Counted from the stretch's first letter, positions 1 through 58,755 are shown. The stretch: 58,755 bases of DNA from [Collinsella] massiliensis (GCA_000333815.1 CAPI01000055.1:1-58755); one strand, 5' to 3'. Notes: generated by a model from the sequence alone, not told the origin. Numbers and translations: made by a program.

Positions 1-2
1 CC

Positions 3-1454
3 ATCACGGTTCCCGCGGAGGCGCGCCTCGCGGTGCCCGCGTCCGCCTCGCGCGCCTGCACCTGGCAGGTGGGCGACGAGCGCATCGACTACACCGCCAC
101 GGCGGGCCACATCGACGTGCGCGGCGACACCGGGGCGCTCATCGGCAAGATGTTCGCGGTCTCGTACGTCGCGACGGGCGATGCCGCGCCGGAAGGCGGC
201 GCGCCCCGGCCGGTGACGTTCTGCTATAACGGCGGCCCGGGCAGCTCGTCGGTGCCCATCAACTTCGGCGGCATCGGGCCGCGCCGCGTGAAGACCGACG
301 GCACGAACCACCTCGGCGCGCCGGCGACGGTGGAGGACAACCCCGCCACGCTGCTACGCCAGAGCGACCTCGTGTTCCTCGACGCGCTCGGCACCGGCTA
401 CTCGTCGCTCGCCGAGGGCACGGATCCCGCGACCGTGTGGGGCGTGGACGGCGACGCGGACGCCTTCTGCCGCGCGATCATCGGCTGGCTCGACGCGAAC
501 CGCCGCTGGGACTCGCCGGTCTACCTCTTCGGCGAATCCTACGGCACCATCCGTAACGCCGTGCTCATGCGCCTGTTGGGCGAGAAGCGCGTGCCGCTGC
601 GCGGCGTGGTCATGCTCTCGGCGCTCTTCGACTGGGTGCAGACGCTGCCCGGCGAGGACCTCTACTTCCTGGGCATGCTGCCCACGTTCGCGGCCACGGC
701 GCGCTACTTCGGCCGCGCGGGCGCGCGGGTGGACGAGGCCACGTGGTTCGACGACGCCATGACGTTCACCGAGGCCGTGTACGCGCCGGCGCTCCTGCGC
801 GGCGATAGGCTCTCGGCGCGTGAGAAGGCGCAGGTGGCGCGGAAGATCTCCAAGGTCATCGGCCTTCCCGCCGAGCTCATCGAGCGCTGCAACCTGCGCA
901 TCGACCTGGACACCTTCCGTCGGAACCTCCTGGCGGACGAGGGCCGCGTGATCGGCCGGCTGGACACGCGCTTCGCCGCGGCGGCGCCCCTGCCGCTCCA
1001 GGACTCGACGGAGTTCTTCGCGGGCGAGGACGCGGCGGACGATGCCGTCGAGTCCGCGTGGACGGCGGCGTTCCGGGCGTTTCTGCACGAGATCGGCTAC
1101 GAGGGCGCGCCCATCTACCTCGCGCAGAACTACGGCGTGGTGAACCGCAGCTGGAAGTGGGAGCACGAGGAGCCGGGCATCGGTTGGGCCGTGCCCGCGC
1201 CGAACGTGACCTACGACATCGCGGTGGCGCTCAAGCGCAACCCCACCATGCGCATCGCCATCATGGGCGGGCGCTACGACGCGGCGACCACATACTGGAA
1301 CGTGGTGCACGACATCTCGTGCCTGTTCCTGCCGGCCGAGCTCAAGGAGCGCATCTCGTTTTACCTGTACGGCTGCGGCCACATGGCCTACGTGGACGAG
1401 CCCACGCTCGAGCAGATGGGGCTCGACCTGGAGGCGTTCTACGCCGCCGAGTAG
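3..1454 (+). CDS. S10 family serine carboxypeptidase-like protein (5' end probably outside window)
   Basis: Serine peptidase of the alpha/beta-hydrolase fold, family S10, which usually removes C-terminal residues from peptides. The reading frame is open from base 3, so the true start probably lies upstream; the first start codon inside the window is the GTG at 33. Counting from that GTG, an NGGPGSSS oxyanion-hole motif lies near residue 67, the nucleophile Ser169 sits in GESYGT, Asp416 lies in GGRYDAAT and His450 in GCGHMAY, giving the complete S10 catalytic triad in the right order. No signal peptide can be judged because the N-terminus is missing. The gene faces the convergent helical-repeat genes that follow. 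Substrate is unknown. Confidence 0.85.
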   Translation: MTVPAEARLAVPASASRACTWQVGDERIDYTATAGHIDVRGDTGALIGKMFAVSYVATGDAAPEGGAPRPVTFCYNGGPGSSSVPINFGGIGPRRVKTDGTNHLGAPATVEDNPATLLRQSDLVFLDALGTGYSSLAEGTDPATVWGVDGDADAFCRAIIGWLDANRRWDSPVYLFGESYGTIRNAVLMRLLGEKRVPLRGVVMLSALFDWVQTLPGEDLYFLGMLPTFAATARYFGRAGARVDEATWFDDAMTFTEAVYAPALLRGDRLSAREKAQVARKISKVIGLPAELIERCNLRIDLDTFRRNLLADEGRVIGRLDTRFAAAAPLPLQDSTEFFAGEDAADDAVESAWTAAFRAFLHEIGYEGAPIYLAQNYGVVNRSWKWEHEEPGIGWAVPAPNVTYDIAVALKRNPTMRIAIMGGRYDAATTYWNVVHDISCLFLPAELKERISFYLYGCGHMAYVDEPTLEQMGLDLEAFYAAE

Positions 1455-1552
1455 GCAAACGGTTTGAAGGGCGCCCGATGCCAGCCGGTGCTATCGGGCG
1501 CCGCATGCATCAGGTGCAGAATGGGGCGCGCGTGCGTGCGAAGGCCGCTCGC

Positions 1553-2632
1553 CTAGAACCCGTTGCGGTTGGCGAAGTGCTCGGACGCGTCGTAGACGCC
1601 CTCGACGGATTCCGCCCAGGGCACGAAGTCGGGCGTGTCGACGATGATGCCGTCCGCCTCCCAGACCGCCTCGTGCGCGAGGTCCCAGCGCTTGCGCGGT
1701 TGCGGGCGCACGGGCAGGTATGGCGCCATGTACGTGGGGTTGAGCAGGAAGAACGCGCCGCCCTCGCAGCGCGCGGCGAAATCGCGGAGCGCGCGCCTGG
1801 CGGGTTTGCGCCGCCCGAGCTTGTAGAGCAGGAGCGTGCGCCCCAGCAAAAACCACGGTGAATCGTCCAGGGCGGCTGCCGCTTGCTCGCCGCGCTCCGC
1901 CTCGAGCTCGTGCGCGAAGGCGAAGAAGCCGTCCTCGTCCTCCAGGCGCGCGAGCGCGAGGAACACGGTTCCCTCGGCGTGGCTCGGGTATCCCTCGGCA
2001 CGCAGCACCAGGCGCGCGTAGCGCTCGGCCGCCCGATAGCGCGCGCTTGCCAGGCAGAGCTGCGCGAGCGCCTCGAGCGTGTGGAGCCAGCCGATCATCG
2101 TGGGCTCGCTTGCCGTCCAGGCCGCCGCGGTGAGCGTGGCCGTGCCCGCGCCGCCCGGGGCATGCGCCGCCGCCCGCTCCGCGTCGAAGAAGTGGGGCGC
2201 GTCGTCCGAGAACCCGGCCACGTTGCTTATAAGCTGGTCGTGCACGCGCCGCTCGAGCTTCATGAGCTCGCTCAGGCAGGCGTCGATGCTGATGTCCGAG
2301 AGCAGAAGGCCCACGAGCTCCGCGTCCACGCAGAGCCGGTCGGTCTCGGCGATCTTGAACAGGGCGAGGCGCGCCTCGTCGAAGAGCTGCGCGCGCTTGC
2401 GCTCGAACTCCTCGTCCTCCGGGATATCCTCGATGGCGTCGAGCTCGCGCATGAGCCGCTCGTGCGCATCGGTGTAGGCGACGAGCGCCTGCGCATGGGC
2501 GTCCGTGGCGTACTTCTCCAGCCGCTGGGGGACGTCCTCGTGCACGAGCTCGCGCGCCGCGGCGGTGAGCTCCGGGTGCGCCGCGAGGTAGGCGCGCTCC
2601 AGATAGGCCGAGACGTAGGCGCGCGGCTCCAT
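1553..2632 (-). CDS. helical-repeat (TPR-like) protein of unknown function, distal gene
   Basis: A 359-residue protein I do not recognise. It is rich in Ala, Leu, Glu and Arg, with regularly spaced helix-pair patterns resembling TPR-like repeats, especially in the C-terminal half (for example LARLEDEDGFFAFAHELEAE). No catalytic motif, signal peptide or membrane segment is visible. The start chosen is the ATG at 2632 (MEPRAYVSAY); a longer open frame exists upstream but is only a shadow of the preceding gene. That ATG overlaps the TGA of the upstream gene by one base (TGATG), so the two are translationally coupled and probably act together. A scaffold role is an inference from the repeat pattern alone. 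Confidence 0.6.
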   Translation of the reverse strand: MEPRAYVSAYLERAYLAAHPELTAAARELVHEDVPQRLEKYATDAHAQALVAYTDAHERLMRELDAIEDIPEDEEFERKRAQLFDEARLALFKIAETDRLCVDAELVGLLLSDISIDACLSELMKLERRVHDQLISNVAGFSDDAPHFFDAERAAAHAPGGAGTATLTAAAWTASEPTMIGWLHTLEALAQLCLASARYRAAERYARLVLRAEGYPSHAEGTVFLALARLEDEDGFFAFAHELEAERGEQAAAALDDSPWFLLGRTLLLYKLGRRKPARRALRDFAARCEGGAFFLLNPTYMAPYLPVRPQPRKRWDLAHEAVWEADGIIVDTPDFVPWAESVEGVYDASEHFANRNGF

Positions 2633-3708
2633 CAGTTGCCGCCCATCTCGCCGCCGCGCCGCGCCCCCGCGCGCCGGTCGGAGCGTTCGAGCGCCCCCTG
2701 CACGAGGTCGTGCGTGGCGACCCACACCGCGAGCCCGGCGTTGTCGGGCGCGCCGATGCCCTCCTGCAGCAGCGGCGTCGCCTCGCTCAGGGCGAGGATG
2801 AGCTCGTCCTCGCTGCCGGGTACCACGTTCACGCGCGCGTAGAGGCCGTCGGGGAACTCCGCCTGGTAGTAGAGGGCCTCGGCGGCGTGGTCGTACGCGG
2901 CGAGGAGCGACCGCAGCGCGCGCGTCGCGCCGGAGAGGTCGAGCTCGTGGTAGGCGATGCCGAGCTCCGCGATGAGCTCCCAGGCGTCGGGCGCCTTCTC
3001 GGAGAGGTGGTGCCGGCGGCGCGCAGGGCTCTTCGAGCGGTACGAGGCCGGGTGCCCCTGCCGGAAGCGCTTGAGGTCGTCGCGCGTGCACTCGAGCTTC
3101 GCGAGCGCGAGCATGGCGGTGCGGCGCACGTCCGCCGGGTCGTCCGCGGCGAGCGCGAGGCACTCCTCGGCCGTCTGGAGCGAGAGACGGTAGCGCCCCG
3201 CGATGAGCGCGCGCGACGAGAGGGCGGCGAGCCAGCGGATGAGCCCGCGCTTCCCCAGGTCGCGGGCGTATTCCTGGTCATAGGGGTCGCGTGCTTCGCG
3301 AGCCGCGCGCTCGGTCGCCTCCTGCACGGCGCCGCGCTCGTCGAGGAGGTAGGAGACGTAGTCGTCGTTCGTGGGCGCGGTGAGCGCCGCGAGCATGCGT
3401 TGGGCGTCCCAGTTCGCCGGGTCGAGCTGGCACGCCTCGCGGAGCTGCGCCTCGGACGTGGCCGCGAGCTTGTCGGCCTCGGCATCGTCGGCGATGAAGG
3501 GGAGGCGGTAGTCGATGGCCTCCGCGGCGAGAGCGACGAGGTGGAACGCACGGTCGGCGTCGGTGGTGATGAGACGCGCCGGGTCGCGCTGGTAGTCCTC
3601 CATGCGCGCGGCGATAAAGGGGGCGTTATCGACGGGGTAGACGTGCTCCCGCCGGATCGCGCCGAAGATGAGGCGCAGGCAGTCCTCCTGGATGGGGTCG
3701 TATGCCAT
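2632..3708 (-). CDS. helical-repeat (TPR-like) protein of unknown function, proximal gene
   Basis: A 358-residue protein starting MAYDPIQEDCLRLIFGAIRR. It looks largely alpha-helical, with Ala/Leu/Glu-rich segments resembling TPR-like helical hairpins (for example SLQTAEECLALAADDPADVR). It is similar in size and character to the gene after it, with which it shares a TGATG stop-start overlap, so they may be ancient duplicates. The ATG at 3708 is preceded by GAGAGGAGG-like sequence on the minus strand, a strong ribosome-binding site. No enzymatic motif is seen. The C-terminal tail is Arg/Gly-rich. Function unknown. Confidence 0.6.
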   Translation of the reverse strand: MAYDPIQEDCLRLIFGAIRREHVYPVDNAPFIAARMEDYQRDPARLITTDADRAFHLVALAAEAIDYRLPFIADDAEADKLAATSEAQLREACQLDPANWDAQRMLAALTAPTNDDYVSYLLDERGAVQEATERAAREARDPYDQEYARDLGKRGLIRWLAALSSRALIAGRYRLSLQTAEECLALAADDPADVRRTAMLALAKLECTRDDLKRFRQGHPASYRSKSPARRRHHLSEKAPDAWELIAELGIAYHELDLSGATRALRSLLAAYDHAAEALYYQAEFPDGLYARVNVVPGSEDELILALSEATPLLQEGIGAPDNAGLAVWVATHDLVQGALERSDRRAGARRGGEMGGN

Positions 3709-4030
3709 GCGTCCTCCTCTCGAGCCGTCCGTACTCGGCGCCGTGCCGGGCGTTTCGTTGAATGCATTAGCTTAGCACAGCCGCTTGGGGCGCGTGCGGC
3801 GAGCAAGCGCGCGGGGCGAGATTTCCACGTGGCATCATATATCTCATACCAGCAGGTCAGGGATTTGGAGGCGCGCGAAACTACCCTAACAATTTGCGAT
3901 GCGGAGCGCTAAAATATGCATCGGCGTGAAACGTCATCGGCGATACCCGCCGATCTCGATTTGGTCCGAACGGAGTCGATGGGCGGCTCCGTGCAATATC
4001 AGGCCGCATGGCCTGTGTTTGGAGGCAGAT
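3709..4030. other. intergenic region upstream of the alcohol dehydrogenase
   Basis: This 322-bp stretch separates the minus-strand helical-repeat pair from the plus-strand dehydrogenase and must hold divergent promoters. It is more AT-rich around 3830-3920 than its neighbours. Small inverted repeats lie in the presumed dehydrogenase leader: ATCGGCG/CGCCGAT near 3937-3955 and CAGGCC/GGCCTG near 4000-4016. I could not assign a convincing -35/-10 pair. A longer open frame reaches back to 3899 but lacks the strong GGAGG found just before 4031. Confidence 0.4.
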
Positions 4031-5245
4031 ATGGGACGTTTTACCAACCCGCGTGACCTGTACTTTGGTGAGGGTGCGCGCCATGAGGTGAAGAACCTCA
4101 AGGGCTCGCGCGCCATTATCGTCACCGGCGGCGGCTCCATGCGCCGCGGCGGCTTCCTGCAGGACGTCGAGGCGGACCTCAAGGAGGCCGGCTTCGAGGT
4201 GCAGATCTATGAGGGCGTCGAGTCCGACCCGTCGGTCGACACCGTCATGAAGGGCGCCAAGGCCATGCAGGACTTCCAGCCCGACTGGATCATCGGCCTG
4301 GGCGGCGGCTCGCCGATCGATGCGGCCAAGGCCATGTGGCTCTTCTATGAGTATCCGGACTTCACCTTCGAGCAGGCCGTCGTGCCGTTCGGCTTCCCCG
4401 AGCTGCGTCAGAAGGCCCATTTCTGCGCCATCGCCTCCACCTCTGGCACGGCCACCGAGGTCACGGCGTTCTCCGTCATCACCGACTACGAGAAGGGCAT
4501 CAAGTACCCGCTCGCCGATTTCAACATCACGCCCGACGTCGCCATCGTCGACCCCGAGCTCACCTACACCATGCCGCAGAAGCTCTGCGCGCACACCGGC
4601 ATGGACGCGCTGACGCATGCCATCGAGGCCTACGTCTCCACCGCCTCCTCCATGTTCACCGACGCCAACGCGCTGCACGCCATCCGCGAGATCGTCGAGT
4701 GGCTGCCCAAGTCCTATCAGGGCGACCATGAGGCCCGCCAGCACATGCATGAGGCCCAGTGCATCGCCGGCATCGCCTTCTCGAGCGGCCTGCTCGGTAT
4801 CGTGCACTCCATGGCGCACAAGACCGGTGCCGCCTTCACCGGCGACCACATCATCCATGGTTGCGCCAACGCCATGTACCTGGGCAAGGTCATCCAGTTC
4901 AACGCCAAGGACGCGCGCGCCAAGAGCCGTTACGCCTACATCGCCAAGGAGGTCCTGCACCTCGACGGCGAGACCGAGGACGAGCTCGTGGCCTCCCTCG
5001 TCCAGGAGATCCGCGACCTCAACGACAAGCTCAACATCCCGCAGGGCATCAAGAACTACGGCAAGGGCGGCGTGAAGGCCGACGAGTCCATCATCGACTA
5101 CGCCGAGTTCGAGGAGAAGAAGCACGACGTCGCCGCCAACGCGCTGCTCGACGCCTGCACCGGCTCCAACCCGCGCCAGCCCACGCAGGAGGAGATGGAG
5201 AAGCTCCTCGAGTGCGTCTACAACGACGTGGACGTGGACTTCTAA
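4031..5245 (+). CDS. iron-containing alcohol dehydrogenase
   Basis: NAD(P)-dependent group III alcohol dehydrogenase of 404 residues. It interconverts an alcohol and its aldehyde and probably serves fermentative NADH disposal in the cytoplasm. The dinucleotide-binding GGGSPIDAAKAM lies near residue 94, followed by STSGTATEVTAFSVITD, the GMDALTHAIEAYVS segment, and the metal-binding region IVHSMAHKTGAAF...HIIHGCANAM, whose His residues are the expected iron ligands. The start at 4031 is set by GGAGGCAG ten bases upstream; an in-frame start at 3899 has no such site. The gene is monocistronic and followed by a strong terminator. Codon use is strongly GC-biased, suggesting high expression. Substrate cannot be told from sequence. 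Confidence 0.93.
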   Translation: MGRFTNPRDLYFGEGARHEVKNLKGSRAIIVTGGGSMRRGGFLQDVEADLKEAGFEVQIYEGVESDPSVDTVMKGAKAMQDFQPDWIIGLGGGSPIDAAKAMWLFYEYPDFTFEQAVVPFGFPELRQKAHFCAIASTSGTATEVTAFSVITDYEKGIKYPLADFNITPDVAIVDPELTYTMPQKLCAHTGMDALTHAIEAYVSTASSMFTDANALHAIREIVEWLPKSYQGDHEARQHMHEAQCIAGIAFSSGLLGIVHSMAHKTGAAFTGDHIIHGCANAMYLGKVIQFNAKDARAKSRYAYIAKEVLHLDGETEDELVASLVQEIRDLNDKLNIPQGIKNYGKGGVKADESIIDYAEFEEKKHDVAANALLDACTGSNPRQPTQEEMEKLLECVYNDVDVDF

Positions 5246-5292
5246 GGAGCGATTCGCTCAGGGCGCAGCGGCTCAATTGCGCCGAGAAGCCA

Positions 5293-5321
5293 GGCCGGGG
5301 TCTTCGCGACCCCGGCCTTTT
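5293..5321 (+). terminator. rho-independent terminator after the alcohol dehydrogenase
   Basis: Perfect 10-bp stem (GGCCGGGGTC / GACCCCGGCC) with a 5-base loop followed by TTTT, 48 bases after the stop codon. Confidence 0.9.
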
Positions 5322-5404
5322 CATGTCGAGATTTCGTTTTCGGGGCGCTGCGGCGCGCTGTTCCAGATCACGCGCCGTGCGTACGCGGGAAGCGCATCCG
5401 CGCC

Positions 5405-7297
5405 TTATTCCCGATCGAGTTCCGCGATGAACTCCTCGAGCGTGTCCGCTCCGACGATGCGCGCCACCTTCCGGCTGTCGCAGAGCGATTTGACCATGCT
5501 GTTGTAGAGCTCGACGAACTCCTTGCGATCGCCCCGGTTGACGGAGATCATGAGCACGATATGGATGGGCGCCTTGTCCCATACGATGCCGCGCTCGCTC
5601 ACGAGGATCGCCATCATGGTGCGCTTCGCATCCATCTCAAGCGCGTGCGGGATGGCGAAAAGCTCGAAGAAACACGTCGATGAGAGCTCCTCGCGCTGCA
5701 GCACGGATTCGGTGAACCCATCATCCACGACGCCGAATTCATGCAGTTTGCTGCCGAGGAACGTGATGGCGTCGTGCTTCGTGGCGACCGCGTCGGTTTT
5801 GAAGAAGAGCTCCTCGCTCAGGTGCGTGCGCACGAGCCTTCGCACGCGCGCGGCGCGTTTGCGCTTCAAGCAGGCGCTCACGGCGTCTTCGACGGCGATG
5901 AGGTCCGAGGTGGAAAAGAACGGCGAGACCTCCACGGTTTCGATAACGAGCCCGCGTGGCCGCTGCGTCGTGACCACAAGGTCGATGGGCAGGGCGGCGA
6001 CCTCTTCGGTGGTGATGGGTAAGCCCAGGTCATAGAGCGTCACGGTCTCGGAGAACCGCCCATTGATGCCTTCGCGGACGCGCTCGGCGATGCCCTGGTA
6101 ATCCTGGCATGCCAGCCCGATCCCCACCTGCTCCTCATCCATGGTGCTGTGCAGGATCATGCCCATGTGTATGCAGATGAACCCCACCTCGCCGTTCGAG
6201 ATGGAGATGCCGAAGTGCCGCGCGATGCGGTCGGATACAAGCAATGCGATCTCGTATACGAACGGCATGTGGCGTTTGACGTTCTCGAGAACCTCCTCGC
6301 TTTGGATCTGCGCCTCGGTGCTGCGGCACAAGAGCGCATCGACGTGCATGGCGAAGTTGTAGACCGATTGCATGGAGGCGATGCGCAGGGAGAACGATTC
6401 CAGTACGTCACGCACGATGTCTTCGACCTCGCGAACGAAGTCGGGCATGCCCATGCGCGGATTGGCGCTCTCCGCGCCCCGTTTCACGAACTCGATTTGC
6501 CCGCGCAACAGGTGCGCGAGATAGGTCTGGTCGTCGAAGTTCGGCTCGATGCCCAGGTGCGTTGAGTAGCGGCGGCAGAGCTCGCCGGCGATGCGATATT
6601 CGATGCGAGCGTCATCCATGGCGCTCGACGCGTCCCGCTGATCCATCATGTGCGCATCGGTGCGCATGCGGTAGAGCGCGACGGCGATGCTTCCCATGAG
6701 GTTCTCTTCAAACCCGGGGCGGATGCGATAGTCGAATGACGCGATGGTGCTTGTTACGATCGAGCGCAGTACCTCGGGATCCATGCTATCGAAGATGGAT
6801 GCCGCCGCGCTGCCGCCGGGCAGTGAGCCATCGGTTTCGCGCGCGACGAGGCTGCCGATGAGCTGGCGTTTACCGCCCTCGCTACCCTCGATCCATACCC
6901 AGCCGCCCTTGCGTGCCAGGGTGAGGCCGCAGGGTTTGAGCAGCGAGCCGAGCGTGCGCAGATGCCGCTCGAGGGTCGGCGTGCTCACATAGAGCGCTTC
7001 CGAGAGGTCGTCGACACGCTGTTTGCCTTCGAACAAGAGAATCTGCAGGGCGCTGTGCGCGATGGATGGGTCGGGCGATGCCTGATCGCCCGAGAAGAAC
7101 GCGTCCAAGGCGTCGCGGTTGACGGCGTAGCCCCGGTTGGTACTGCGTACCACCGCATGGGAGCGGTTGATGCGAGCGATGTCGCCCTGAACGGTGCGGA
7201 GCGAGACGCCCAGCAGCAGCGCGAGCTCCCGTCCTGTGACGGGCGCCGTGGCATCGGCAAGTGCTGCCAAGATGCGTGCTTGGCGTTCGCTGAGCAT
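5405..7297 (-). CDS. PRD-domain transcriptional regulator (BglG/MtlR/LicR type) of the adjacent PTS operon
   Basis: PTS-controlled transcription activator of 630 residues. Domain order from the chosen start: N-terminal HTH (LSERQARILAALAD...SLRTVQGDIARIN) at about 1-55; a second, Mga-like HTH at about 80-140; two PRD domains at about 165-385; an EIIB-like segment (VVTTQRPRG) at about 390-480; and an EIIA-like domain to the end with its phosphorylatable His in FAIPHALEMD. Such proteins sense PTS phosphorylation state and activate their own sugar operon. It is divergent from the beta-glucoside PTS genes, so that operon is its likely target. The ATG at 7297 has GGGGGTGG upstream; an in-frame ATG at 7357 (650 residues) lacks a ribosome-binding site. 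The two N-terminal DNA-binding domains favour activation over antitermination. Confidence 0.88.
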   Translation of the reverse strand: MLSERQARILAALADATAPVTGRELALLLGVSLRTVQGDIARINRSHAVVRSTNRGYAVNRDALDAFFSGDQASPDPSIAHSALQILLFEGKQRVDDLSEALYVSTPTLERHLRTLGSLLKPCGLTLARKGGWVWIEGSEGGKRQLIGSLVARETDGSLPGGSAAASIFDSMDPEVLRSIVTSTIASFDYRIRPGFEENLMGSIAVALYRMRTDAHMMDQRDASSAMDDARIEYRIAGELCRRYSTHLGIEPNFDDQTYLAHLLRGQIEFVKRGAESANPRMGMPDFVREVEDIVRDVLESFSLRIASMQSVYNFAMHVDALLCRSTEAQIQSEEVLENVKRHMPFVYEIALLVSDRIARHFGISISNGEVGFICIHMGMILHSTMDEEQVGIGLACQDYQGIAERVREGINGRFSETVTLYDLGLPITTEEVAALPIDLVVTTQRPRGLVIETVEVSPFFSTSDLIAVEDAVSACLKRKRAARVRRLVRTHLSEELFFKTDAVATKHDAITFLGSKLHEFGVVDDGFTESVLQREELSSTCFFELFAIPHALEMDAKRTMMAILVSERGIVWDKAPIHIVLMISVNRGDRKEFVELYNSMVKSLCDSRKVARIVGADTLEEFIAELDRE

Positions 7298-7380
7298 GTC
7301 CACCCCCACAGGCTCGTCTGCTTCGTGACCTATTCCGTCTTTTGAAACAGGTGTCATTCAGTATTCATGTGCGCGCATGA

Positions 7381-7404
7381 CCCCGCAAAGCAACTTTTGC
7401 GGGG
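7381..7404. promoter_or_regulatory. inverted repeat between the PRD regulator and the PTS operon
   Basis: Perfect 9-bp inverted repeat CCCCGCAAA / TTTGCGGGG with a 6-base centre, in the divergent control region about 90 bases upstream of the IIA gene. It has no T-run, so it is a better candidate for an operator of the PRD regulator than for a terminator. Inference from position and symmetry. Confidence 0.45.
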
Positions 7405-7494
7405 TGCCCCGCACATGATGCTTGGCGTCGCTTGCGTGATGGACGGTACAGTCTGCGCAACGCGATGCTTCAGTGAAAAGGGGGTGTAAGCGCG

Positions 7495-7815
7495 ATGGAT
7501 AAGGAGCAAGTCCAGTTGACGTCGTTCCAAATCGTCGGCTATGCGGGCGATGCGTTCACGCATTTTTACGATGCGGTCGAGCGTGCGCGCAAGGGCTCGT
7601 TCGATGCGGCGGCACGCGAGCTCGACGAGGGTGAGGCATGTCTTCTGGAGGCGCACAACGCTCAGACCGGAATGCTTGCCGAGGAGGCGCGGGGAGTGGA
7701 TCTTCCCTTCAGCCTCATGCTCGTCCATGGGCAGGACCATCTGATGACGACGATCATGTTCGGCCGCATGGCGAGGGAGCTCGTCGAGGTATACAAGGAG
7801 TTGAGGGCAAGATGA
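7495..7815 (+). CDS. PTS lactose/cellobiose-type IIA component
   Basis: Cytoplasmic phosphocarrier of 106 residues, the usual length for PTS_IIA of the lactose/cellobiose family, an all-helical trimer. The active-site His78 lies in LVHGQDHLMTT, matching the family motif HGQDH. It accepts phosphate from HPr and passes it to the IIB gene product at the end of this operon. It is the first gene of the operon; AAAGGGGGTG precedes the ATG. Its TGA overlaps the ATG of the glucosidase gene (ATGA), so translation is coupled. Confidence 0.95.
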   Translation: MDKEQVQLTSFQIVGYAGDAFTHFYDAVERARKGSFDAAARELDEGEACLLEAHNAQTGMLAEEARGVDLPFSLMLVHGQDHLMTTIMFGRMARELVEVYKELRAR

Positions 7816-9197
7816 GCGATTTCATGTGGGGTAGCGCGACTGCCGCCTACCAGTGCGAGGGCGCGTGGAACGAGGACGGCAAGGGGCTTTCGAACTGGGA
7901 CGTGTTCTGCCACAGCGAGAAGAACAACGTGAACCCCGTGACGGGCGATGTCTCGTGCGACCATTACCATCGCTTCGAGGAGGACCTCGATATGATGGCC
8001 GCGGGCAACCAGAATGCCTATCGGTTCTCGATCGCCTGGACGCGCATCATCCCCGATGGCGTGGGCGAGCCGAGCGCGGAGGGCATCGCCCACTACAACC
8101 GGGTGATCGATGCGTGCCTGGCGCGCGGCATCGAACCGCTCGTGACGCTCTACCACTACGACATGCCGAACGTCCTCTTCGAGCAGGGTGGCTGGGAGAA
8201 CCGCGCGAACGTCGAGGCGTTCGTGGCGTACGCGAAGGTGTGCTTCGAGCACTTCGGCGACCGCGTGAAGTGGTGGGCGACCATCAACGAGCCCACATAC
8301 GACACGCTTTGCTGCTACGCGAACGGTAACTACCCGCCCAACGTGCAGGATCTTTCGCGCAAGTGGCGCGCCATGTACCATCAGCTGCTCGCGAGCGCGC
8401 TTGCGGTCAAGGCGTATCGCGAAGGCGGCTATACGGGGAAGATCGGCTTGGTGAGCGATTCGTATTCCATCGAGACGCTCGTGGACGACGAGGCCTATCG
8501 CGAGGCCGCTCGTAAGGCCGACCTCTTCTACAACCGCAGCGTGAATGACGTGTGCGTGCTCGGCAAGGTGCCGGAGGAGTTCGTGGAGCTCCTGGGCGCC
8601 GAGGGCTATGACCTCTCGTACGCACTTCCCGGCGACGATGAGATCTTCCGCGCCGGCACGGTGGACTACCTGGGCGTGAACGCCTATTCACGCGAGCTCG
8701 TGAAGCCCTGCTCCGAGGGCGAGACGGTGTTCCATGCGAGCAACACCGGCAAGAAGGGCGACAAGGTCGTCACCCGCATCAAGGGCTGGTTCGAGCTCGA
8801 TGAGGACCCGAGCGTCCCCAAGAACGATTGGGACATGGAGCTCTATCCCAAGTCGATCTACGATCTGCTGCTCGAGCTGCACCGCCTCTACCCGGACACC
8901 CCGTTCGTCATCACCGAGAACGGCATCGGTTACTACGACACCTGCGAGGACGGCAAGATCCATGACCCGTACCGCGTGGAATTCCTGTCCGGCTTCGTCG
9001 AGTGGATGCAGCGGGCCCAGCAAGAGGGGGTGGATGTGCGCGGGTACTTCGTGTGGTCGACCATGGATCTCTACAGCTGGATCAACGGCTACAAGAAGCG
9101 CTACGGCCTGGTGTACGTGGACTACGACGATGGGAATCGCCGTATTCCGAAGGATAGCTACTACTGGTATCGCGACATGATCGCGGAACAACGTTAA
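7812..9197 (+). CDS. 6-phospho-beta-glucosidase, GH1 family
   Basis: Glycoside hydrolase family 1 enzyme of 461 residues, full length for the family. It should hydrolyse a 6-phospho-beta-glucoside delivered by the PTS into glucose 6-phosphate and glucose or an aglycone, in the cytoplasm. FMWGSATAAYQCEGAW is the N-terminal GH1 signature; TINEP supplies the acid/base Glu; FVITENGIGYYD supplies the nucleophile Glu; YFVWSTMDLYSW is the C-terminal substrate-pocket segment. The start at 7812 overlaps the IIA stop by four bases; the longer frame upstream is the IIA gene in another register. Placement between IIA and IIC shows cellobiose or an aryl/alkyl beta-glucoside as the substrate class; the exact sugar is not determinable. 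Confidence 0.93.
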   Translation: MSDFMWGSATAAYQCEGAWNEDGKGLSNWDVFCHSEKNNVNPVTGDVSCDHYHRFEEDLDMMAAGNQNAYRFSIAWTRIIPDGVGEPSAEGIAHYNRVIDACLARGIEPLVTLYHYDMPNVLFEQGGWENRANVEAFVAYAKVCFEHFGDRVKWWATINEPTYDTLCCYANGNYPPNVQDLSRKWRAMYHQLLASALAVKAYREGGYTGKIGLVSDSYSIETLVDDEAYREAARKADLFYNRSVNDVCVLGKVPEEFVELLGAEGYDLSYALPGDDEIFRAGTVDYLGVNAYSRELVKPCSEGETVFHASNTGKKGDKVVTRIKGWFELDEDPSVPKNDWDMELYPKSIYDLLLELHRLYPDTPFVITENGIGYYDTCEDGKIHDPYRVEFLSGFVEWMQRAQQEGVDVRGYFVWSTMDLYSWINGYKKRYGLVYVDYDDGNRRIPKDSYYWYRDMIAEQR

Positions 9198-9214
9198 GAG
9201 AAGGAGGAATAGCT

Positions 9215-10540
9215 ATGGAGAAGATCGCTGCGTTCATCGAGAAGCACATCGCACCTATCGCGAACGCGCTCGGCATGAACCGCTACGTTGTCGCCATCCA
9301 AAACGCCTTTCTCACCCTCGTCCCCTTCATGACGATCGGCAGCTTCGCGCTGATCATCACCTCTCCGCCGGTTGACTACACCACGATGGAGCCGGGCTTC
9401 GGCCAGGCGTTCTTCCAGGGCTGGGCTGCCCTCGCCGATGCGACCATGCTACCGCTCACCATCGTGAACGTCGCCACCATGGGCGTGCTCTCGCTCTGGG
9501 CGACGATCGGTCTCTCGTTCTTCCTGGCGCGTCACTATAAGATGACCTCGTTCCTCCCGGTGGCGCTCGGCGTGGCATCGTTCCTGGAGATGAGCGCCGT
9601 CGATGCGGAGGGCTCGCTCTCCACGGCGTATTTCGACGGAACCGGCCTCTTCGCTGCCATCTTCGTGTCGTTCGTGGCGGTGGAGTTCTACCGCTTCCTG
9701 TCTGAGCGCAAGATCGGCTACATCGACCTTTCCGGTCAGGGTATCCCGCCCGCGCTTTCCGACTCCATCGGCAACCTCGTTCCCGCGGCCATCGTGCTCG
9801 TGGTGTTCGGTGTACTCTCGGGCGTGGTGATCAACTTCACCGGCGCGCCCTTCCCGAACCTCATCACCCTCATCATGGCGCCGCTCGTGGGCGCGCTCGA
9901 TTCCGGCCCCGGCGTGCTCATCCTTGCGCTCGTGGTCATGGTGCTGTGGTGGTTCGGCATCCACGATTCGGTGATCACTTCGCCGCTCTTCGCGTTCCTC
10001 ACCCCGAGCCTCGCGGCGAACATGGCCGCCTATGCCGCCGGTGCCGCGGTGACCGAGCTGCCCAACATCCTCGTCGAGCCCTTCTGGTGGACCTTCATGA
10101 TGATCGGCGGTTCGGGCGCGACCTTCGGCCTGGCCTTCTGCGCGCTCTTCAGCAAGTCCAAGCAGCTGCGCACCGTGGGCAAGCTCGGCATCGTGCCGGC
10201 GTTCTTCAACATCAACGAGCCCATCATCTTCGGCATGCCCATCATGTTCAACCCCACGCTCTTCATCCCGTTCGTGCTCTGCCCGGTGCTGAACGGCGTG
10301 GTGGCCTACGCAGCGATGGCCTTCGGTATCGTCGGCCGCTGCTTCGTGTACCCGAGCTGGAACATGTTCTGCCCGGTCGCGGCGATTCTGGCGACGATGG
10401 ATTGGAAGGCTGTCGTGCTCTGCGTGGGGCTCATCGTCATCGATGTCTTGATCTACCTTCCGTTCTTCAAGGCGTATGAAAAGAAGAAGATCGCGGAGGA
10501 GCAGCTTGCCGACACCGCGACCGAGGTCCAGGAGGCATAA
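9215..10540 (+). CDS. PTS cellobiose/lactose-type IIC permease
   Basis: Integral membrane sugar-translocating subunit of 441 residues with about ten hydrophobic segments. It opens with the family-typical MEKIAAFIEKHIAPIANALG amphipathic segment, and the conserved FFNINEPIIFGMPIMFNP signature of PTS_EIIC family 1 is present near residue 330. It imports the beta-glucoside while IIB phosphorylates it. AAGGAGG lies 10 bases before the ATG. It sits 17 bases after the glucosidase stop and 3 bases before the IIB start. Confidence 0.95.
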   Translation: MEKIAAFIEKHIAPIANALGMNRYVVAIQNAFLTLVPFMTIGSFALIITSPPVDYTTMEPGFGQAFFQGWAALADATMLPLTIVNVATMGVLSLWATIGLSFFLARHYKMTSFLPVALGVASFLEMSAVDAEGSLSTAYFDGTGLFAAIFVSFVAVEFYRFLSERKIGYIDLSGQGIPPALSDSIGNLVPAAIVLVVFGVLSGVVINFTGAPFPNLITLIMAPLVGALDSGPGVLILALVVMVLWWFGIHDSVITSPLFAFLTPSLAANMAAYAAGAAVTELPNILVEPFWWTFMMIGGSGATFGLAFCALFSKSKQLRTVGKLGIVPAFFNINEPIIFGMPIMFNPTLFIPFVLCPVLNGVVAYAAMAFGIVGRCFVYPSWNMFCPVAAILATMDWKAVVLCVGLIVIDVLIYLPFFKAYEKKKIAEEQLADTATEVQEA

Positions 10541-10543
10541 CCC

Positions 10544-10840
10544 ATGAATGTTATCCTTGCTTGCAACGCCGGTATGAGCACGGGAATCCTGTGCATCAAG
10601 ATCGCCGAGGAGGCCAAGGCGCGCGGAGTCGACCTTACCTGCACGGCTGTTCCCAAGGCCGAGATTCGCGACAACATCGACGGCGCCGACGCCATCCTGT
10701 TGGGGCCGCAGATCCGCTTCGCCGAGGCCGAGGTCAAGGGCATGGCAGGTGACCGCCCGGTGCTCGTGATCTCCGCGCCCGACTTCGGGCTCATGAACGC
10801 CAAGGGGATCGTCGACCAGATTCTCCCCGCTGTGAAGTAG
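10544..10840 (+). CDS. PTS cellobiose/lactose-type IIB component
   Basis: Cytoplasmic IIB phosphocarrier of 98 residues. The phosphocysteine is Cys7 in the P-loop-like ACNAGMSTGI. It receives phosphate from the IIA gene product and phosphorylates the sugar in the IIC channel. It starts three bases after the IIC stop with GGAGG upstream inside the IIC gene. Last gene of the operon, followed by a strong hairpin. The operon encodes IIA, IIB and IIC as three separate proteins, the usual lactose/chitobiose-family arrangement. Confidence 0.95.
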   Translation: MNVILACNAGMSTGILCIKIAEEAKARGVDLTCTAVPKAEIRDNIDGADAILLGPQIRFAEAEVKGMAGDRPVLVISAPDFGLMNAKGIVDQILPAVK

Positions 10841-10892
10841 CAGCGGGGATACCGCGCAGACGCTCGTCTGGCGCGCGGTTGGTACTCAAAAT

Positions 10893-10930
10893 AGCCCGGG
10901 AGGCCGATGCGTTTCGGTCTCCCGGGCTTT
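10893..10930. terminator. bidirectional terminator between the PTS operon and the M24 peptidase gene
   Basis: 15-bp stem (AGCCCGGGAGGCCGA pairing with TCGGTCTCCCGGGCT, one mismatch) and a short loop. TTT follows on the plus strand and TATTTTGAG on the minus strand, so it can serve both convergent genes. Confidence 0.85.
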
Positions 10931-10972
10931 CGTGTTTGGGTGTTGGGCGGTGCTGGAGCGATTGCCCTATCT

Positions 10973-12049
10973 CTACCCGAGCACCTGGATGCCCTTGGGG
11001 TAGCTGTTGAGCACCTCGCAGCCGTTCTCGGTGACGATGACGAGGTCCTCGATGCGCACGCCCATGTCGCCCGGCAGGTAGATGCCCGGCTCGATGGAGA
11101 AGCACATGCCGGGCTGCACCGGCTCGTCATGCGTGGCCGAGACATCGCCCGGCTCGTGGTCCTGCAGGCCGATCTGGTGCCCGAGGCGGTGGTTGAACTG
11201 CGGGCCCCAGCCGGCGTCCTCGATGATGCGGCGCGCCGTGAGGTCGATCTCAGCGAACGTCACGCCGGGGCGCACGATGGCCTCGGCGGCCTCGTTCGCG
11301 CGCCGCACCGCGTCGTATACGGCGCGCTGGTGTTCGGTGGGCTCGGCGGTGAAGAACGTGCGGGTCATATCCGAGCAGTACCCGTCGCGCTTGCACCCCA
11401 CGTCGAAGAGGACCATGTCGCCCGGGGCGAGCGGCGTCGCGTCGGGCTCGTGGTGCGGGTCGGCGGCGTGCGCGCCGAAGCTCACGATCGGCGAGAAGGA
11501 GTGGTCCTGCGCGCCGAGCCTGCGGTACGTGGCGAGCAGCCCCTCCGCGATGTCGAGCTCCGTCGCGCCGGGGCGCACCTGCTCGGCGAGCCAGGCCATG
11601 GCCTCGTCGTTCGTCCGCGACGCGATGCGCATGAGCTCCTGCTCGCGGGCGTCCTTGATGGCGCGCGCGTCGTCCACGGCGTCCGAGGCGAGCACGAAGT
11701 TCGCGGCAGCCCCGGCCTGCATGAGCGGGACGAGCCAGCGCGCGGCGAGCTCCTTGTCCACGCCGAGCGGGCGCGCCGCGTCGATGGCGTCGCAGAGCAT
11801 GGGGATGGGGTCGTCGGTGTCCGAATGGCTCACCACGCGCGCGCCGGTGGCGGACGCGTCGGGGAAGAGGCGGTTCACGAAGAGCGTCGGCGTGCCGTCG
11901 AGCGGCAGGTAGAGGGCGAGGAGCCGCTCCAGGGGTTCGGTGTAGTAGCCGGTGAGCCACCAGATCGAGAGCGGGTCGACGATGAGCAGCTGCGTGAGGT
12001 CGCACCGCTTGAGGTTCGCGCGGACGCGCTCGATGCGTTCGATGTCCAT
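10973..12049 (-). CDS. M24 family metallopeptidase, Xaa-Pro aminopeptidase/dipeptidase type
   Basis: Cytoplasmic pita-bread-fold peptidase of 358 residues, the usual length for bacterial aminopeptidase P-like or prolidase proteins. An N-terminal creatinase domain (about 1-130) precedes the catalytic domain. The metal-binding set is visible: Asp in VLFDVGCKRDGYCSDMTRTF, His in FNHRLGHQIGL, Glu in FSIEPGIY and Glu in VRIEDLV. It is expected to release residues next to proline from peptides. The start at 12049 (MDIERIERVR) has AAGGAGGC just upstream; the longer frame to 12505 lacks support. A single gene that ends against the shared terminator. Confidence 0.92.
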   Translation of the reverse strand: MDIERIERVRANLKRCDLTQLLIVDPLSIWWLTGYYTEPLERLLALYLPLDGTPTLFVNRLFPDASATGARVVSHSDTDDPIPMLCDAIDAARPLGVDKELAARWLVPLMQAGAAANFVLASDAVDDARAIKDAREQELMRIASRTNDEAMAWLAEQVRPGATELDIAEGLLATYRRLGAQDHSFSPIVSFGAHAADPHHEPDATPLAPGDMVLFDVGCKRDGYCSDMTRTFFTAEPTEHQRAVYDAVRRANEAAEAIVRPGVTFAEIDLTARRIIEDAGWGPQFNHRLGHQIGLQDHEPGDVSATHDEPVQPGMCFSIEPGIYLPGDMGVRIEDLVIVTENGCEVLNSYPKGIQVLG

Positions 12050-12271
12050 ACTGCCTCCTTGGGTTTTGGCGATGTCGCGGCTAAGTGTAGCATCGCGCGC
12101 CGGGGGCAGCTGGCAGGGAGCTCCGCGAGGCACCCCGCGCGAGCCCGTTTTCCGCCCGGTTGCCCCGATGCGCGACCCGAAACCCGCCCCGCCGAGCGCT
12201 TCGCCGCGCCGGTGGCGTGTTTCCGTTCGGGTGCGCGCGCCCGAGCCGCTCCGCCCCGCGCCCCGCCCGCG

Positions 12272-12277
12272 TATAAT
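12272..12277 (+). promoter_or_regulatory. probable -10 element of the gatCAB promoter
   Basis: TATAATAATG stands out in an otherwise extremely GC-rich 294-bp intergenic region and lies 67 bases upstream of gatC. No good -35 match is present at 17-bp spacing (the region is GC-only), so only the -10 is proposed. Confidence 0.55.
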
Positions 12278-12343
12278 AATGCGAATTGACCGGGTGTCGC
12301 CTGCGCGCGCCCCGGACAGCACGATACGTAGATTGGAGCGCCC

Positions 12344-12649
12344 ATGGCACTCACCGAAGACGATGTGCGCGGCATCGCGGACTACGCGCGCATCGCGCTC
12401 GAGGGCGACGAGCTCGCCGAGATGTGCGCGTACATGAACGACGCCGTCGAGATGCTCGAGCCCATCCTCGCGTACAACCTCCCGGACGTGGACCCCACGT
12501 TCCATCCCATCGGCGGCCTCTCGAACGTCATGCGTGATGACGCGCCGGACGCCGCGCGCGCGTTCACGATCGACGAGGCGCTCGGCAACGCGGCGAGCAC
12601 GCGCGGCCGCAGCTTCCGTGTGCCGTCGATTCTAGGCGAGGAGGCGTAA
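12344..12649 (+). CDS. gatC: Asp-tRNA(Asn)/Glu-tRNA(Gln) amidotransferase subunit C
   Basis: Small subunit of 101 residues of the GatCAB amidotransferase, which converts mischarged Glu-tRNA(Gln) or Asp-tRNA(Asn) to the correct amide. GatC wraps around the A-B interface. The conserved N-terminal helix (VRGIADYARIALEGDE), the mid segment ILAYNLPDVDPT and the C-terminal FRVPSIL are the family pattern. GGAG lies 9 bases before the ATG. It is first in the operon, three bases before gatA. The operon suggests that this organism forms Gln-tRNA and/or Asn-tRNA indirectly; absence of GlnRS or AsnRS cannot be checked here. Confidence 0.93.
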   Translation: MALTEDDVRGIADYARIALEGDELAEMCAYMNDAVEMLEPILAYNLPDVDPTFHPIGGLSNVMRDDAPDAARAFTIDEALGNAASTRGRSFRVPSILGEEA

Positions 12650-12652
12650 GGC

Positions 12653-14200
12653 ATGGCGACCCTTGATACCCTGACCGCCCGCCAGATCGCGGCGGGCGTG
12701 CGCGACGGCGCGTTCTCCGCGACCGAGGTCGCCCGCGCCGCGCTCGACGCCATCCAGGCGCGCGACGCCGAGGTGCAGGCGTTTCTGCAGGTGACGCCCG
12801 AGCTCGCGCTCGAGGCGGCCGCGCGCGTGGACGCCGCCCGCGCCGCGGGCGAGCCCCTGCCGCCGCTCGCGGGCGTGCCGCTCGCGGTGAAGGACAACAT
12901 GAACCTCGCGGGCACGCGCACCACCTGCGCCTCCCGCATGCTCGAGCACTACGAGAGCCCCTACACCGCTACGTGCGTCGCGCGCATGCTCGATGCGGGC
13001 TGCGTGCCGGTGGGCAAGGCGAACATGGACGAGTTCGCGTTCGGCTCCTCGACGGATTCCTCCGCCTTCCACCCCACGAACAACCCCTGGGACACCGCGC
13101 GCGTGCCTGGCGGCTCGTCAGGCGGCTCGGCGGCAGCGGTCGCGGCGGGCGAGGTGGCGCTCGCGCTCGGCTCGGACACGGGCGGCTCCATCCGCCAGCC
13201 GGCGTCGTTCAGTGGCGTCGTGGGCATGAAGCCCACCTACGGCGCCGTGTCGCGCTACGGCGTGGTGGCCTTCGGCAGCTCGCTCGACCAGGTGGGGCCT
13301 TTCGGCCGCACGGTCGAGGACGTCGCGCTCGCCATGGACGCCCTCGTGGCGGGCGGCCGCGACCCGTATGATTCGACCTCGCAGGATGTGCCCCCGCGCT
13401 TCGCCGATGCCGTGGACACGGACATCGCGGGCATGCGCGTGGGCGTCATCCCGGCGTTCATGGACGCAGACGGTCTCACCCCGGAGGTGCGCCGCGCCGT
13501 GGAGGGCGCCGCGCACTCGCTCGAGGCGGCGGGAGCCGAGCTCGTGGAGGTCGAGCTGCCGCACCTCGACGCCGCCATCGCCGCGTACTACGTGATCGGC
13601 CCGGCGGAGGCGTTCAGCAACCTCGCGCGCTTCGACGGCATCCGCTACGGCTACCGGGAGCCCGACTGCGCCACGCTCGCCGCCCAGAGCTCGCTGTCGC
13701 GCGCGCACGGGTTCGGCGCGGAGGCGAAGCGCCGTCAGATGCTCGGCGCGTACCTGCTCTCCTCGGGCGTGTACGACAAGTACTACTACGCCGCGCAGAA
13801 GGCGCGCACGCTCATCACGGAGGACTACGCCCGTGCGTTCGACCGCGCCGACGTGCTGCTCATGCCCGCCGCGCCGCGCACGGCGTTCAAGCACGGCGAG
13901 ATCAGCGACCCCACGCAGATGTACCTCTCGGACATGTACACCATCTCGCTCAACATCGCGGGCAACGGCGGCATCACCGTGCCCGTCGGGCTGGGCGAGG
14001 AGAGCGGGCTGCCCGTGGGCGCGCAGCTCGTGGCGCCCGCCTTCGCCGACGAGCGGCTCATCGCGTTCGGCGCGGCGCTCGAGCGGGCGTGCGCCGGCGC
14101 ATGGGATGCCGTGCGCGGCGCCGCTGCCGCGGGGGAGGGTGCGCGCTTCGGCGCCCCCGTCGCGCCCGCGTTCGCCGGGAAGGGGGGTGAGCTCGCATGA
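12653..14200 (+). CDS. gatA: Asp-tRNA(Asn)/Glu-tRNA(Gln) amidotransferase subunit A
   Basis: Amidase-signature subunit of 515 residues that releases ammonia from glutamine for GatB. The Ser-cisSer-Lys triad is visible: Lys80 in AVKDNMNLAG, Ser155 in GGSSGGSAAAVA and nucleophile Ser179 in SDTGGSIRQPAS. The substrate-loop GMKPTYGAVSRYG and the C-terminal NIAGNGGITVPVGL are also typical. Its TGA overlaps the gatB ATG (ATGA). The Ala/Gly-rich C-terminal tail after about residue 480 is longer than usual and probably disordered. Confidence 0.96.
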   Translation: MATLDTLTARQIAAGVRDGAFSATEVARAALDAIQARDAEVQAFLQVTPELALEAAARVDAARAAGEPLPPLAGVPLAVKDNMNLAGTRTTCASRMLEHYESPYTATCVARMLDAGCVPVGKANMDEFAFGSSTDSSAFHPTNNPWDTARVPGGSSGGSAAAVAAGEVALALGSDTGGSIRQPASFSGVVGMKPTYGAVSRYGVVAFGSSLDQVGPFGRTVEDVALAMDALVAGGRDPYDSTSQDVPPRFADAVDTDIAGMRVGVIPAFMDADGLTPEVRRAVEGAAHSLEAAGAELVEVELPHLDAAIAAYYVIGPAEAFSNLARFDGIRYGYREPDCATLAAQSSLSRAHGFGAEAKRRQMLGAYLLSSGVYDKYYYAAQKARTLITEDYARAFDRADVLLMPAAPRTAFKHGEISDPTQMYLSDMYTISLNIAGNGGITVPVGLGEESGLPVGAQLVAPAFADERLIAFGAALERACAGAWDAVRGAAAAGEGARFGAPVAPAFAGKGGELA

Positions 14201-15876
14201 AGGAGCTCAACGAGGTGCTGCGCGATTGGGAGGCCGTGATCGGCCTCGAGATCCATACCGAGCTCACGACGCTCGAGACAAAGATGTTCTGCGGCTGCAA
14301 GCTCAGCCACGACGATGAGCCGAACACGAACGTGTGCCCCGTGTGCCTGGGGCTCCCGGGCGCGCTGCCGGTGCCGAACAAGCGCGCGATCGAGTACATC
14401 GTGAAGGCGGGCCTCGCCACGAACTGCGAGATCCAGAAGCACTCGATGTTCTACCGCAAGCACTACTTCTATCCCGACATGGCGAAGAACTTCCAGACCA
14501 CGCAGGGTCCGGTGGCGTTCGCCATGCACGGCAGGCTCGACCTCGAGGTCACGGGCCGCGGCGCCGCCGAGCGCCCGGAGTGCGCGTTCGGCGCGGCGGA
14601 GGCCGAGAGCCTGGCGAGCGCCTCGGCGGGCGCGGTCGGCCTCCCCGCGAGCATGGCGCGCGACCTTCCCGAGCAGGGGGGCGCGCTCGCGGGCCTCTCG
14701 GGCTACGACACCGCCTCGCTCGCCGTGCCCGAGCGCCGCGAAGACGGCTCGTACACGGTGCCCATCCGGATCCTGCGCATCCACATGGAGGAGGACGCGG
14801 CGAAGATGGTGCACGTGGGCGGCGACGAGGGGCGCATCGGCGGCGCGGCCGAGAGCCTCATCGACTACAACCGCTGCGGCACCCCGCTCATCGAGCTCGT
14901 GACCGAGCCCGACCTGCGCACGCCCGAGGAGGCGCGCCTGTTCATGGAGAAGCTCCGCCGCATCTTCCTGGCGCTCGGCATCTCCGACTGCTCCATGGAG
15001 AAGGGCTCCATGCGCTGCGACGGCAACGTGAGCCTGCGCCGCCGCGGCGACGCGCGCCTGGGCACCAAGACCGAGCTCAAGAACCTCAACTCCTTCAAGG
15101 CGCTGCACGACGGCCTCGCGTACGAGATCTGCCGCCAGGCCGAGGTGCTCGAGGCGGGCGGCGAGATCTACCAGGAGACGCGCCACTGGGAGCCGAGCCG
15201 CAAGCGCACGGTCGTCATGCGCGTGAAGGAGACGGCGGACGATTACCGCTTCTTCCCCGACCCCGACCTCGCGCCGTTCGACCTCACGGACGAGTTCATC
15301 GAGCACTGCCGTGCGGAGCTGCCGGAGCTGCCGGACGAGCGCCGCGACCGCTACGTGCGCGAGCTGGGCATCAAGCGCGCCGACGCGGAGCAGATCGCGG
15401 GCGACCCGGAGGTCGCGGCCTTCTTCGAGGAGGCGGTGGGCGGCCTTGCCGGCAAGGAGGCGCAGACCGTCGCGAACCTCGTGGTGAACGAGCTGCCCGC
15501 CTACCTGCGCGGCGCGAGTGTCGCGCTTGCCGAGAGCGCGCTGCGCCCCGAGCAGGTCGCGGGCCTGGCGAAGCTCCTCGCCTCGGATGCCATCAGCTCC
15601 AACCAGGGCCACGAGGTCTTCGAGGCCATGGCCGCCTCGGGCGACGACCCCGAGCGGATCGTCGACGCGCGCGGCATGCGCCAGGTGAGCGATGCCGGCG
15701 CGCTCCAGCCCATCGTGGATGAGGTGCTCGAGCGCTGCGCGGAGCAGGCCCAGCAGTACCGCGACGGCAACCAGAAGGTGCTCGGCTTCCTCGTGGGCCA
15801 GTGCATGAAGGCGAGCCGCGGCAGCGGCAACCCCAAGCGCTTCAACGAGCTGCTGCGCGCGGCGCTCGAGGCATAG
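14197..15876 (+). CDS. gatB: Asp-tRNA(Asn)/Glu-tRNA(Gln) amidotransferase subunit B, with internal insertion
   Basis: Kinase-like subunit of 559 residues, against roughly 475-500 in typical bacteria. It activates the mischarged acyl-tRNA with ATP and transfers ammonia. Conserved parts: VIGLEIHTELTT, four Cys of a zinc knuckle (CGCKLS...CPVCLGLPG), ILRIHMEEDAAKMVH, NRCGTPLIELVTEPD, KTELKNLNSFKAL and the tail GFLVGQCMKASRGSGNP. Between about residues 116 and 184 lies an extra Ala/Gly/Glu-rich stretch in place of the short loop that follows the YQISQ segment in other GatBs; here that segment reads NFQTTQGPVAFAMHG. The frame is continuous, so this is an insertion, not an error. Last gene of the operon, followed by a hairpin. 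Confidence 0.95.
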   Translation: MKELNEVLRDWEAVIGLEIHTELTTLETKMFCGCKLSHDDEPNTNVCPVCLGLPGALPVPNKRAIEYIVKAGLATNCEIQKHSMFYRKHYFYPDMAKNFQTTQGPVAFAMHGRLDLEVTGRGAAERPECAFGAAEAESLASASAGAVGLPASMARDLPEQGGALAGLSGYDTASLAVPERREDGSYTVPIRILRIHMEEDAAKMVHVGGDEGRIGGAAESLIDYNRCGTPLIELVTEPDLRTPEEARLFMEKLRRIFLALGISDCSMEKGSMRCDGNVSLRRRGDARLGTKTELKNLNSFKALHDGLAYEICRQAEVLEAGGEIYQETRHWEPSRKRTVVMRVKETADDYRFFPDPDLAPFDLTDEFIEHCRAELPELPDERRDRYVRELGIKRADAEQIAGDPEVAAFFEEAVGGLAGKEAQTVANLVVNELPAYLRGASVALAESALRPEQVAGLAKLLASDAISSNQGHEVFEAMAASGDDPERIVDARGMRQVSDAGALQPIVDEVLERCAEQAQQYRDGNQKVLGFLVGQCMKASRGSGNPKRFNELLRAALEA

Positions 15877-15884
15877 AAACGCCG

Positions 15885-15925
15885 GTGGGCGGGTACGCTT
15901 TCAGGCGCGCCCGCCCGCTCGTTTT
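15885..15925 (+). terminator. probable terminator after gatB
   Basis: GTGGGCGGGT pairs with GCCCGCCCGC (10 bp with G-T wobbles), followed by TCGTTTT. It lies 9 bases after the gatB stop. Confidence 0.6.
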
Positions 15926-16087
15926 GCATGCGCGTATGCACGGCGCGCCCGGTGCCGCCGCCGCGCTATGCAGTTTCAAATCGTGGATACTTTATTTCGA
16001 TAAAGTTTCCTATCAGTTTTGTATCAATTCGCACCCCGATGGAAGCTATAGTTTCCCTACCCAAAATATACGGAAGGAGTTTCATCT

Positions 16088-17698
16088 ATGTCCATGGCAG
16101 ATATCTCGCGCCGTCGGTTCATCGAGGCGATGGGCGCGGTCTCCACGATCGGTCTTGTGGGTCTTACCGGCTGCGGTGCCCAGCGCGCCAGCGACACCGG
16201 TTCCTCTGCGGGTGAGGGCGGCATCGCCGACACCATCACCTTCGCGCAGGGCGCCGATCCGCGCGGCCTCGACCCCGCCTACGTCGACGACGGCGAGTCC
16301 GCCAAGGTCATGTCCAACATCTACGACACGGTGCTCCGCTTCGACGTCGAGTCCACCGAGGTGCTCCCGTGCCTCGGCGAGATGCCCGAGATCTCCGATG
16401 ACGGCCTCACCTACACCTTCAAGATCCGCGAGGGCGTGAAGTTCCACGACGGCACCGACTGCGATGCCGACGCCATCGTGACCTCCATCACCCGTCAGCT
16501 CGAGCCCAACCGCACCGAGGACATGCCCTACGCGTCCTTCGTGTTCGGTTCCGAGGAGGCGAACACCGGCATCGCGTCCATCGAGGCGCCCGACGCCACG
16601 ACGCTCGTCATCACCCTCCGCTCGCCCTCCACGCCGTTCATCAAGAACATGGCCATGACGCTCGCCGCCCCCATCGTGGCGCCGTCCGCCATCGAGGCCG
16701 GCGACTCCAACGAGAACCCCGTCGGCTCCGGCCCCTACAAGTTCGTCTCCTGGTCCAAGGGCGAGAACATCGTGCTCGAGGCCAACGAGGATTACTGGGA
16801 TGAGGAGCGCAAGCCCCAGACCAAGAACGTCATCTTCCGCTTCATCACCGAGAACTCGAGCCGCGTGACCGCCCTCAACAACGGCGAGGTCGACATCATC
16901 GACGGCATCGACGCCTCCGTGGTGCCCACCATCACCGATGCCGGCAACGAGCTGTTCAGCGAGGACGGCATGAACATCAACTACCTCGCGTTCCGCAACG
17001 ACACGGGTGCCTTCTCCACCGTCGAGGCGCGTCGCGCCTTCTGCCAGGCTGTGAACGTCGAGGAAATGGTCCAGAGCCTCTATGGCGATTACGCGGGCGT
17101 GGCCACCTCCGTCATGCCGCTGTGGATGGCCCCGTACGACGAGGACATCAAGCAGACCGCCTACGACCCGGAGGCCGCGAAGGCCGCCTTCGCCGACCTG
17201 GGCATCACGAGCTGCACCATGCTCACCTACACGAACCCCCGTCCGTACAACTCCATCGGCGGCCAGCCCCTCGCCGAGGCCATCCAGGGCTACCTGGCCG
17301 ATGCCGGCGTCGACATGGACATCGTCTCCTACGACTGGACGACCTACCAGACCAAGGTCGACACGGACGCCTTCGACTGCTGCCTCTACGGCTGGGTGGG
17401 CGACAACGGCGACCCGGACAACTTCATGAACCTGCTCGCCGATGAGAACGTCTCCATGAACGTCGGCCGCTATCGCAGCGATGCGTACAACCAGCTCATC
17501 CAGCAGGGCCTCAGCACGCCCGACGGCGACGAGCGCGACGCCATCTACAAGCAGTGCGAGCAGATGGTCGCCGACGAGATGCCGTGGATGCTCATCAGCC
17601 ACGCCAAGAACCTCGCCGCCTACGCGCCGAGCATCAACAACTTCTACTATCACCCGACGGGAGTCGTCCACATGGAGCTCGTCACCAAGACGGCGTAA
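16088..17698 (+). CDS. peptide ABC transporter substrate-binding lipoprotein (SBP_bac_5 family), Tat-type signal
   Basis: Extracytoplasmic solute-binding protein of 536 residues, family 5 (oligo/dipeptide or nickel type). The N-terminus carries a twin-arginine motif SRRRF (residues 7-11), a hydrophobic stretch and the lipobox GLTGC with Cys29, so it is probably exported folded by Tat and anchored by lipid. The family signature FKIREGVKFHDGTDCDADAI lies near residues 115-135. AAGGAG lies 9 bases before the ATG. It heads a five-gene transporter cluster, and a hairpin separates it from the permeases, which suits the need for excess binding protein. The ligand is probably a peptide but is not proven. 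A tatA gene lies at 45469. Confidence 0.92.
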   Translation: MSMADISRRRFIEAMGAVSTIGLVGLTGCGAQRASDTGSSAGEGGIADTITFAQGADPRGLDPAYVDDGESAKVMSNIYDTVLRFDVESTEVLPCLGEMPEISDDGLTYTFKIREGVKFHDGTDCDADAIVTSITRQLEPNRTEDMPYASFVFGSEEANTGIASIEAPDATTLVITLRSPSTPFIKNMAMTLAAPIVAPSAIEAGDSNENPVGSGPYKFVSWSKGENIVLEANEDYWDEERKPQTKNVIFRFITENSSRVTALNNGEVDIIDGIDASVVPTITDAGNELFSEDGMNINYLAFRNDTGAFSTVEARRAFCQAVNVEEMVQSLYGDYAGVATSVMPLWMAPYDEDIKQTAYDPEAAKAAFADLGITSCTMLTYTNPRPYNSIGGQPLAEAIQGYLADAGVDMDIVSYDWTTYQTKVDTDAFDCCLYGWVGDNGDPDNFMNLLADENVSMNVGRYRSDAYNQLIQQGLSTPDGDERDAIYKQCEQMVADEMPWMLISHAKNLAAYAPSINNFYYHPTGVVHMELVTKTA

Positions 17699-17733
17699 CG
17701 CTCCCATGCTCACGACGCGGTTTTGCTAACATA

Positions 17734-17762
17734 ACGCGGGCCGGGCTTGCTCGGCCCGCGTT
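17734..17762 (+). terminator. intercistronic hairpin between SBP and permease genes (attenuating terminator)
   Basis: Ten-bp stem (ACGCGGGCCG / CGGCCCGCGT) with an 8-base loop but only TTGT after it. In SBP-first ABC operons such hairpins usually stabilise the upstream message and reduce read-through; full termination is unlikely given the weak T-run. Confidence 0.6.
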
Positions 17763-17819
17763 GTCGTTGCAGGCAGGGCGCGCAGGGTCGCGCCGCTATG
17801 AATGGAAGGAGGGGGTAGC

Positions 17820-18836
17820 ATGCTGAAATACGTTCTCAAGCGCATCTTGCTGGCGATCCCGGTTCTGCTGGGCGTCTCCATCATCGTGTTCCTCATCATG
17901 CGCGTGTTCTCCGCTGATCCGGCGCCCGTCGTGCTCGGACAGCATGCTACTGAGCAGGCCATGGAGGCCTGGCGCGAGGCGAACGGGCTGAACGACCCGC
18001 TCATCGTGCAGTATTTCAATTTCCTGGGAGGTGCCCTCACGGGCAACCTGGGGGAGAGCTACTACACCCACACACCCGTCACGCAGGAGCTGCTGTCGCG
18101 CTTCCCGGCGACCATCGAGCTCGCCCTCGTGGCGATCATCATCGCCTCCGTGGTGGGCGTGGCGCTCGGCGTGCTCTCGGCGACGCACAAGAACTCGGTG
18201 ATCGACGGCCTGTCCACGATCATCGCGCTCGTGGGCGTCTCGATGCCCATCTTCTGGCTCGGCGTGCTGCTCATCATCTTCTTCGCGGGCTACCTGCATG
18301 TGCTGCCCAGCTCGGGTCGCATGGACCCGTTGCTCCAGCCGGTGGGCGGTACGGGTTTCTACCTGCTCGACACCCTGCTCATGGGTGACTTCGAGGCGTT
18401 CTCGGATGCCGTGGCGCACATCACCCTGCCGGCGCTCGCGCTCTCCATGTACTCGCTCGCGGTCATCACGCGCATGACCCGCTCGAGCATGCTCGAGACG
18501 CTCGGCGAGGACTACGTGCGCACGGCGCGTGCCAAGGGCCTGAAGAAGCGTCGCGTGGACATCCATCATGCGCTGCGCAACGCGATGCTGCCCGTCACCA
18601 CGGTCATCGGCCTGCAGCTGGGCAGCCTCCTCGGCGGCGCGATGCTCACCGAGACGGTCTTCGCCTGGCCGGGCATCGGCAAGTTCGTGGTCGACAGCAT
18701 CCTGAAGTCCGACTTCCCCGTCGTGCAGGGCGCGGTGCTGCTCATCGGCACGATCTTCATCATCATCAACCTCGTGGTCGACGTGATCTACGCATACCTC
18801 GATCCGCGCATCTCCTATAGCAAGGAAGAGGGGTGA
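17820..18836 (+). CDS. peptide ABC transporter permease, DppB/OppB type
   Basis: Inner-membrane permease of 338 residues with about six membrane segments. MLKYVLKRILLAIPVLLGVS is the typical DppB N-terminus. The EAA loop that contacts the ATPase is at EDYVRTARAKGLKKRRVDIHH, and the C-terminal AWPGIGKFVVDSI motif is characteristic. AAGGAGGGGG precedes the ATG at 17820; an in-frame ATG at 17802 lies upstream of that site and is less likely. It pairs with the next gene to form the translocation pore. Confidence 0.94.
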   Translation: MLKYVLKRILLAIPVLLGVSIIVFLIMRVFSADPAPVVLGQHATEQAMEAWREANGLNDPLIVQYFNFLGGALTGNLGESYYTHTPVTQELLSRFPATIELALVAIIIASVVGVALGVLSATHKNSVIDGLSTIIALVGVSMPIFWLGVLLIIFFAGYLHVLPSSGRMDPLLQPVGGTGFYLLDTLLMGDFEAFSDAVAHITLPALALSMYSLAVITRMTRSSMLETLGEDYVRTARAKGLKKRRVDIHHALRNAMLPVTTVIGLQLGSLLGGAMLTETVFAWPGIGKFVVDSILKSDFPVVQGAVLLIGTIFIIINLVVDVIYAYLDPRISYSKEEG

Positions 18837-18841
18837 TCGAC

Positions 18842-19780
18842 ATGGCAGAGGCAACGCTTCAAGCGAACGAGCCCCAGAAGCAGGCGCAGCCCGATCCCGA
18901 GAGCGCGCCCAAGCAGGCGGAGAAGACCGAATCGCTGTGGAAGGACGTCTGGTACTCGCTGCGCCAGAACATCCCCGCCATGGTGAGCCTTTTCGTCATC
19001 CTGCTGCTCGCCATCGTGGCGATCGTCACCTACTTCTGGCCGCAGGTGCTCCCGTACGACCCGTACGCGCAGGACCTCTCCGCGTCGTTCCAGCCGCCCA
19101 GCGCGGCGCACTGGTTCGGCACGGACCAGCAGGGCCGCGACATCTTCAGCCGCGTGCTCATCGGCAGCCAGATCTCGCTCACCGTCGGCCTGCTCTCCGT
19201 GGCCATCTCGCTCGTGATCGGCGTGGTGCTCGGTGCCGTCGCGGGCTATAAGGGCGGCATCGTCGACACCATCATCATGCGCATCATGGACATGATGCTC
19301 GCCACCCCATCCATCCTGCTCGCCATCGCCTTTATGGCGGCGCTCGGCCGCGGCATCGACAAGGCCATCATCGCCATCGGCTTCGTGTCGATCCCCGAAT
19401 ACGCGCGCATCGTGCGAAGTCAGGTGCTCGCGGTCAAGCAATCGGATTACGTGGCGGCCGCGCGCGTCATCGGCGATTCCGACGCGGTGATCATCTTCAA
19501 GCACGTGCTGCCCAACGTCATGCCGTCCATCATCGTCCGCGCGACGCTCGGCATCTCGAGCGCCATCCTCGACGCGGCCGCCCTCGGCTTCCTCGGCCTG
19601 GGGGTGCAGCCGCCGGCGGCGGAGTGGGGCGACATGCTCGGCCGCGGCCGCAACTACATCTTCGCGGCGCCCTACGCCATGATCTTCCCCGGCCTCGCCA
19701 TCACCATCACCGTGCTCGCGTTCAACCTGCTCGGCGACGGCATCCGCGACGCCTTCGACCCCAAAGCCAGGAAGAGGTGA
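18842..19780 (+). CDS. peptide ABC transporter permease, DppC/OppC type
   Basis: Second permease subunit, 312 residues with about six membrane segments. A hydrophilic Gln/Lys/Pro-rich N-terminal tail (about 1-40) comes before the first membrane helix, longer than in many DppC proteins. Signatures: [20 protein letters not shown] near residue 95, the EAA loop [17 protein letters not shown], and the C-terminal [21 protein letters not shown]. It begins five bases after the upstream stop; a GTG at 18833 is a possible alternative start. A GAAGAGGGG stretch serves as ribosome-binding site. Confidence 0.94.
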
Positions 19781-19785
19781 TACCT

Positions 19786-20910
<1,125 letters not shown>

Positions 20911-20913
20911 CAC

Positions 20914-22008
20914 ATGGCTATCGATAAGACGGATACCCTCATCGAGGTGCAGCACCTCACGAAGAGCTTCGTCGCCGGGTCGAGCTTCTTCGGCAAGCCG
21001 ACGTCCTTCGTGCGCGCGGTCGACGACGTGAGCTTCTCGATCCGCCGCGGCGAGGCGTTCGGCCTCGTGGGCGAGTCCGGCTGCGGCAAGACCACGATCG
21101 GCAAGATGATCGTGGGCCTGCTCAAGCCCACGAGCGGCAAGATCCTGTTCGAGGGCGAGGACATCACCGCCCTGAACCAGCGCGACCGCCGCAAGCTCTG
21201 CAGCGACATCCAGCTCATCTTCCAGGACCCCTACGCGAGCCTGAACCCGCGCATGACCGTCGGGCAGATCGTCGCCGAGCCCATGATCGTGAACAACATC
21301 CTGCCGAAGGACAAGATTGACGACCGCGTCGACGAGCTGCTCGAGCGCGTGGGTCTCGCCTCGTACATGAAGAACCGCTACCCGCATGAGTTCTCCGGCG
21401 GCCAGCGCCAGCGCGTGGGCATCGCTCGTGCGCTCGCGGTGAACCCGAAGCTCATCGTCTGCGACGAGCCGGTCTCGGCGCTCGACGTGTCCATCCAGGC
21501 GCAGGTGCTCAACCTGCTCGACGATCTGAAGGAGCAGTTCGGCCTCACGTATCTGTTCATCGCGCACGGCCTGAACGTGGTCAAGCACATCTCCGACCGC
21601 GTGGGCGTGATGTACCTCGGCCGCCTCATGGAGGTCGCGCCGAAGAACTCCCTGTACCACGAGCCGCTGTGCCCGTACACGCAGGCCCTGCTTTCGGCGA
21701 TCCCGAGCCCGGATCCCAAGCTGCAGCGCAAGCGCATCATCCTCGAGGGCGACGTTCCGAGCCCCATCGACCCGCCGGCGGGCTGCCGCTTCGCGAGCCG
21801 CTGCTTCGCGAAGGTCGCCGCCTGCGACGTGGCCGCGCCCAACCAGCGCGAGGTGCTGCCCGATCACATGTGCGCGTGCCACCGCTACGACAACGTGCTG
21901 CCCGAGCGGGCGCACGAGGTCGCGCGCGAGATCCAGTACGACGCCGCCCGCCCGAGCTATGGCCGGGGGAGCGACCTGGTGAACGCGGATCCCGTGGTGA
22001 CGCCGTAA
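20914..22008 (+). CDS. peptide ABC transporter ATP-binding protein, DppF/OppF type
   Basis: Second ATPase of the transporter, 364 residues. Walker A is GESGCGKT, the Q-loop [12 protein letters not shown], the signature SGGQRQR, Walker [13 protein letters not shown], and the H-loop segment is [12 protein letters not shown], where Gly replaces the usual Asp after His. A C-terminal Cys group ([15 protein letters not shown]) matches the OppD/F family. It starts three bases after the preceding stop. With the DppD-type partner it forms the heterodimeric motor. Last gene of the operon, followed by a terminator. Confidence 0.94.
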
Positions 22009-22043
22009 GGCGCAGGCGTTACAGCTGAGCGTTGTATACGAGA

Positions 22044-22078
22044 AAGGGCGAGCTCCCGAGGGGGCTCGCCCTTGTTGT
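22044..22078 (+). terminator. terminator of the peptide transporter operon
   Basis: Perfect 10-bp stem AAGGGCGAGC / GCTCGCCCTT, then GTTGTGT. It ends just before the repeat unit that adjoins ssrA. Confidence 0.8.
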
Positions 22079-22079
22079 G

Positions 22080-22280
22080 TGGTGGAGCCGCGGAGAATCC
22101 GCGTATTCGCTGCGCGAATACGCATCCGCTGCGGCGGCTTGCGCCGCCTTGCGCGCTGCGCTGGCAAAGACGCTCGCGCGCTTTGCACAGCTTCGCGCCC
22201 CGCACGGAGTTCGATTCTCCGCGCCGCAAAACGACATGCGGGCGATGGCAGAAAACGCCATCGCCCGCATGGGATATGGT
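22080..22280. repeat. structured 200-bp unit bounded by copies of the tmRNA 3' end
   Basis: A 20-base sequence (TGGTGGAGCCGCGGAGAATC, the complement of the tmRNA 3' end including CCA) occurs at 22080-22099 and again exactly 200 bases on at 22280-22299 inside ssrA. Between them lie a perfect hairpin at 22101-22123 (GCGTATTCGC/GCGAATACGC), further GC-rich inverted repeats, and at 22205-22223 an exact 19-base inverted copy of the tmRNA T-arm (22289-22307). It could be the trace of an integration event at ssrA or a tRNA-associated repeat element. No protein is encoded. Confidence 0.6.
22227..22271 (-). terminator. terminator of ssrA
   Basis: Perfect 15-bp stem CATGCGGGCGATGGC / GCCATCGCCCGCATG with a 7-base loop. 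On the minus strand it is followed by TCGTTTTG. It starts 9 bases beyond the tmRNA CCA end. Confidence 0.85.
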
Positions 22281-22646
22281 GGTGGAGCCGCGGAGAATCG
22301 AACTCCGGTCCACGGTAGCCTCCTGATCGGCATCTCCAGGCTCAGTCGCTGGTTTGGTCTCGGGCGCTGTGCGCGCAGCGACACGCTCGCAGCGCCCCAA
22401 TCGGTTCGGTCTTAGCCCGCGCCATACCGATCACGTGCGCGGGAGCATTCCCCTAGCATGACACCGCACCCGGAGCGGGGAACATCCGGGATTGGCGTGT
22501 CGCTATAAATTAAGCGGCAAGAGCCAGCTGAGGCTCGTAAGAAGAATTCTTGTCAATTCAATTTGACGGTACCCCTGATTAACGTGGCGAGGAGACCACG
22601 GCCTGCTTCCTCTCTCAAAGCTATCGTGTCGAAACCAGTCGGCCCC
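22280..22646 (-). ncRNA. ssrA: transfer-messenger RNA (tmRNA)
   Basis: Rescues ribosomes stalled on broken messages and tags the peptide for proteolysis. Read on the minus strand, the 5' end GGGGCCGACTGG pairs with the 3' end CGCGGCTCC-ACCA to form the tRNA-like acceptor stem; GTTCGATTC is the T-loop. The tag frame ends ALAA followed by TAA at 22512-22510. A consistent tag is DKNSSYEPQLALAA, coded by 22554-22513; the exact resume codon is my inference, since only the C-terminal LALAA end is certain. Length 367 bases is normal. CCA is encoded. Confidence 0.93.
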
Positions 22647-22672
22647 GAAAGGGGGTCTGGGTCGGCAGGGTG

Positions 22673-22701
22673 CATCTCATCCGCCGAACTCGACCTGTCA
22701 A
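22673..22701 (-). promoter_or_regulatory. candidate ssrA promoter
   Basis: On the minus strand a perfect TTGACA (22701-22696) is followed after 17 bases by GAGATG (22678-22673), a poor -10, about 27 bases before the mature tmRNA 5' end. The -35 is convincing, the -10 weak. Confidence 0.45.
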
Positions 22702-22775
22702 AGAACGGTGCCCGAAGGCGATACTCCAGCATAGCACGGCATGAACCGCTGCTCAAGCGCACGGCGTAGGCTTCC

Positions 22776-22875
22776 GTGATAAAAAGGTGTCAGTCACCTT
22801 TTTATCACCACGAAGATACCTCGCGCGCGTATGCGTGACTGGGTGATAAAAAAGTGACTGACACCTTTTTATCAC
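22776..22875. repeat. pair of inverted hairpin repeats (GTGATAAAAAGGTG family)
   Basis: Two 33-base hairpins at 22776-22808 and 22843-22875. The first is a perfect 14-bp palindromic stem (GTGATAAAAAGGTG / CACCTTTTTATCAC, loop TCAGT). The second equals its reverse complement at 32 of 33 positions (loop ACTGA). A related single copy lies at 46391-46422. They resemble REP-like extragenic palindromes. They lie between ssrA and the patatin gene, in a region with no other gene. Confidence 0.75.
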
Positions 22876-22975
22876 GGCGGGACACGGGCGCAACGAACCG
22901 CTCGCCGTGGGTAGAATGAGCCGAAAAGCGCCCGGCCGCAAGGACGGTCGGGATATGGCGTGGAAGGGGATACGC

Positions 22976-23887
22976 ATGCGGGATGCATGGAGCGGAACGG
23001 CGGGCACGGAAGGCGCCAAGCGCGCGGAGAACGTGGGGCGTCCCGCCCTCATCCTCGAGGGCGGCAGCTTCCGCTCGGAATTCACGGCGGGCGTGCTCGA
23101 CGTCATGCTCGAGCGCGGCATCGAGGTGCCCGCGTGCTTCGGGGTCTCGGCGGGCGTACTCTGTGCCCTCAGCTTCAAATCGCGCCAGATCGGTCGCGCG
23201 AACCGCGTGAACCTCGCCTTCTGCGACGACCCGCGCTACATCTCCACGCGCTCGCTCGCCACGACGGGCAGCATGATCGGCTACGATTTCATGCTCAACG
23301 AGGTACAGGATCGCATCGACCCCTTCGACACGCGGGCGTTCAACGAGAACCCCATGCGCCTCATCGCCACGGTGACCAACATGACGTTCGGCACGGCGGA
23401 ATACCTCGAGGTGCGCGACGCTTCGCTCGATATCGACATCGTGCGCGCGTCGACGTCGCTGCCCCTCGTGACGCAGCCGGTCGAGATCGCGGGCAGCAAG
23501 TACGTCGACGGCGGCGTGGCCGATTCCGTGCCCATCGAGCACGTGCTGGGCGACGAGGGCTTCGACCGGGCGCTCGTGGTGCTCACGCAGGACCGCTCCT
23601 ACAAGAAGGAGCCGTACCCGCCCGAGTTCATGGCCGCGGCGCGTGCGCGCTACACCGCCTACCCGTACCTGCTCGACGCCCTCGAGACGCGGCACGACCG
23701 CTACAACGCGCAGCGCGAGCGCATCTGGGAAGCCGAGCGCGCGGGCAAGGCGCTCGTCATCGCGCCGCCCCGTCCGGTGGAGGTGGGGCATGTCGAGCGC
23801 AGCGCCCCGAAGCTCCTCGAGCTCTACATCGAGGGCAGGCAGGAGGCCGAGCGGCACCTCGACGAGATCGCCGCGTTCCTCGGATAG
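22976..23887 (+). CDS. patatin-like phospholipase family protein
   Basis: Acyl hydrolase with a Ser-Asp dyad, 303 residues from the ATG at 22976, which has GGAAGGGG upstream; in-frame starts at 22907, 22916 and 22955 are possible but less well supported. ALILEGGSFRSEFTAGVLD holds the glycine-rich oxyanion loop, Ser58 is in FGVSAG (GxSxG), and Asp178 in DGGVADS (DG-A/G motif). It has no signal peptide and is likely cytoplasmic or membrane-associated, similar in layout to the small bacterial RssA/YjjU-like patatins. Substrate unknown. The preceding 329 bases hold only hairpin repeats and the ssrA promoter. Confidence 0.9.
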   Translation: MRDAWSGTAGTEGAKRAENVGRPALILEGGSFRSEFTAGVLDVMLERGIEVPACFGVSAGVLCALSFKSRQIGRANRVNLAFCDDPRYISTRSLATTGSMIGYDFMLNEVQDRIDPFDTRAFNENPMRLIATVTNMTFGTAEYLEVRDASLDIDIVRASTSLPLVTQPVEIAGSKYVDGGVADSVPIEHVLGDEGFDRALVVLTQDRSYKKEPYPPEFMAAARARYTAYPYLLDALETRHDRYNAQRERIWEAERAGKALVIAPPRPVEVGHVERSAPKLLELYIEGRQEAERHLDEIAAFLG

Positions 23888-23954
23888 CCCCATGCGCACC
23901 CGATGTGCTCGATGTAACCATTCTGCAAAAAACTGAATGAACGAGCACTGAAAA

Positions 23955-23983
23955 TTCGATTCGGCGTGTAGCTGTGCTACCCT
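23955..23983 (+). promoter_or_regulatory. candidate promoter of the arginine operon
   Basis: TTCGAT, 17-base spacer, TACCCT, with TGTGC just before the -10 as an extended element; about 80 bases before argC. The 30 bases upstream are AT-rich (around CTGCAAAAAACTGAATGA and CTGAAAATTCGATTC) and could hold ArgR-type sites, but no clear ARG-box palindrome is seen. Confidence 0.4.
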
Positions 23984-24062
23984 TGCAGGGCAATGCGAGC
24001 GGCGCGCCGGCGGTAGCTTCCGGGCGCGCCGCCGAAGAGAACCACGTGAGGGGACGAGGCAC

Positions 24063-25130
24063 ATGGCGTATGCAGCGGGAGTTGTCGGGGCGGCGGGGTA
24101 CGCGGGCGTCGAGCTCGTGCGCCTGCTTTTGGCGCATCCGGATTTCGAGCTGCGCGCCATCACGTCGAACACGGATGCGGGGCAGGTGCTCGCGAGCGTC
24201 TACCCGGCCTTCGCGGGCGTGAGTGACCTCGTGTTCACGACCCATGACGACCCGGCGCTCGCCGAGTGCGACGTCGTGTTCCTGGCGGTGCCGCATACCG
24301 CCGCGCTCGCCGTCGCGCCGCAGCTGCTCGCCTCCGGCGTCACGGTCGTGGACCTCTCGGCCGATTACCGCCTGGACGACCCGGCGGTCTACGAGCGCTG
24401 GTACGGCGTCGCGCACACCTCGCCCGAGCTTATCGCCGAGCGCGCCTTCGGCCTGCCGGAGCTCTTCGCCGATGACCTCGCCCGCCTGGCCGAGCGCCAT
24501 GCTGCGGGAGATGCCGTGCTCGTCGCCTGTGCGGGCTGCTTCCCCACGGCGACCTCGCTCGCCGCGGCGCCCGCGATGCGCCTGGGCTGGGTCGCGGCCG
24601 AGGGACCCGTGGTCGTGGACGCCATCTCGGGCGTCACGGGCGCCGGCAAGACGCCCTCCGCGCGGACGCATTTCTGCAGCGCCGACGAGAACCTCGAGGC
24701 ATACAACGTGTGCCGCCACCGCCACACGCCCGAGATCGAGCAGATCCTGGGTGCCTCCGGCCGCGTGGTGTTCACGCCGCACCTCGCTCCGCTGCGCCGC
24801 GGCCTGCTCTCGACGGTGACCCTGCCGCTTGCCCCGGGCGCGCGCGGCCTCACGGCCGAGGACGCGGTGGCGTGCTATCGCGATGCGTACGCCGGCCGCT
24901 CGTTCGTTCGTGTGCTCGACGCCGGGCAGACGCCGAAGACCGCGTCCGTCGTCGGCAGCAACACCTGCCAGATCGGCCTCGCCGTGAACGCGGAGGCGGG
25001 CGCGCTCATCGCGATCGGCGCCATCGACAACCTGTGCAAGGGCGCTGCCGGCCAGGCGGTGCAATGCGCGAACATCGTGTTCGGCCTCGATGAGCGACGA
25101 GGCCTGCCCCAGGTCGCGTTGCCCATCTAG
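24063..25130 (+). CDS. argC: N-acetyl-gamma-glutamyl-phosphate reductase
   Basis: NADPH-dependent third step of arginine synthesis: reduces N-acetylglutamyl phosphate to the semialdehyde. 355 residues, full length. AGVVGAAGYAGVELVRLLLAHP is the Rossmann nucleotide-binding start; the catalytic Cys159 lies in ACAGCFPTAT; SGVTGAGKTPS and FTPHLAPLRRGLLSTV are typical later motifs, and the C-terminal IGAIDNLCKGAAGQAVQ is diagnostic. First gene of argC-argJ-argB-argD. A GAGGGGACGAGGC stretch precedes the ATG. Confidence 0.96.
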   Translation: MAYAAGVVGAAGYAGVELVRLLLAHPDFELRAITSNTDAGQVLASVYPAFAGVSDLVFTTHDDPALAECDVVFLAVPHTAALAVAPQLLASGVTVVDLSADYRLDDPAVYERWYGVAHTSPELIAERAFGLPELFADDLARLAERHAAGDAVLVACAGCFPTATSLAAAPAMRLGWVAAEGPVVVDAISGVTGAGKTPSARTHFCSADENLEAYNVCRHRHTPEIEQILGASGRVVFTPHLAPLRRGLLSTVTLPLAPGARGLTAEDAVACYRDAYAGRSFVRVLDAGQTPKTASVVGSNTCQIGLAVNAEAGALIAIGAIDNLCKGAAGQAVQCANIVFGLDERRGLPQVALPI

Positions 25131-25234
25131 TCACGCAACCTGGCTTCCGCGATCGGGCGCGTCGGACGTCTTGCCTGCGTCCGGCGCGCCTTCGCATCAC
25201 ACGATTCACCCCTACGGATTGGAAGATGACCGAT

Positions 25235-26500
25235 ATGGATTACGAGGCATTCGACGAGCAGCTCCGTGCCGTCCCGAACGGCGGCGTGACGAGCGCGGCC
25301 GGCTTCAGCGCTTCCGGCGTGCATGCCGGTTTCCGCAAGAACCCCGAGCGCAGCGACCTTGCGCTGCTGGTGGCCGATGAGCCGTGCCCTGCGGCCGGCA
25401 CGTTCACCCAGAACCGCTTCTGCGCCGCGCCCGTCACGGTGTCGCGCGAGCACCTGGGCGGCGCGGGCGCGGGCATGGTGCGCGCCGTGGTGGTGAACTC
25501 CGGCAACGCGAACGCGGCCACCGGCGAGCCCGGCCTCGCGGCGGCGCGGGAGACCTGCGAGATTGCATCCCAGCTGCTGGGCTGCGAGGCGGAGCAGGTG
25601 CTCGTGGCGTCGACGGGGGTTATCGGCGTGCCGCTGGGCACCGCGTGCTTCGAGACGGGCCTGCCCCTCGCGATCGACGCCCTGTCCCGCAGCGGCGGGG
25701 CGGCAGCGGCACGCGCGATCATGACCACCGACACGCACCCCAAGGAGTACGCCGTGACCTACGAGTCGCGCGACCTCGAGTACGTGGGCTGCACGTTCAC
25801 GGTGGGCGGCTGCGTGAAGGGCTCGGGCATGATCATGCCGAACATGGCCACGATGATCGCTCTCATCACCACCGATGCCCCCGTAGCTCCCGAGGCGCTG
25901 CACGCGCTGCTCTCGGATGCCGTGGCGCGGACGTTCAACAAGGTGACGGTCGACTCCGACACGTCGACGAACGATACCTGCATCGTGCTCGCCTCGGGTG
26001 CGGCGGCGCGCGGCGCGGCGCCCATCGTCCCGGGCAGCGAGGCGTACGAGGAGCTCGGGTACGCGCTCTTCGTGGTGTGCGAGTCGCTCGCGCGTGCCAT
26101 CGCCGCGGACGGCGAGGGATCATCGAAGCTCGTGACCGTGAACGTGGGCGGGGCGGCGACGCCGGAGGACGCGGACGCCTGCGCCCGCGCCGTGGCGAAC
26201 TCGCCGCTCGTGAAGACCGCCATCGCGGGGCGCGACTGCAACTGGGGCCGCATCGCCGCCGCGCTCGGGAAGTGCGGCGTGCCGTTCGACCAGCGCAAAG
26301 TCGACATCGACATCATGGGGCTGCCCGTGTGCCGCGCCGGCCTCACGGTGCCCTTCGACGAGGACGAGGCGCTCCGCCGCTTCGAGGCGCCCGAGATCGT
26401 CATCTCGGTCAATCTGGGCGCCGGCGCGTGCTCCACGACGGTCTGGACGTGCGACCTCACGCACGAGTACATCTCGATCAACGCGGATTACCGTTCGTAG
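25235..26500 (+). CDS. argJ: bifunctional glutamate N-acetyltransferase/ornithine acetyltransferase
   Basis: Transfers acetyl from N-acetylornithine to glutamate, recycling the acetyl group in arginine synthesis; the bifunctional form also uses acetyl-CoA. About 421 residues from the ATG at 25235, which has GGAAG nine bases upstream; an ATG at 25226 directly abuts that site and is less likely. The self-cleavage region SGMIMPNMATMIALITTDA is present, with processing expected before the Thr in NMAT. The C-terminal NRCNWG-like motif appears as GRDCNWGRIAAALG, and SINADYRS ends the protein. There are no argE or argA genes nearby, consistent with the cyclic pathway. Confidence 0.94.
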   Translation: MDYEAFDEQLRAVPNGGVTSAAGFSASGVHAGFRKNPERSDLALLVADEPCPAAGTFTQNRFCAAPVTVSREHLGGAGAGMVRAVVVNSGNANAATGEPGLAAARETCEIASQLLGCEAEQVLVASTGVIGVPLGTACFETGLPLAIDALSRSGGAAAARAIMTTDTHPKEYAVTYESRDLEYVGCTFTVGGCVKGSGMIMPNMATMIALITTDAPVAPEALHALLSDAVARTFNKVTVDSDTSTNDTCIVLASGAAARGAAPIVPGSEAYEELGYALFVVCESLARAIAADGEGSSKLVTVNVGGAATPEDADACARAVANSPLVKTAIAGRDCNWGRIAAALGKCGVPFDQRKVDIDIMGLPVCRAGLTVPFDEDEALRRFEAPEIVISVNLGAGACSTTVWTCDLTHEYISINADYRS

Positions 26501-26590
26501 CGCGCGATCGGCGCAGCCGCCCCGCGCACTCCGCTGCCGGGCGGCGCCTGCCACGCGTTCTGCCTGTTTGCGACCTTTGGGAGGAATGAG

Positions 26591-27550
26591 ATGAAGTACG
26601 CGCGCGACCTCGCGCCCGCGCTCACGAACGAGCAGTTGGGCGAGCAGCTTTACGAGACGTTGCCGTGGGTCAAGAGCATCACCGGCAAGACCGTCGTCAT
26701 CAAGTACGGCGGCGCGGCCATGGTCGATGCGGACCTGCGCGAGAAGGTCATGGGGGACATCCTGCTGCTCAAGATCATCGGCGCCCGCGTGGTGATCGTG
26801 CACGGCGGCGGCGCGGCCATCAACGAGGCGCTCGGTCACTATGACCTGCCGGTCGAGTTTAAGGGCGGCCAGCGCGTGACGACGCCCGAGGCCATGGAGA
26901 TCGTGCGCGAGGTGCTCGTGGGCAAGGTGAACCAGGAGCTCGTCGCCGCGCTCAACAAGCACGGGGCCGTGGCGGTGGGCGTCTCGGGCAGCGACGGCGG
27001 CACGATCCTGGCCGAGCAGCTCGACCCGGAGCTCGGGCGCGTGGGCAAGGTGTGCCAGGTGAACACCGACTACCTCGAGACGCTCCTCGAAAACGACTAC
27101 ATCCCCGTGGTCGCGACGGTCGCGCAGGGCACCGATGGCGGGTTCTTCAACATCAACGCGGACCTTGCCGCCGGGCACATCGCCGCCGCCATCCACGCCC
27201 ACAAGGCGATCTTCCTCACGGACGTCGACGGGCTGTACGCGGATTTCGCGGACAAGACCTCGCTCATCTCGAACCTCACGCTCGACGAGACCGAGGGGCT
27301 GCTGCGCGCGGGGGAGGTCTCGAAGGGGATGATCCCCAAGCTCGAGGCGTGCGTGACGGCGCTTAAGGGCGGCGTGTACCGCGCGCACATCATCAACGGG
27401 ACGACGCCGCATTCGCTGCTCGTGGAGCTCTTCACCTCGACGGGCGTGGGCACCGTGATGCACTCGACGCTCGAATCCTACGAGTTCGACCAGCATCCGC
27501 ATCCGGTGGGCGCGTTCGCCTCGCGCCTGGTGGAGACCGAGGAGTGGTAG
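26591..27550 (+). CDS. argB: acetylglutamate kinase
   Basis: Phosphorylates N-acetylglutamate, second step of arginine synthesis. 319 residues, slightly longer than the usual about 300. VIKYGGAAMVD and VIVHGGGAAINEAL are the Gly-rich nucleotide and substrate loops; GQRVTTPEAMEIVREVL, NINADLAAGHIAAAI, LTDVDGLYAD and KGMIPKLEACVTALKGGV are family hallmarks. An N-terminal helix (residues 1-25, LAPALTNEQLGEQLYETLPW) resembles the extension found in arginine-inhibited kinases, so feedback inhibition is likely. GGGAGG precedes the ATG. Confidence 0.96.
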   Translation: MKYARDLAPALTNEQLGEQLYETLPWVKSITGKTVVIKYGGAAMVDADLREKVMGDILLLKIIGARVVIVHGGGAAINEALGHYDLPVEFKGGQRVTTPEAMEIVREVLVGKVNQELVAALNKHGAVAVGVSGSDGGTILAEQLDPELGRVGKVCQVNTDYLETLLENDYIPVVATVAQGTDGGFFNINADLAAGHIAAAIHAHKAIFLTDVDGLYADFADKTSLISNLTLDETEGLLRAGEVSKGMIPKLEACVTALKGGVYRAHIINGTTPHSLLVELFTSTGVGTVMHSTLESYEFDQHPHPVGAFASRLVETEEW

Positions 27551-27606
27551 CCGGGCGGGATTCGAGATGGCCGTTTCGCAGGGAGACGATAGGGTAGGGG
27601 GACGAG

Positions 27607-28890
27607 ATGTCGTTTGAGATGGAGCATGAGCTCGACGCGGCGTACGTGATGCCGACGTTCGGGAGGAGCCCGGTGGAGTTCGTGAGCGGCGCGGGTATGA
27701 CGCTCACCGACAGCGCGGGGAGGGAGTACCTCGACTTCCTCGCGGGGATCGGGGTGTGCTCGCTCGGTCACGGGCACCCGGTGCTCACGCGCGCCCTCGA
27801 GGAGCAGGCGAAAAAGCTCCTGCACGTGTCGAACTACTTCTACGTCGAGCACCGCGGGGCGGTGGCGGCGCTGCTCTCCAAGCTCGCGAACGGGGACGCC
27901 GCCGGCGCGCGCGAGCTCGCGGAGGCGGTGCGCTCGGGCGACGAGCAGGTTGTGCGCACCGCGGCAGCGCCCGCGGAGGGCGAGCAGGTGTGGCAGACGT
28001 TTTTCGCGAACTCCGGCGCGGAGGCGAACGAGTGCTCCATGAAGCTCGCGCGGCTCTACGCCAAGCGCGCGGGTAACGGTGGGAACACCATCGTCTGCCT
28101 GCGGGGCGGCTTCCACGGCCGCACGCTCGAGACGCTCGCTGCGACGATGCAGGACCGCCTGCAGGACGCCTTCCGCCCGCTGCCCGGCGGGTTCGTCGCC
28201 TGCACGCCGAATGATGTGGATGAGCTGCATGCGATCTTCGGGCGCCTGGGCAGCGAGGTCTGCGCCGTCATGATCGAGCCCATCCAGGGTGAGAGCGGGG
28301 TGCACCCGCTCGACGCCGCCTTCGTGCAGGCGGCCGCGGAGCTCGTGCACGGCGTGAGCGGCGTCCTCATCTCCGACGAGGTGCAGGCCGGCGTCTTCCG
28401 CTGCGGGGCGCCCTTCGCCATCCAGCTTTCGGGCGCCACGCCGGACATCATGAGCCTCGCGAAGGGTATCGCCGGCGGCGTGCCCATGGGCGCGTGCGTC
28501 GCGCGGGCGGAGGTGGCCCAGGTGTTCCGCCCGGGCGACCACGGGACGACGTTCGGCGGCAGCTGCCTCGCCGTCGCGGCGGCCGAGGCGGTGCTCTGCG
28601 AGCTCGTGCTGGGAGGGTACGCCGAGCGCGCCCGCGAGGTGGGCGCGTATCTGGCCGAACGGCTCGCGGAGCTCCCGCATGTGCTCGAGGTGCGCGGCGC
28701 GGGGCTCATGCGCGGCTGCGACGTGGACGAGGCGGCGGGCGACGCGCACGACATCGTGGCCCGCGCGCTCGAGGCGGGCGCCGTCATCAACGCGACGGGC
28801 GCGCACACGCTGCGCTTCCTGCCCCCGCTCATCTGCACGAAGGCCGACGTGGACGCGCTCATGGACGTCCTCGCCGCGGTGGTGATCTGA
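27607..28890 (+). CDS. argD: acetylornithine aminotransferase, with internal insertion
   Basis: PLP-dependent class III aminotransferase converting N-acetylglutamate semialdehyde to N-acetylornithine. 427 residues, longer than the usual about 390-400. The cofactor-binding Lys286 lies in DIMSLAKGIAGGVPMGA; FFANSGAEANE, GGFHGRTLETLAAT and LISDEVQAG are typical. Residues about 95-126 (beginning NGDAAGARELAEAVRSG) form an extra hydrophilic insertion before the VWQTFFANSGAEANE strand. The frame is continuous. A GGGGGACGAG stretch lies before the ATG. Last gene of the arg operon here; argF, argG and argH are not in the window. Confidence 0.94.
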   Translation: MSFEMEHELDAAYVMPTFGRSPVEFVSGAGMTLTDSAGREYLDFLAGIGVCSLGHGHPVLTRALEEQAKKLLHVSNYFYVEHRGAVAALLSKLANGDAAGARELAEAVRSGDEQVVRTAAAPAEGEQVWQTFFANSGAEANECSMKLARLYAKRAGNGGNTIVCLRGGFHGRTLETLAATMQDRLQDAFRPLPGGFVACTPNDVDELHAIFGRLGSEVCAVMIEPIQGESGVHPLDAAFVQAAAELVHGVSGVLISDEVQAGVFRCGAPFAIQLSGATPDIMSLAKGIAGGVPMGACVARAEVAQVFRPGDHGTTFGGSCLAVAAAEAVLCELVLGGYAERAREVGAYLAERLAELPHVLEVRGAGLMRGCDVDEAAGDAHDIVARALEAGAVINATGAHTLRFLPPLICTKADVDALMDVLAAVVI

Positions 28891-28949
28891 TACCGGGAGC
28901 GAGATTGCCGTCTCCCGACGGAGGCGTTTCGGCTATACTCCTTTCACAC

Positions 28950-29025
28950 GGGCGATTGGCGCAACGGTTAGCGCAGGTGCTTTACACGCACAAGGCTGGG
29001 GGTTCGAGTCCCTCATCGCCCACCA
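28950..29025 (+). tRNA. tRNA-Val (anticodon TAC)
   Basis: 76 bases including an encoded CCA. Acceptor GGGCGAT pairs with ATCGCCC; the D-loop contains AACGGTTAGC; anticodon loop TTTACAC reads TAC; T-loop GGGGGTTCGAGTCCC. TATACT at 28934-28939 is a good -10 element 10 bases before the gene. Confidence 0.95.
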
Positions 29026-29032
29026 GGGATAT

Positions 29033-29062
29033 GCGGCGGCGTCGGCGACGGCGCCGCTTTTT
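29033..29062 (+). terminator. terminator of tRNA-Val
   Basis: GCGGCG / CGCCGC outer stem with an inner GTC/GAC pairing, followed by TTTTT. It starts 7 bases after the CCA. Confidence 0.75.
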
Positions 29063-29077
29063 CGTCCGTGCCCGATG

Positions 29078-29090
29078 GGGACTCGAACCC
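29078..29090. repeat. inverted copy of the tRNA-Val T-arm
   Basis: GGGACTCGAACCC is the exact reverse complement of the T-arm core at 29000-29012. Flanking bases on the acceptor side (CGATG against CATCG) also match, so it looks like a fragment of a tRNA 3' half in opposite orientation. It parallels the inverted T-arm next to ssrA. Confidence 0.5.
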
Positions 29091-29203
29091 GTGAGGGCTC
29101 GCCGCCCATGCGGAAAAGCGGTGCGCTCGCGACGCCGCCCCGGTCATGCCCGCATCGCGCAGGTATGATGGAGGGGCAGGTAAGCGACCGACGCGGAGGA
29201 ACC

Positions 29204-30112
29204 ATGGATATTCCCTATTTGCCCGAGGTGCCGACCGGCGAGCTGCGCGAGCGCCTCGCCCGGGTGCGCTACGTGTTCACCGACCTTGACGGGACCATGA
29301 TGGGGCCCGGCTCCTCGGTGCTCGCGAACGCGTCGGGCGAACCGAGCCTCGACCTCGTGCGCACGCCCCTCGAGCTGCGCCAGGCGGGCGTCCAGGTCGT
29401 CCCCTGCTCCGGCCGCAACCGCGCGATGATGCGCGAGGACACGCGCCTGCTCGGCCTCAACGCCTTCATCGGCGAGATGGGCGGCATCGTCATGACCGAC
29501 CTCTCGCACGATACCTGGGAGTACTTCACGGCCGAGATGGCGTTCGACCCCGCCTGCGGCCTCACCCCGCACGAGGTCATCGAGCAAACGGGGCTCTGCG
29601 AGGCGTTCATCTCGCGCTATCCGGGCATGCTCGAATACCACAACGACATGTCCGCCGGCTACAAGCACCGCGAGGTGACGATCGGCCTGCGCGGCGAGAT
29701 CCCGGACGAGGAGGCCATCGCGCTCCTCGACGCCTCGGGTATGGCGCTCGATTGGGCGGACAACGGCTTCCTAAACTACATCTCCGCACCCACCACGCTC
29801 CAGCTTCCCGAGGGCGTGCGCGGCCGCGCGTTCAACGTCATGCCCAAGGGGCTCAACAAGGGGCGTGGCATCGGCCGGTTCTGCGAGATTCTCGGCATCC
29901 CGCGCGAGGAGACGCTCGGCATCGGCGATGCCGCCTCGGACTTCCTCATGGCGGACTACACGGGCGCGTTCATCATGGTCGAGAACGGTCTGGCGGATCC
30001 GGGCGCCGAGGAGTTCCTCGCGACGCACCCCGAGGCGCGCGTCGCCCCGGGCCGCATCGTCGACGCCTGGGTGGCGGGCATGCGCAGCCTGCTCGAAGCG
30101 AAGGGTCGCTAG
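29204..30112 (+). CDS. HAD-superfamily phosphatase (Cof/IIB-like)
   Basis: Phosphohydrolase of 302 residues. Motif I VFTDLDGTM gives nucleophile Asp27 and acid/base Asp29; VVPCSGRN is motif II (Ser); KGLNKGRGI contains the motif III Lys; LGIGDAASDFLMAD is motif IV with its acidic residues. The cap lies between motifs II and III (about residues 85-205), the IIB arrangement seen in sugar phosphatases and mannosyl-3-phosphoglycerate phosphatase. The ATG at 29204 has GCGGAGGA four bases upstream; the open frame to 29075 overlaps the tRNA-related region and is not coding. Substrate unknown. It is followed closely by murI. Confidence 0.88.
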   Translation: MDIPYLPEVPTGELRERLARVRYVFTDLDGTMMGPGSSVLANASGEPSLDLVRTPLELRQAGVQVVPCSGRNRAMMREDTRLLGLNAFIGEMGGIVMTDLSHDTWEYFTAEMAFDPACGLTPHEVIEQTGLCEAFISRYPGMLEYHNDMSAGYKHREVTIGLRGEIPDEEAIALLDASGMALDWADNGFLNYISAPTTLQLPEGVRGRAFNVMPKGLNKGRGIGRFCEILGIPREETLGIGDAASDFLMADYTGAFIMVENGLADPGAEEFLATHPEARVAPGRIVDAWVAGMRSLLEAKGR

Positions 30113-30115
30113 CCC

Positions 30116-31060
30116 ATGGCAGACGCATCGAGCACGCGCGCGGCGAGCCTTGGTGCGACCCGCGCAGGGGACGAGCTGGCGCTCATGGAGGACGACCGTC
30201 CCATCGGCGTCTTCGATTCGGGCCTGGGCGGCCTCACCGTCGCCCGTTCCATCGCGACCGCGCTGCCGCATGAATCGATCTACTACGTGGGCGACACGAA
30301 GCGCTGCCCCTACGGCACGCGCACCGAGGACGAGGTCCGCTCGTTCGCGCTGCAAGCCGGGCGTTGGCTCGAGGCCCACGACGTGAAGATCATGGTCATC
30401 GCCTGCAACACGGCGACGGCGGCGGCGCTCACCGTCGCGCAGCAGACGCTCGCGATTCCGGTAATCGGCGTCATCGCGCCGGGTGCGCGTGCGGCGATCA
30501 ACACCACGCGCACGCGCACGGTCGGCGTGCTCGCGACGCCGCTCACGGTGCGCACGGGCGCGTACACGCGCGCCATCCACAACCTCGACGCGGGCGTCGA
30601 GGTGTACGGCTGCCCGGCGCCGAGCTTCGTCGAGATCGTGGAGCGCGAGCTCGCCACCGGCGCCCACCTGCAGGAGCGCTGGCTCGAGGACGGCGACATC
30701 TTCGACACGCCCCAGGTGCGCGCTGAGGTGGCGCGCACGCTCACGCCCATCACCGAGACGAACGTCGACACCGTCGTGCTCGGCTGCACGCACTTCCCGC
30801 TGCTCGCGCGTCCCATCCGCGCGGCGCTCGGGGCGGGGGTGCGCGTGGTGTCGTCGGCGGAGGAGACCACACGCGAGCTTACGGACATCCTGAGCCGCCG
30901 CGGGCAGCTCGCCGGCGAGGAGACGGTGCCGCAGCACCGCTTCGCCACCACGTCGGACAACATCGCCGAGTTCGCGGCGGCGGGGAGCTTCATCTTCGGG
31001 CGCCCGCTGCGCAGCATCGAGCACGTGGGCATCGATGAGCTGGAGCACCTGGCGCGATGA
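30116..31060 (+). CDS. murI: glutamate racemase
   Basis: Interconverts L- and D-glutamate for peptidoglycan synthesis. 314 residues; the catalytic pair is Cys97 in IACNTATAAAL and Cys224 in LGCTHFPLL. PIGVFDSGLGGLTVARSI and YVGDTKRCPYGTR are the classic N-terminal motifs. The first about 25 residues before the catalytic fold are an unusual Ala/Ser-rich extension; an internal ATG at 30185 would remove it but has no better ribosome-binding site. It starts 3 bases after the HAD stop. Confidence 0.95.
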   Translation: MADASSTRAASLGATRAGDELALMEDDRPIGVFDSGLGGLTVARSIATALPHESIYYVGDTKRCPYGTRTEDEVRSFALQAGRWLEAHDVKIMVIACNTATAAALTVAQQTLAIPVIGVIAPGARAAINTTRTRTVGVLATPLTVRTGAYTRAIHNLDAGVEVYGCPAPSFVEIVERELATGAHLQERWLEDGDIFDTPQVRAEVARTLTPITETNVDTVVLGCTHFPLLARPIRAALGAGVRVVSSAEETTRELTDILSRRGQLAGEETVPQHRFATTSDNIAEFAAAGSFIFGRPLRSIEHVGIDELEHLAR

Positions 31061-31108
31061 CGTCATCCAACCGTTCTTCCCATCATCACGCATTGGACAA
31101 GGAGCATC

Positions 31109-31843
31109 ATGGAGTATATGGAGATTGACCGCGAGGCCGGCCGCGCCGCGAACGAGATGCGCGAGGTGTCGCTCACGCGCGAGGTCATGGGCAACGCGCT
31201 CGGGTCGTGCCTCGTGGAGTTCGGCCGGACGCGCGTGCTGTGCGCCGCGAGCATCGAGGAGGGCGTGCCCGGGTGGCGCAAGGCGAGCCGTGCGGGGTGG
31301 GTGACGGCGGAATACGCCATGCTGCCCGCCGCGACGAACCGCCGCTCCGCGCGCGAGCGCGGCAACCGCAAGGGCCGCTCCATGGAGATCGAGCGGCTCA
31401 TCGGCCGGAGCCTGCGCACGGTCACGAACCTGCGGGCGCTCGGCGAGTTCACCGTGACGGTCGACTGCGACGTCATCCAGGCGGACGGCGGCACGCGCAC
31501 GGCGAGCGTGACCGGCGCGTGGGTCGCGCTGCACGACGCCCTCATGGCGTGGGTCGAGGCGGGCAAGATCGCGCGCCTGCCGCTCACCGGGCAGGTCGCG
31601 GCGGTCTCGATGGGCGTCGTCGACGGCTGCGAGCTGCTCGACCTCGATTACCGCGAGGACTCGCGGGCAGAGATCGACATGAACCTCGTCGCGACCGATA
31701 CGGGCGAGATCGTCGAGATCCAGGGGACGGGCGAGCGCACGCCGTTCGACCGCGCGCGCCTGGGGCGCCTGCTCGACCTCGGCGACGCGGGCATCAAGAA
31801 GCTCATCGAGCTGCAGAACGAGGTCACGGCGTTCCGGGATTGA
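31109..31843 (+). CDS. rph: ribonuclease PH
   Basis: Phosphorolytic 3'-5' exoribonuclease trimming tRNA 3' ends; hexameric, cytoplasmic. 244 residues, normal length. Motifs: TRVLCAASIEEGVPGW, ATNRRSARERGNRKGRSMEIERLIGRSLR with the conserved Arg cluster, TVDCDVIQADGGTRTASVTGA, and EIQGTGERTPFDRARL near the C-terminus. AAGGAG precedes the ATG by four bases. The rph-rdgB order is common in bacteria. Confidence 0.96.
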   Translation: MEYMEIDREAGRAANEMREVSLTREVMGNALGSCLVEFGRTRVLCAASIEEGVPGWRKASRAGWVTAEYAMLPAATNRRSARERGNRKGRSMEIERLIGRSLRTVTNLRALGEFTVTVDCDVIQADGGTRTASVTGAWVALHDALMAWVEAGKIARLPLTGQVAAVSMGVVDGCELLDLDYREDSRAEIDMNLVATDTGEIVEIQGTGERTPFDRARLGRLLDLGDAGIKKLIELQNEVTAFRD

Positions 31844-31916
31844 TCGCGCACCGCTGCGGCGGGAGAAGCACGCGCAACTGGAATGAACCTTGGGCACAGG
31901 CACTACGGAGGCGGAC

Positions 31917-32609
31917 ATGGCACTGGAGAAGATCGACCCGGCGACGCTCGACCCGGAGCATACGGTGGTCGTCGCGACGGGGAACGCGCACAAGCTCGTG
32001 GAGATCGCGGAGATCTTGGGCCGTGCGCTGCCGGGCACGCGCTTCGTGGGCGTGGGGCAGCTCGGCGACTTCCCCGATCCCGAGGAGACGGGCACGACGT
32101 TCGCGGAGAACGCCCTCATCAAGGCCGAGGCGGCGGTCGCCGAGACGGGGCTCGCCGCCGTCGCCGACGATTCCGGCCTCATGGTGGACGCGCTCGGCGG
32201 CGAGCCTGGCGTGTACTCCGCGCGCTACGCCGGGGTGCATGGCGATGATGCGGCGAACAACGCAAAGCTGCTCGCCAACCTCGAGGGCGTGGAGGACGCG
32301 CGGCGCACCGCGCGCTTCGTGAGCTCCATCGCCTTCATCGAGCGCGACGGCACGGTAACGATGGGCGAGGGTTTCTGCGAGGGCATGATCGGGCGCGCCG
32401 GCCGCGGCGAGCACGGCTTCGGCTACGACCCGCTGTTTCTACCGGACGATACGCCGGGCAAGACCATGGCGGAGCTCGAACCGCAGGAGAAGAACGCCAT
32501 CAGCCACCGCTTCCATGCGCTCGAAGACCTGTGCGCGAAGCTCGGCGCGCGCGGAAACGCCGGGGATGCCGATGCCGGCCCCGCGAACCTGCAAGGAGGT
32601 GCCCGATGA
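31917..32609 (+). CDS. rdgB: XTP/dITP diphosphatase (non-canonical purine NTP pyrophosphatase)
   Basis: House-cleaning enzyme of the HAM1/ITPase family that hydrolyses dITP and XTP to monophosphates. 230 residues. VVVATGNAHKLVEI, TTFAENALIKAEAAV, VADDSGLMVDALGGEPGVYSARYAG, HGFGYDPLFLP and EKNAISHRFHAL are all family blocks. The ATG at 31917 has GGAGGCGG upstream; an in-frame TTG at 31890 is unlikely. The last about 25 residues (Gly/Ala/Asn-rich) exceed the usual end. Its TGA overlaps the dtd ATG by four bases. Confidence 0.95.
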   Translation: MALEKIDPATLDPEHTVVVATGNAHKLVEIAEILGRALPGTRFVGVGQLGDFPDPEETGTTFAENALIKAEAAVAETGLAAVADDSGLMVDALGGEPGVYSARYAGVHGDDAANNAKLLANLEGVEDARRTARFVSSIAFIERDGTVTMGEGFCEGMIGRAGRGEHGFGYDPLFLPDDTPGKTMAELEPQEKNAISHRFHALEDLCAKLGARGNAGDADAGPANLQGGAR

Positions 32610-33052
32610 GGGCGGTGGTCCAGCGGGTGCTGCGCGCGAACGTGACGATCGACGGCGTGGAGGCCGCGCGCATCGGCCAGGGCTACCTCATCCTGCTCGG
32701 CGTGGCGGCCGACGACACCGAGGCGGAGGCCGAGCGCCTCTGGAAGAAGATCTTCTCCCTGCGCATCATGGAGGACGAGGCGGGCAAGACGAACCGCTCG
32801 ATCGACGACGTGGGCGGCGACGTGCTCGTGGTGTCGCAGTTTACGCTCTTCGCCGACTGCCGCCATGGGCGCCGTCCGTCGTTCACCGGTGCGGGCGACC
32901 CCGCGCACGCCAACGAGCTCTACGAGTACTTCGTCTCGCTCGCGCGCGCGGACGTGCCGCGCGTCGCCACGGGCACGTTCGCGGCGGACATGAAGGTCGG
33001 CCTCGTGAACGACGGTCCCTTCACCATCGTCCTCGATACAGACACGCTCTAG
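32606..33052 (+). CDS. dtd: D-aminoacyl-tRNA deacylase
   Basis: Removes D-amino acids from mischarged tRNAs. 148 residues, the standard length. MRAVVQRVLRANVTIDG is the N-terminus, VVSQFTLFADCRHGRRPSF carries the SQFTL motif, and VNDGPFTIVLDT is the DTD counterpart of the cross-subunit Gly-cisPro motif region. The start is fixed by GCAAGGAGGT inside rdgB. Translationally coupled to rdgB through ATGA. Confidence 0.96.
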   Translation: MRAVVQRVLRANVTIDGVEAARIGQGYLILLGVAADDTEAEAERLWKKIFSLRIMEDEAGKTNRSIDDVGGDVLVVSQFTLFADCRHGRRPSFTGAGDPAHANELYEYFVSLARADVPRVATGTFAADMKVGLVNDGPFTIVLDTDTL

Positions 33053-33107
33053 GGGCGGCTGGCGCGCTCGCCTGTGCCCTGTCGGCGCACCCGGCCCGGC
33101 GCGGCGA

Positions 33108-33137
33108 TTCGCATTTTACCTGCATGGCTGCTATAAT
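33108..33137 (+). promoter_or_regulatory. promoter of veg-ispE
   Basis: TTCGCA, 18-base spacer, perfect TATAAT (33132-33137), 67 bases before veg. The leader then contains TGGGG(G)...CCCCA, a small hairpin near 33155-33171. Confidence 0.7.
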
Positions 33138-33203
33138 CTTTACGTTTGACTATCTTGGGGGCATGCTCCCCATATTCCATATGCCTGCAGGAGGCGTCGT
33201 TTC

Positions 33204-33500
33204 ATGGCAGAAGCTGAAGTCAATAAGGTCGAGGAAATCCAGGAACTGCTGCGCGGCATGGTGAACCGGCCGGTGAAGGTCAAGGCCAACATGGGCAGGA
33301 CGCGCGTCATCGAGCGCCTGGGCGTCATCAAGTCCGTGCACCCCGCCGTCTTCGTGGTCGAGGTCACGGAGCGCCGCGGCCGCACCTCGCGTCAGAGCTA
33401 CCAGTACGTCGATGTGCTCACGGGCACGGTCGAGCTCTTCGACACCGAGACGGGCGAGCACATCTTCACGCCCGCGTTCGACCAGCCCGATGAGGGCTAG
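33204..33500 (+). CDS. veg: Veg family protein
   Basis: Small protein of 98 residues resembling Veg, a highly expressed protein of Gram-positive bacteria that in Bacillus affects biofilm matrix expression. VEEIQELLRGMVNRPVKVKA, NMGRTRVIERLGVI, and VVEVTERRGRTSRQSYQYVDVLTGTVEL fit the family's beta-barrel core. The genetic context supports this: in Bacillus veg also lies close upstream of ispE. GCAGGAGGC precedes the ATG. The start of ispE lies inside the last codons of this gene. Confidence 0.85.
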   Translation: MAEAEVNKVEEIQELLRGMVNRPVKVKANMGRTRVIERLGVIKSVHPAVFVVEVTERRGRTSRQSYQYVDVLTGTVELFDTETGEHIFTPAFDQPDEG

Positions 33501-34395
33501 CGAGCCTGCGCGCCGCGTCGTCGTCTCGGCTCCGGCCAAGGTCAATCTCTATCTAGGCATCCATACCGAACGGGACGGGCGCGGCTACCATCGCGTCGAC
33601 TCCGTGATGGCCGCGCTCAGCCTCGCGGACACGGTCACGGTCGAGCCCGCCGGTACCCTCGAGGTCGTCACCGTGCCCGCGGCGGATTTCCCCATGGAGC
33701 AGAACACGGCGTACCGCGCCGCGGTCGCGCTCGCGCAGGCGTTCGGGCTCGAGCCCCGCGCACGCATCGCGATCGAGAAGCGCATTCCGCTCCGCGCTGG
33801 GCTCGGCGGTCCCTCGGCGGACGCTGCGGCGGCGATCATGGGCCTCTGCGCGCTGTGGGGGCTCGACGTGCACGATGAGCGCGTGGAGGCGGTCGCGCGC
33901 GCCATCGGGGCGGATGTCCCGTTCTTCCTGCATGGCGCCCTTGCGTACCTCGACGGTGCGGGGGATTGCCTGCGCGAGCGCTTCGAACCGCTCGCCGGCC
34001 TGCCCGTCGTGCTCGTGCGGCCGCAGGGCGAGGGCGTGAGCGCGGGCGCCGCATATGCGCGCTTCGACGAGGATCCCCAGCCGCTGCCGCCGCTCGAGCC
34101 CGTCCTCGAGGCGCTGCGCGCCCATGACGCCGACGCGGTCGCCGCGCGCGTGGCGAACAACCTCGCGCCCGCGTCGTGCGCGCTCGCGCCCGAGATCGAC
34201 GAGGTGCTCGCGTGGCTACGCGGTCGCCCCGGCGTGCGGGCAGCGCTCATGTCGGGCTCGGGGTCGTGCTCGTTCGCCCTCTGCGCGTCGCTCGATGACG
34301 CGCGCGCGATCGTCCAGGCGGCACAGGCCGAGCGCGGATGGTGGGCGTATGCTGCGACGATGGAGAAGTCGGGAGCGCGCGTGATTGAGCGCTAG
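33490..34395 (+). CDS. ispE: 4-diphosphocytidyl-2-C-methyl-D-erythritol kinase
   Basis: GHMP-family kinase of the MEP isoprenoid pathway, 301 residues. VSAPAKVNLYLGI is the N-terminal motif, PLRAGLGGPSADAAAAI the ATP-binding Gly loop, FFLHGALAYLDGAGD the third motif and MSGSGSCSFAL the C-terminal GHMP motif. Its ATG at 33490 overlaps the last 11 bases of veg, so the two are coupled; the longer frame upstream lies within veg. GACCAGCCCG offers only a weak ribosome-binding site, which agrees with coupling. Confidence 0.93.
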   Translation: MRASEPARRVVVSAPAKVNLYLGIHTERDGRGYHRVDSVMAALSLADTVTVEPAGTLEVVTVPAADFPMEQNTAYRAAVALAQAFGLEPRARIAIEKRIPLRAGLGGPSADAAAAIMGLCALWGLDVHDERVEAVARAIGADVPFFLHGALAYLDGAGDCLRERFEPLAGLPVVLVRPQGEGVSAGAAYARFDEDPQPLPPLEPVLEALRAHDADAVAARVANNLAPASCALAPEIDEVLAWLRGRPGVRAALMSGSGSCSFALCASLDDARAIVQAAQAERGWWAYAATMEKSGARVIER

Positions 34396-34433
34396 CATTG
34401 TCCGGCATGTTCTGCTACTATACCTACTTGCTT

Positions 34434-34510
34434 CGGGTTGTGGCTCAGTTTGGTAGAGCACCGCGTTCGGGACGCGGGGGTCGCTGGTTCAAATCCAGTC
34501 AACCCGACCA
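34434..34510 (+). tRNA. tRNA-Pro (anticodon CGG)
   Basis: 77 bases with an encoded CCA. Acceptor CGGGTTG pairs with CAACCCG; anticodon stem CCGCG/CGCGG encloses TTCGGGA with anticodon CGG; T-loop GGTTCAAATCC. TATACC around 34419-34424 is a probable -10. It marks the left edge of the accessory island. Confidence 0.95.
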
Positions 34511-34520
34511 TAGCAAAGAC

Positions 34521-34560
34521 GCAGGCCAGAGTGGTTATCCGCTCTGGCCTGCTTTGTTTT
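34521..34560 (+). terminator. terminator of tRNA-Pro
   Basis: Perfect 11-bp stem GCAGGCCAGAG / CTCTGGCCTGC with a 10-base loop, followed by TTTGTTTT. Confidence 0.9.
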
Positions 34561-34574
34561 AGGCTGCTTGAATG

Positions 34575-34643
34575 GGTTGGTTGGGGACGTGTTCCTTTCA
34601 ACCCATTTGGGGGGGGGTGAAAGGAGCACGTCCCCAACCAACC
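34575..34643. repeat. long REP-like inverted repeat
   Basis: Two 26-base arms (34575-34600 and 34618-34643) pair with a single mismatch around a 17-base, G-rich loop. The arms contain TTGGGGACGTG and CACGTCCCCAA, a core of the type found in REP-like palindromes. There is no T-run, so it is not a simple terminator. The remaining sequence from here to 34945 contains no gene I can support; a 34568-34900 open frame has no ribosome-binding site. Confidence 0.7.
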
Positions 34644-34945
34644 ATGCGATCCGTTTAGCTGTGCGACCCCACGCTGGGTGGCGTACCGTGTGCGCGCGAT
34701 GTATGCGCCCAGGCGGAAAGTATTTCACATCGCGGCGGAGAAGCCGCGCTATCTTGCAAGCTTGCTCGAGGAGTCGGGTTCGCGCGACTTGCGGCGACAG
34801 GGTGAGCGCCATCGCCTTCGCGTGCTTGCTGCGATGCGCCCCCGATGGTAGGCTCCGTGTTCCTCAAATATTTTGGAAATCAATTTACAAAAATGATTAG
34901 CCATAGTACAATACCCAAAATCACATTCCGCAAAAGGAGGAATCG

Positions 34946-35458
34946 ATGAGCGAGATGACCTTTACCTCAGCCAGCGCCTCAAAGTACATTCGGAGCTTAG
35001 AGCAGGAAAAAGCGCATCTCATCGCCCGTGAGCGTGAGAACGCCACCTACGTTTTGTCTCAAGGCGAAGAAGGGCTTCCTCCCGAGTACGATTATGAGCA
35101 GACGTTTACCCTAGTCGATGAAATTGACGGCAAGGTGCGTGCTGTTCGCCATGCCTTGCATGCCTTTAATGCCACGACGGTCATCCCCGAAGAAGGGATT
35201 ACGATCGACGAGGCGTTGGTGCTGATGGCTCAGCTCAATAACAAGCTTGCGCGCCTTGAGCGACTTCGCTCGCATGAGGCGAAGAAAAGGTGCCCTGCGA
35301 GCATGTTCAGGGGAAACGTCGTTGTCGAGTACGAATATGCGAACTACGACGTTGCGCGCGCAGCGCAGGATTACCGGGAACTGTACGAGCGTATCGCGGA
35401 GCTCCAGCTGCGCTTGGATCTGGTGAATCAGACCGAGCGATTCTCCGTGACCATCTAA
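34946..35458 (+). CDS. DIP1984-like (septicolysin-type) helical protein, tentative
   Basis: A 170-residue hydrophilic, mostly helical protein. The pattern ITIDEALVLMAQLNNKLARLERL followed by a central beta-rich part and a final helix YERIAELQLRLDLVNQTERFSVTI resembles the DIP1984/septicolysin-homologue family, whose function is not established. No signal peptide or membrane segment is seen. AAAAGGAGG precedes the ATG and the upstream region is AT-rich, so expression is likely. Base composition is noticeably less GC-rich than the housekeeping genes, fitting an accessory origin. Stands alone. Confidence 0.6.
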   Translation: MSEMTFTSASASKYIRSLEQEKAHLIARERENATYVLSQGEEGLPPEYDYEQTFTLVDEIDGKVRAVRHALHAFNATTVIPEEGITIDEALVLMAQLNNKLARLERLRSHEAKKRCPASMFRGNVVVEYEYANYDVARAAQDYRELYERIAELQLRLDLVNQTERFSVTI

Positions 35459-35699
35459 GCATTCGATACTCTCGTTCCGGGCGCAAAGTTCCTCTATTTG
35501 GTTATGAAAAGACCATCGGTTGCGGTTCACGCGTTTAAGTTGTTCCTAGTTTGTTGTTAGTAGTGCGTTACTGATAGTGTGTTGCAACAACACGTGGGAT
35601 CGCATTCCTGTCTGCTTTGCGCCGAAAACCTCCTGCGCCATCTTAGCTGATGCCCGCAGGTGGTCGCAGAGGTTCGGTTTCATGCGGCCGCTTTCGTCG
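35459..35699. other. intergenic stretch inside the accessory island
   Basis: 241 bases between convergent genes. It contains AT-rich sequence and no convincing terminator, RNA or open frame. Confidence 0.4.
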
Positions 35700-37202
35700 T
35701 TAGCCCATCAAATCAAATGCAAACAAGTTCTCACGTTCGGCGGTTAAGCTACGGGCGGTTTGCTCGAGTTCGAGCAAACGGTCGGCATGTTCGGTATAGG
35801 CTTTCGCTATAGCAGCCTGCACGGTCACATCGGGGATGGGAATCGATGCGTTGCGCAGGTCGCGCGGCGATATCTGACGGAGCGTCGATGTACCGCTTGC
35901 GGTTTGATTGAGGATCTGCTGGCCTTGGGAACTCGTAAGGAAAGCGAGCAGGAATACCGGGTCTACCCCTTCGGTCACCTCGATTGCAAAGAGGTTGTCT
36001 GCAAGAAGATAACCGTCGACACGCTGCGCGAATGAGTTTTGGTCGATGAGGCAGGCTTTGTAGGGATGCCCGGTCCGCGACAGAACGAGCCGTGGGCCCG
36101 AGAACGGTTTGATGTTCTGGGCGGTTATATCTGCGGAGTTGTAATAGCGAGCGCTGCAGGGAAATCCCCTGTCCGCGTCGAGAAGATAGTTCCGTCCATG
36201 CTGGAAATCCTTGGAGGTGATGTAGGCGATTGCAGGATGCGCGCAGGTACGACTCGGATAGAATGCGCGTTTCGAGTTCGTCGCCTGCAGAGGGGCAACT
36301 GAAGAGAGCTTGTTTTTTGGTATTCCGCGGACAACGGTGGAGAACTGGCTGAACGGCTTCGCGTTCTTTGGAGGACGCGGTGGCGTGAGGTATCTGTCTG
36401 GAATCAGCAGGTAGTCGTTAGCGATGACGTCTTCAGGACGCAGGGAGACGTTGTGTTCGGCGGACCGCTTTCCTTCCTCCGTGCGCTCGTCATTGCATGA
36501 TGGCGCTACGAACTGGATGGTCTCGGAATTCCGCTGTAGTAGGACGATGGCATCGTAGCTGATGTCTACGGATACGCCCTGTTCGTCGGCGTAGGACACA
36601 TCAAAAGGTGTGGGCAGCTTGATTATCGCCGAGATGTAGTGATGCTCGACGAACCTTCGCTGTCCGATGCGCCACGCCATGCGCGATAACTGTGCGTTTT
36701 CCATAAGGATCGCCGCCGCACCCTGCTCGCCAGCCAGGTACAGTGCGATGCCCGCAAGCGTCCAGGCGGTGTGACGAGGGATTTCGATGCCGAGGCTCGT
36801 GTATACCGCTTCGAGCGCGTCGGTCTCGTCTTGCGTGATCGAAACGCTTCGTGGTGGCGCGCAGACCGCTAGACGGGTGCCGTTTTGGCGTTGCGAGGGA
36901 AGGGGGATCACGCCGGTCGGGGCGGAAACATTGCGCAAATCGGCGGAATCGTGCAGGATGGTGCAATCGTGCAGGATCTCATCGAGTTCAAGCACCGTAC
37001 CGGTGGAGCACGACCCCTGAACCTCGTAGTCCCAATCTTTGGAGCCGAAGAACGCAGAGACCTGAGTCACGCCGGCGAAAAGCTCGACCACGCTCGCAGG
37101 TTCCCCCTGGATTAGTTGCATGCAAGTACCCAGGCCATCCGTAAGTCCATCCTGCGCTGCCGAACTGATAGCGATCAAATCATCCACGCAAACCCCTTTC
37201 AT
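35700..37202 (-). CDS. methylase-like/HsdS-like fusion protein, probably not catalytic
   Basis: A 500-residue protein with two recognisable parts. Residues about 20-240 resemble an N6-adenine methylase core in outline: ELFAG at the motif I position, a TAWTLAGIALYLAGEQGAAAIL strand, and RFVEHHYISAIIKLPTPF followed by YDAIVLLQRN as in HsdM. The SAM-binding DPxxGxG and the catalytic NPPF/NPPY motif are not visible. Residues about 255-500 resemble a type I specificity domain: LLADNLFAIEV, FLLAFLTSSQGQQIL, LRQISPRDLRNASIPIPDVTVQAAIAKAY, then a C-terminal coiled coil. DNA recognition without methylation is my inference. A GTG at 37187, with AAAGGGG upstream, is an alternative start. Divergent from the 683-residue gene 63 bases away. 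Confidence 0.65.
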   Translation of the reverse strand: MKGVCVDDLIAISSAAQDGLTDGLGTCMQLIQGEPASVVELFAGVTQVSAFFGSKDWDYEVQGSCSTGTVLELDEILHDCTILHDSADLRNVSAPTGVIPLPSQRQNGTRLAVCAPPRSVSITQDETDALEAVYTSLGIEIPRHTAWTLAGIALYLAGEQGAAAILMENAQLSRMAWRIGQRRFVEHHYISAIIKLPTPFDVSYADEQGVSVDISYDAIVLLQRNSETIQFVAPSCNDERTEEGKRSAEHNVSLRPEDVIANDYLLIPDRYLTPPRPPKNAKPFSQFSTVVRGIPKNKLSSVAPLQATNSKRAFYPSRTCAHPAIAYITSKDFQHGRNYLLDADRGFPCSARYYNSADITAQNIKPFSGPRLVLSRTGHPYKACLIDQNSFAQRVDGYLLADNLFAIEVTEGVDPVFLLAFLTSSQGQQILNQTASGTSTLRQISPRDLRNASIPIPDVTVQAAIAKAYTEHADRLLELEQTARSLTAERENLFAFDLMG

Positions 37203-37265
37203 GCTCTATCCATTGTACTGAAATGCTGGAAAGTAATTTCCACAAGAACGTGGGAGTGACGCGTT

Positions 37266-39317
37266 ATGCATGTGACAGATGAGTGCGCTCAGCAGTTTCT
37301 CGAGGTCTTCCAACAGTTTGTGCGGTATGCAAGCGGCCGGTCGATGGGTCATGCGGCGGTAAGTCCCTATCCGTTTGCCGAGGATCCCGGCGATGATCCC
37401 ACACACGATCTCGAGACCTGCTTTCAGAACATGCTGAGTAGGCCAAGTATCGTTGAGAGGTTTGTCGATATGAACCGGCACCGCCTCTCGGAGGATCAAG
37501 AGGCGATCGCGCTGGGATGGGAAGACCGCCTATGTGGAACGTGTATCATGCTGGGATTCGCAGACGACTACGTCGTGGTGGATCATGACGGCATGCTGTT
37601 CGCAGCCGATGACATCTCGGGCGAATTCATGGAGCGGGCCTCCCAGATGCCCTTTGCGGCAGAGGCCATGCTTCTCCCATATGCGGGAGAGATCGTGTTG
37701 CCGAAGCCGTTTCGCGTCATGGGATTTTCCAAGGCTGCTTACAGCAAAGCCGAGATAGCAAGTTTCCTTGAAGCGAAGCCACCACTCATTCGCGGAGCGG
37801 AGGCATTGCGCTCGGTGGCGCGCGTTCTGCATGAGCCGTTCAACAACTGGGAAGCAGGTGAGTCCGAAGCCGATTACTGCTGGAGGGAACCCGAGCCTCG
37901 AGCTTTCCGTCGCGGTGCGCTCTACGGCCTCGACGGCGTGGAGCGCGAGAAGCTGGTGAACAGGGAGGTGGGGCACTATGGGTACGAGTTGGGCAGCGAT
38001 TGGTGGCGTAGAAAAAGGCAGCGCCCCATCAAACAGGCCATTGAGCCAACGCTTTCCGCAGCGTTTTCGTGCTTAACTAAGAGCGAATTGCTGGATATTG
38101 CAAGAGCTGTGCAGCTGAAGAAATGCTCTGTCTTGAAGAAGGCAGACCTTGCGCAAAAGGCCTGCACGCACCTGTTGTCTAGTCGAGACGCGGAGGCCTT
38201 GAGCCCGTTTGTCGAAGACTGCCTCGATAGCGAATTGGATCTGCTGGGAGAGCTGCTTGAAGCGGGCGGTGTCATGGGCATCCCTGCAGATGATCACCCC
38301 TTTACCGCAACGCATGCCCCTCTGAGCTTCACATACCAAGACGGGGATAATCTGATTGCGTTTATACCACGGGAGTTTTGCAACGAACGACTTGAACGCT
38401 GCTTGAGTAGTGAGCGTGCGAAGCGCAGGCAAGAACGTCAGGCTCGGTCTGCTCTGGACGCTTGCGTATTTCAGTACGGCATCATTCCGCTCGCAGAGGC
38501 ATATGCGGAGTATGCAAGGCTTGCAGAAGATCCGGAGGACATCCAGAGGTTTCGCGCATTGGCGATGGAGCAGTCGGGTGCGGCCAGGCTGGTACATGAG
38601 GGTGAGACGGAGTACCTCATGCATGCCTCACTAACGGACGACAAAGTTCAGGCGGTCGTCGCACAGATTTGCAAATATGAATCGACGTGTCGATCTGCAT
38701 ACTTCTCTCGCATCGCGAAGGCGCGAGACGATGGGGCGATGCGACGCATGACGACGGGTTTGATGGAGTTTGACCGTCGCGAATACTGCGCGAGGCGCAG
38801 ACAAGAGATACGTACATGGATTGAGAGCAAAAACGCCGCCGATGTGAGCCGCCTTATCGAGGCACATGACCAGGCGCCGCGCAAACCGTTGAACGCCGCC
38901 TACCTAGAATACGGACCCGTGGAGGCGGTGCGTATGTCCCCTGAGGGGCGAGCGCTTCAGGCCGTGCTGGATGGACTGGTTCCCTATAGCGAAAATGAGT
39001 ATCGGTTCGCGGATAAGCTGCTCGAGGAGATTGCGACCTGCAGCGTGGAATGCGGTGAGTTGGATGGCGCATTCGATGCCTTGCGGCGCGAAGAGTACGA
39101 TTTCCAAGCCACCTATGCGCCTGTGCTTATTCGGTCGGCGATGAACCTTTACAACAGCCTGCCTTTGTGGGGAGAACGCGGATGGTCGGCCAGAGAACGC
39201 GCCGAGAGCATCGCGGGAAAGCCTATAGCGTTTGCCCCTGACGGTGTGCCGCTTTGCGCTGGTTCTTTTTACACGGCTGCGGAGGTTCAGCAATTCGGGG
39301 CTACTCCGCCTTCATAG
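37266..39317 (+). CDS. large protein of unknown function with a Rho_N/SAP-like motif
   Basis: A 683-residue hydrophilic protein I do not recognise. The only familiar element is LTKSELLDIARAVQLKKCS followed by VLKKADLAQKACTHLL (residues about 270-304), which fits the helix-turn-helix pattern of Rho N-terminal or SAP-type nucleic-acid-binding modules. The rest is alpha-helical and Glu/Arg-rich, with no signal peptide, membrane segment, Walker motif or nuclease motif I could find. GGGAG lies nine bases before the ATG. The gene diverges from the methylase-like/HsdS-like gene and shares its promoter region, and both are less GC-rich than their surroundings, suggesting joint acquisition and function. 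Confidence 0.6.
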   Translation: MHVTDECAQQFLEVFQQFVRYASGRSMGHAAVSPYPFAEDPGDDPTHDLETCFQNMLSRPSIVERFVDMNRHRLSEDQEAIALGWEDRLCGTCIMLGFADDYVVVDHDGMLFAADDISGEFMERASQMPFAAEAMLLPYAGEIVLPKPFRVMGFSKAAYSKAEIASFLEAKPPLIRGAEALRSVARVLHEPFNNWEAGESEADYCWREPEPRAFRRGALYGLDGVEREKLVNREVGHYGYELGSDWWRRKRQRPIKQAIEPTLSAAFSCLTKSELLDIARAVQLKKCSVLKKADLAQKACTHLLSSRDAEALSPFVEDCLDSELDLLGELLEAGGVMGIPADDHPFTATHAPLSFTYQDGDNLIAFIPREFCNERLERCLSSERAKRRQERQARSALDACVFQYGIIPLAEAYAEYARLAEDPEDIQRFRALAMEQSGAARLVHEGETEYLMHASLTDDKVQAVVAQICKYESTCRSAYFSRIAKARDDGAMRRMTTGLMEFDRREYCARRRQEIRTWIESKNAADVSRLIEAHDQAPRKPLNAAYLEYGPVEAVRMSPEGRALQAVLDGLVPYSENEYRFADKLLEEIATCSVECGELDGAFDALRREEYDFQATYAPVLIRSAMNLYNSLPLWGERGWSARERAESIAGKPIAFAPDGVPLCAGSFYTAAEVQQFGATPPS

Positions 39318-39689
39318 GGGGTTTCAGATTTTCAGTGGATGGTCGCGACTCAGTTGGTTCCCAAGCACCGACCAAAAGACTCGACCGGTTCCGCTACGCG
39401 ACCTCGCTCTTGTTGTCGCGGTGCCGGGATCTCCCATGTTGGCTCCAAAAGATAAGAAAAATGCGGCTGAAGGTACGGGTACCCGCAGCAGCTAAAAGCC
39501 CGAGGGCTTTTCACAATAACTGAAGTATACCCGAGTGAGACGAACGGGGGAGGCACTTGGGAAGTGCGGGCCATCCATCGAAAGGTCCCATAGCTCGCGC
39601 TTCACTTCGGTGCATGGGAGATAAACGTGCACCACGCGGGCGAACACGGTAAAAGAGCCGCATCTCTCCCGAAATCTGCCCACTCGCCC
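39318..39689. other. intergenic region with possible gene remnant
   Basis: No intact gene. A 19-codon frame at 39436-39495 (MLAPKDKKNAAEGTGTRSS) ends directly in front of a terminator; it continues open to 39232 without a ribosome-binding site and may be the 3' remnant of a lost gene. CGGGTACCCG at 39476-39485 is a small palindrome. The rest up to the LuxR gene shows nothing I can assign. Confidence 0.4.
39494..39511. terminator. terminator-like hairpin at the right edge of the island
   Basis: AAAAGCCC GA GGGCTTTT, a symmetrical 8-bp palindrome able to act in both directions, although it is short. Confidence 0.6.
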
Positions 39690-41129
39690 TTACCGCCCGA
39701 TGGTCTCCTCCACGAGGTCGATGAGCTCCTGCTGGCTGTGCACGTTGCACTTGTGGTAGATGTGGCGCGTGTGCGTCTTGACCGTGTTGCCGGAGATCGT
39801 GAGCCGCTCCATGATGGACTTCCCGCTATGGCCGCGCGCGAGCAGCTCGAAGATCTCGCGTTCGCGCGCCGTGAGGCCGCGCTCCTGTGCGAAGAGCGCG
39901 AGCGCCGCGGCGGCACGCACCCCCGCATCGGCGCCCGGCAGCGCCTCGCGCTCCTCGGTGGGCACAGCGGGCACGATCTCGCTGAAGAACGCGCGGAAGC
40001 TGAAGCCCGCCAGGCCGATCCACACGAACGCGAAGAGCACGAGCACGAGCACGGCGCTCGTGATGAGGATCGCATCGACGTGGCCCCCGTCCTGCGCGGC
40101 GAGCGCGCCCTGGGCGATCGCGAAGCCCACTGACGAGGAGCAGCTCGACACTGCGAAGCCGAGCGGGATGCTCGCGAGCGACCACGCGGGATTGCGCGCG
40201 GCGATGCTCGCGAAGGTGGAGAGCATGAGCGCGTAGAAGCACTGCGACCCGATCTCGATGATCGTCGAGGTGAAGCCCTGGGAAATCGCGGTCGCCGGCA
40301 TGAGCAGAAAGCCCGCGACCACCACGAGCGCGCTCACGTGGAAGGCGGCGTCCTCGTCGAAGGTGATGCGCTTGGCGCGGCTCCATACGAGCATGAGCGC
40401 GCCGAACACGACGGCGATGAGCGCGTACTGCCAGTTCTCGATGGCGCCGAATCGCACCGAGGTCGAGAAGCCGAAGGTGGTCTCGAACAGGGCGATGCAC
40501 GCGAAGAGCTTGCTCGAGATGGGCACGAACGAGAACGGGTTCGTGGGGGCGAGGTCGCTCGTCGCCGCGGCGTCGCGCATGCGGGCGAACAGGTCGCGCT
40601 GGCAGGCCGAGCCGGAGGCGATGAGCGTGCAGAGCATGATGCTCGCGAGCATGAGCGGCGAGGCCTCGGCGGCCGAGCGCATGAGCGGCCACACGGCGTA
40701 CCCGATGGCGATCCCGCTCAGCGCGGCGAACATGGTGCGGTCGCCGCGCGGGATGCGCGAGAGCGTGAGCACCGCGAGGATGGTCCCCCAGGCGCGCCCG
40801 ATGTTGAACAGGGTGTCCGCCACGAGGAACAAGGTGGTGTCCGCTGGGTTGGCGGCCACGCTCGTCCACAGGATCGCGCCCACCGCGGCGCAGGCGGCGG
40901 CGATGCCCGAGAAGCCGGCGAGCGACAGCGCACTCGGCTGCCGGCGCGCCAGAATCGCCACGGGCACGTAGATGAGGCCTGAGATGAAGATGCTCACGTT
41001 CATGGCGACGCCGTCCACGACGGGGAGCATCACGCTGTTGTGCATGAGCATGACGAGCTCGACGAGCGCGATCTGGAACACGGCGGCCGACCAAGGGAGC
41101 GAGGGGAGATGTCCCTGCGTATCCGCCAT
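39690..41129 (-). CDS. LuxR-family regulator with polytopic membrane N-terminus
   Basis: A 479-residue membrane-anchored regulator. Residues about 10-400 contain roughly 10-12 hydrophobic segments resembling an MFS-like or sensor membrane domain; the C-terminus (about 410-475) is a LuxR/NarL HTH: LTAREREIFELLARGHSGKSIMERLTISGNTVKTHTRHIYHKC. There is no receiver or ATPase domain, so signal sensing probably occurs in the membrane part. The architecture is abundant in Coriobacteriia. The ATG at 41129 has AGGGGGTTAC upstream; a GTG at 41144 is possible. It is divergent from the amidohydrolase/transporter genes, which are its likely targets. Confidence 0.87.
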   Translation of the reverse strand: MADTQGHLPSLPWSAAVFQIALVELVMLMHNSVMLPVVDGVAMNVSIFISGLIYVPVAILARRQPSALSLAGFSGIAAACAAVGAILWTSVAANPADTTLFLVADTLFNIGRAWGTILAVLTLSRIPRGDRTMFAALSGIAIGYAVWPLMRSAAEASPLMLASIMLCTLIASGSACQRDLFARMRDAAATSDLAPTNPFSFVPISSKLFACIALFETTFGFSTSVRFGAIENWQYALIAVVFGALMLVWSRAKRITFDEDAAFHVSALVVVAGFLLMPATAISQGFTSTIIEIGSQCFYALMLSTFASIAARNPAWSLASIPLGFAVSSCSSSVGFAIAQGALAAQDGGHVDAILITSAVLVLVLFAFVWIGLAGFSFRAFFSEIVPAVPTEEREALPGADAGVRAAAALALFAQERGLTAREREIFELLARGHSGKSIMERLTISGNTVKTHTRHIYHKCNVHSQQELIDLVEETIGR

Positions 41130-41137
41130 GTAACCCC

Positions 41138-41160
41138 CTATCACCCCATTGGGGTGATAG
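41138..41160. promoter_or_regulatory. perfect inverted repeat in the LuxR/amidohydrolase divergent region
   Basis: CTATCACCCC / GGGGTGATAG around ATT: 10-bp perfect symmetry, 9 bases upstream of the LuxR start codon and overlapping its ribosome-binding site. It could be an operator for autoregulation or an mRNA hairpin limiting translation. Confidence 0.5.
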
Positions 41161-41331
41161 CCGTTTACCGTCTAAATCATACCGCTTGCCCTCGCGAGCG
41201 GCGGGTGAAATCGCCGACCGATGCGCCCCGCCCGGACATCCGCGCCCCCACGGCGCCGCGTCCTGGCGTAGTATCTCTCATGGCAAAACCCGTCCCGGCA
41301 AGCGGGCGGTTCCATGGTAAGGAGCACCGAT

Positions 41332-42528
41332 ATGGCTACGGTAACCGAGGAAGCGAAGGCGCTGCAAGAGCAGATCGTGACGGATCGCCGCTGGCTGCAC
41401 CAGCATCCCGAGCTCGGCTTCGATCTACAGGAGACGTGTGCGTACGTGCGCGGCCGTCTGGAGGAGATGGGCTACGAGGTCTCCGAGCCCTGCGAGGGAG
41501 CGCTGCTCACCCAGGTGGGCGACCCCGCCGCCGGCCCGGTCTTCATGCTGCGCGCCGACATGGACGCCCTGCCCGTGGACGAGGCGACCGGCCTGCCCTT
41601 CGCCTCGACGAACGGCAACATGCACGCCTGCGGCCACGACACCCACACCGCCATGCTGCTCGGCGCGGCGCAGATCCTGAAGGACCACGAGGCGGAGCTC
41701 AAGGGCTGCGTGAAGCTGCTCTTCCAGCCCGACGAGGAGGGCTGCGCGCCCGTGGAGTACTGCGGCGGCGACGCCGTGCTCGAGGCGGGCGTGCTCGAGA
41801 ACCCGCATGTGGACGCCCTCGCCGCCCTCCATGTGCAGGCGCTCGACTTCGAGGCGGGCGGCATCTTCACGCGTCCCGGCACCATCTTCTCGTCCATCGA
41901 CGACATCGACGTGCGCATCACCGGGTGCGGCGCCCACGGCTCCACGCCGCAGCAGGGCATCGACCCCATCAACATCGCCTGCCACGTGTACCAGGGCTTC
42001 CAGAACATCATCGCGCGCGAGGTCGATCCCACGCAGACCTGCGTGGCCACCTTCGGCAGGATCGAGAGCGGCCGCGCCGCGAACGTGATCCCCGACAGCG
42101 CCTCGATGCTCGGTACCCTGCGCACGCAGGACGCCCAGGTGCGCGCGGGCTTCAAGGAGCACGCGCAGCGCATGGTCGCGGGCATCGCCCAGGCGTTCGG
42201 CGGCACCGCCGAGGTGAGCTTCCTGCGCGGCGTGCCCAACACCTACAACGACCCCGCGCTCACCGAGGAGCTCACGGGCTATGCGGCCGAGATCTTCGGC
42301 GAGCCCGTCCGGGAGCTCGAGGCGCCGTTCTCGGGCACCGACGACCTCGCGATCCTCTCGCAGGAGGTGCCCACCACCTACTTCATCCTGGGCACGGGCA
42401 CGCTGCCCGGCCACGAGGGCTGCGGCATGCACCATCCCAACGTCGACTTCGACGAGTCGGTGTTCTGGAAGGGCGCTGCGCTCCTCGCGGGCTGCGCGCT
42501 CACCTATCTGGACCGTCACGCGGAGTGA
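41332..42528 (+). CDS. M20 family amidohydrolase/carboxypeptidase (hippurate-hydrolase or aminobenzoyl-glutamate type)
   Basis: Zinc-dependent amidohydrolase of 398 residues that should cleave an N-acyl or peptide bond in the cytoplasm. RRWLHQHPELGFDLQETCAY is the family start; metal ligands are in MHACGHDTH (His98, Cys100, His102) and in FQPDEEG; the dimerisation domain carries GCGAHGSTPQQGIDPI, and FSGTDDLAILSQ and MHHPNVDFDE close the fold. The ATG at 41332 has AAGGAG upstream, better than the in-frame ATG at 41314. Its proximity to a YfcC-type carrier suggests import and hydrolysis of a small peptide or acylated amino acid. Confidence 0.92.
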   Translation: MATVTEEAKALQEQIVTDRRWLHQHPELGFDLQETCAYVRGRLEEMGYEVSEPCEGALLTQVGDPAAGPVFMLRADMDALPVDEATGLPFASTNGNMHACGHDTHTAMLLGAAQILKDHEAELKGCVKLLFQPDEEGCAPVEYCGGDAVLEAGVLENPHVDALAALHVQALDFEAGGIFTRPGTIFSSIDDIDVRITGCGAHGSTPQQGIDPINIACHVYQGFQNIIAREVDPTQTCVATFGRIESGRAANVIPDSASMLGTLRTQDAQVRAGFKEHAQRMVAGIAQAFGGTAEVSFLRGVPNTYNDPALTEELTGYAAEIFGEPVRELEAPFSGTDDLAILSQEVPTTYFILGTGTLPGHEGCGMHHPNVDFDESVFWKGAALLAGCALTYLDRHAE

Positions 42529-42715
42529 GGCAGGCTCCCGTGGCGGAAGCGGGCGGGGCAGCCGGGGCGCAGGCGCAGGAGACCGTCTGCGCGCGGGTAC
42601 CCCGCCCGCCCCATGCGGGGAGCGTGCGCGCTGCGCTTCATCATCGCGCATCAAGGCCGGGGCGCCCAAGCCCTGGCCTCGGTAGGGGGGAGACCCCGAT
42701 AGCAAGGAGGAATAT

Positions 42716-44200
42716 ATGGCAGAAGCAGTGAAGAAAAAGAAGAAGCGGGGTATGCCCACCTCGTTCACCATCCTGTTCGGGTGCCTGGTCTTCGTGGCCA
42801 TCTGCACCTGGATCGTGTCGGCGTTCACGCCCGACGTCACCGGCGCCACGCTCGCGCAGGTGCTGCAGGCGCCGTTCGCCGGCTTCAAGAACGCCATCGA
42901 CGTGTGCCTGTTCGTCATCGTGCTCGGCGGCTTCCTGGCCATCGTCAACAAGACCGGTGCCCTCGACGCCGGCATCGCCACGCTCGTGCGCAAGCTCGGC
43001 AACCGCGACACGCTGCTCATCCCCGTGCTCATGCTCGCGTTCGGCATCTGCGGCTCCACCTACGGCATGATGGAGGAGACGATCCCCTTCTACATCCTGC
43101 TCGCCTCCGTGACCTTCGCCATGGGCTTCGACTCCATGGTGGGCGCGCTCATCGTGCTGCTGGGCGCCGGCCTGGGCACCCTGGGCTCGACGGTCAACCC
43201 GTTCTCCATCGCCATCGCGTCCTCGGCGCTCACCGACATGGGCATCGCGGTGAACCAGGGCACGCTCATCGCCGTGGGCTTCCTGCTCTTCGTGATCTCC
43301 GAGGGCATGGGCATCTTCTTCGTGATGCGCTACGCCAAGCGGGTCAAGGCCGACCGCGCCAACTCCGCCATGACGCCCGAAGAGCTCGCCAGCATGGACG
43401 CCGCCTACGCCGACGAGACGAAGGTGCTCGAGGAGGAAGAGAGCGCATCGAACCTCAAGGACGCGGTGCTCACCGGCAAGCAGAAGCTCGTGCTCGTGCT
43501 CTTCGCGCTGTCGTTCATCGTCATGATCATCTCGTTCATCCCCTGGGAGAGCTTCGGCATCGACTTCTTCGCCCTGGGTGCCACGCCCGATAACCCGAGC
43601 ACCGCGTGGAGCGCCTTCCTCACCGGCCTGCCGCTCGGCGAGTGGTACTTCACCGAGTGCGGCATCTGGTTCTTCGTGATCTCGATCATCATCGGCCTCG
43701 TGGGCGGCCTCGACGAGAAGGAGCTCGTGAACACCTTCGTCGACGGTTGCTCCACCATGATCTCCACCGCGCTCGTCATCGCCGTGGCGCGCGCCATCTC
43801 CGTGCTCATGGCCGAGACCGGCCTCGACGTCTTCGTGCTCAACGCGGCCGCGACCGCCCTGAGCGGCGTCTCCGCGGTGATCTTCGCGCCGGCGAGCTAC
43901 GCGCTGTACTTCGTGCTGTCGTTCCTCATCCCGTCGAGCTCCGGCATGGCGACCGTCTCCATGCCCATCATGGGGCCGCTCGCCGACAGCCTCGGCTTCT
44001 CGCCCGACATCATGATCATGATCTACGTGGCGGCGCACGGCGTCGTGGCCATGATCACGCCCACGAACGGCGTCATCGTGTCCGGCCTGGAGCTCGCCCA
44101 TACGAGCTACACCACCTTCCTCAAGCTCACGCTCAAGTTCTTCATCGCGCTCACGGTCGTGACGGCGGCCGTCCTCACGGTGCTCATGCTCGTGATGTAG
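42716..44200 (+). CDS. YfcC-family (DcuC-superfamily) carboxylate/amino-acid transporter
   Basis: Membrane carrier of 494 residues with about 11-12 hydrophobic segments. A Lys-rich cytoplasmic N-terminus (residues 5-11) precedes the first helix. FGICGSTYGMMEETIPFY and LGAGLGTLGSTVNPFSIAIA are the hallmark of the YfcC/C4-dicarboxylate family (PF03606), and the second-half SFLIPSSSGMATVSMPIMGPLAD repeats the pattern. AAGGAGG lies before the ATG. It follows the M20 gene by 187 bases and probably supplies that enzyme's substrate or exchanges its products. Relatives carry arginine/ornithine or short peptides; the substrate is not determinable. Confidence 0.9.
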   Translation: MAEAVKKKKKRGMPTSFTILFGCLVFVAICTWIVSAFTPDVTGATLAQVLQAPFAGFKNAIDVCLFVIVLGGFLAIVNKTGALDAGIATLVRKLGNRDTLLIPVLMLAFGICGSTYGMMEETIPFYILLASVTFAMGFDSMVGALIVLLGAGLGTLGSTVNPFSIAIASSALTDMGIAVNQGTLIAVGFLLFVISEGMGIFFVMRYAKRVKADRANSAMTPEELASMDAAYADETKVLEEEESASNLKDAVLTGKQKLVLVLFALSFIVMIISFIPWESFGIDFFALGATPDNPSTAWSAFLTGLPLGEWYFTECGIWFFVISIIIGLVGGLDEKELVNTFVDGCSTMISTALVIAVARAISVLMAETGLDVFVLNAAATALSGVSAVIFAPASYALYFVLSFLIPSSSGMATVSMPIMGPLADSLGFSPDIMIMIYVAAHGVVAMITPTNGVIVSGLELAHTSYTTFLKLTLKFFIALTVVTAAVLTVLMLVM

Positions 44201-44329
44201 CCGGGTCGCACCGGCTCGTGCCCGGGGCGATTCCCGGGGGAGGGGGCGCTGCCGCTGCCCGGCGGTCGGCGCCCCTTCGATATTCGATCCCGTTCCACCG
44301 ATCTCACCAACCGAAGGGAAGCGCGTCCG

Positions 44330-45256
44330 ATGGACGTCCTGTATATCGCCTCGCAGATGGTCATGCTCTCGCTGCCGATCGCGCTCGGGTACGCCATCCA
44401 CAAGGCGGGCATCATGAACGACGAGGTGGACCACGGTCTCTCGCGGCTCGTGCTCGAGGTCGCGCTGCCCTGCCTCATCGTGTCGTCCATCAGCTCGGTC
44501 GAGGTGCTGCCGGGCGCCGGCACCGTCGCCGTCGTGCTTGCCTGCTCCGCCGGCGCCTACGTCTTCGCGCTCGCGATGGGCTACGGCGTCTCGGCGGCCA
44601 TGCGCGTGCCGGAGGACGTGGCCCCGGCGTACCGCTACCTCATCACGTTCGGCAACTGCGGCTTCATGGGCTTCCCCGTGGCCGCGGCCGTGCTGGGACA
44701 GCAGTCGGTGCTGTTGCTCGCCATCGCGAACATTCCCGCGAACCTCGTCATGTTCTCGCTCGGCGTCTCGATGTTCCGCTCGCACGGCGGATGGCGGCGC
44801 ATGCTCGCCTCGTGCGCGGCGAGTTTGAGGACGCCCACGCTCATCGCGAGCATCGCCACGCTCGTCCTCGTGCTCGCCGGCGTGAACGACCTGGGCATCC
44901 TGGGCGGCGCCTTCGACATAGTAGGGCAGCTCACCACGCCGGCCGCCCTGCTCATCGTGGGGTCGTCGCTCGCCCGCTTCGACCTCAGGGCGATGTTCGG
45001 CAACTGGCGCGCCTGCGTGGCGACGTTCTTCCGCCTGCTCGCGATCCCCGTGGTCGTCCTTGTGGCGCTGCAGGCGCTCGGCGTGAACCCCGCCATCACG
45101 GCGGTGGTGGCGCTCGGCATCGGCATGCCCGTGGCCACGAACGGCACGCTCTACTGCCTGCAGTACGACGTGGACCTGAAGCCCATGGTGCAGGCCACCT
45201 TCCTCTCCGTGGTGGGTTCCATCGCCACGATCCCGCTCGTCGTGAGCCTCATCTAG
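44330..45256 (+). CDS. AEC (auxin efflux carrier) family transporter
   Basis: Ten-helix membrane transporter of 308 residues, standard length. VLYIASQMVMLSLPIALGYAIHKAGIM is the N-terminal repeat start, YLITFGNCGFMGFPVAAAVLG is the central conserved NxGxxGxP-like segment, and TPAALLIVGSSLA is the second-half signature. In bacteria such proteins move organic acids such as malate or amino-acid derivatives. It lies 129 bases after the YfcC-type gene; a GC-rich hairpin in between lacks a T-run, so co-transcription is possible. GAAGGGAAG precedes the ATG. Confidence 0.9.
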   Translation: MDVLYIASQMVMLSLPIALGYAIHKAGIMNDEVDHGLSRLVLEVALPCLIVSSISSVEVLPGAGTVAVVLACSAGAYVFALAMGYGVSAAMRVPEDVAPAYRYLITFGNCGFMGFPVAAAVLGQQSVLLLAIANIPANLVMFSLGVSMFRSHGGWRRMLASCAASLRTPTLIASIATLVLVLAGVNDLGILGGAFDIVGQLTTPAALLIVGSSLARFDLRAMFGNWRACVATFFRLLAIPVVVLVALQALGVNPAITAVVALGIGMPVATNGTLYCLQYDVDLKPMVQATFLSVVGSIATIPLVVSLI

Positions 45257-45402
45257 GAGGGCATCGAGGAGGGCGCGACTTTACCTATTGGTTACGAAGC
45301 GTTTACGTGCGGGCGCGTCCCCCGCGTGCCGGATGCTCCGGAAACCCGAGGTCGCAGGCGGTGCCCTGCATGCGTGCGCGGCATGTGTAAAATGTTCCGA
45401 AG

Positions 45403-45431
45403 TTGTTCGCGGGGCTTGGGCGCGGTATACT
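45403..45431 (+). promoter_or_regulatory. promoter of tatA
   Basis: TTGTTC, 17-base spacer, TATACT, 37 bases before the tatA ATG. A good match to a housekeeping sigma-70-type promoter. Confidence 0.75.
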
Positions 45432-45468
45432 CGTTCGAGCTTGTGTACCAGTTGTACGGAGGAATACT

Positions 45469-45729
45469 ATGCCTAAAGGCTTTGAGTGGATCGTCATTTT
45501 GATCATCGCCCTGCTCATCTTCGGACCCAAGGCGCTTCCGCAGCTCGGCAAGTCGCTCGGCTCGACGGTGAAGAACCTGCGCGAGGGCATGTCCGGCAAG
45601 GACGAGGAGACCGAGGCGCCCGCGTCCGAGAGCGATGAGGATCGCGAGATCCGCGAGCTCGAGGCGAAGCTCGCCGAGGCCAAGAAGAAGAAAGAGGAGA
45701 GCGAATCCGATAGCCCCATCTCGGAGTAG
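45469..45729 (+). CDS. tatA: twin-arginine translocase subunit TatA/TatE
   Basis: Pore-forming component of the Tat export system, 86 residues. One N-terminal membrane helix (WIVILIIALLIF) leads to the conserved FGPKALPQLGKSLG hinge and amphipathic helix, then a charged Glu/Lys-rich tail. The start at 45469 is fixed by ACGGAGGA. No tatC or tatB is adjacent. Substrates with twin-arginine signals exist in this window, for example the binding protein at 16088. Confidence 0.93.
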   Translation: MPKGFEWIVILIIALLIFGPKALPQLGKSLGSTVKNLREGMSGKDEETEAPASESDEDREIRELEAKLAEAKKKKEESESDSPISE

Positions 45730-45834
45730 CTTTGTTCTTCCTATAGAACGTTTGCGGCCGGCTACCCCGCGGGGGTCGTCGGCCGTTATCATGTGTAGCG
45801 CATAGCACCAGGATAGATGCAAGGAGCCCGCTCA

Positions 45835-46308
45835 ATGGAAACACCCGAGTTTGTACTTACCTCCGAAGGCCGTCAGAAGCTCGTCGATGAGCTCGCGTGG
45901 CGCGAGGGCGACCTCACGAAGGAGATCGTCGAGCGCATCAAGGCGGCGCGCGACTTCGGCGACCTCTCGGAGAACTCCGAGTACGACGACGCCCGCGAGG
46001 AGCAGGCGAAGAACGCCGCGCGCATCGCCGAGATCCGCGCCATCCTGGCCAACGCGAAGGAGGCCGAGGACACCGGCCACACCTTCACCGTCTCGCTCGG
46101 CTGCGTGGTGGAGCTCGTGGACGAGAACGGCGAGGTGAGCGAGGTCACCATCGTGGGTAGCACGGAGACCGACTCGCTGCGCCACCGCATCTCCAACGAG
46201 TCGCCCATCGGCCGCGCGATCATCAACCACGCGGAGAACGAGACCGTCGAGGTCCAGCTCCCCTCGGGCAAGACCCGCACGTACACCATCACGAAGATCT
46301 CGCGCTAG
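45835..46308 (+). CDS. greA: transcription elongation factor GreA
   Basis: Binds the RNA polymerase secondary channel and stimulates cleavage of backtracked RNA. 157 residues, normal length. The N-terminal coiled coil carries the acidic tip ARDFGDLSENSEYDDAREEQ, with the catalytic Asp/Glu pair at the turn; the C-terminal FKBP-like domain ends with ISNESPIGRAIINHAENETVEVQLPSG. The ATG at 45835 has AAGGAG upstream; an in-frame ATG at 45817 is less likely. Followed by a strong terminator, then lysS. Confidence 0.96.
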   Translation: METPEFVLTSEGRQKLVDELAWREGDLTKEIVERIKAARDFGDLSENSEYDDAREEQAKNAARIAEIRAILANAKEAEDTGHTFTVSLGCVVELVDENGEVSEVTIVGSTETDSLRHRISNESPIGRAIINHAENETVEVQLPSGKTRTYTITKISR

Positions 46309-46338
46309 GCCCCGGGTCGAGCGCACCTCGTGCACACC

Positions 46339-46374
46339 GGCTCCCCGGGGTCTCGGCCCAGGGGAGCCTTTTTT
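46339..46374 (+). terminator. terminator of greA
   Basis: GGCTCCCC / GGGGAGCC stem with a 14-base loop, followed by TTTTTT. Confidence 0.9.
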
Positions 46375-46390
46375 GACGAACCCCTCAGAC

Positions 46391-46422
46391 TGATAAATTG
46401 GTGCCAGACACCTTTTTATCAC
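46391..46422. repeat. single copy of the GTGATAAAAAGGTG-family hairpin repeat
   Basis: TGATAAATTGGTG CCAGA CACCTTTTTATCA: the right arm is identical to that of the 22776-22808 repeat, while the left arm has decayed. It lies between greA and lysS. Confidence 0.65.
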
Positions 46423-46464
46423 CGTGAAACCGATATACCAGCGCCGTGTGAGCAAGGAGAGATG

Positions 46465-48465
46465 ATGGCAGAGCAGCAGGAGCAGGGACGCCCGGCCGAC
46501 GCGCCGGAGGCGGCCTCGACGCTGAACGACGAGCGCGCGCACCGCTTGGCCAAGCGCGCCGCGATGCTCGAGGCGGGTGCCGACCCGTATCCCGAGCATT
46601 CCGAGGTCACGGACCATGTGGCCGATATCGAGGCGGCCTACGCCGGCCTCGCCGCCGGTGAGGACACCGAGGACGTGGTGAGCATCGGCGGCCGCGTCAT
46701 GGCCAAGCGCGGCCAGGGCAAGATCGCGTTCGTGGTCGTGCGCGACCCCTCCGGCGAGATCCAGCTCTTCTGCCGCGTGAACGACATGCGCCCGGAGGAC
46801 TGGGAGCTTCTCGGCGAGCTCGACCTCGGCGACATCGTGGGTGTGACCGGTGTGGTGGTGCGCACGAAGCGCGGCCAGCTCTCCATCGCGCCGAAGCGCC
46901 TCACGCTGCTCTCCAAGGCCGTGCGCCCGCTGCCCGAGAAGTTCCACGGCCTCTCCGACAAGGAGACCCGCTACCGCCAGCGCTACGTGGACCTCATCAT
47001 GAACGACGACGTGCGCGAAACCTTCCGCAAGCGCTCGGCCATCATCTCGGCGTTCCGCCGCTACATGGAGGACAACGCCTACATGGAGGTGGAGACGCCC
47101 ATCCTGCAGACCATCCAGGGCGGCGCCACCGCAAAGCCGTTCATCACGCACTTCAACGCCCTCAACCAGGAGTGCTACCTGCGCATCGCCACCGAGCTGC
47201 ACCTGAAGCGCCTGCTCGTGGGCGGCTACGAGCGCGTGTTCGAGATCGGCCGCATCTTCCGCAACGAGGGCATGGACCAGACGCACAACCCCGAGTTCAC
47301 CACCATGGAGGCCTACCGCGCCTACAGCGACCTCGACGGCATGAAGGAGCTCGCCGAGGGCGTCATCAAGGCCGCGAACAAGGCCATCGGCAACCCCGAG
47401 GTCATCGAGTACCAGGGCCAGACCATCGACCTGTCGGGCACGTGGCCGAGCCGTCCCATGACCGAGATCGTCTCCGAGGTCATGGGCCGGGAGCTCACGC
47501 TCGACACGCCCATCGAGGAGCTGCGCGCGGCGGCCGCCGAGTGCGGCATCGAGGTCAAGCCCGAGTGGGGCGCCGGCAAGCTCATCGCCGAGATCTACGA
47601 CGAGCGCGGCGAGGATTCCATCGTGAACCCCACCTTCGTGTGCGACTACCCCGTGGAGGTCTCGCCGCTCGCCAAGCGCTTCGAGGACGACCCGCGCCTC
47701 ACGCACCGCTTCGAGCTCGTCATCGCCGGGCATGAGTACGCCAACGCCTTCTCCGAGCTCAACGACCCCGTCGACCAGGCCGAGCGCTTCGCCCGCCAGA
47801 TGGAGGAGAAGGCCGGCGGCGACGACGAGGCCATGGAGTACGACGAGGACTACGTGCGCGCGCTCGAGTACGGCATGCCGCCGGCGGGTGGCATCGGCAT
47901 CGGCATCGACCGCGTGGTCATGCTGCTCACCGATTCCGCGAGCATCCGCGACGTGCTGCTCTTCCCGCACATGCGCCCCGAGAAGGGGAGCGCGAACGGC
48001 GCGGCCGCCGCGAAGGCCGCCGAGGCCGCGGCCGCTTCCGGCGCGAGCCCGTTCGTCGAGCCGAAGAAGCCCACGATCGACTACGGCAAGGTGAAGGTCG
48101 AGCCGCTCTTCGAGGACTTCGTCGACTTCGACACGTTCAGCCGCTCCGATTTCCGCGCGGTGAAGGTCAAGGCGTGCGAGGCCGTGAAGAAGAGCAAGAA
48201 GCTGCTCGCGTTCACGCTCGACGACGGCACGGGCACCGACCGCGTGATCCTCTCCGGCATCCACGATTACTACGAGCCGGAGGAGCTCGTGGGCAAGACG
48301 CTCATCGCCATCACGAACCTGCCGCCGCGCAAGATGATGGGCATCGATTCCTGCGGCATGATCATCAGCGCCGTGCATGCCGAGGGCGAGGGCGACGATG
48401 CCGAGGAGCGCCTGAACGTGCTCATCGTGGACGACAGCATCCCCGCCGGCGCGAAGCTGTACTAG
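46465..48465 (+). CDS. lysS: lysyl-tRNA synthetase (class II) fused to a C-terminal tRNA-binding domain
   Basis: Charges tRNA-Lys. 666 residues, well above the roughly 500 of usual LysS. An N-terminal OB anticodon-binding domain (about 65-170) is followed by the class II core with motif 2 [20 protein letters not shown] and motif 3 [14 protein letters not shown]. After an Ala-rich linker (about 512-530) comes an extra EMAPII/Trbp111-type tRNA-binding OB domain (about 538-666), recognisable by [31 protein letters not shown], and [19 protein letters not shown]. The frame is continuous. AAGGAGAG precedes two adjacent ATGs (46462, 46465); spacing favours the second. Followed by a strong terminator. 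Confidence 0.95.
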
Positions 48466-48536
48466 CTAAGGAAGCTTGCTGGGCTTCGGCCTGCACCACG
48501 TTGCAGGGGCGTGACCGAACAGATACGGAATGCAAG

Positions 48537-48567
48537 GGCGACCACCCGTTTGGGTGGTCGCCTTTTT
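48537..48567 (+). terminator. terminator of lysS
   Basis: Perfect 11-bp stem GGCGACCACCC / GGGTGGTCGCC with a 4-base loop and TTTTT. Confidence 0.95.
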
Positions 48568-48631
48568 GCTATCGATGCGGTAGAAACGCGCTAGCTCACG
48601 TCTCCTGTCAGATTAAAACAAACAAAATAAT

Positions 48632-48644
48632 CTGTGAAACACAG
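48632..48644. promoter_or_regulatory. candidate DeoR-family operator, site 1
   Basis: CTGTGAAACACAG, a 5-bp inverted repeat around AAA, just upstream of the aldo/keto reductase promoter. The core TGAAACACAG recurs three times before the aldolase/PTS operon. Confidence 0.6.
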
Positions 48645-48653
48645 AAATATGTA

Positions 48654-48681
48654 TTGAATCAAAAATCAAATCATCTATAGT
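48654..48681 (+). promoter_or_regulatory. promoter of the carbohydrate island's first gene
   Basis: TTGAAT, 16-base spacer, TATAGT, 49 bases before the ATG at 48731, in an AT-rich region that contrasts with the surrounding chromosome. Confidence 0.7.
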
Positions 48682-48730
48682 GAAGACGGTGGTCCGACGG
48701 TGGCATCTACGCGGAAGGACTGATGCATCC

Positions 48731-49711
48731 ATGAATATGGTGAAACTCGGCGATACGGGCATCGAAATATCGAAAATCGGCCTAGGAACATGGGCTATCG
48801 GCGGAGGTCCGGCTTGGAACGGTGATCTCGATACTCAGGTGTGCATCGATACGATTCACAAAGCGGGCGAGGTGGGCATCAACCTCATCGATACCGCTCC
48901 CGGCTATAACTTCGGCAACAGCGAAGTTATTGTTGGCAAAGCGCTCAAGGGCATGAATCGCAAGGACGTTATTCTTGAGACCAAGTGCGGTATCGTGTGG
49001 GAGCGCACAGGAAGCCTGTTTAACAAGGTGGGTGACCGTCAGCTATATAAGAATCTCACCCCTGAATCGGTTCGGGAGGAGATTGAGGCGAGCCTCGAGC
49101 GCTTGGGAACTGACTACATCGACATCTACATGACCCACTGGCAGTCGGTCGAGCCGTGCTTCACGCCTATCGAGGAGACTATGGAGGTCTTGCTTGATCT
49201 AAAGCGCCAGGGGAAGATTCGCGCAATCGGCGCTGCGAACGTCACGACCGATCACATCAAAGAGTATTTACGCTGCGGAGAGCTCGATATCATTCAAGCT
49301 AAGTATAGCCTGCTTGATCGTGCCGTCGAGGACGAGCTTTTCGATCTTTGTCGCGAGAACAACATCGTTATCCAGGCGTATTCTCCGCTTGAGCAGGGTC
49401 TCCTCACCGGAACCATCGAGAAGGGCTATGTGCCCACTGGTGCGCGCGCGAACAAGAAGTGGTGGCAGCCCGGGAACCTCGAGCGCGTTATCGACATGCT
49501 CGATAGCTGGAAGCCTCTGTGCGAGAAGTACTCGTGCGGCATCCCCACGCTTGCGCTCGCTTGGGTGCTCGCGCAGGGTGACTTCATCTCCATTCTGAGC
49601 GGGTCGACAACGCCTGAGCAGGTCGAGGAAAACATTCGTGCGGTTCAAATCGGGCTTACGAAAGACGATGCCGATTGGATGCGCGAGCAGGCCGAGCTGC
49701 TCGACGCGTAA
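48731..49711 (+). CDS. aldo/keto reductase
   Basis: NAD(P)H-dependent oxidoreductase of 326 residues with the AKR TIM-barrel fold. The catalytic tetrad is visible: Asp in INLIDTAPGY (with Tyr), Lys in ILETKCG and His in IYMTHWQS. IGAANVTTDHIKEY and the cofactor-site GSTTPEQVEENI are conserved. It begins the carbohydrate island and has its own promoter and operator. A likely role is reducing an aldehyde or keto-sugar formed in the pathway. GGAAGG lies upstream of the ATG at 48731; the open frame back to 48680 overlaps the promoter, so it is excluded. Codon use is less GC-biased than neighbours at the left. Confidence 0.9.
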   Translation: MNMVKLGDTGIEISKIGLGTWAIGGGPAWNGDLDTQVCIDTIHKAGEVGINLIDTAPGYNFGNSEVIVGKALKGMNRKDVILETKCGIVWERTGSLFNKVGDRQLYKNLTPESVREEIEASLERLGTDYIDIYMTHWQSVEPCFTPIEETMEVLLDLKRQGKIRAIGAANVTTDHIKEYLRCGELDIIQAKYSLLDRAVEDELFDLCRENNIVIQAYSPLEQGLLTGTIEKGYVPTGARANKKWWQPGNLERVIDMLDSWKPLCEKYSCGIPTLALAWVLAQGDFISILSGSTTPEQVEENIRAVQIGLTKDDADWMREQAELLDA

Positions 49712-49724
49712 GACGGCTGGTTTA

Positions 49725-49752
49725 GGGGGGCGTACCGCGTGTCACGCCCCCC
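49725..49752 (+). terminator. intercistronic hairpin after the aldo/keto reductase
   Basis: Perfect 9-bp stem GGGGGGCGT / ACGCCCCCC with a 10-base loop and a delayed T-run 10 bases later. It may reduce transcription into the MFS gene. Confidence 0.6.
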
Positions 49753-49794
49753 GATACGTGCATTTTTGGGTGCGAAGAAAAGGGGAGCGACGTG

Positions 49795-51252
49795 ATGACG
49801 ACAGCAAGGCTCGGCGACATGGATGAGGCATACGAACAAAAACGGATGCCCGAGACGGAGGAGCCGAACAGCGATGCCCGGATTGATCGCTTGCCGGAGA
49901 CGTTCTGGCGTTGGAAGATCTTTCTCATGTCCGGCCTTGCCGTCCTGTTCGCATGGAGCAACTATGTGAGCGGTCTCGTGCTCGCCCAGCTAACAGCTAT
50001 CGGCTGGGTTGATGCGACCAGCAGCGCCTTGTTCACCTCAGTGTATATGGCGGGAATGTTTTTCGGGTCGCTTCTGGGTGGCGTCATCGGTGATGCTATA
50101 GGTCGACGAAAGGGCTATTTACTCTTTGTCGGCCTCCACACCCTCTGCATGTATCTCGCTGCTGTTGCGCCGAATATCGAATTGCTTACGGTGATTCGTG
50201 CGGTAATGGGATTTGGATTGGGCGCGCTGCTTGTGACGATCTTCGCTGGGTTTTCTGAATATGTTCCCGCGGCGACGCGTGGGACCTGGATGGGGAGAAA
50301 TTCGTTTCTGGGCAACTGTAGCAATCCCATTTCGTCACTTCTGGCAACGCTTGTTACGCCACTCGTAACCGCAGATGCGAACTGGCGCCTCATGTTCGCG
50401 ATCCCCGCCGTGCTCTCTACATTGGTATGGCTATGGGCTTGGCGGCAGTATCCCGAATCGCCACGATGGCTTGAAAGCCGGGGGCGCTTCGCCCAGGCTG
50501 CGCGCGTATTGAACTCCATTGAGGATGAGGTCGAGCGAGAAAGCGGCGCCCCGCTGCCACCTGTTCACGCACACGCCGGTGCGTGCGGGGATTGTGCCTC
50601 GTCCGCGCATGAGGAGATTCCGTATAAGAGCCTTTTCCACGGCGACTTGCTGCGACGTGTCGTGCTCGGAGCGTTCGTGCTCGTGGCCATGAACGTGACT
50701 GCGTACACTCTGATGACGTGGCTCCCGACGATCCTCTTGCTCAAAGGCATCGATCTCAACAGCTCGTTCGCGCTTTATACCGTCATGGCGATAGGTGCGC
50801 CTGCGGGTGCCTTTTTAGGCATGCTGCTTATGGATCACCTGTCAAGAAAGGTGATGGGCATCGGGTTGTTGCTCATCATGGCTGTTCTCGGACCGGTGTT
50901 CGCGCTGCAGCAAAACCATCTTGCCATCTGCGTGTTGGGGTTTTTGCTCCAGGTTGTGGTAGAGATGTACGTGGTTTTCTCATCTGGTGTATATGTGCCC
51001 GAGATTTGGCCGACGGAGGTTCGGATGCGTGGATCCGGCCTTGCGAATTCGATAGGGCGTTTGAGTGGCATCGTTACGCCATTTTGCGTGGCCGCTCTTC
51101 TGAGCGCTTCGGGTGTGGTTCCGGTGTTTCTCATGATGTCCTGCGTGGCGCTGTCCACGGCGGCGGTCATCGCTCGGCTCGGGTTCGATACGCGTGGCAT
51201 GACGGCGGAGGAGATCGGCAATGTAGCCGTTGGTGGTCATGCCCGGGCATAA
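49795..51252 (+). CDS. MFS transporter, sugar-porter-like
   Basis: Major facilitator carrier of about 485 residues with 12 predicted membrane segments. The loop 2-3 motif GGVIGDAIGRRKGYLLF and the loop 8-9 DHLSRKVMG match the sugar porter/MHS type. YPESPRWLESRGRFAQAARVL after segment 6 is typical of the sugar-porter branch. The middle loop has a small His/Cys-rich stretch (HAHAGACGDC). AGGGGAG precedes GTG/ATG (49792/49795). It lies between the reductase and the regulator, so it probably imports or exports the pathway's sugar, polyol or by-product; the operon also has a PTS, so two transport modes coexist. Confidence 0.88.
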   Translation: MTTARLGDMDEAYEQKRMPETEEPNSDARIDRLPETFWRWKIFLMSGLAVLFAWSNYVSGLVLAQLTAIGWVDATSSALFTSVYMAGMFFGSLLGGVIGDAIGRRKGYLLFVGLHTLCMYLAAVAPNIELLTVIRAVMGFGLGALLVTIFAGFSEYVPAATRGTWMGRNSFLGNCSNPISSLLATLVTPLVTADANWRLMFAIPAVLSTLVWLWAWRQYPESPRWLESRGRFAQAARVLNSIEDEVERESGAPLPPVHAHAGACGDCASSAHEEIPYKSLFHGDLLRRVVLGAFVLVAMNVTAYTLMTWLPTILLLKGIDLNSSFALYTVMAIGAPAGAFLGMLLMDHLSRKVMGIGLLLIMAVLGPVFALQQNHLAICVLGFLLQVVVEMYVVFSSGVYVPEIWPTEVRMRGSGLANSIGRLSGIVTPFCVAALLSASGVVPVFLMMSCVALSTAAVIARLGFDTRGMTAEEIGNVAVGGHARA

Positions 51253-51339
51253 GTGCAGATATGGATATAATGACGCTAGAGGGAGGGGTTCCATGCAAGC
51301 TCCGCCCGTCCCGCTAGCTAGGTGTAAATGAGGTGCAAT

Positions 51340-52098
51340 ATGGTCGCCCAAAGTCGGCGTCAGTTCATCCAAGATGAGCTGTCTCAGACAGGCAAGGTCG
51401 TTGTCTCTGATTTGAGTGAACGGCTCGGTGTTACCGAAGAGACTATCAGGCGGGATTTGGAGCGCCTCGAAGCGGATGGCGTACTCAAACGGACATACGG
51501 TGGAGCCATTCCGAATCCGGAGCGCCGCTTGGTGACCGATGTCCAGTACTACAAGCGTGCCGCTCAGCGCGTCGATGAAAAGCGCAAGATTGCTCGGAAT
51601 ATGCTCCCCTTACTCGAGCATGCGCACACGGTCGCGGCAGACTCGAGCAGCACCACAGGAGAAGCTATCAAGCTTATCAAGGACCGTTCCGATTTGACGT
51701 TGCTGACCAATTCGACAGCTGCCCTGCAAGAGCTTGTCGATGGCAAGTTGTCTGTTATGGTTCCGGGCGGTGAGTTTCATCGCGGTACGCTCTCTCTACG
51801 CGGTGAAGCAACGAAATCGGCTATCAGACGGTATCGCGTGGATGCGCTTATCTTTAGCTGCATGGGCATCGACGAGAATGCCGTATTTGACAGCAGGCCG
51901 GAGGAGACAGAGGTCAAGCGCACGTTCATTGACCAGGCGGAAACGGTGATTCTCCTCGCGGATCATACGAAATTCGGCCGGGCGGCGTTTGTGCGTGTGG
52001 CATCGCTCGACAAGATAGACTATTTGGTAACCGATGAAGAGCCGAGCGAGGCATGGAAAGCGATTTGTGAGGAGCACCAGATAACGCTCGTGTATTAG
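51340..52098 (+). CDS. DeoR-family transcriptional regulator of the carbohydrate island
   Basis: Sugar-phosphate-responsive repressor, 252 residues. The N-terminal winged HTH is VVVSDLSERLGVTEETIRRD followed by LERLEADGVLKRTYGGAI (about residues 20-60), the DeoR signature. The C-terminal DeoRC sensor domain begins VAADSSSTTGEAIKLI and includes FSCMGID and ILLADHTKFGR. It lies between the reductase/MFS genes and the aldolase/PTS genes and probably controls both through the TGAAACACAG sites. The ATG at 51340 has GAGGTG upstream; 51328 is an in-frame alternative. Confidence 0.9.
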   Translation: MVAQSRRQFIQDELSQTGKVVVSDLSERLGVTEETIRRDLERLEADGVLKRTYGGAIPNPERRLVTDVQYYKRAAQRVDEKRKIARNMLPLLEHAHTVAADSSSTTGEAIKLIKDRSDLTLLTNSTAALQELVDGKLSVMVPGGEFHRGTLSLRGEATKSAIRRYRVDALIFSCMGIDENAVFDSRPEETEVKRTFIDQAETVILLADHTKFGRAAFVRVASLDKIDYLVTDEEPSEAWKAICEEHQITLVY

Positions 52099-52216
52099 AA
52101 GCGATGACCATCTGTGTGATACCGAAGGTAATTCGGTTGAGGCTGTAAGTGAAGCGCATACGGACGGGGTTCGACGGGCTGTCGGACTCCGCTCGCATTT
52201 CATATTAGCTATAAAT

Positions 52217-52231
52217 GTTTGAAACACAGAC
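52217..52231. promoter_or_regulatory. candidate DeoR-family operator, site 2
   Basis: GTTTGAAACACAGAC; shares TTGAAACACAG with site 4. Located in the 307-bp gap before the aldolase gene, about 100 bases upstream of the proposed -10. Confidence 0.55.
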
Positions 52232-52300
52232 TGGTAAGACCGTTTAGCGCTAAAAATATGCCATTCACAGATATATTTCTTTGAAATCCAACAATTTGCG

Positions 52301-52313
52301 TCTGAAACACAGA
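52301..52313. promoter_or_regulatory. candidate DeoR-family operator, site 3
   Basis: TCTGAAACACAGA, with arms TCTG/CAGA. It lies immediately upstream of TATACT (52322-52327), the probable -10 of the aldolase/PTS operon, so a bound repressor would cover the -35 region. Confidence 0.6.
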
Positions 52314-52321
52314 ATTAGCCC

Positions 52322-52327
52322 TATACT
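52322..52327 (+). promoter_or_regulatory. probable -10 element of the aldolase/PTS operon
   Basis: TATACT flanked by operator sites 3 and 4. The -35 is not clear, which would fit a regulated promoter. Confidence 0.5.
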
Positions 52328-52342
52328 CGTCACTGCAAGGCG

Positions 52343-52354
52343 TTTGAAACACAG
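52343..52354. promoter_or_regulatory. candidate DeoR-family operator, site 4
   Basis: TTTGAAACACAG, located just downstream of the -10, in a position to block transcription. Confidence 0.6.
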
Positions 52355-52405
52355 GACCACCACCAAACGCCTGCGATTGGCAGCAGAACGAGGTAAGGAG
52401 AGCTC

Positions 52406-53047
52406 ATGCTGTATCAGGAGACCAGGGAAGAGGTTCTGAAGTTCGCGGTGAAGTGTCTCGAGCACGGTCTGATTCACGGCACCGCCGGTAATGTTTCCAT
52501 GCGCGTTCCCGGTGAGGAGGCGGTTGTCATCACGCCGAGCGGCATTCCGTATGACACGCTGAAGCCCGAGGATCTCCCTGTCGTCTCGCTGTGGGGCGAG
52601 GTCATCGATGGCGATTTGAAGCCGTCTTCTGAAACCCCCATGCACACTGCTATTTTCCGTGCTCGCGCGAATGTGAACGGTGTGGTGCATACGCATTCCA
52701 TGTATGCAACGGTTATGTCCATCATGCAGAAGGAGATTCCAGCGATGGTGCCGCCTTCGAGCGCGTTTGCGCCCGTGCCGTGCGCGCCCTTCCAGCTTCC
52801 CGGCTCGAAGGAGCTCGCCGAAACCGTCGTTGCGACGCTTGGCGAGGATCATCTTGCTTGCACCATGCAGAATCATGGTCAGATCACCTGCGCTCCCACG
52901 CTTGCAATGGCTTACAAGGGTGCCGAAACCGTTGAGGAGTGCGCGCAGATTGCCTACCTCGCATATCAGGCGGGTTCCATGCAGGGTCTCCCCGAGGACG
53001 CGCGCGTAGAGCTGCGTCGTCGCGCCTTGAAGGGCCAAGCCGTATAA
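52406..53047 (+). CDS. class II aldolase/adducin family protein (L-fuculose-phosphate aldolase-like)
   Basis: Zinc-dependent aldolase or epimerase of 213 residues, the size of FucA, AraD and UlaF. It acts on a ketose 1-phosphate or pentulose 5-phosphate. GTAGNVSMRV and ITPSGIPYDTL are substrate-phosphate motifs; zinc ligands are in HTHSMYATVM plus a later His in MQNHGQI; Glu in PSSETPMHTAIF is the expected acid/base. AAGGAGAG precedes the ATG. First gene of the operon aldolase-IIB-IIC-aldolase-IIA. Aldolase versus 4-epimerase cannot be settled by eye. Confidence 0.88.
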   Translation: MLYQETREEVLKFAVKCLEHGLIHGTAGNVSMRVPGEEAVVITPSGIPYDTLKPEDLPVVSLWGEVIDGDLKPSSETPMHTAIFRARANVNGVVHTHSMYATVMSIMQKEIPAMVPPSSAFAPVPCAPFQLPGSKELAETVVATLGEDHLACTMQNHGQITCAPTLAMAYKGAETVEECAQIAYLAYQAGSMQGLPEDARVELRRRALKGQAV

Positions 53048-53101
53048 AGAGTAGGTAGTTTTCGGTCGTTGAGTTCGCACTTGTAGAAAGGACGTGCACT
53101 C

Positions 53102-53410
53102 ATGAAGGAATTTCGAATCCTCGGTGTCTGTGGAGCAGGGCTCTCAACCTCGACCACGGTGGCGCGCACCCTCCAGGTGGGTATGCAGGAGCGTGAAATG
53201 CCCGCACAGATCCGGACCTGCAGCGTGCAGGAGGCAACGGGCACTATCGAAGGCTATCAGCCCGATGTGATTCTCGCTACCGTTGCGACCACCTCGTTCG
53301 AAAACCCCAGCGATGCGAAGGTGTTTTCGGGTGTGCCGCTGCTGACGGGAATCGGTTCCGACGAGCTGCTCGACGAGATCGTTGAGTATCTCAAGAGCGT
53401 CTCTGCCTAG
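53102..53410 (+). CDS. PTS galactitol-type IIB component
   Basis: Phosphocarrier of 102 residues; the phosphorylated residue is Cys10 in GVCGAGLSTSTTVA. The remainder (PDVILATVATTSFE...VPLLTGIGSDELLDEIVEYL) fits the GatB-type IIB fold. AAAGGAC lies upstream of the ATG. It transfers phosphate from the IIA gene product at 55700 to the incoming sugar or polyol. Confidence 0.92.
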   Translation: MKEFRILGVCGAGLSTSTTVARTLQVGMQEREMPAQIRTCSVQEATGTIEGYQPDVILATVATTSFENPSDAKVFSGVPLLTGIGSDELLDEIVEYLKSVSA

Positions 53411-53462
53411 CGAGTGCACGTAGCTATACCCGAAGGGGTTACGCCTGAAAAGGGGGTTGTAC

Positions 53463-54728
53463 ATGGAAATCGTCCTTAACTTTGTCGAGACGATCGTCGG
53501 CCTGGGCGCCTTTGTCATGATGCCTGTCATCCTGTTCATCATGGGTCTGTGCTTTGGCATGAAGGTCAAGGACGCCGCACGCGCCGGTATCATCGTCGGC
53601 GTCGGCTTTAAGGGCATCTCGCTCACCACGGGCCTCATTACCGAGACCATGACGCCACTCGTTCAGAAGCTCCAGGAGCTCTGGGGGTTGGGACTCGAGG
53701 CGGTCGACGTGGGCGTTCCCGTCGTGAGCGCCATGGCGTTTTCGGATGGCATCTTCGTACTGTGCATGATCGCCACGCTGCTTGTCGTCAACGTGATTCT
53801 GATTCTGCTTAAAGTGACCAAGACGCTCAATGTTGACCTGTGGAACTTCTGGCACTACCTGTTCATCGGAGCGATGGCGACGGTCATCACCGGTAACATG
53901 GCAATCGGTATCGCAATCGGCGCTGCCTATTCGGTCTGCAACCTGATACTTGCCGATCGTAACCAGGACATCATTTGCGAGGTTTGCGGCGAGCAGTATC
54001 GCGGTCTGTCCTTCTGCACCATGGCGTTCCCGGTTTTGGTGCCGTTCGTCCAGGGCATCGACTGGATCATCGACCATATCCCGGGTGTGCGCAACATCAA
54101 TCTCAACCTGCGCAACCTTCCCAAGGGCTTGTCGTTCATGAGCGAGCCCTCCATCCTCGGCCTGCTCATCGGTGTTGTACTTGCGCTTCTCGCACAGTAC
54201 ACGTGGGATCAGGCGCTTACGGCGGGCATGAGCCTCGCCGCCGCCATGGTGCTGCTGCCCCGCATGATTTCCATCTTGGTTGAGGGCCTGTCCTCCATCG
54301 TTGCGGCTGTCCGCAAGTTCGTTACCAAGCGCATGCCTGGTCGTGAGCTCCGCATCGGCATGGACTTCGCCCTGCTCGTCGGCGATCCCGATATGATCTC
54401 GCTCGGCCTCATCATGACCCCGATTTCGCTGCTGCTTGCCGTCGTGCTTCCCGGCAACGCCGTACTGCCCGTCATCGGTCTGACCAATCTGAGCTACATG
54501 ATGATGGCTCCCGTGATCGGCACCAAGCGCAATATGTTCCGCGCCTTCATTGCCGGCATCATCTGCATCATCGTCGTGTTCTATACCGCCACGTGGCTGG
54601 CTCCGCTCATCACCCAGGTGGGCGTCAACGTCGGCCTGCTCGAGCCCGGTGGCGTGTACTCGCTCTTCAACACGGGTGAGCACATCGGTACCGTGATGCT
54701 CATGCTTCTCTCGTTTTTCTTTAACTAG
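53463..54728 (+). CDS. PTS galactitol-type IIC permease
   Basis: Membrane channel of 421 residues with about nine to ten hydrophobic segments, family EIIC-GAT. LNFVETIVGLGAFVMMPVIL and GLCFGMKVKDAARAGIIVGVGFKGI are the family-typical start; LRIGMDFALLVGDPDMISLGLIMTPI and NLSYMMMAPVIGTKRNMFRAFI are conserved later blocks. A CEVCGEQY segment sits in a cytoplasmic loop. AAAAGGGGG precedes the ATG at 53463. Gat-type channels import galactitol, arabitol or related polyols; the actual substrate is unknown. A terminator-like hairpin follows. Confidence 0.92.
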   Translation: MEIVLNFVETIVGLGAFVMMPVILFIMGLCFGMKVKDAARAGIIVGVGFKGISLTTGLITETMTPLVQKLQELWGLGLEAVDVGVPVVSAMAFSDGIFVLCMIATLLVVNVILILLKVTKTLNVDLWNFWHYLFIGAMATVITGNMAIGIAIGAAYSVCNLILADRNQDIICEVCGEQYRGLSFCTMAFPVLVPFVQGIDWIIDHIPGVRNINLNLRNLPKGLSFMSEPSILGLLIGVVLALLAQYTWDQALTAGMSLAAAMVLLPRMISILVEGLSSIVAAVRKFVTKRMPGRELRIGMDFALLVGDPDMISLGLIMTPISLLLAVVLPGNAVLPVIGLTNLSYMMMAPVIGTKRNMFRAFIAGIICIIVVFYTATWLAPLITQVGVNVGLLEPGGVYSLFNTGEHIGTVMLMLLSFFFN

Positions 54729-54737
54729 GAGATTTGA

Positions 54738-54779
54738 GGGGCGGGTGGGGCGAAATGAGCCTGCCCGCCCCATTTTTTT
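54738..54779 (+). terminator. internal terminator between IIC and ketose-bisphosphate aldolase genes
   Basis: GGGGCGGG / CCCGCCCC stem, 18-base loop, then A and seven Ts. A strong structure inside an apparent operon, so the last two genes may be less expressed or have their own start. Confidence 0.8.
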
Positions 54780-54838
54780 CGGACTCGCTACCTTGGCGGT
54801 CTGCTTCCATAACAGCTTATTTGATTCGGAGGTTTCCA

Positions 54839-55684
54839 ATGGATATGCCGAAGAGGGATGAGATCGTTGAGATTTTCTCAAAGGCGATTTCAGGCGGTTA
54901 TGCTATCCCGCACATCAACCATTCTGACTACGGCGATCTGATAGCCATCGCCGAAGCGGGTCGCGAGGCCCAGACGCCCATTATTGCTGCGGGCACGATG
55001 ATGACCACGAGCGCAATGGGGTTCGATAAGATTTCGGCCATCGCGCACATTCTCGCCAGCGAGGGCGAGACACCATTTATCTTGCATTGCGACCATTGCC
55101 CCGATCCTGTGCTTTGCAAGCAGGCTGTGGATGCCGGATACAATTCGGTTATGATTGATGCTTCCGATAAGCCTCTCGATGAGAACATCGCTATCGTGAA
55201 GGACGTCGTTGAATATGCGCACGCTTGCGGGGTTTTCGTTGAAGCTGAAGTAGGCCATGTCGCGCATGGCGACGGCGCCTCTTGGGATGCGAACGTTGAC
55301 GAGGCGGTCAAGCTCATCGAGGCTACGGGAGCGGATGCCCTGGCGGTTGCCATTGGTAGCGAGCACGGTTTCTATAAAGAGCCGCCGAAGCTTAATTATG
55401 ATTTGCTTAAGCAGGTGAGCCAAGCCCTGCCGAGTGTGCCGCTCGTGCTTCACGGCGGTTCGGGTATCCCCGCGGACGATGTGCGCCGCGCGGTGCGCGA
55501 TGGCATCCGCAAAGTGAACGTGGGTACTGACGTGCGTTGTACCTATGTCGCCGGCCTGCGTGATGCGATTGCGGAGATGGGTATCGAGCGTCATACTCAG
55601 GACATCATCGCCTTTGCTCAGGCGCGTGCTAAAGAGAAGATTTTCGACGTGATTGAGATGTGCGGTTCGCGCGGCAAGGCGTAG
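54839..55684 (+). CDS. class II ketose-bisphosphate aldolase (fructose/tagatose-bisphosphate type)
   Basis: Zinc-dependent aldolase of 281 residues, the size of GatY/KbaY and Bacillus-type FbaA. It should split a ketose 1,6-bisphosphate, or a related ketose phosphate, into DHAP and an aldehyde. GGYAIPHINHSDYGDL is the start; ILHCDHCPDP replaces the usual HLDHG zinc site; VEAEVGHVAHGDG, AIGSEHGFYKEP and VLHGGSGIPADDV carry the other metal and phosphate ligands; KVNVGTDVR closes the phosphate site. CGGAGG precedes the ATG at 54839; the open frame to 54734 runs through the terminator. It is the second aldolase of the cluster. Confidence 0.9.
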   Translation: MDMPKRDEIVEIFSKAISGGYAIPHINHSDYGDLIAIAEAGREAQTPIIAAGTMMTTSAMGFDKISAIAHILASEGETPFILHCDHCPDPVLCKQAVDAGYNSVMIDASDKPLDENIAIVKDVVEYAHACGVFVEAEVGHVAHGDGASWDANVDEAVKLIEATGADALAVAIGSEHGFYKEPPKLNYDLLKQVSQALPSVPLVLHGGSGIPADDVRRAVRDGIRKVNVGTDVRCTYVAGLRDAIAEMGIERHTQDIIAFAQARAKEKIFDVIEMCGSRGKA

Positions 55685-55699
55685 CTAGAGGAGGAAGCG

Positions 55700-56170
55700 A
55701 TGATTGACGCAGAAGATCTCGATCTGTTGAAGCCCGAGCTCGCGTTTACCGACATCGAGGCGGACGATACGGAAGATCTGTTTCAAAAGATGCTCGCTCG
55801 ACTTGAGCCCATGGGCTATACCAAGGAGAACTGGCTTGATGCGATGATTACGCGCGAGCGGGCCTATGCCACGGGCTTGCAGACGCCGACAATCGGCGTG
55901 GCCATTCCGCATGCGGACAACTGCGTGAACAAAGCATATATCGCCGTGGTGAAACCGGTGAAGCCCGTGGTGTTCCAGCCGATGGGCGGTATCGGAGATG
56001 AGGTGCAGGCTGAGCTCATCATCAACCTCGGCATTGTGCGTGAGGGCGGCCAGGTGGATATGCTCCAAGCGCTCATGAAGGTGTTTATGGACGATGCCGC
56101 TGTGGCCGATATCATGACCCAGCACACGCCCGAGGAGCTCGTTGCCTGCATCAAGCGTCATCTTGCGTGA
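55700..56170 (+). CDS. PTS IIA component, fructose/mannitol/galactitol type
   Basis: Phosphocarrier of 156 residues, family PTS_EIIA_2. Active-site His71 is in IGVAIPHADN. The end of the protein (VDMLQALMKVFMDDAAVADIM) is typical of the family. GAGGAGG lies before the ATG, 15 bases after the aldolase stop. It completes the galactitol-type PTS begun by the IIB and IIC genes. Confidence 0.92.
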   Translation: MIDAEDLDLLKPELAFTDIEADDTEDLFQKMLARLEPMGYTKENWLDAMITRERAYATGLQTPTIGVAIPHADNCVNKAYIAVVKPVKPVVFQPMGGIGDEVQAELIINLGIVREGGQVDMLQALMKVFMDDAAVADIMTQHTPEELVACIKRHLA

Positions 56171-56202
56171 TGAAGCTGGAACGTCAATTTGTTACATGAA
56201 CT

Positions 56203-56237
56203 GAGGGGCTGCCGGGATGTGCTCGGTAGCCCCTCGA
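56203..56237 (+). terminator. hairpin after the galactitol-type PTS operon
   Basis: GAGGGGCTGCCG pairs with CGGTAGCCCCTC (one mismatch) around a 10-base loop. There is no T-run, so termination is uncertain. Confidence 0.5.
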
Positions 56238-56359
56238 GCGCGTTAGGCGCGGATCAGTCTTATATCGTTTCCGATGTTCCGTTGTCCTTACCAGAGAGTA
56301 TTATGGGTGAGGTGCACCTAAAAAGAGATGCCATCAGGTAAAACGCTTCCGGTGCGAGG

Positions 56360-57226
56360 TCAATCCTTTGGGGAATCATCTCGTCCACCTTCGAGCGCAT
56401 CTAAGAGACATGAGGCCGCGCGCATGGCATCTTCCCATGTGACATCCCGCGCGTAATCTGATTTCGACTGGTAGCGGAGCCACATCTCTTTCATCCGTTC
56501 GTCGTCTTCGACCTCGCTTAGGATGAGTCGCGCATTCTCAGGCGACGGGTTTGTTCCCCGCTTGGCAAAGGTTGCCCTGATCGCCGCTTTCAGGGTGTGC
56601 GGTTCTATGGAATCGCCCTTCACTTCGAGGAGCACGAAGATGTCGTAGAAGTCGCGCATTCTCGTGTTGGCGACACCGCGAGAGATTATGGTCTCGAGCT
56701 TCTCTGCGAGCAGGGTTTCCAGGTTGTACGCCATGATGGGAATCTCGCCGTCTTCGAGGAGGCGTGGGTAGCCGAGCTCGATTGCTCCCGGCGTGATTGG
56801 GTCGTCGGTCGAGAAATCAAGCTTCATGGGGATTCGGGCACGGTCGAGAAGGGTCTCCATCGACAGTCTGATTCCCGGGTAGTCGTGTTCGTCCATGATG
56901 CGGTCGACCGACTTCACATGGAAGTCCATCCCGTCGTCCGTCTCGATCATGCAGATTTCTTCGACGACCCGTATGATCTCATCCTCCTTCAGCGTGATGC
57001 CCTCCACCGTCGCGTCGATGTCCATGGTTGTGCGCATGGAGACGCCGACGAGCGCCGTGACGAGCGCCCCACCCTTAACGATGAAGCGACCCCTCCACGG
57101 CGAGCGCGCAAGGCGATCGAGGAACCGCTCCATGGCGTACAGGCGCATGGCTGTCTGAGCCTTTGCGCTATCGCTGCCGACGAGGTTCTTGATGCGGTCC
57201 ATAAGTTGACGCGAGCTGGTGATCAT
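56360..57226 (-). CDS. AbiEii/AbiGii-family nucleotidyltransferase toxin
   Basis: Toxin of an AbiE-type abortive infection/type IV toxin-antitoxin pair, 288 residues. The nucleotidyltransferase signature is present: KGG (51-53), SMRTTMDIDA with Asp69 and Asp71, MKLDFSTDD, and the helical EtLLAEKLETI region with RMRDFYDIFVL. Family members, as DUF1814 proteins, transfer nucleotides (in relatives to tRNA acceptor ends), causing growth arrest. Its start overlaps the stop of the antitoxin gene by four bases. The two form a defence module next to the carbohydrate island. Confidence 0.9.
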   Translation of the reverse strand: MITSSRQLMDRIKNLVGSDSAKAQTAMRLYAMERFLDRLARSPWRGRFIVKGGALVTALVGVSMRTTMDIDATVEGITLKEDEIIRVVEEICMIETDDGMDFHVKSVDRIMDEHDYPGIRLSMETLLDRARIPMKLDFSTDDPITPGAIELGYPRLLEDGEIPIMAYNLETLLAEKLETIISRGVANTRMRDFYDIFVLLEVKGDSIEPHTLKAAIRATFAKRGTNPSPENARLILSEVEDDERMKEMWLRYQSKSDYARDVTWEDAMRAASCLLDALEGGRDDSPKD

Positions 57227-57816
57227 AGGAGCACCTCCAGATAGGTTGCAAGCAGGCGCTCGACCGAGAATGCCCGGGCATAGCGCATGAGGAGCGGGAT
57301 GTCACGCTGGCGCGACCGCGCGTAGCCTTTGAGGGCGGAAAGCAGCTCCTGCTGGTCGACCGTGGTTCGGCTGCGCAGGAGGTCCACGAGGGTTCGCTCG
57401 CGGTCGTAGCACCGTACGAGGTGGCCGAAGGGAGTCTCCGCTACGCAGAGTCCGAGCTCCAGCAAATCAGGTCTGACCTTGTATACCTTCACGCCATCGT
57501 GTGTGAGGGCGGCTGAGCCCGTGCCGGTGGCGAGGGTTGCGGTTACCGTTGCCGGCTCTCGTTCTGAGAGCCCGAGCAGGAACAATGCGGTCTCATGGGA
57601 GAAGATGAGCTTGGGATAGCGGAATTGGAACACATGCAGGGGGTCCTCCCAGGACGCGGGGTCGCGATAGAGCCCCCGCGCCTCGCGCGTGAGCCCCATC
57701 TCGTGCGCATAGAGGGAGACCGCCTGCGGTGAGATTCCGCGATTCATCGCCTCCCTGCAGGAGAGATAGCCGTTTCCCTCGTCGATGAGCTGCTCGAGCT
57801 GCTCCCGCTGTGTCAT
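57223..57816 (-). CDS. AbiEi-type antitoxin (type IV TA) with N-terminal winged HTH
   Basis: Antitoxin partner of 197 residues. The N-terminal segment LIDEGNGYLSCREAMNRGISPQ followed by LTREARGLYRD is the AbiEi winged-helix domain that binds the operon's promoter; the central part IFSHETALFLLGL and VRCYDRERTLVDLLRSR matches the family. The ATG at 57816 has AGAGGGGCG upstream; an in-frame ATG at 57861 falls within the operator region and is less likely. Expected to repress its own operon and to counter the toxin without stable complex formation. Confidence 0.88.
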   Translation of the reverse strand: MTQREQLEQLIDEGNGYLSCREAMNRGISPQAVSLYAHEMGLTREARGLYRDPASWEDPLHVFQFRYPKLIFSHETALFLLGLSEREPATVTATLATGTGSAALTHDGVKVYKVRPDLLELGLCVAETPFGHLVRCYDRERTLVDLLRSRTTVDQQELLSALKGYARSRQRDIPLLMRYARAFSVERLLATYLEVLL

Positions 57817-57841
57817 GCCCGCCCCTCTTCTAGCTAAATTC

Positions 57842-57869
57842 AAGCCCAAATCATATATCAAATGGGCTT
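57842..57869. promoter_or_regulatory. inverted repeat in the AbiE promoter, candidate antitoxin operator
   Basis: AAGCCCA / TGGGCTT, 7 bp, separated by 14 AT-rich bases that include TATAT, a plausible -10 for the minus strand. It lies 26 bases upstream of the antitoxin start, where AbiEi proteins bind inverted repeats in other systems. Confidence 0.55.
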
Positions 57870-58130
57870 AAACTTCAAAAGCATCAATGAGGTGTTTGCA
57901 GCTCTACAAAGGCGGAGTACACCAAAAGAAGCGTGAGAAGACAGAGCAGAACAAAGGGCTCTGTATGAGTTGATTCGCTGCAGGGTATGCGGGGGCGCGT
58001 TAAGGTGAGGGGCCTGCTCCCGTGGAATTCCAGGAGCAGACCCTTCAGGAGATCGTAGGGCGATCATGGGGTGTTGTGGACGGGTCGCGTATCGCGCTGC
58101 CTTGGGACGCGAGCGGCTGCGCCGTATTCG
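57870..58130. other. intergenic region between AbiE and the zinc-ribbon gene
   Basis: No gene is supported. An imperfect hairpin at 58011-58043 (GGCCTGCTCC / GGAGCAGACC, one mismatch) could terminate or stabilise the end of the zinc-ribbon transcript, but no T-run is present. Confidence 0.4.
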
Positions 58131-58751
58131 TTACTTGCGGTTTGCGATAAGCTGCAGCGCGCCGATGGCAATGCAGACGATGCTCGCCAGAACGTAGAGC
58201 CATCCGCCGAAGGCAAGGCTCACGCCATCCTCGAGCGTGATGAAGAGGAAGATGAGTCCAAGGACGCCAGCGGCCAGGGTGGCGATGTCGCCCTGCTTGT
58301 TCTTATAGACGAACGCGGCGATAAGGGTGCCGATGCCGGGGATGAGGTAGTACAGGTTGCGGATCTCGCCGTCGATGTGCGAGCCGTAGAAGTCGACGCC
58401 GAACGTCATCTGCATGGGGCTCATGTCGAAGATGCCGTAGATGCTGTAGAACGGCAGGAAGAAGGCGATTACGAGCACGGCGCCGGCGATGATGCGCGCG
58501 AGGGGCAGGATGCCGCCGAGGTTGCCGGCGAGGCTGCCGAGCTGCGAGGCGCCGCTCGCGATGGGCGAGGGGGTCGGCGCGGAACCGGGAACCGGGCCGG
58601 GTACGGGGCCGGGAACCTGACCGGGGGCGGGAGCACCCGCAGGCTGCGCGTCGGGCGCAGGGGCGCTCGCGGGCTGCGGGATGGGCGCGCCGCAAGCACC
58701 GCAGAACTTAGCGCCGTCCTCGTTCTTGGCGCCGCATTTCGGACAAAACAT
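58131..58751 (-). CDS. zinc-ribbon membrane protein of unknown function
   Basis: 206 residues. An N-terminal zinc ribbon with CPKCG (Cys3, Cys6) and CGACG (Cys17, Cys20) is followed by a Pro/Ala-rich linker with PGPVPG repeats (about 25-70) and four hydrophobic segments from about residue 80 to 200 (for example IIAGAVLVIAFFLPFY and VLASIVCIAIGALQLI). The start ATG at 58751 lies 5 bases from the window end with CCT complementary to a possible ribosome-binding site. Such zinc-ribbon membrane proteins are common in Coriobacteriia and Firmicutes, function unknown. Confidence 0.8.
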   Translation of the reverse strand: MFCPKCGAKNEDGAKFCGACGAPIPQPASAPAPDAQPAGAPAPGQVPGPVPGPVPGSAPTPSPIASGASQLGSLAGNLGGILPLARIIAGAVLVIAFFLPFYSIYGIFDMSPMQMTFGVDFYGSHIDGEIRNLYYLIPGIGTLIAAFVYKNKQGDIATLAAGVLGLIFLFITLEDGVSLAFGGWLYVLASIVCIAIGALQLIANRK

Positions 58752-58755
58752 AGGG

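Follow-up and report, generated by a model that had tools for sequence, protein, structure and literature searches.

We propose, with a probability of roughly 70% as judged from sequence analysis and structure modelling, that a 500-aa protein of [Collinsella] massiliensis, denoted here P1, is a catalytically dead fusion of type I-like methylase and specificity parts (M~S) that functions as the autorepressor of a small accessory island. The computed support for this proposal consists of the domain make-up of P1, the loss of its motifs, conserved palindromes that overlap promoters, and the co-occurrence of these palindromes with P1. The genes and boundaries concerned are the following, with coordinates counted along the window, that is, the whole 58,755-bp stretch of DNA that was analyzed:

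34434..34510, plus strand: tRNA-Pro(CGG), predicted by ARAGORN, the 5' border of the variable site
34560..39700, no strand: accessory island of ~5.1 kb, delimited by low G+C and blastn and bordered by tRNA-Pro and a LuxR-type regulator gene
34946..35458, plus strand: gene D, 170 aa, a DIP1984/DUF6847-like helical protein, convergent with P1
35700..37202, minus strand: P1, 500 aa, HsdM-like at ~18-275, TRD at 275-458 and a long C-terminal helix at 459-499
37266..39317, plus strand: P2, 683 aa, a member of a divergent Coriobacteriaceae family

The divergent arrangement of P1 and P2 across a 63-bp gap is as given in the preliminary description of this DNA, and its remark that the region is less GC-rich than the flanks and lies just after tRNA-Pro is likewise confirmed, with a G+C fraction of 0.54-0.58 across 35-39 kb versus 0.63-0.72 for the adjacent flanks. 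In a genome of the same genus (G061, locus L099), blastn places the window segments 33212-34510 and 39705-41483 next to each other; after ispE and tRNA-Pro, the end of the LuxR-type gene is reached within ~45 bp and there is no insert. Another genome of this genus (G060, locus L100) carries a different insert of ~2 kb at the tRNA-Pro site, which includes an AAA_14 ATPase. By these sequence comparisons, D, P1 and P2 are an accessory insert at a variable tRNA-Pro site or hotspot. A search for direct repeats around the island that could represent att sites yielded none that are convincing. Gene D and the operator sites discussed below are absent from the preliminary description.

Pfam searches with P1 yield sub-threshold matches to N6_Mtase (residues 145-198) and Methylase_S (396-482), the only two families found at E up to 1, with no HTH domain; type I specificity models match P1 better than these Pfam hits, and the model of MAD5, a component of the MADS system, gives 31.7 bits against an equivalog cut-off of 400. 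In the predicted structure (pLDDT 63 overall, mostly good for residues 109-500), the region ~18-275 has a methylase fold and matches the HsdM structures 3khk_B (Z 13.1) and 3lkd_B (Z 12.5), and the region 275-499 matches a TRD with a coiled-coil helix (8vsr, Z 17.3; 7vru_C, Z 15.2; 1yf2, Z 13.6). P1 contains one TRD, not the two per chain that are found in HsdS, and its region 275-499 corresponds to half an HsdS. Alignment with intact relatives reveals CAPP at the NPPF/NYPW column of P1, CIPP or CVPP at the same column of its orthologs, and no recognizable SAM motif I in P1. The HsdM-like fold, the match to a TRD with its helix and the missing motifs indicate that P1 is a methylase-specificity fusion with a single TRD and no recognizable catalytic site and is therefore, by prediction, catalytically dead. 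This agrees with the preliminary description of an HsdM-like protein without catalytic motifs that is joined to a specificity-like domain and a coiled coil; the broader reading made there also holds, in that P1 is predicted to bind DNA sequence-specifically, probably without modifying it, to derive from a type I methylase and to reside in an accessory island. The modelling recommended there to look for a SAM pocket recovered the HsdM-like fold; residues 1-108 are poorly modeled (mostly pLDDT below 50), and given this low-confidence N-terminal stretch, P1 may harbor a variant SAM pocket.

As previously noted, hsdR and an intact methylase are missing nearby: neither hsdR nor any member of the N6 methylase family was matched on the window's contig. 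The P1 locus, with neither a linked hsdR nor an intact hsdM, is not a type I restriction system. Elsewhere in the same genome, a different contig carries a type I locus that is intact, and because the TRD and coiled coil of P1 are of the HsdS type, one could envisage P1 as an orphan specificity or decoy subunit that engages HsdM or HsdR in trans and thereby retargets or weakens a type I system. We consider this highly improbable, given that HsdR is absent in 4/4 P1-bearing relatives and that no match to the HsdM family was detected in one of them, the 99%-complete genome G065; in these genomes, P1 therefore does not act as a specificity subunit in trans. Moreover, P1 possesses an M-like half of its own, so that HsdM would not be needed, and the operators described below would be left unexplained.

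A search of 67 genomes of the same family identified full-length P1 orthologs in the window and in four other genomes, with 33-38% identity in alignments that cover most of the protein; identity among the TRDs (38-40%) is only slightly higher than that for the methylase half (34-39%). The relatives that carry P1 include Collinsella sp. An2, two uncultured Collinsella and Candidatus Coprousia avicola, and the five P1 genomes represent about four lineages (the loci L022 and L023 are near-identical). In all five, a D homolog converges on P1 at a distance of 230-250 bp, and the D protein of the window is 60-63% identical to the P1-linked D proteins of the four other genomes. The predicted fold of D (pLDDT 82) matches 3kdq_C from Corynebacterium diphtheriae (Foldseek E 4e-4, TM 0.61-0.67), and the sequence scores 17.6 bits with the DIP1984 NCBIfam model, under the cut-off of 70 bits. 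No D relatives were found in plasmids; among phages, D is represented in two short gut-phage records (~36% identity) and three viral contigs (~33%). The P1 loci of the relatives additionally encode a protein E (436-472 aa) and a protein F (174-193 aa), neither of which has a Pfam match; the E gene diverges from P1 in two relatives and from D in the remaining two. The possibility that P2 and E are distant homologs was rejected (hhalign probability 0.1%).

P2 itself is unrecognized, as stated before, with no match in Pfam, NCBIfam, PADLOC or PHROG and no credible match in the PDB. Its relatives are 20-29% identical, scattered, and do not adjoin P1; two of them (L026 and L027) contain a C-terminal SEC-C motif that is missing from P2. 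As for the Rho_N/SAP-like motif attributed to P2 in the preliminary description, a Rho_N-like stretch is hinted at by a weak match in a homolog. No relatives of P1 or P2 were detected in viral contigs. The preliminary description further interpreted P1 and P2 as a partner and its effector, a pair that by its own account would be contradicted by rare co-occurrence in relatives. A reading of this kind, in which the two proteins form a defence pair, with P1 targeting invading DNA and P2 as the effector, could draw on the divergent genes with their common 63-bp region, on the location of the island at a variable tRNA site and on an Abi_2 gene near P1 in one relative. It is nevertheless very unlikely: P1 adjoins P2 in no other genome, the relatives of P2 occur elsewhere without P1, and searches with P2 yielded neither a nuclease nor a defence model. 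Because D adjoins P1 in 5/5 genomes and P2 does so in the window only, the conserved pair is D and P1, and the condition that the preliminary description set for giving up its P1-P2 pair applies. A defence role for P2 as such is plausible, and no direct sign of mobile-element control emerged.

A 16-bp palindrome with a GGAA-N6-TTCC core (consensus YGGAAWTNNAWTTCCR) is present upstream of both P1 and D in 5/5 P1 genomes. A matrix built from the relatives' nine sites only and scanned over 58,740 positions of the 58,755-bp window ranks the following two sites first and second:

37227..37242, no strand: candidate operator in the P1-P2 intergenic region, TGGAAAGTAATTTCCA, top matrix score, 16.8 bits
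34874..34889, plus strand: candidate operator O1 of gene D, TGGAAATCAATTTACA, second matrix score, 14.3 bits

The third-best score in the window is 9.3. None of 5000 local shuffles reached the score of the P1-P2 site and 36/5000 reached that of the D site, which has one mismatch in an arm. The P1-P2 site precedes the P1 start by 25 bp and is the sole copy of GGAAN6TTCC in the window, out of 16 in the whole genome; the stricter pattern GGAAWN4WTTCC has 2 copies in this genome (2.33 Mb). At D, the O1 site overlaps the -35 element of the promoter TTTACA-N17-TACAAT at 34884-34912. In the relatives, the -10 hexamer TAYAAT of the P1 promoter is located inside the palindrome, 17 bp from a TTGNYC -35 element, and the D promoter has one copy over the -35 region and a second exactly 38 bp downstream; in the window, the second D site is weak (position 34915, score 6.9) and is not at the 38-bp spacing. 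The promoters of the P1/D locus account for 3/9 genomic GGAAN6TTCC sites in G050 and 3/29 in G065 (binomial probabilities of 1e-9 and 5e-8, respectively).

In contrast to these loci, 13 D-family loci that lack P1 (12 bacterial and 1 viral) contain no site within 300 bp even with one mismatch allowed. Therefore the palindrome follows P1, not D, and it travels with P1 among genera. A GGAAN6TTCC match in G051 that is identical to a D site was dismissed as a chance occurrence, because it falls within a coding sequence and D, E and P1 are all missing from its surroundings. Across 398 genomes, paired GGAAN6TTCC sites occur in 8 genomes versus 9 with the reversed control, with no new loci, and G050 and G065 are the only P1-bearing genomes among these matches. 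Given that paired sites are no more frequent than the control across the class, the evidence for operators comes from position, conservation and co-occurrence, not from enrichment of pairs.

More distant fused methylase-TRD genes, most of them with intact motifs (one, L072, reads APP where NPP is expected), are located inside type I restriction loci. All examined fusions with one particular TRD type (L017, L071, L072, L073 and L074) share another palindrome, TGGTTA-N4-TAACCA, which occurs in triplicate at the start of the fused gene and is absent from the rest of the fetched DNA; the triple array at the promoter is found in 6/6 intact fused relatives. A blind search for two close copies of this palindrome in 398 Coriobacteriia genomes, in which no protein sequence was used, retrieved 5 genomes versus 0 with the reversed control, and the fused gene is present in 4 of the 5. 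Three of these four were already known, and the new one, G316, has a type I locus immediately after the array, with a fused gene that is intact (E 3e-189); the remaining match, in G400, comes from a 31-bp tandem repeat, and the fused gene is absent there. L070, a dead fusion with another TRD, has one strong upstream palindrome, TTTTAGAA-N6-TTCTAAAA. Among the fusions, a different TRD type is accompanied by a different type of operator, as would be expected if the fusion proteins themselves bind these sites. We consider it an even bet that fused type I-like methylase-TRD proteins are an unrecognized class of transcriptional regulators that recognize symmetric sites in the manner of a half-HsdS; the intact members, placed at the head of type I loci, would control these from the triple TGGTTA-N4-TAACCA operators, and the dead ones, such as P1, would solely repress accessory islands of unrelated content, with derepression by phage anti-restriction proteins as a possible addition.

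The assignment of P1 as the binder is made from sequence, and a palindrome of 16 bp would suit many HTH repressors, such that GGAAN6TTCC might belong to another host regulator, for instance an unlinked protein confined to the P1 genomes, with P1 merely one of its targets. We regard this as unlikely, considering that the P1-less D-family loci are devoid of sites, that there are only 2 strict sites in 2.33 Mb, that the sites travel with P1 among genera, and that the type of site shifts with the type of TRD.

Under the favored reading, with P1 as the autorepressor, P1 would descend from fused M~S proteins of type I restriction loci, with its methylase half having lost the SAM-binding and catalytic motifs and been kept as a structural part. 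With a single TRD and a C-terminal helix, two copies of P1 would pair head to tail, and the dimer would directly recognize the symmetric split site GGAA-N6-TTCC. There is precedent for such recognition: truncated HsdS with one TRD forms homodimers that recognize symmetric split sites (PMC3874165), such as GAA-N7-TTC for EcoR124I delta-50 and GAAY-N5-RTTC for EcoDXXI delta-N (PMC3874165). The symmetric split form of GGAA-N6-TTCC fits a P1 homodimer as the binder. The S or M subunit alone does not bind DNA (PMC3874165; PMC3320862), and this need for M in DNA binding would explain why P1 retains a dead M half. Bound P1 would repress, as we infer in preference to activation, the promoters of P1, D and P2 (E in the relatives), and the island would therefore be an accessory cassette under its own control, with the regulator and D as fixed components and a variable third gene.

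Because P1-like M/S folds bind Ocr and ArdA, titration of P1 by phage DNA-mimic proteins is worth considering as a candidate inducing signal. P1 could then double as a guard that is stripped from its operators by mimics of the Ocr/ArdA type, which would switch on D and P2 or E. The P1 fold matches the M/S parts seen in complex with Ocr or ArdA in the solved structures 7eew, 2y7c, 7bst and 7bto, and repression by P1 would make such induction possible; the idea is inferred throughout, D, E and P2 are not known to be toxic or to act in defence, and we deem a guard function distinctly unlikely.

According to a 2025 review, there is surprisingly little information on the regulation of type I loci (PMC12707154). 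If fused methylase-TRD proteins repress via their own TRDs, this question becomes testable, and the dead P1 branch would show that restriction parts have been reused as a transcription factor. The matching sites in the control regions of P1 itself and of its neighbors suggest that parts of restriction enzymes are reusable as gene regulators. Given that TRDs readily change specificity, a route to new operator specificities would be suggested as well, if the proposal is true.

Among known systems, the type 1 1/2 and fused M~S gamma-methylases (M.AhdI, M.XmnI, M.DrdI and the engineered EcoR124I-NT) resemble P1 in combining a methylase half, a single TRD and a coiled coil. These enzymes recognize a symmetric split site (PMC3874165, PMC3320862), as proposed for P1, which has the M-like domain, single TRD and helix and a symmetric site conserved at promoters. 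Unlike the gamma-methylases, P1 has neither the SAM and catalytic motifs nor an endonuclease partner, and its likely sites are promoters. The best structural match to the second half of P1 (Z 17.3) is Esub1 (8vsq/8vsr), a stand-alone S-like protein with a single TRD which, in contrast to P1, has no methylase-like half; no paper on Esub1 was found in the literature searched. That literature, the coverage of which is incomplete, also contained no account of regulation by a type I-like methylase-TRD fusion. For D, the comparison is with the DIP1984 family (3kdq), which has the same predicted helical fold, with the sequence score of D below the family cut-off. With respect to regulation, the methylases Ecl18kI, SsoII and EcoRII repress their own genes from an operator in the promoter (PMC3874152, PMC12707154), as proposed for P1; these are active methylases with an HTH, whereas P1 has no HTH and would use its TRD. 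The C proteins and RptR are small self-regulating repressors of restriction and defence islands (PMC12707154, PMC12255303); P1, at 500 aa, is of another fold and appears to be built from type I parts.

An inverted repeat (30 nt, 93%) located directly past the tRNA-Pro terminator, at 34575-34643, lies at the left edge of the accessory island, and the window contains a second stretch of lower G+C content (0.54-0.58) at 48000-57000. In Collinsella sp. An2, an Abi_2 abortive-infection family gene (L024:4450-5463, coordinates within the fetched locus, as for all L-numbered loci) adjoins the locus encoding the DIP1984-like protein D, the dead HsdM-like fusion P1 and the 436-472-aa protein E.

At three loci that lack P1, D homologues from genomes of other families adjoin E or E fragments (L060:4262-7722, L063:6429-7839 and L064:6736-8316), and D and E may represent an older association. 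A DUF1016/YhcG-type nuclease gene is also present at the D locus of L063 and probably of L064. Distant D homologues are encoded on viral contigs L103-L105 (at 5007-5507), close to DNA methylase genes, and on two records of 5-6 kb from gut phages labelled 'Bacteriophage sp.' (L106:3011-3517 and L107:2624-3118).

Another dead methylase-TRD fusion, with a TRD of a different type, shares its upstream region with a divergent membrane-protein gene, and this region contains the palindrome TTTTAGAA-N6-TTCTAAAA (L070:6326-6347). To our knowledge, there is no literature precedent for the arrays of three TGGTTA-N4-TAACCA palindromes that are located at the start of fused methylase-TRD genes heading type I restriction loci, in several families of Coriobacteriia:

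L017, 3237-3315, triple TGGTTA-N4-TAACCA array
L071, 6733-6811, triple array
L072, 6818-6902, triple array
L073, 6478-6562, triple array
L074, 9014-9098, triple array
L127, 8252-8336, triple array
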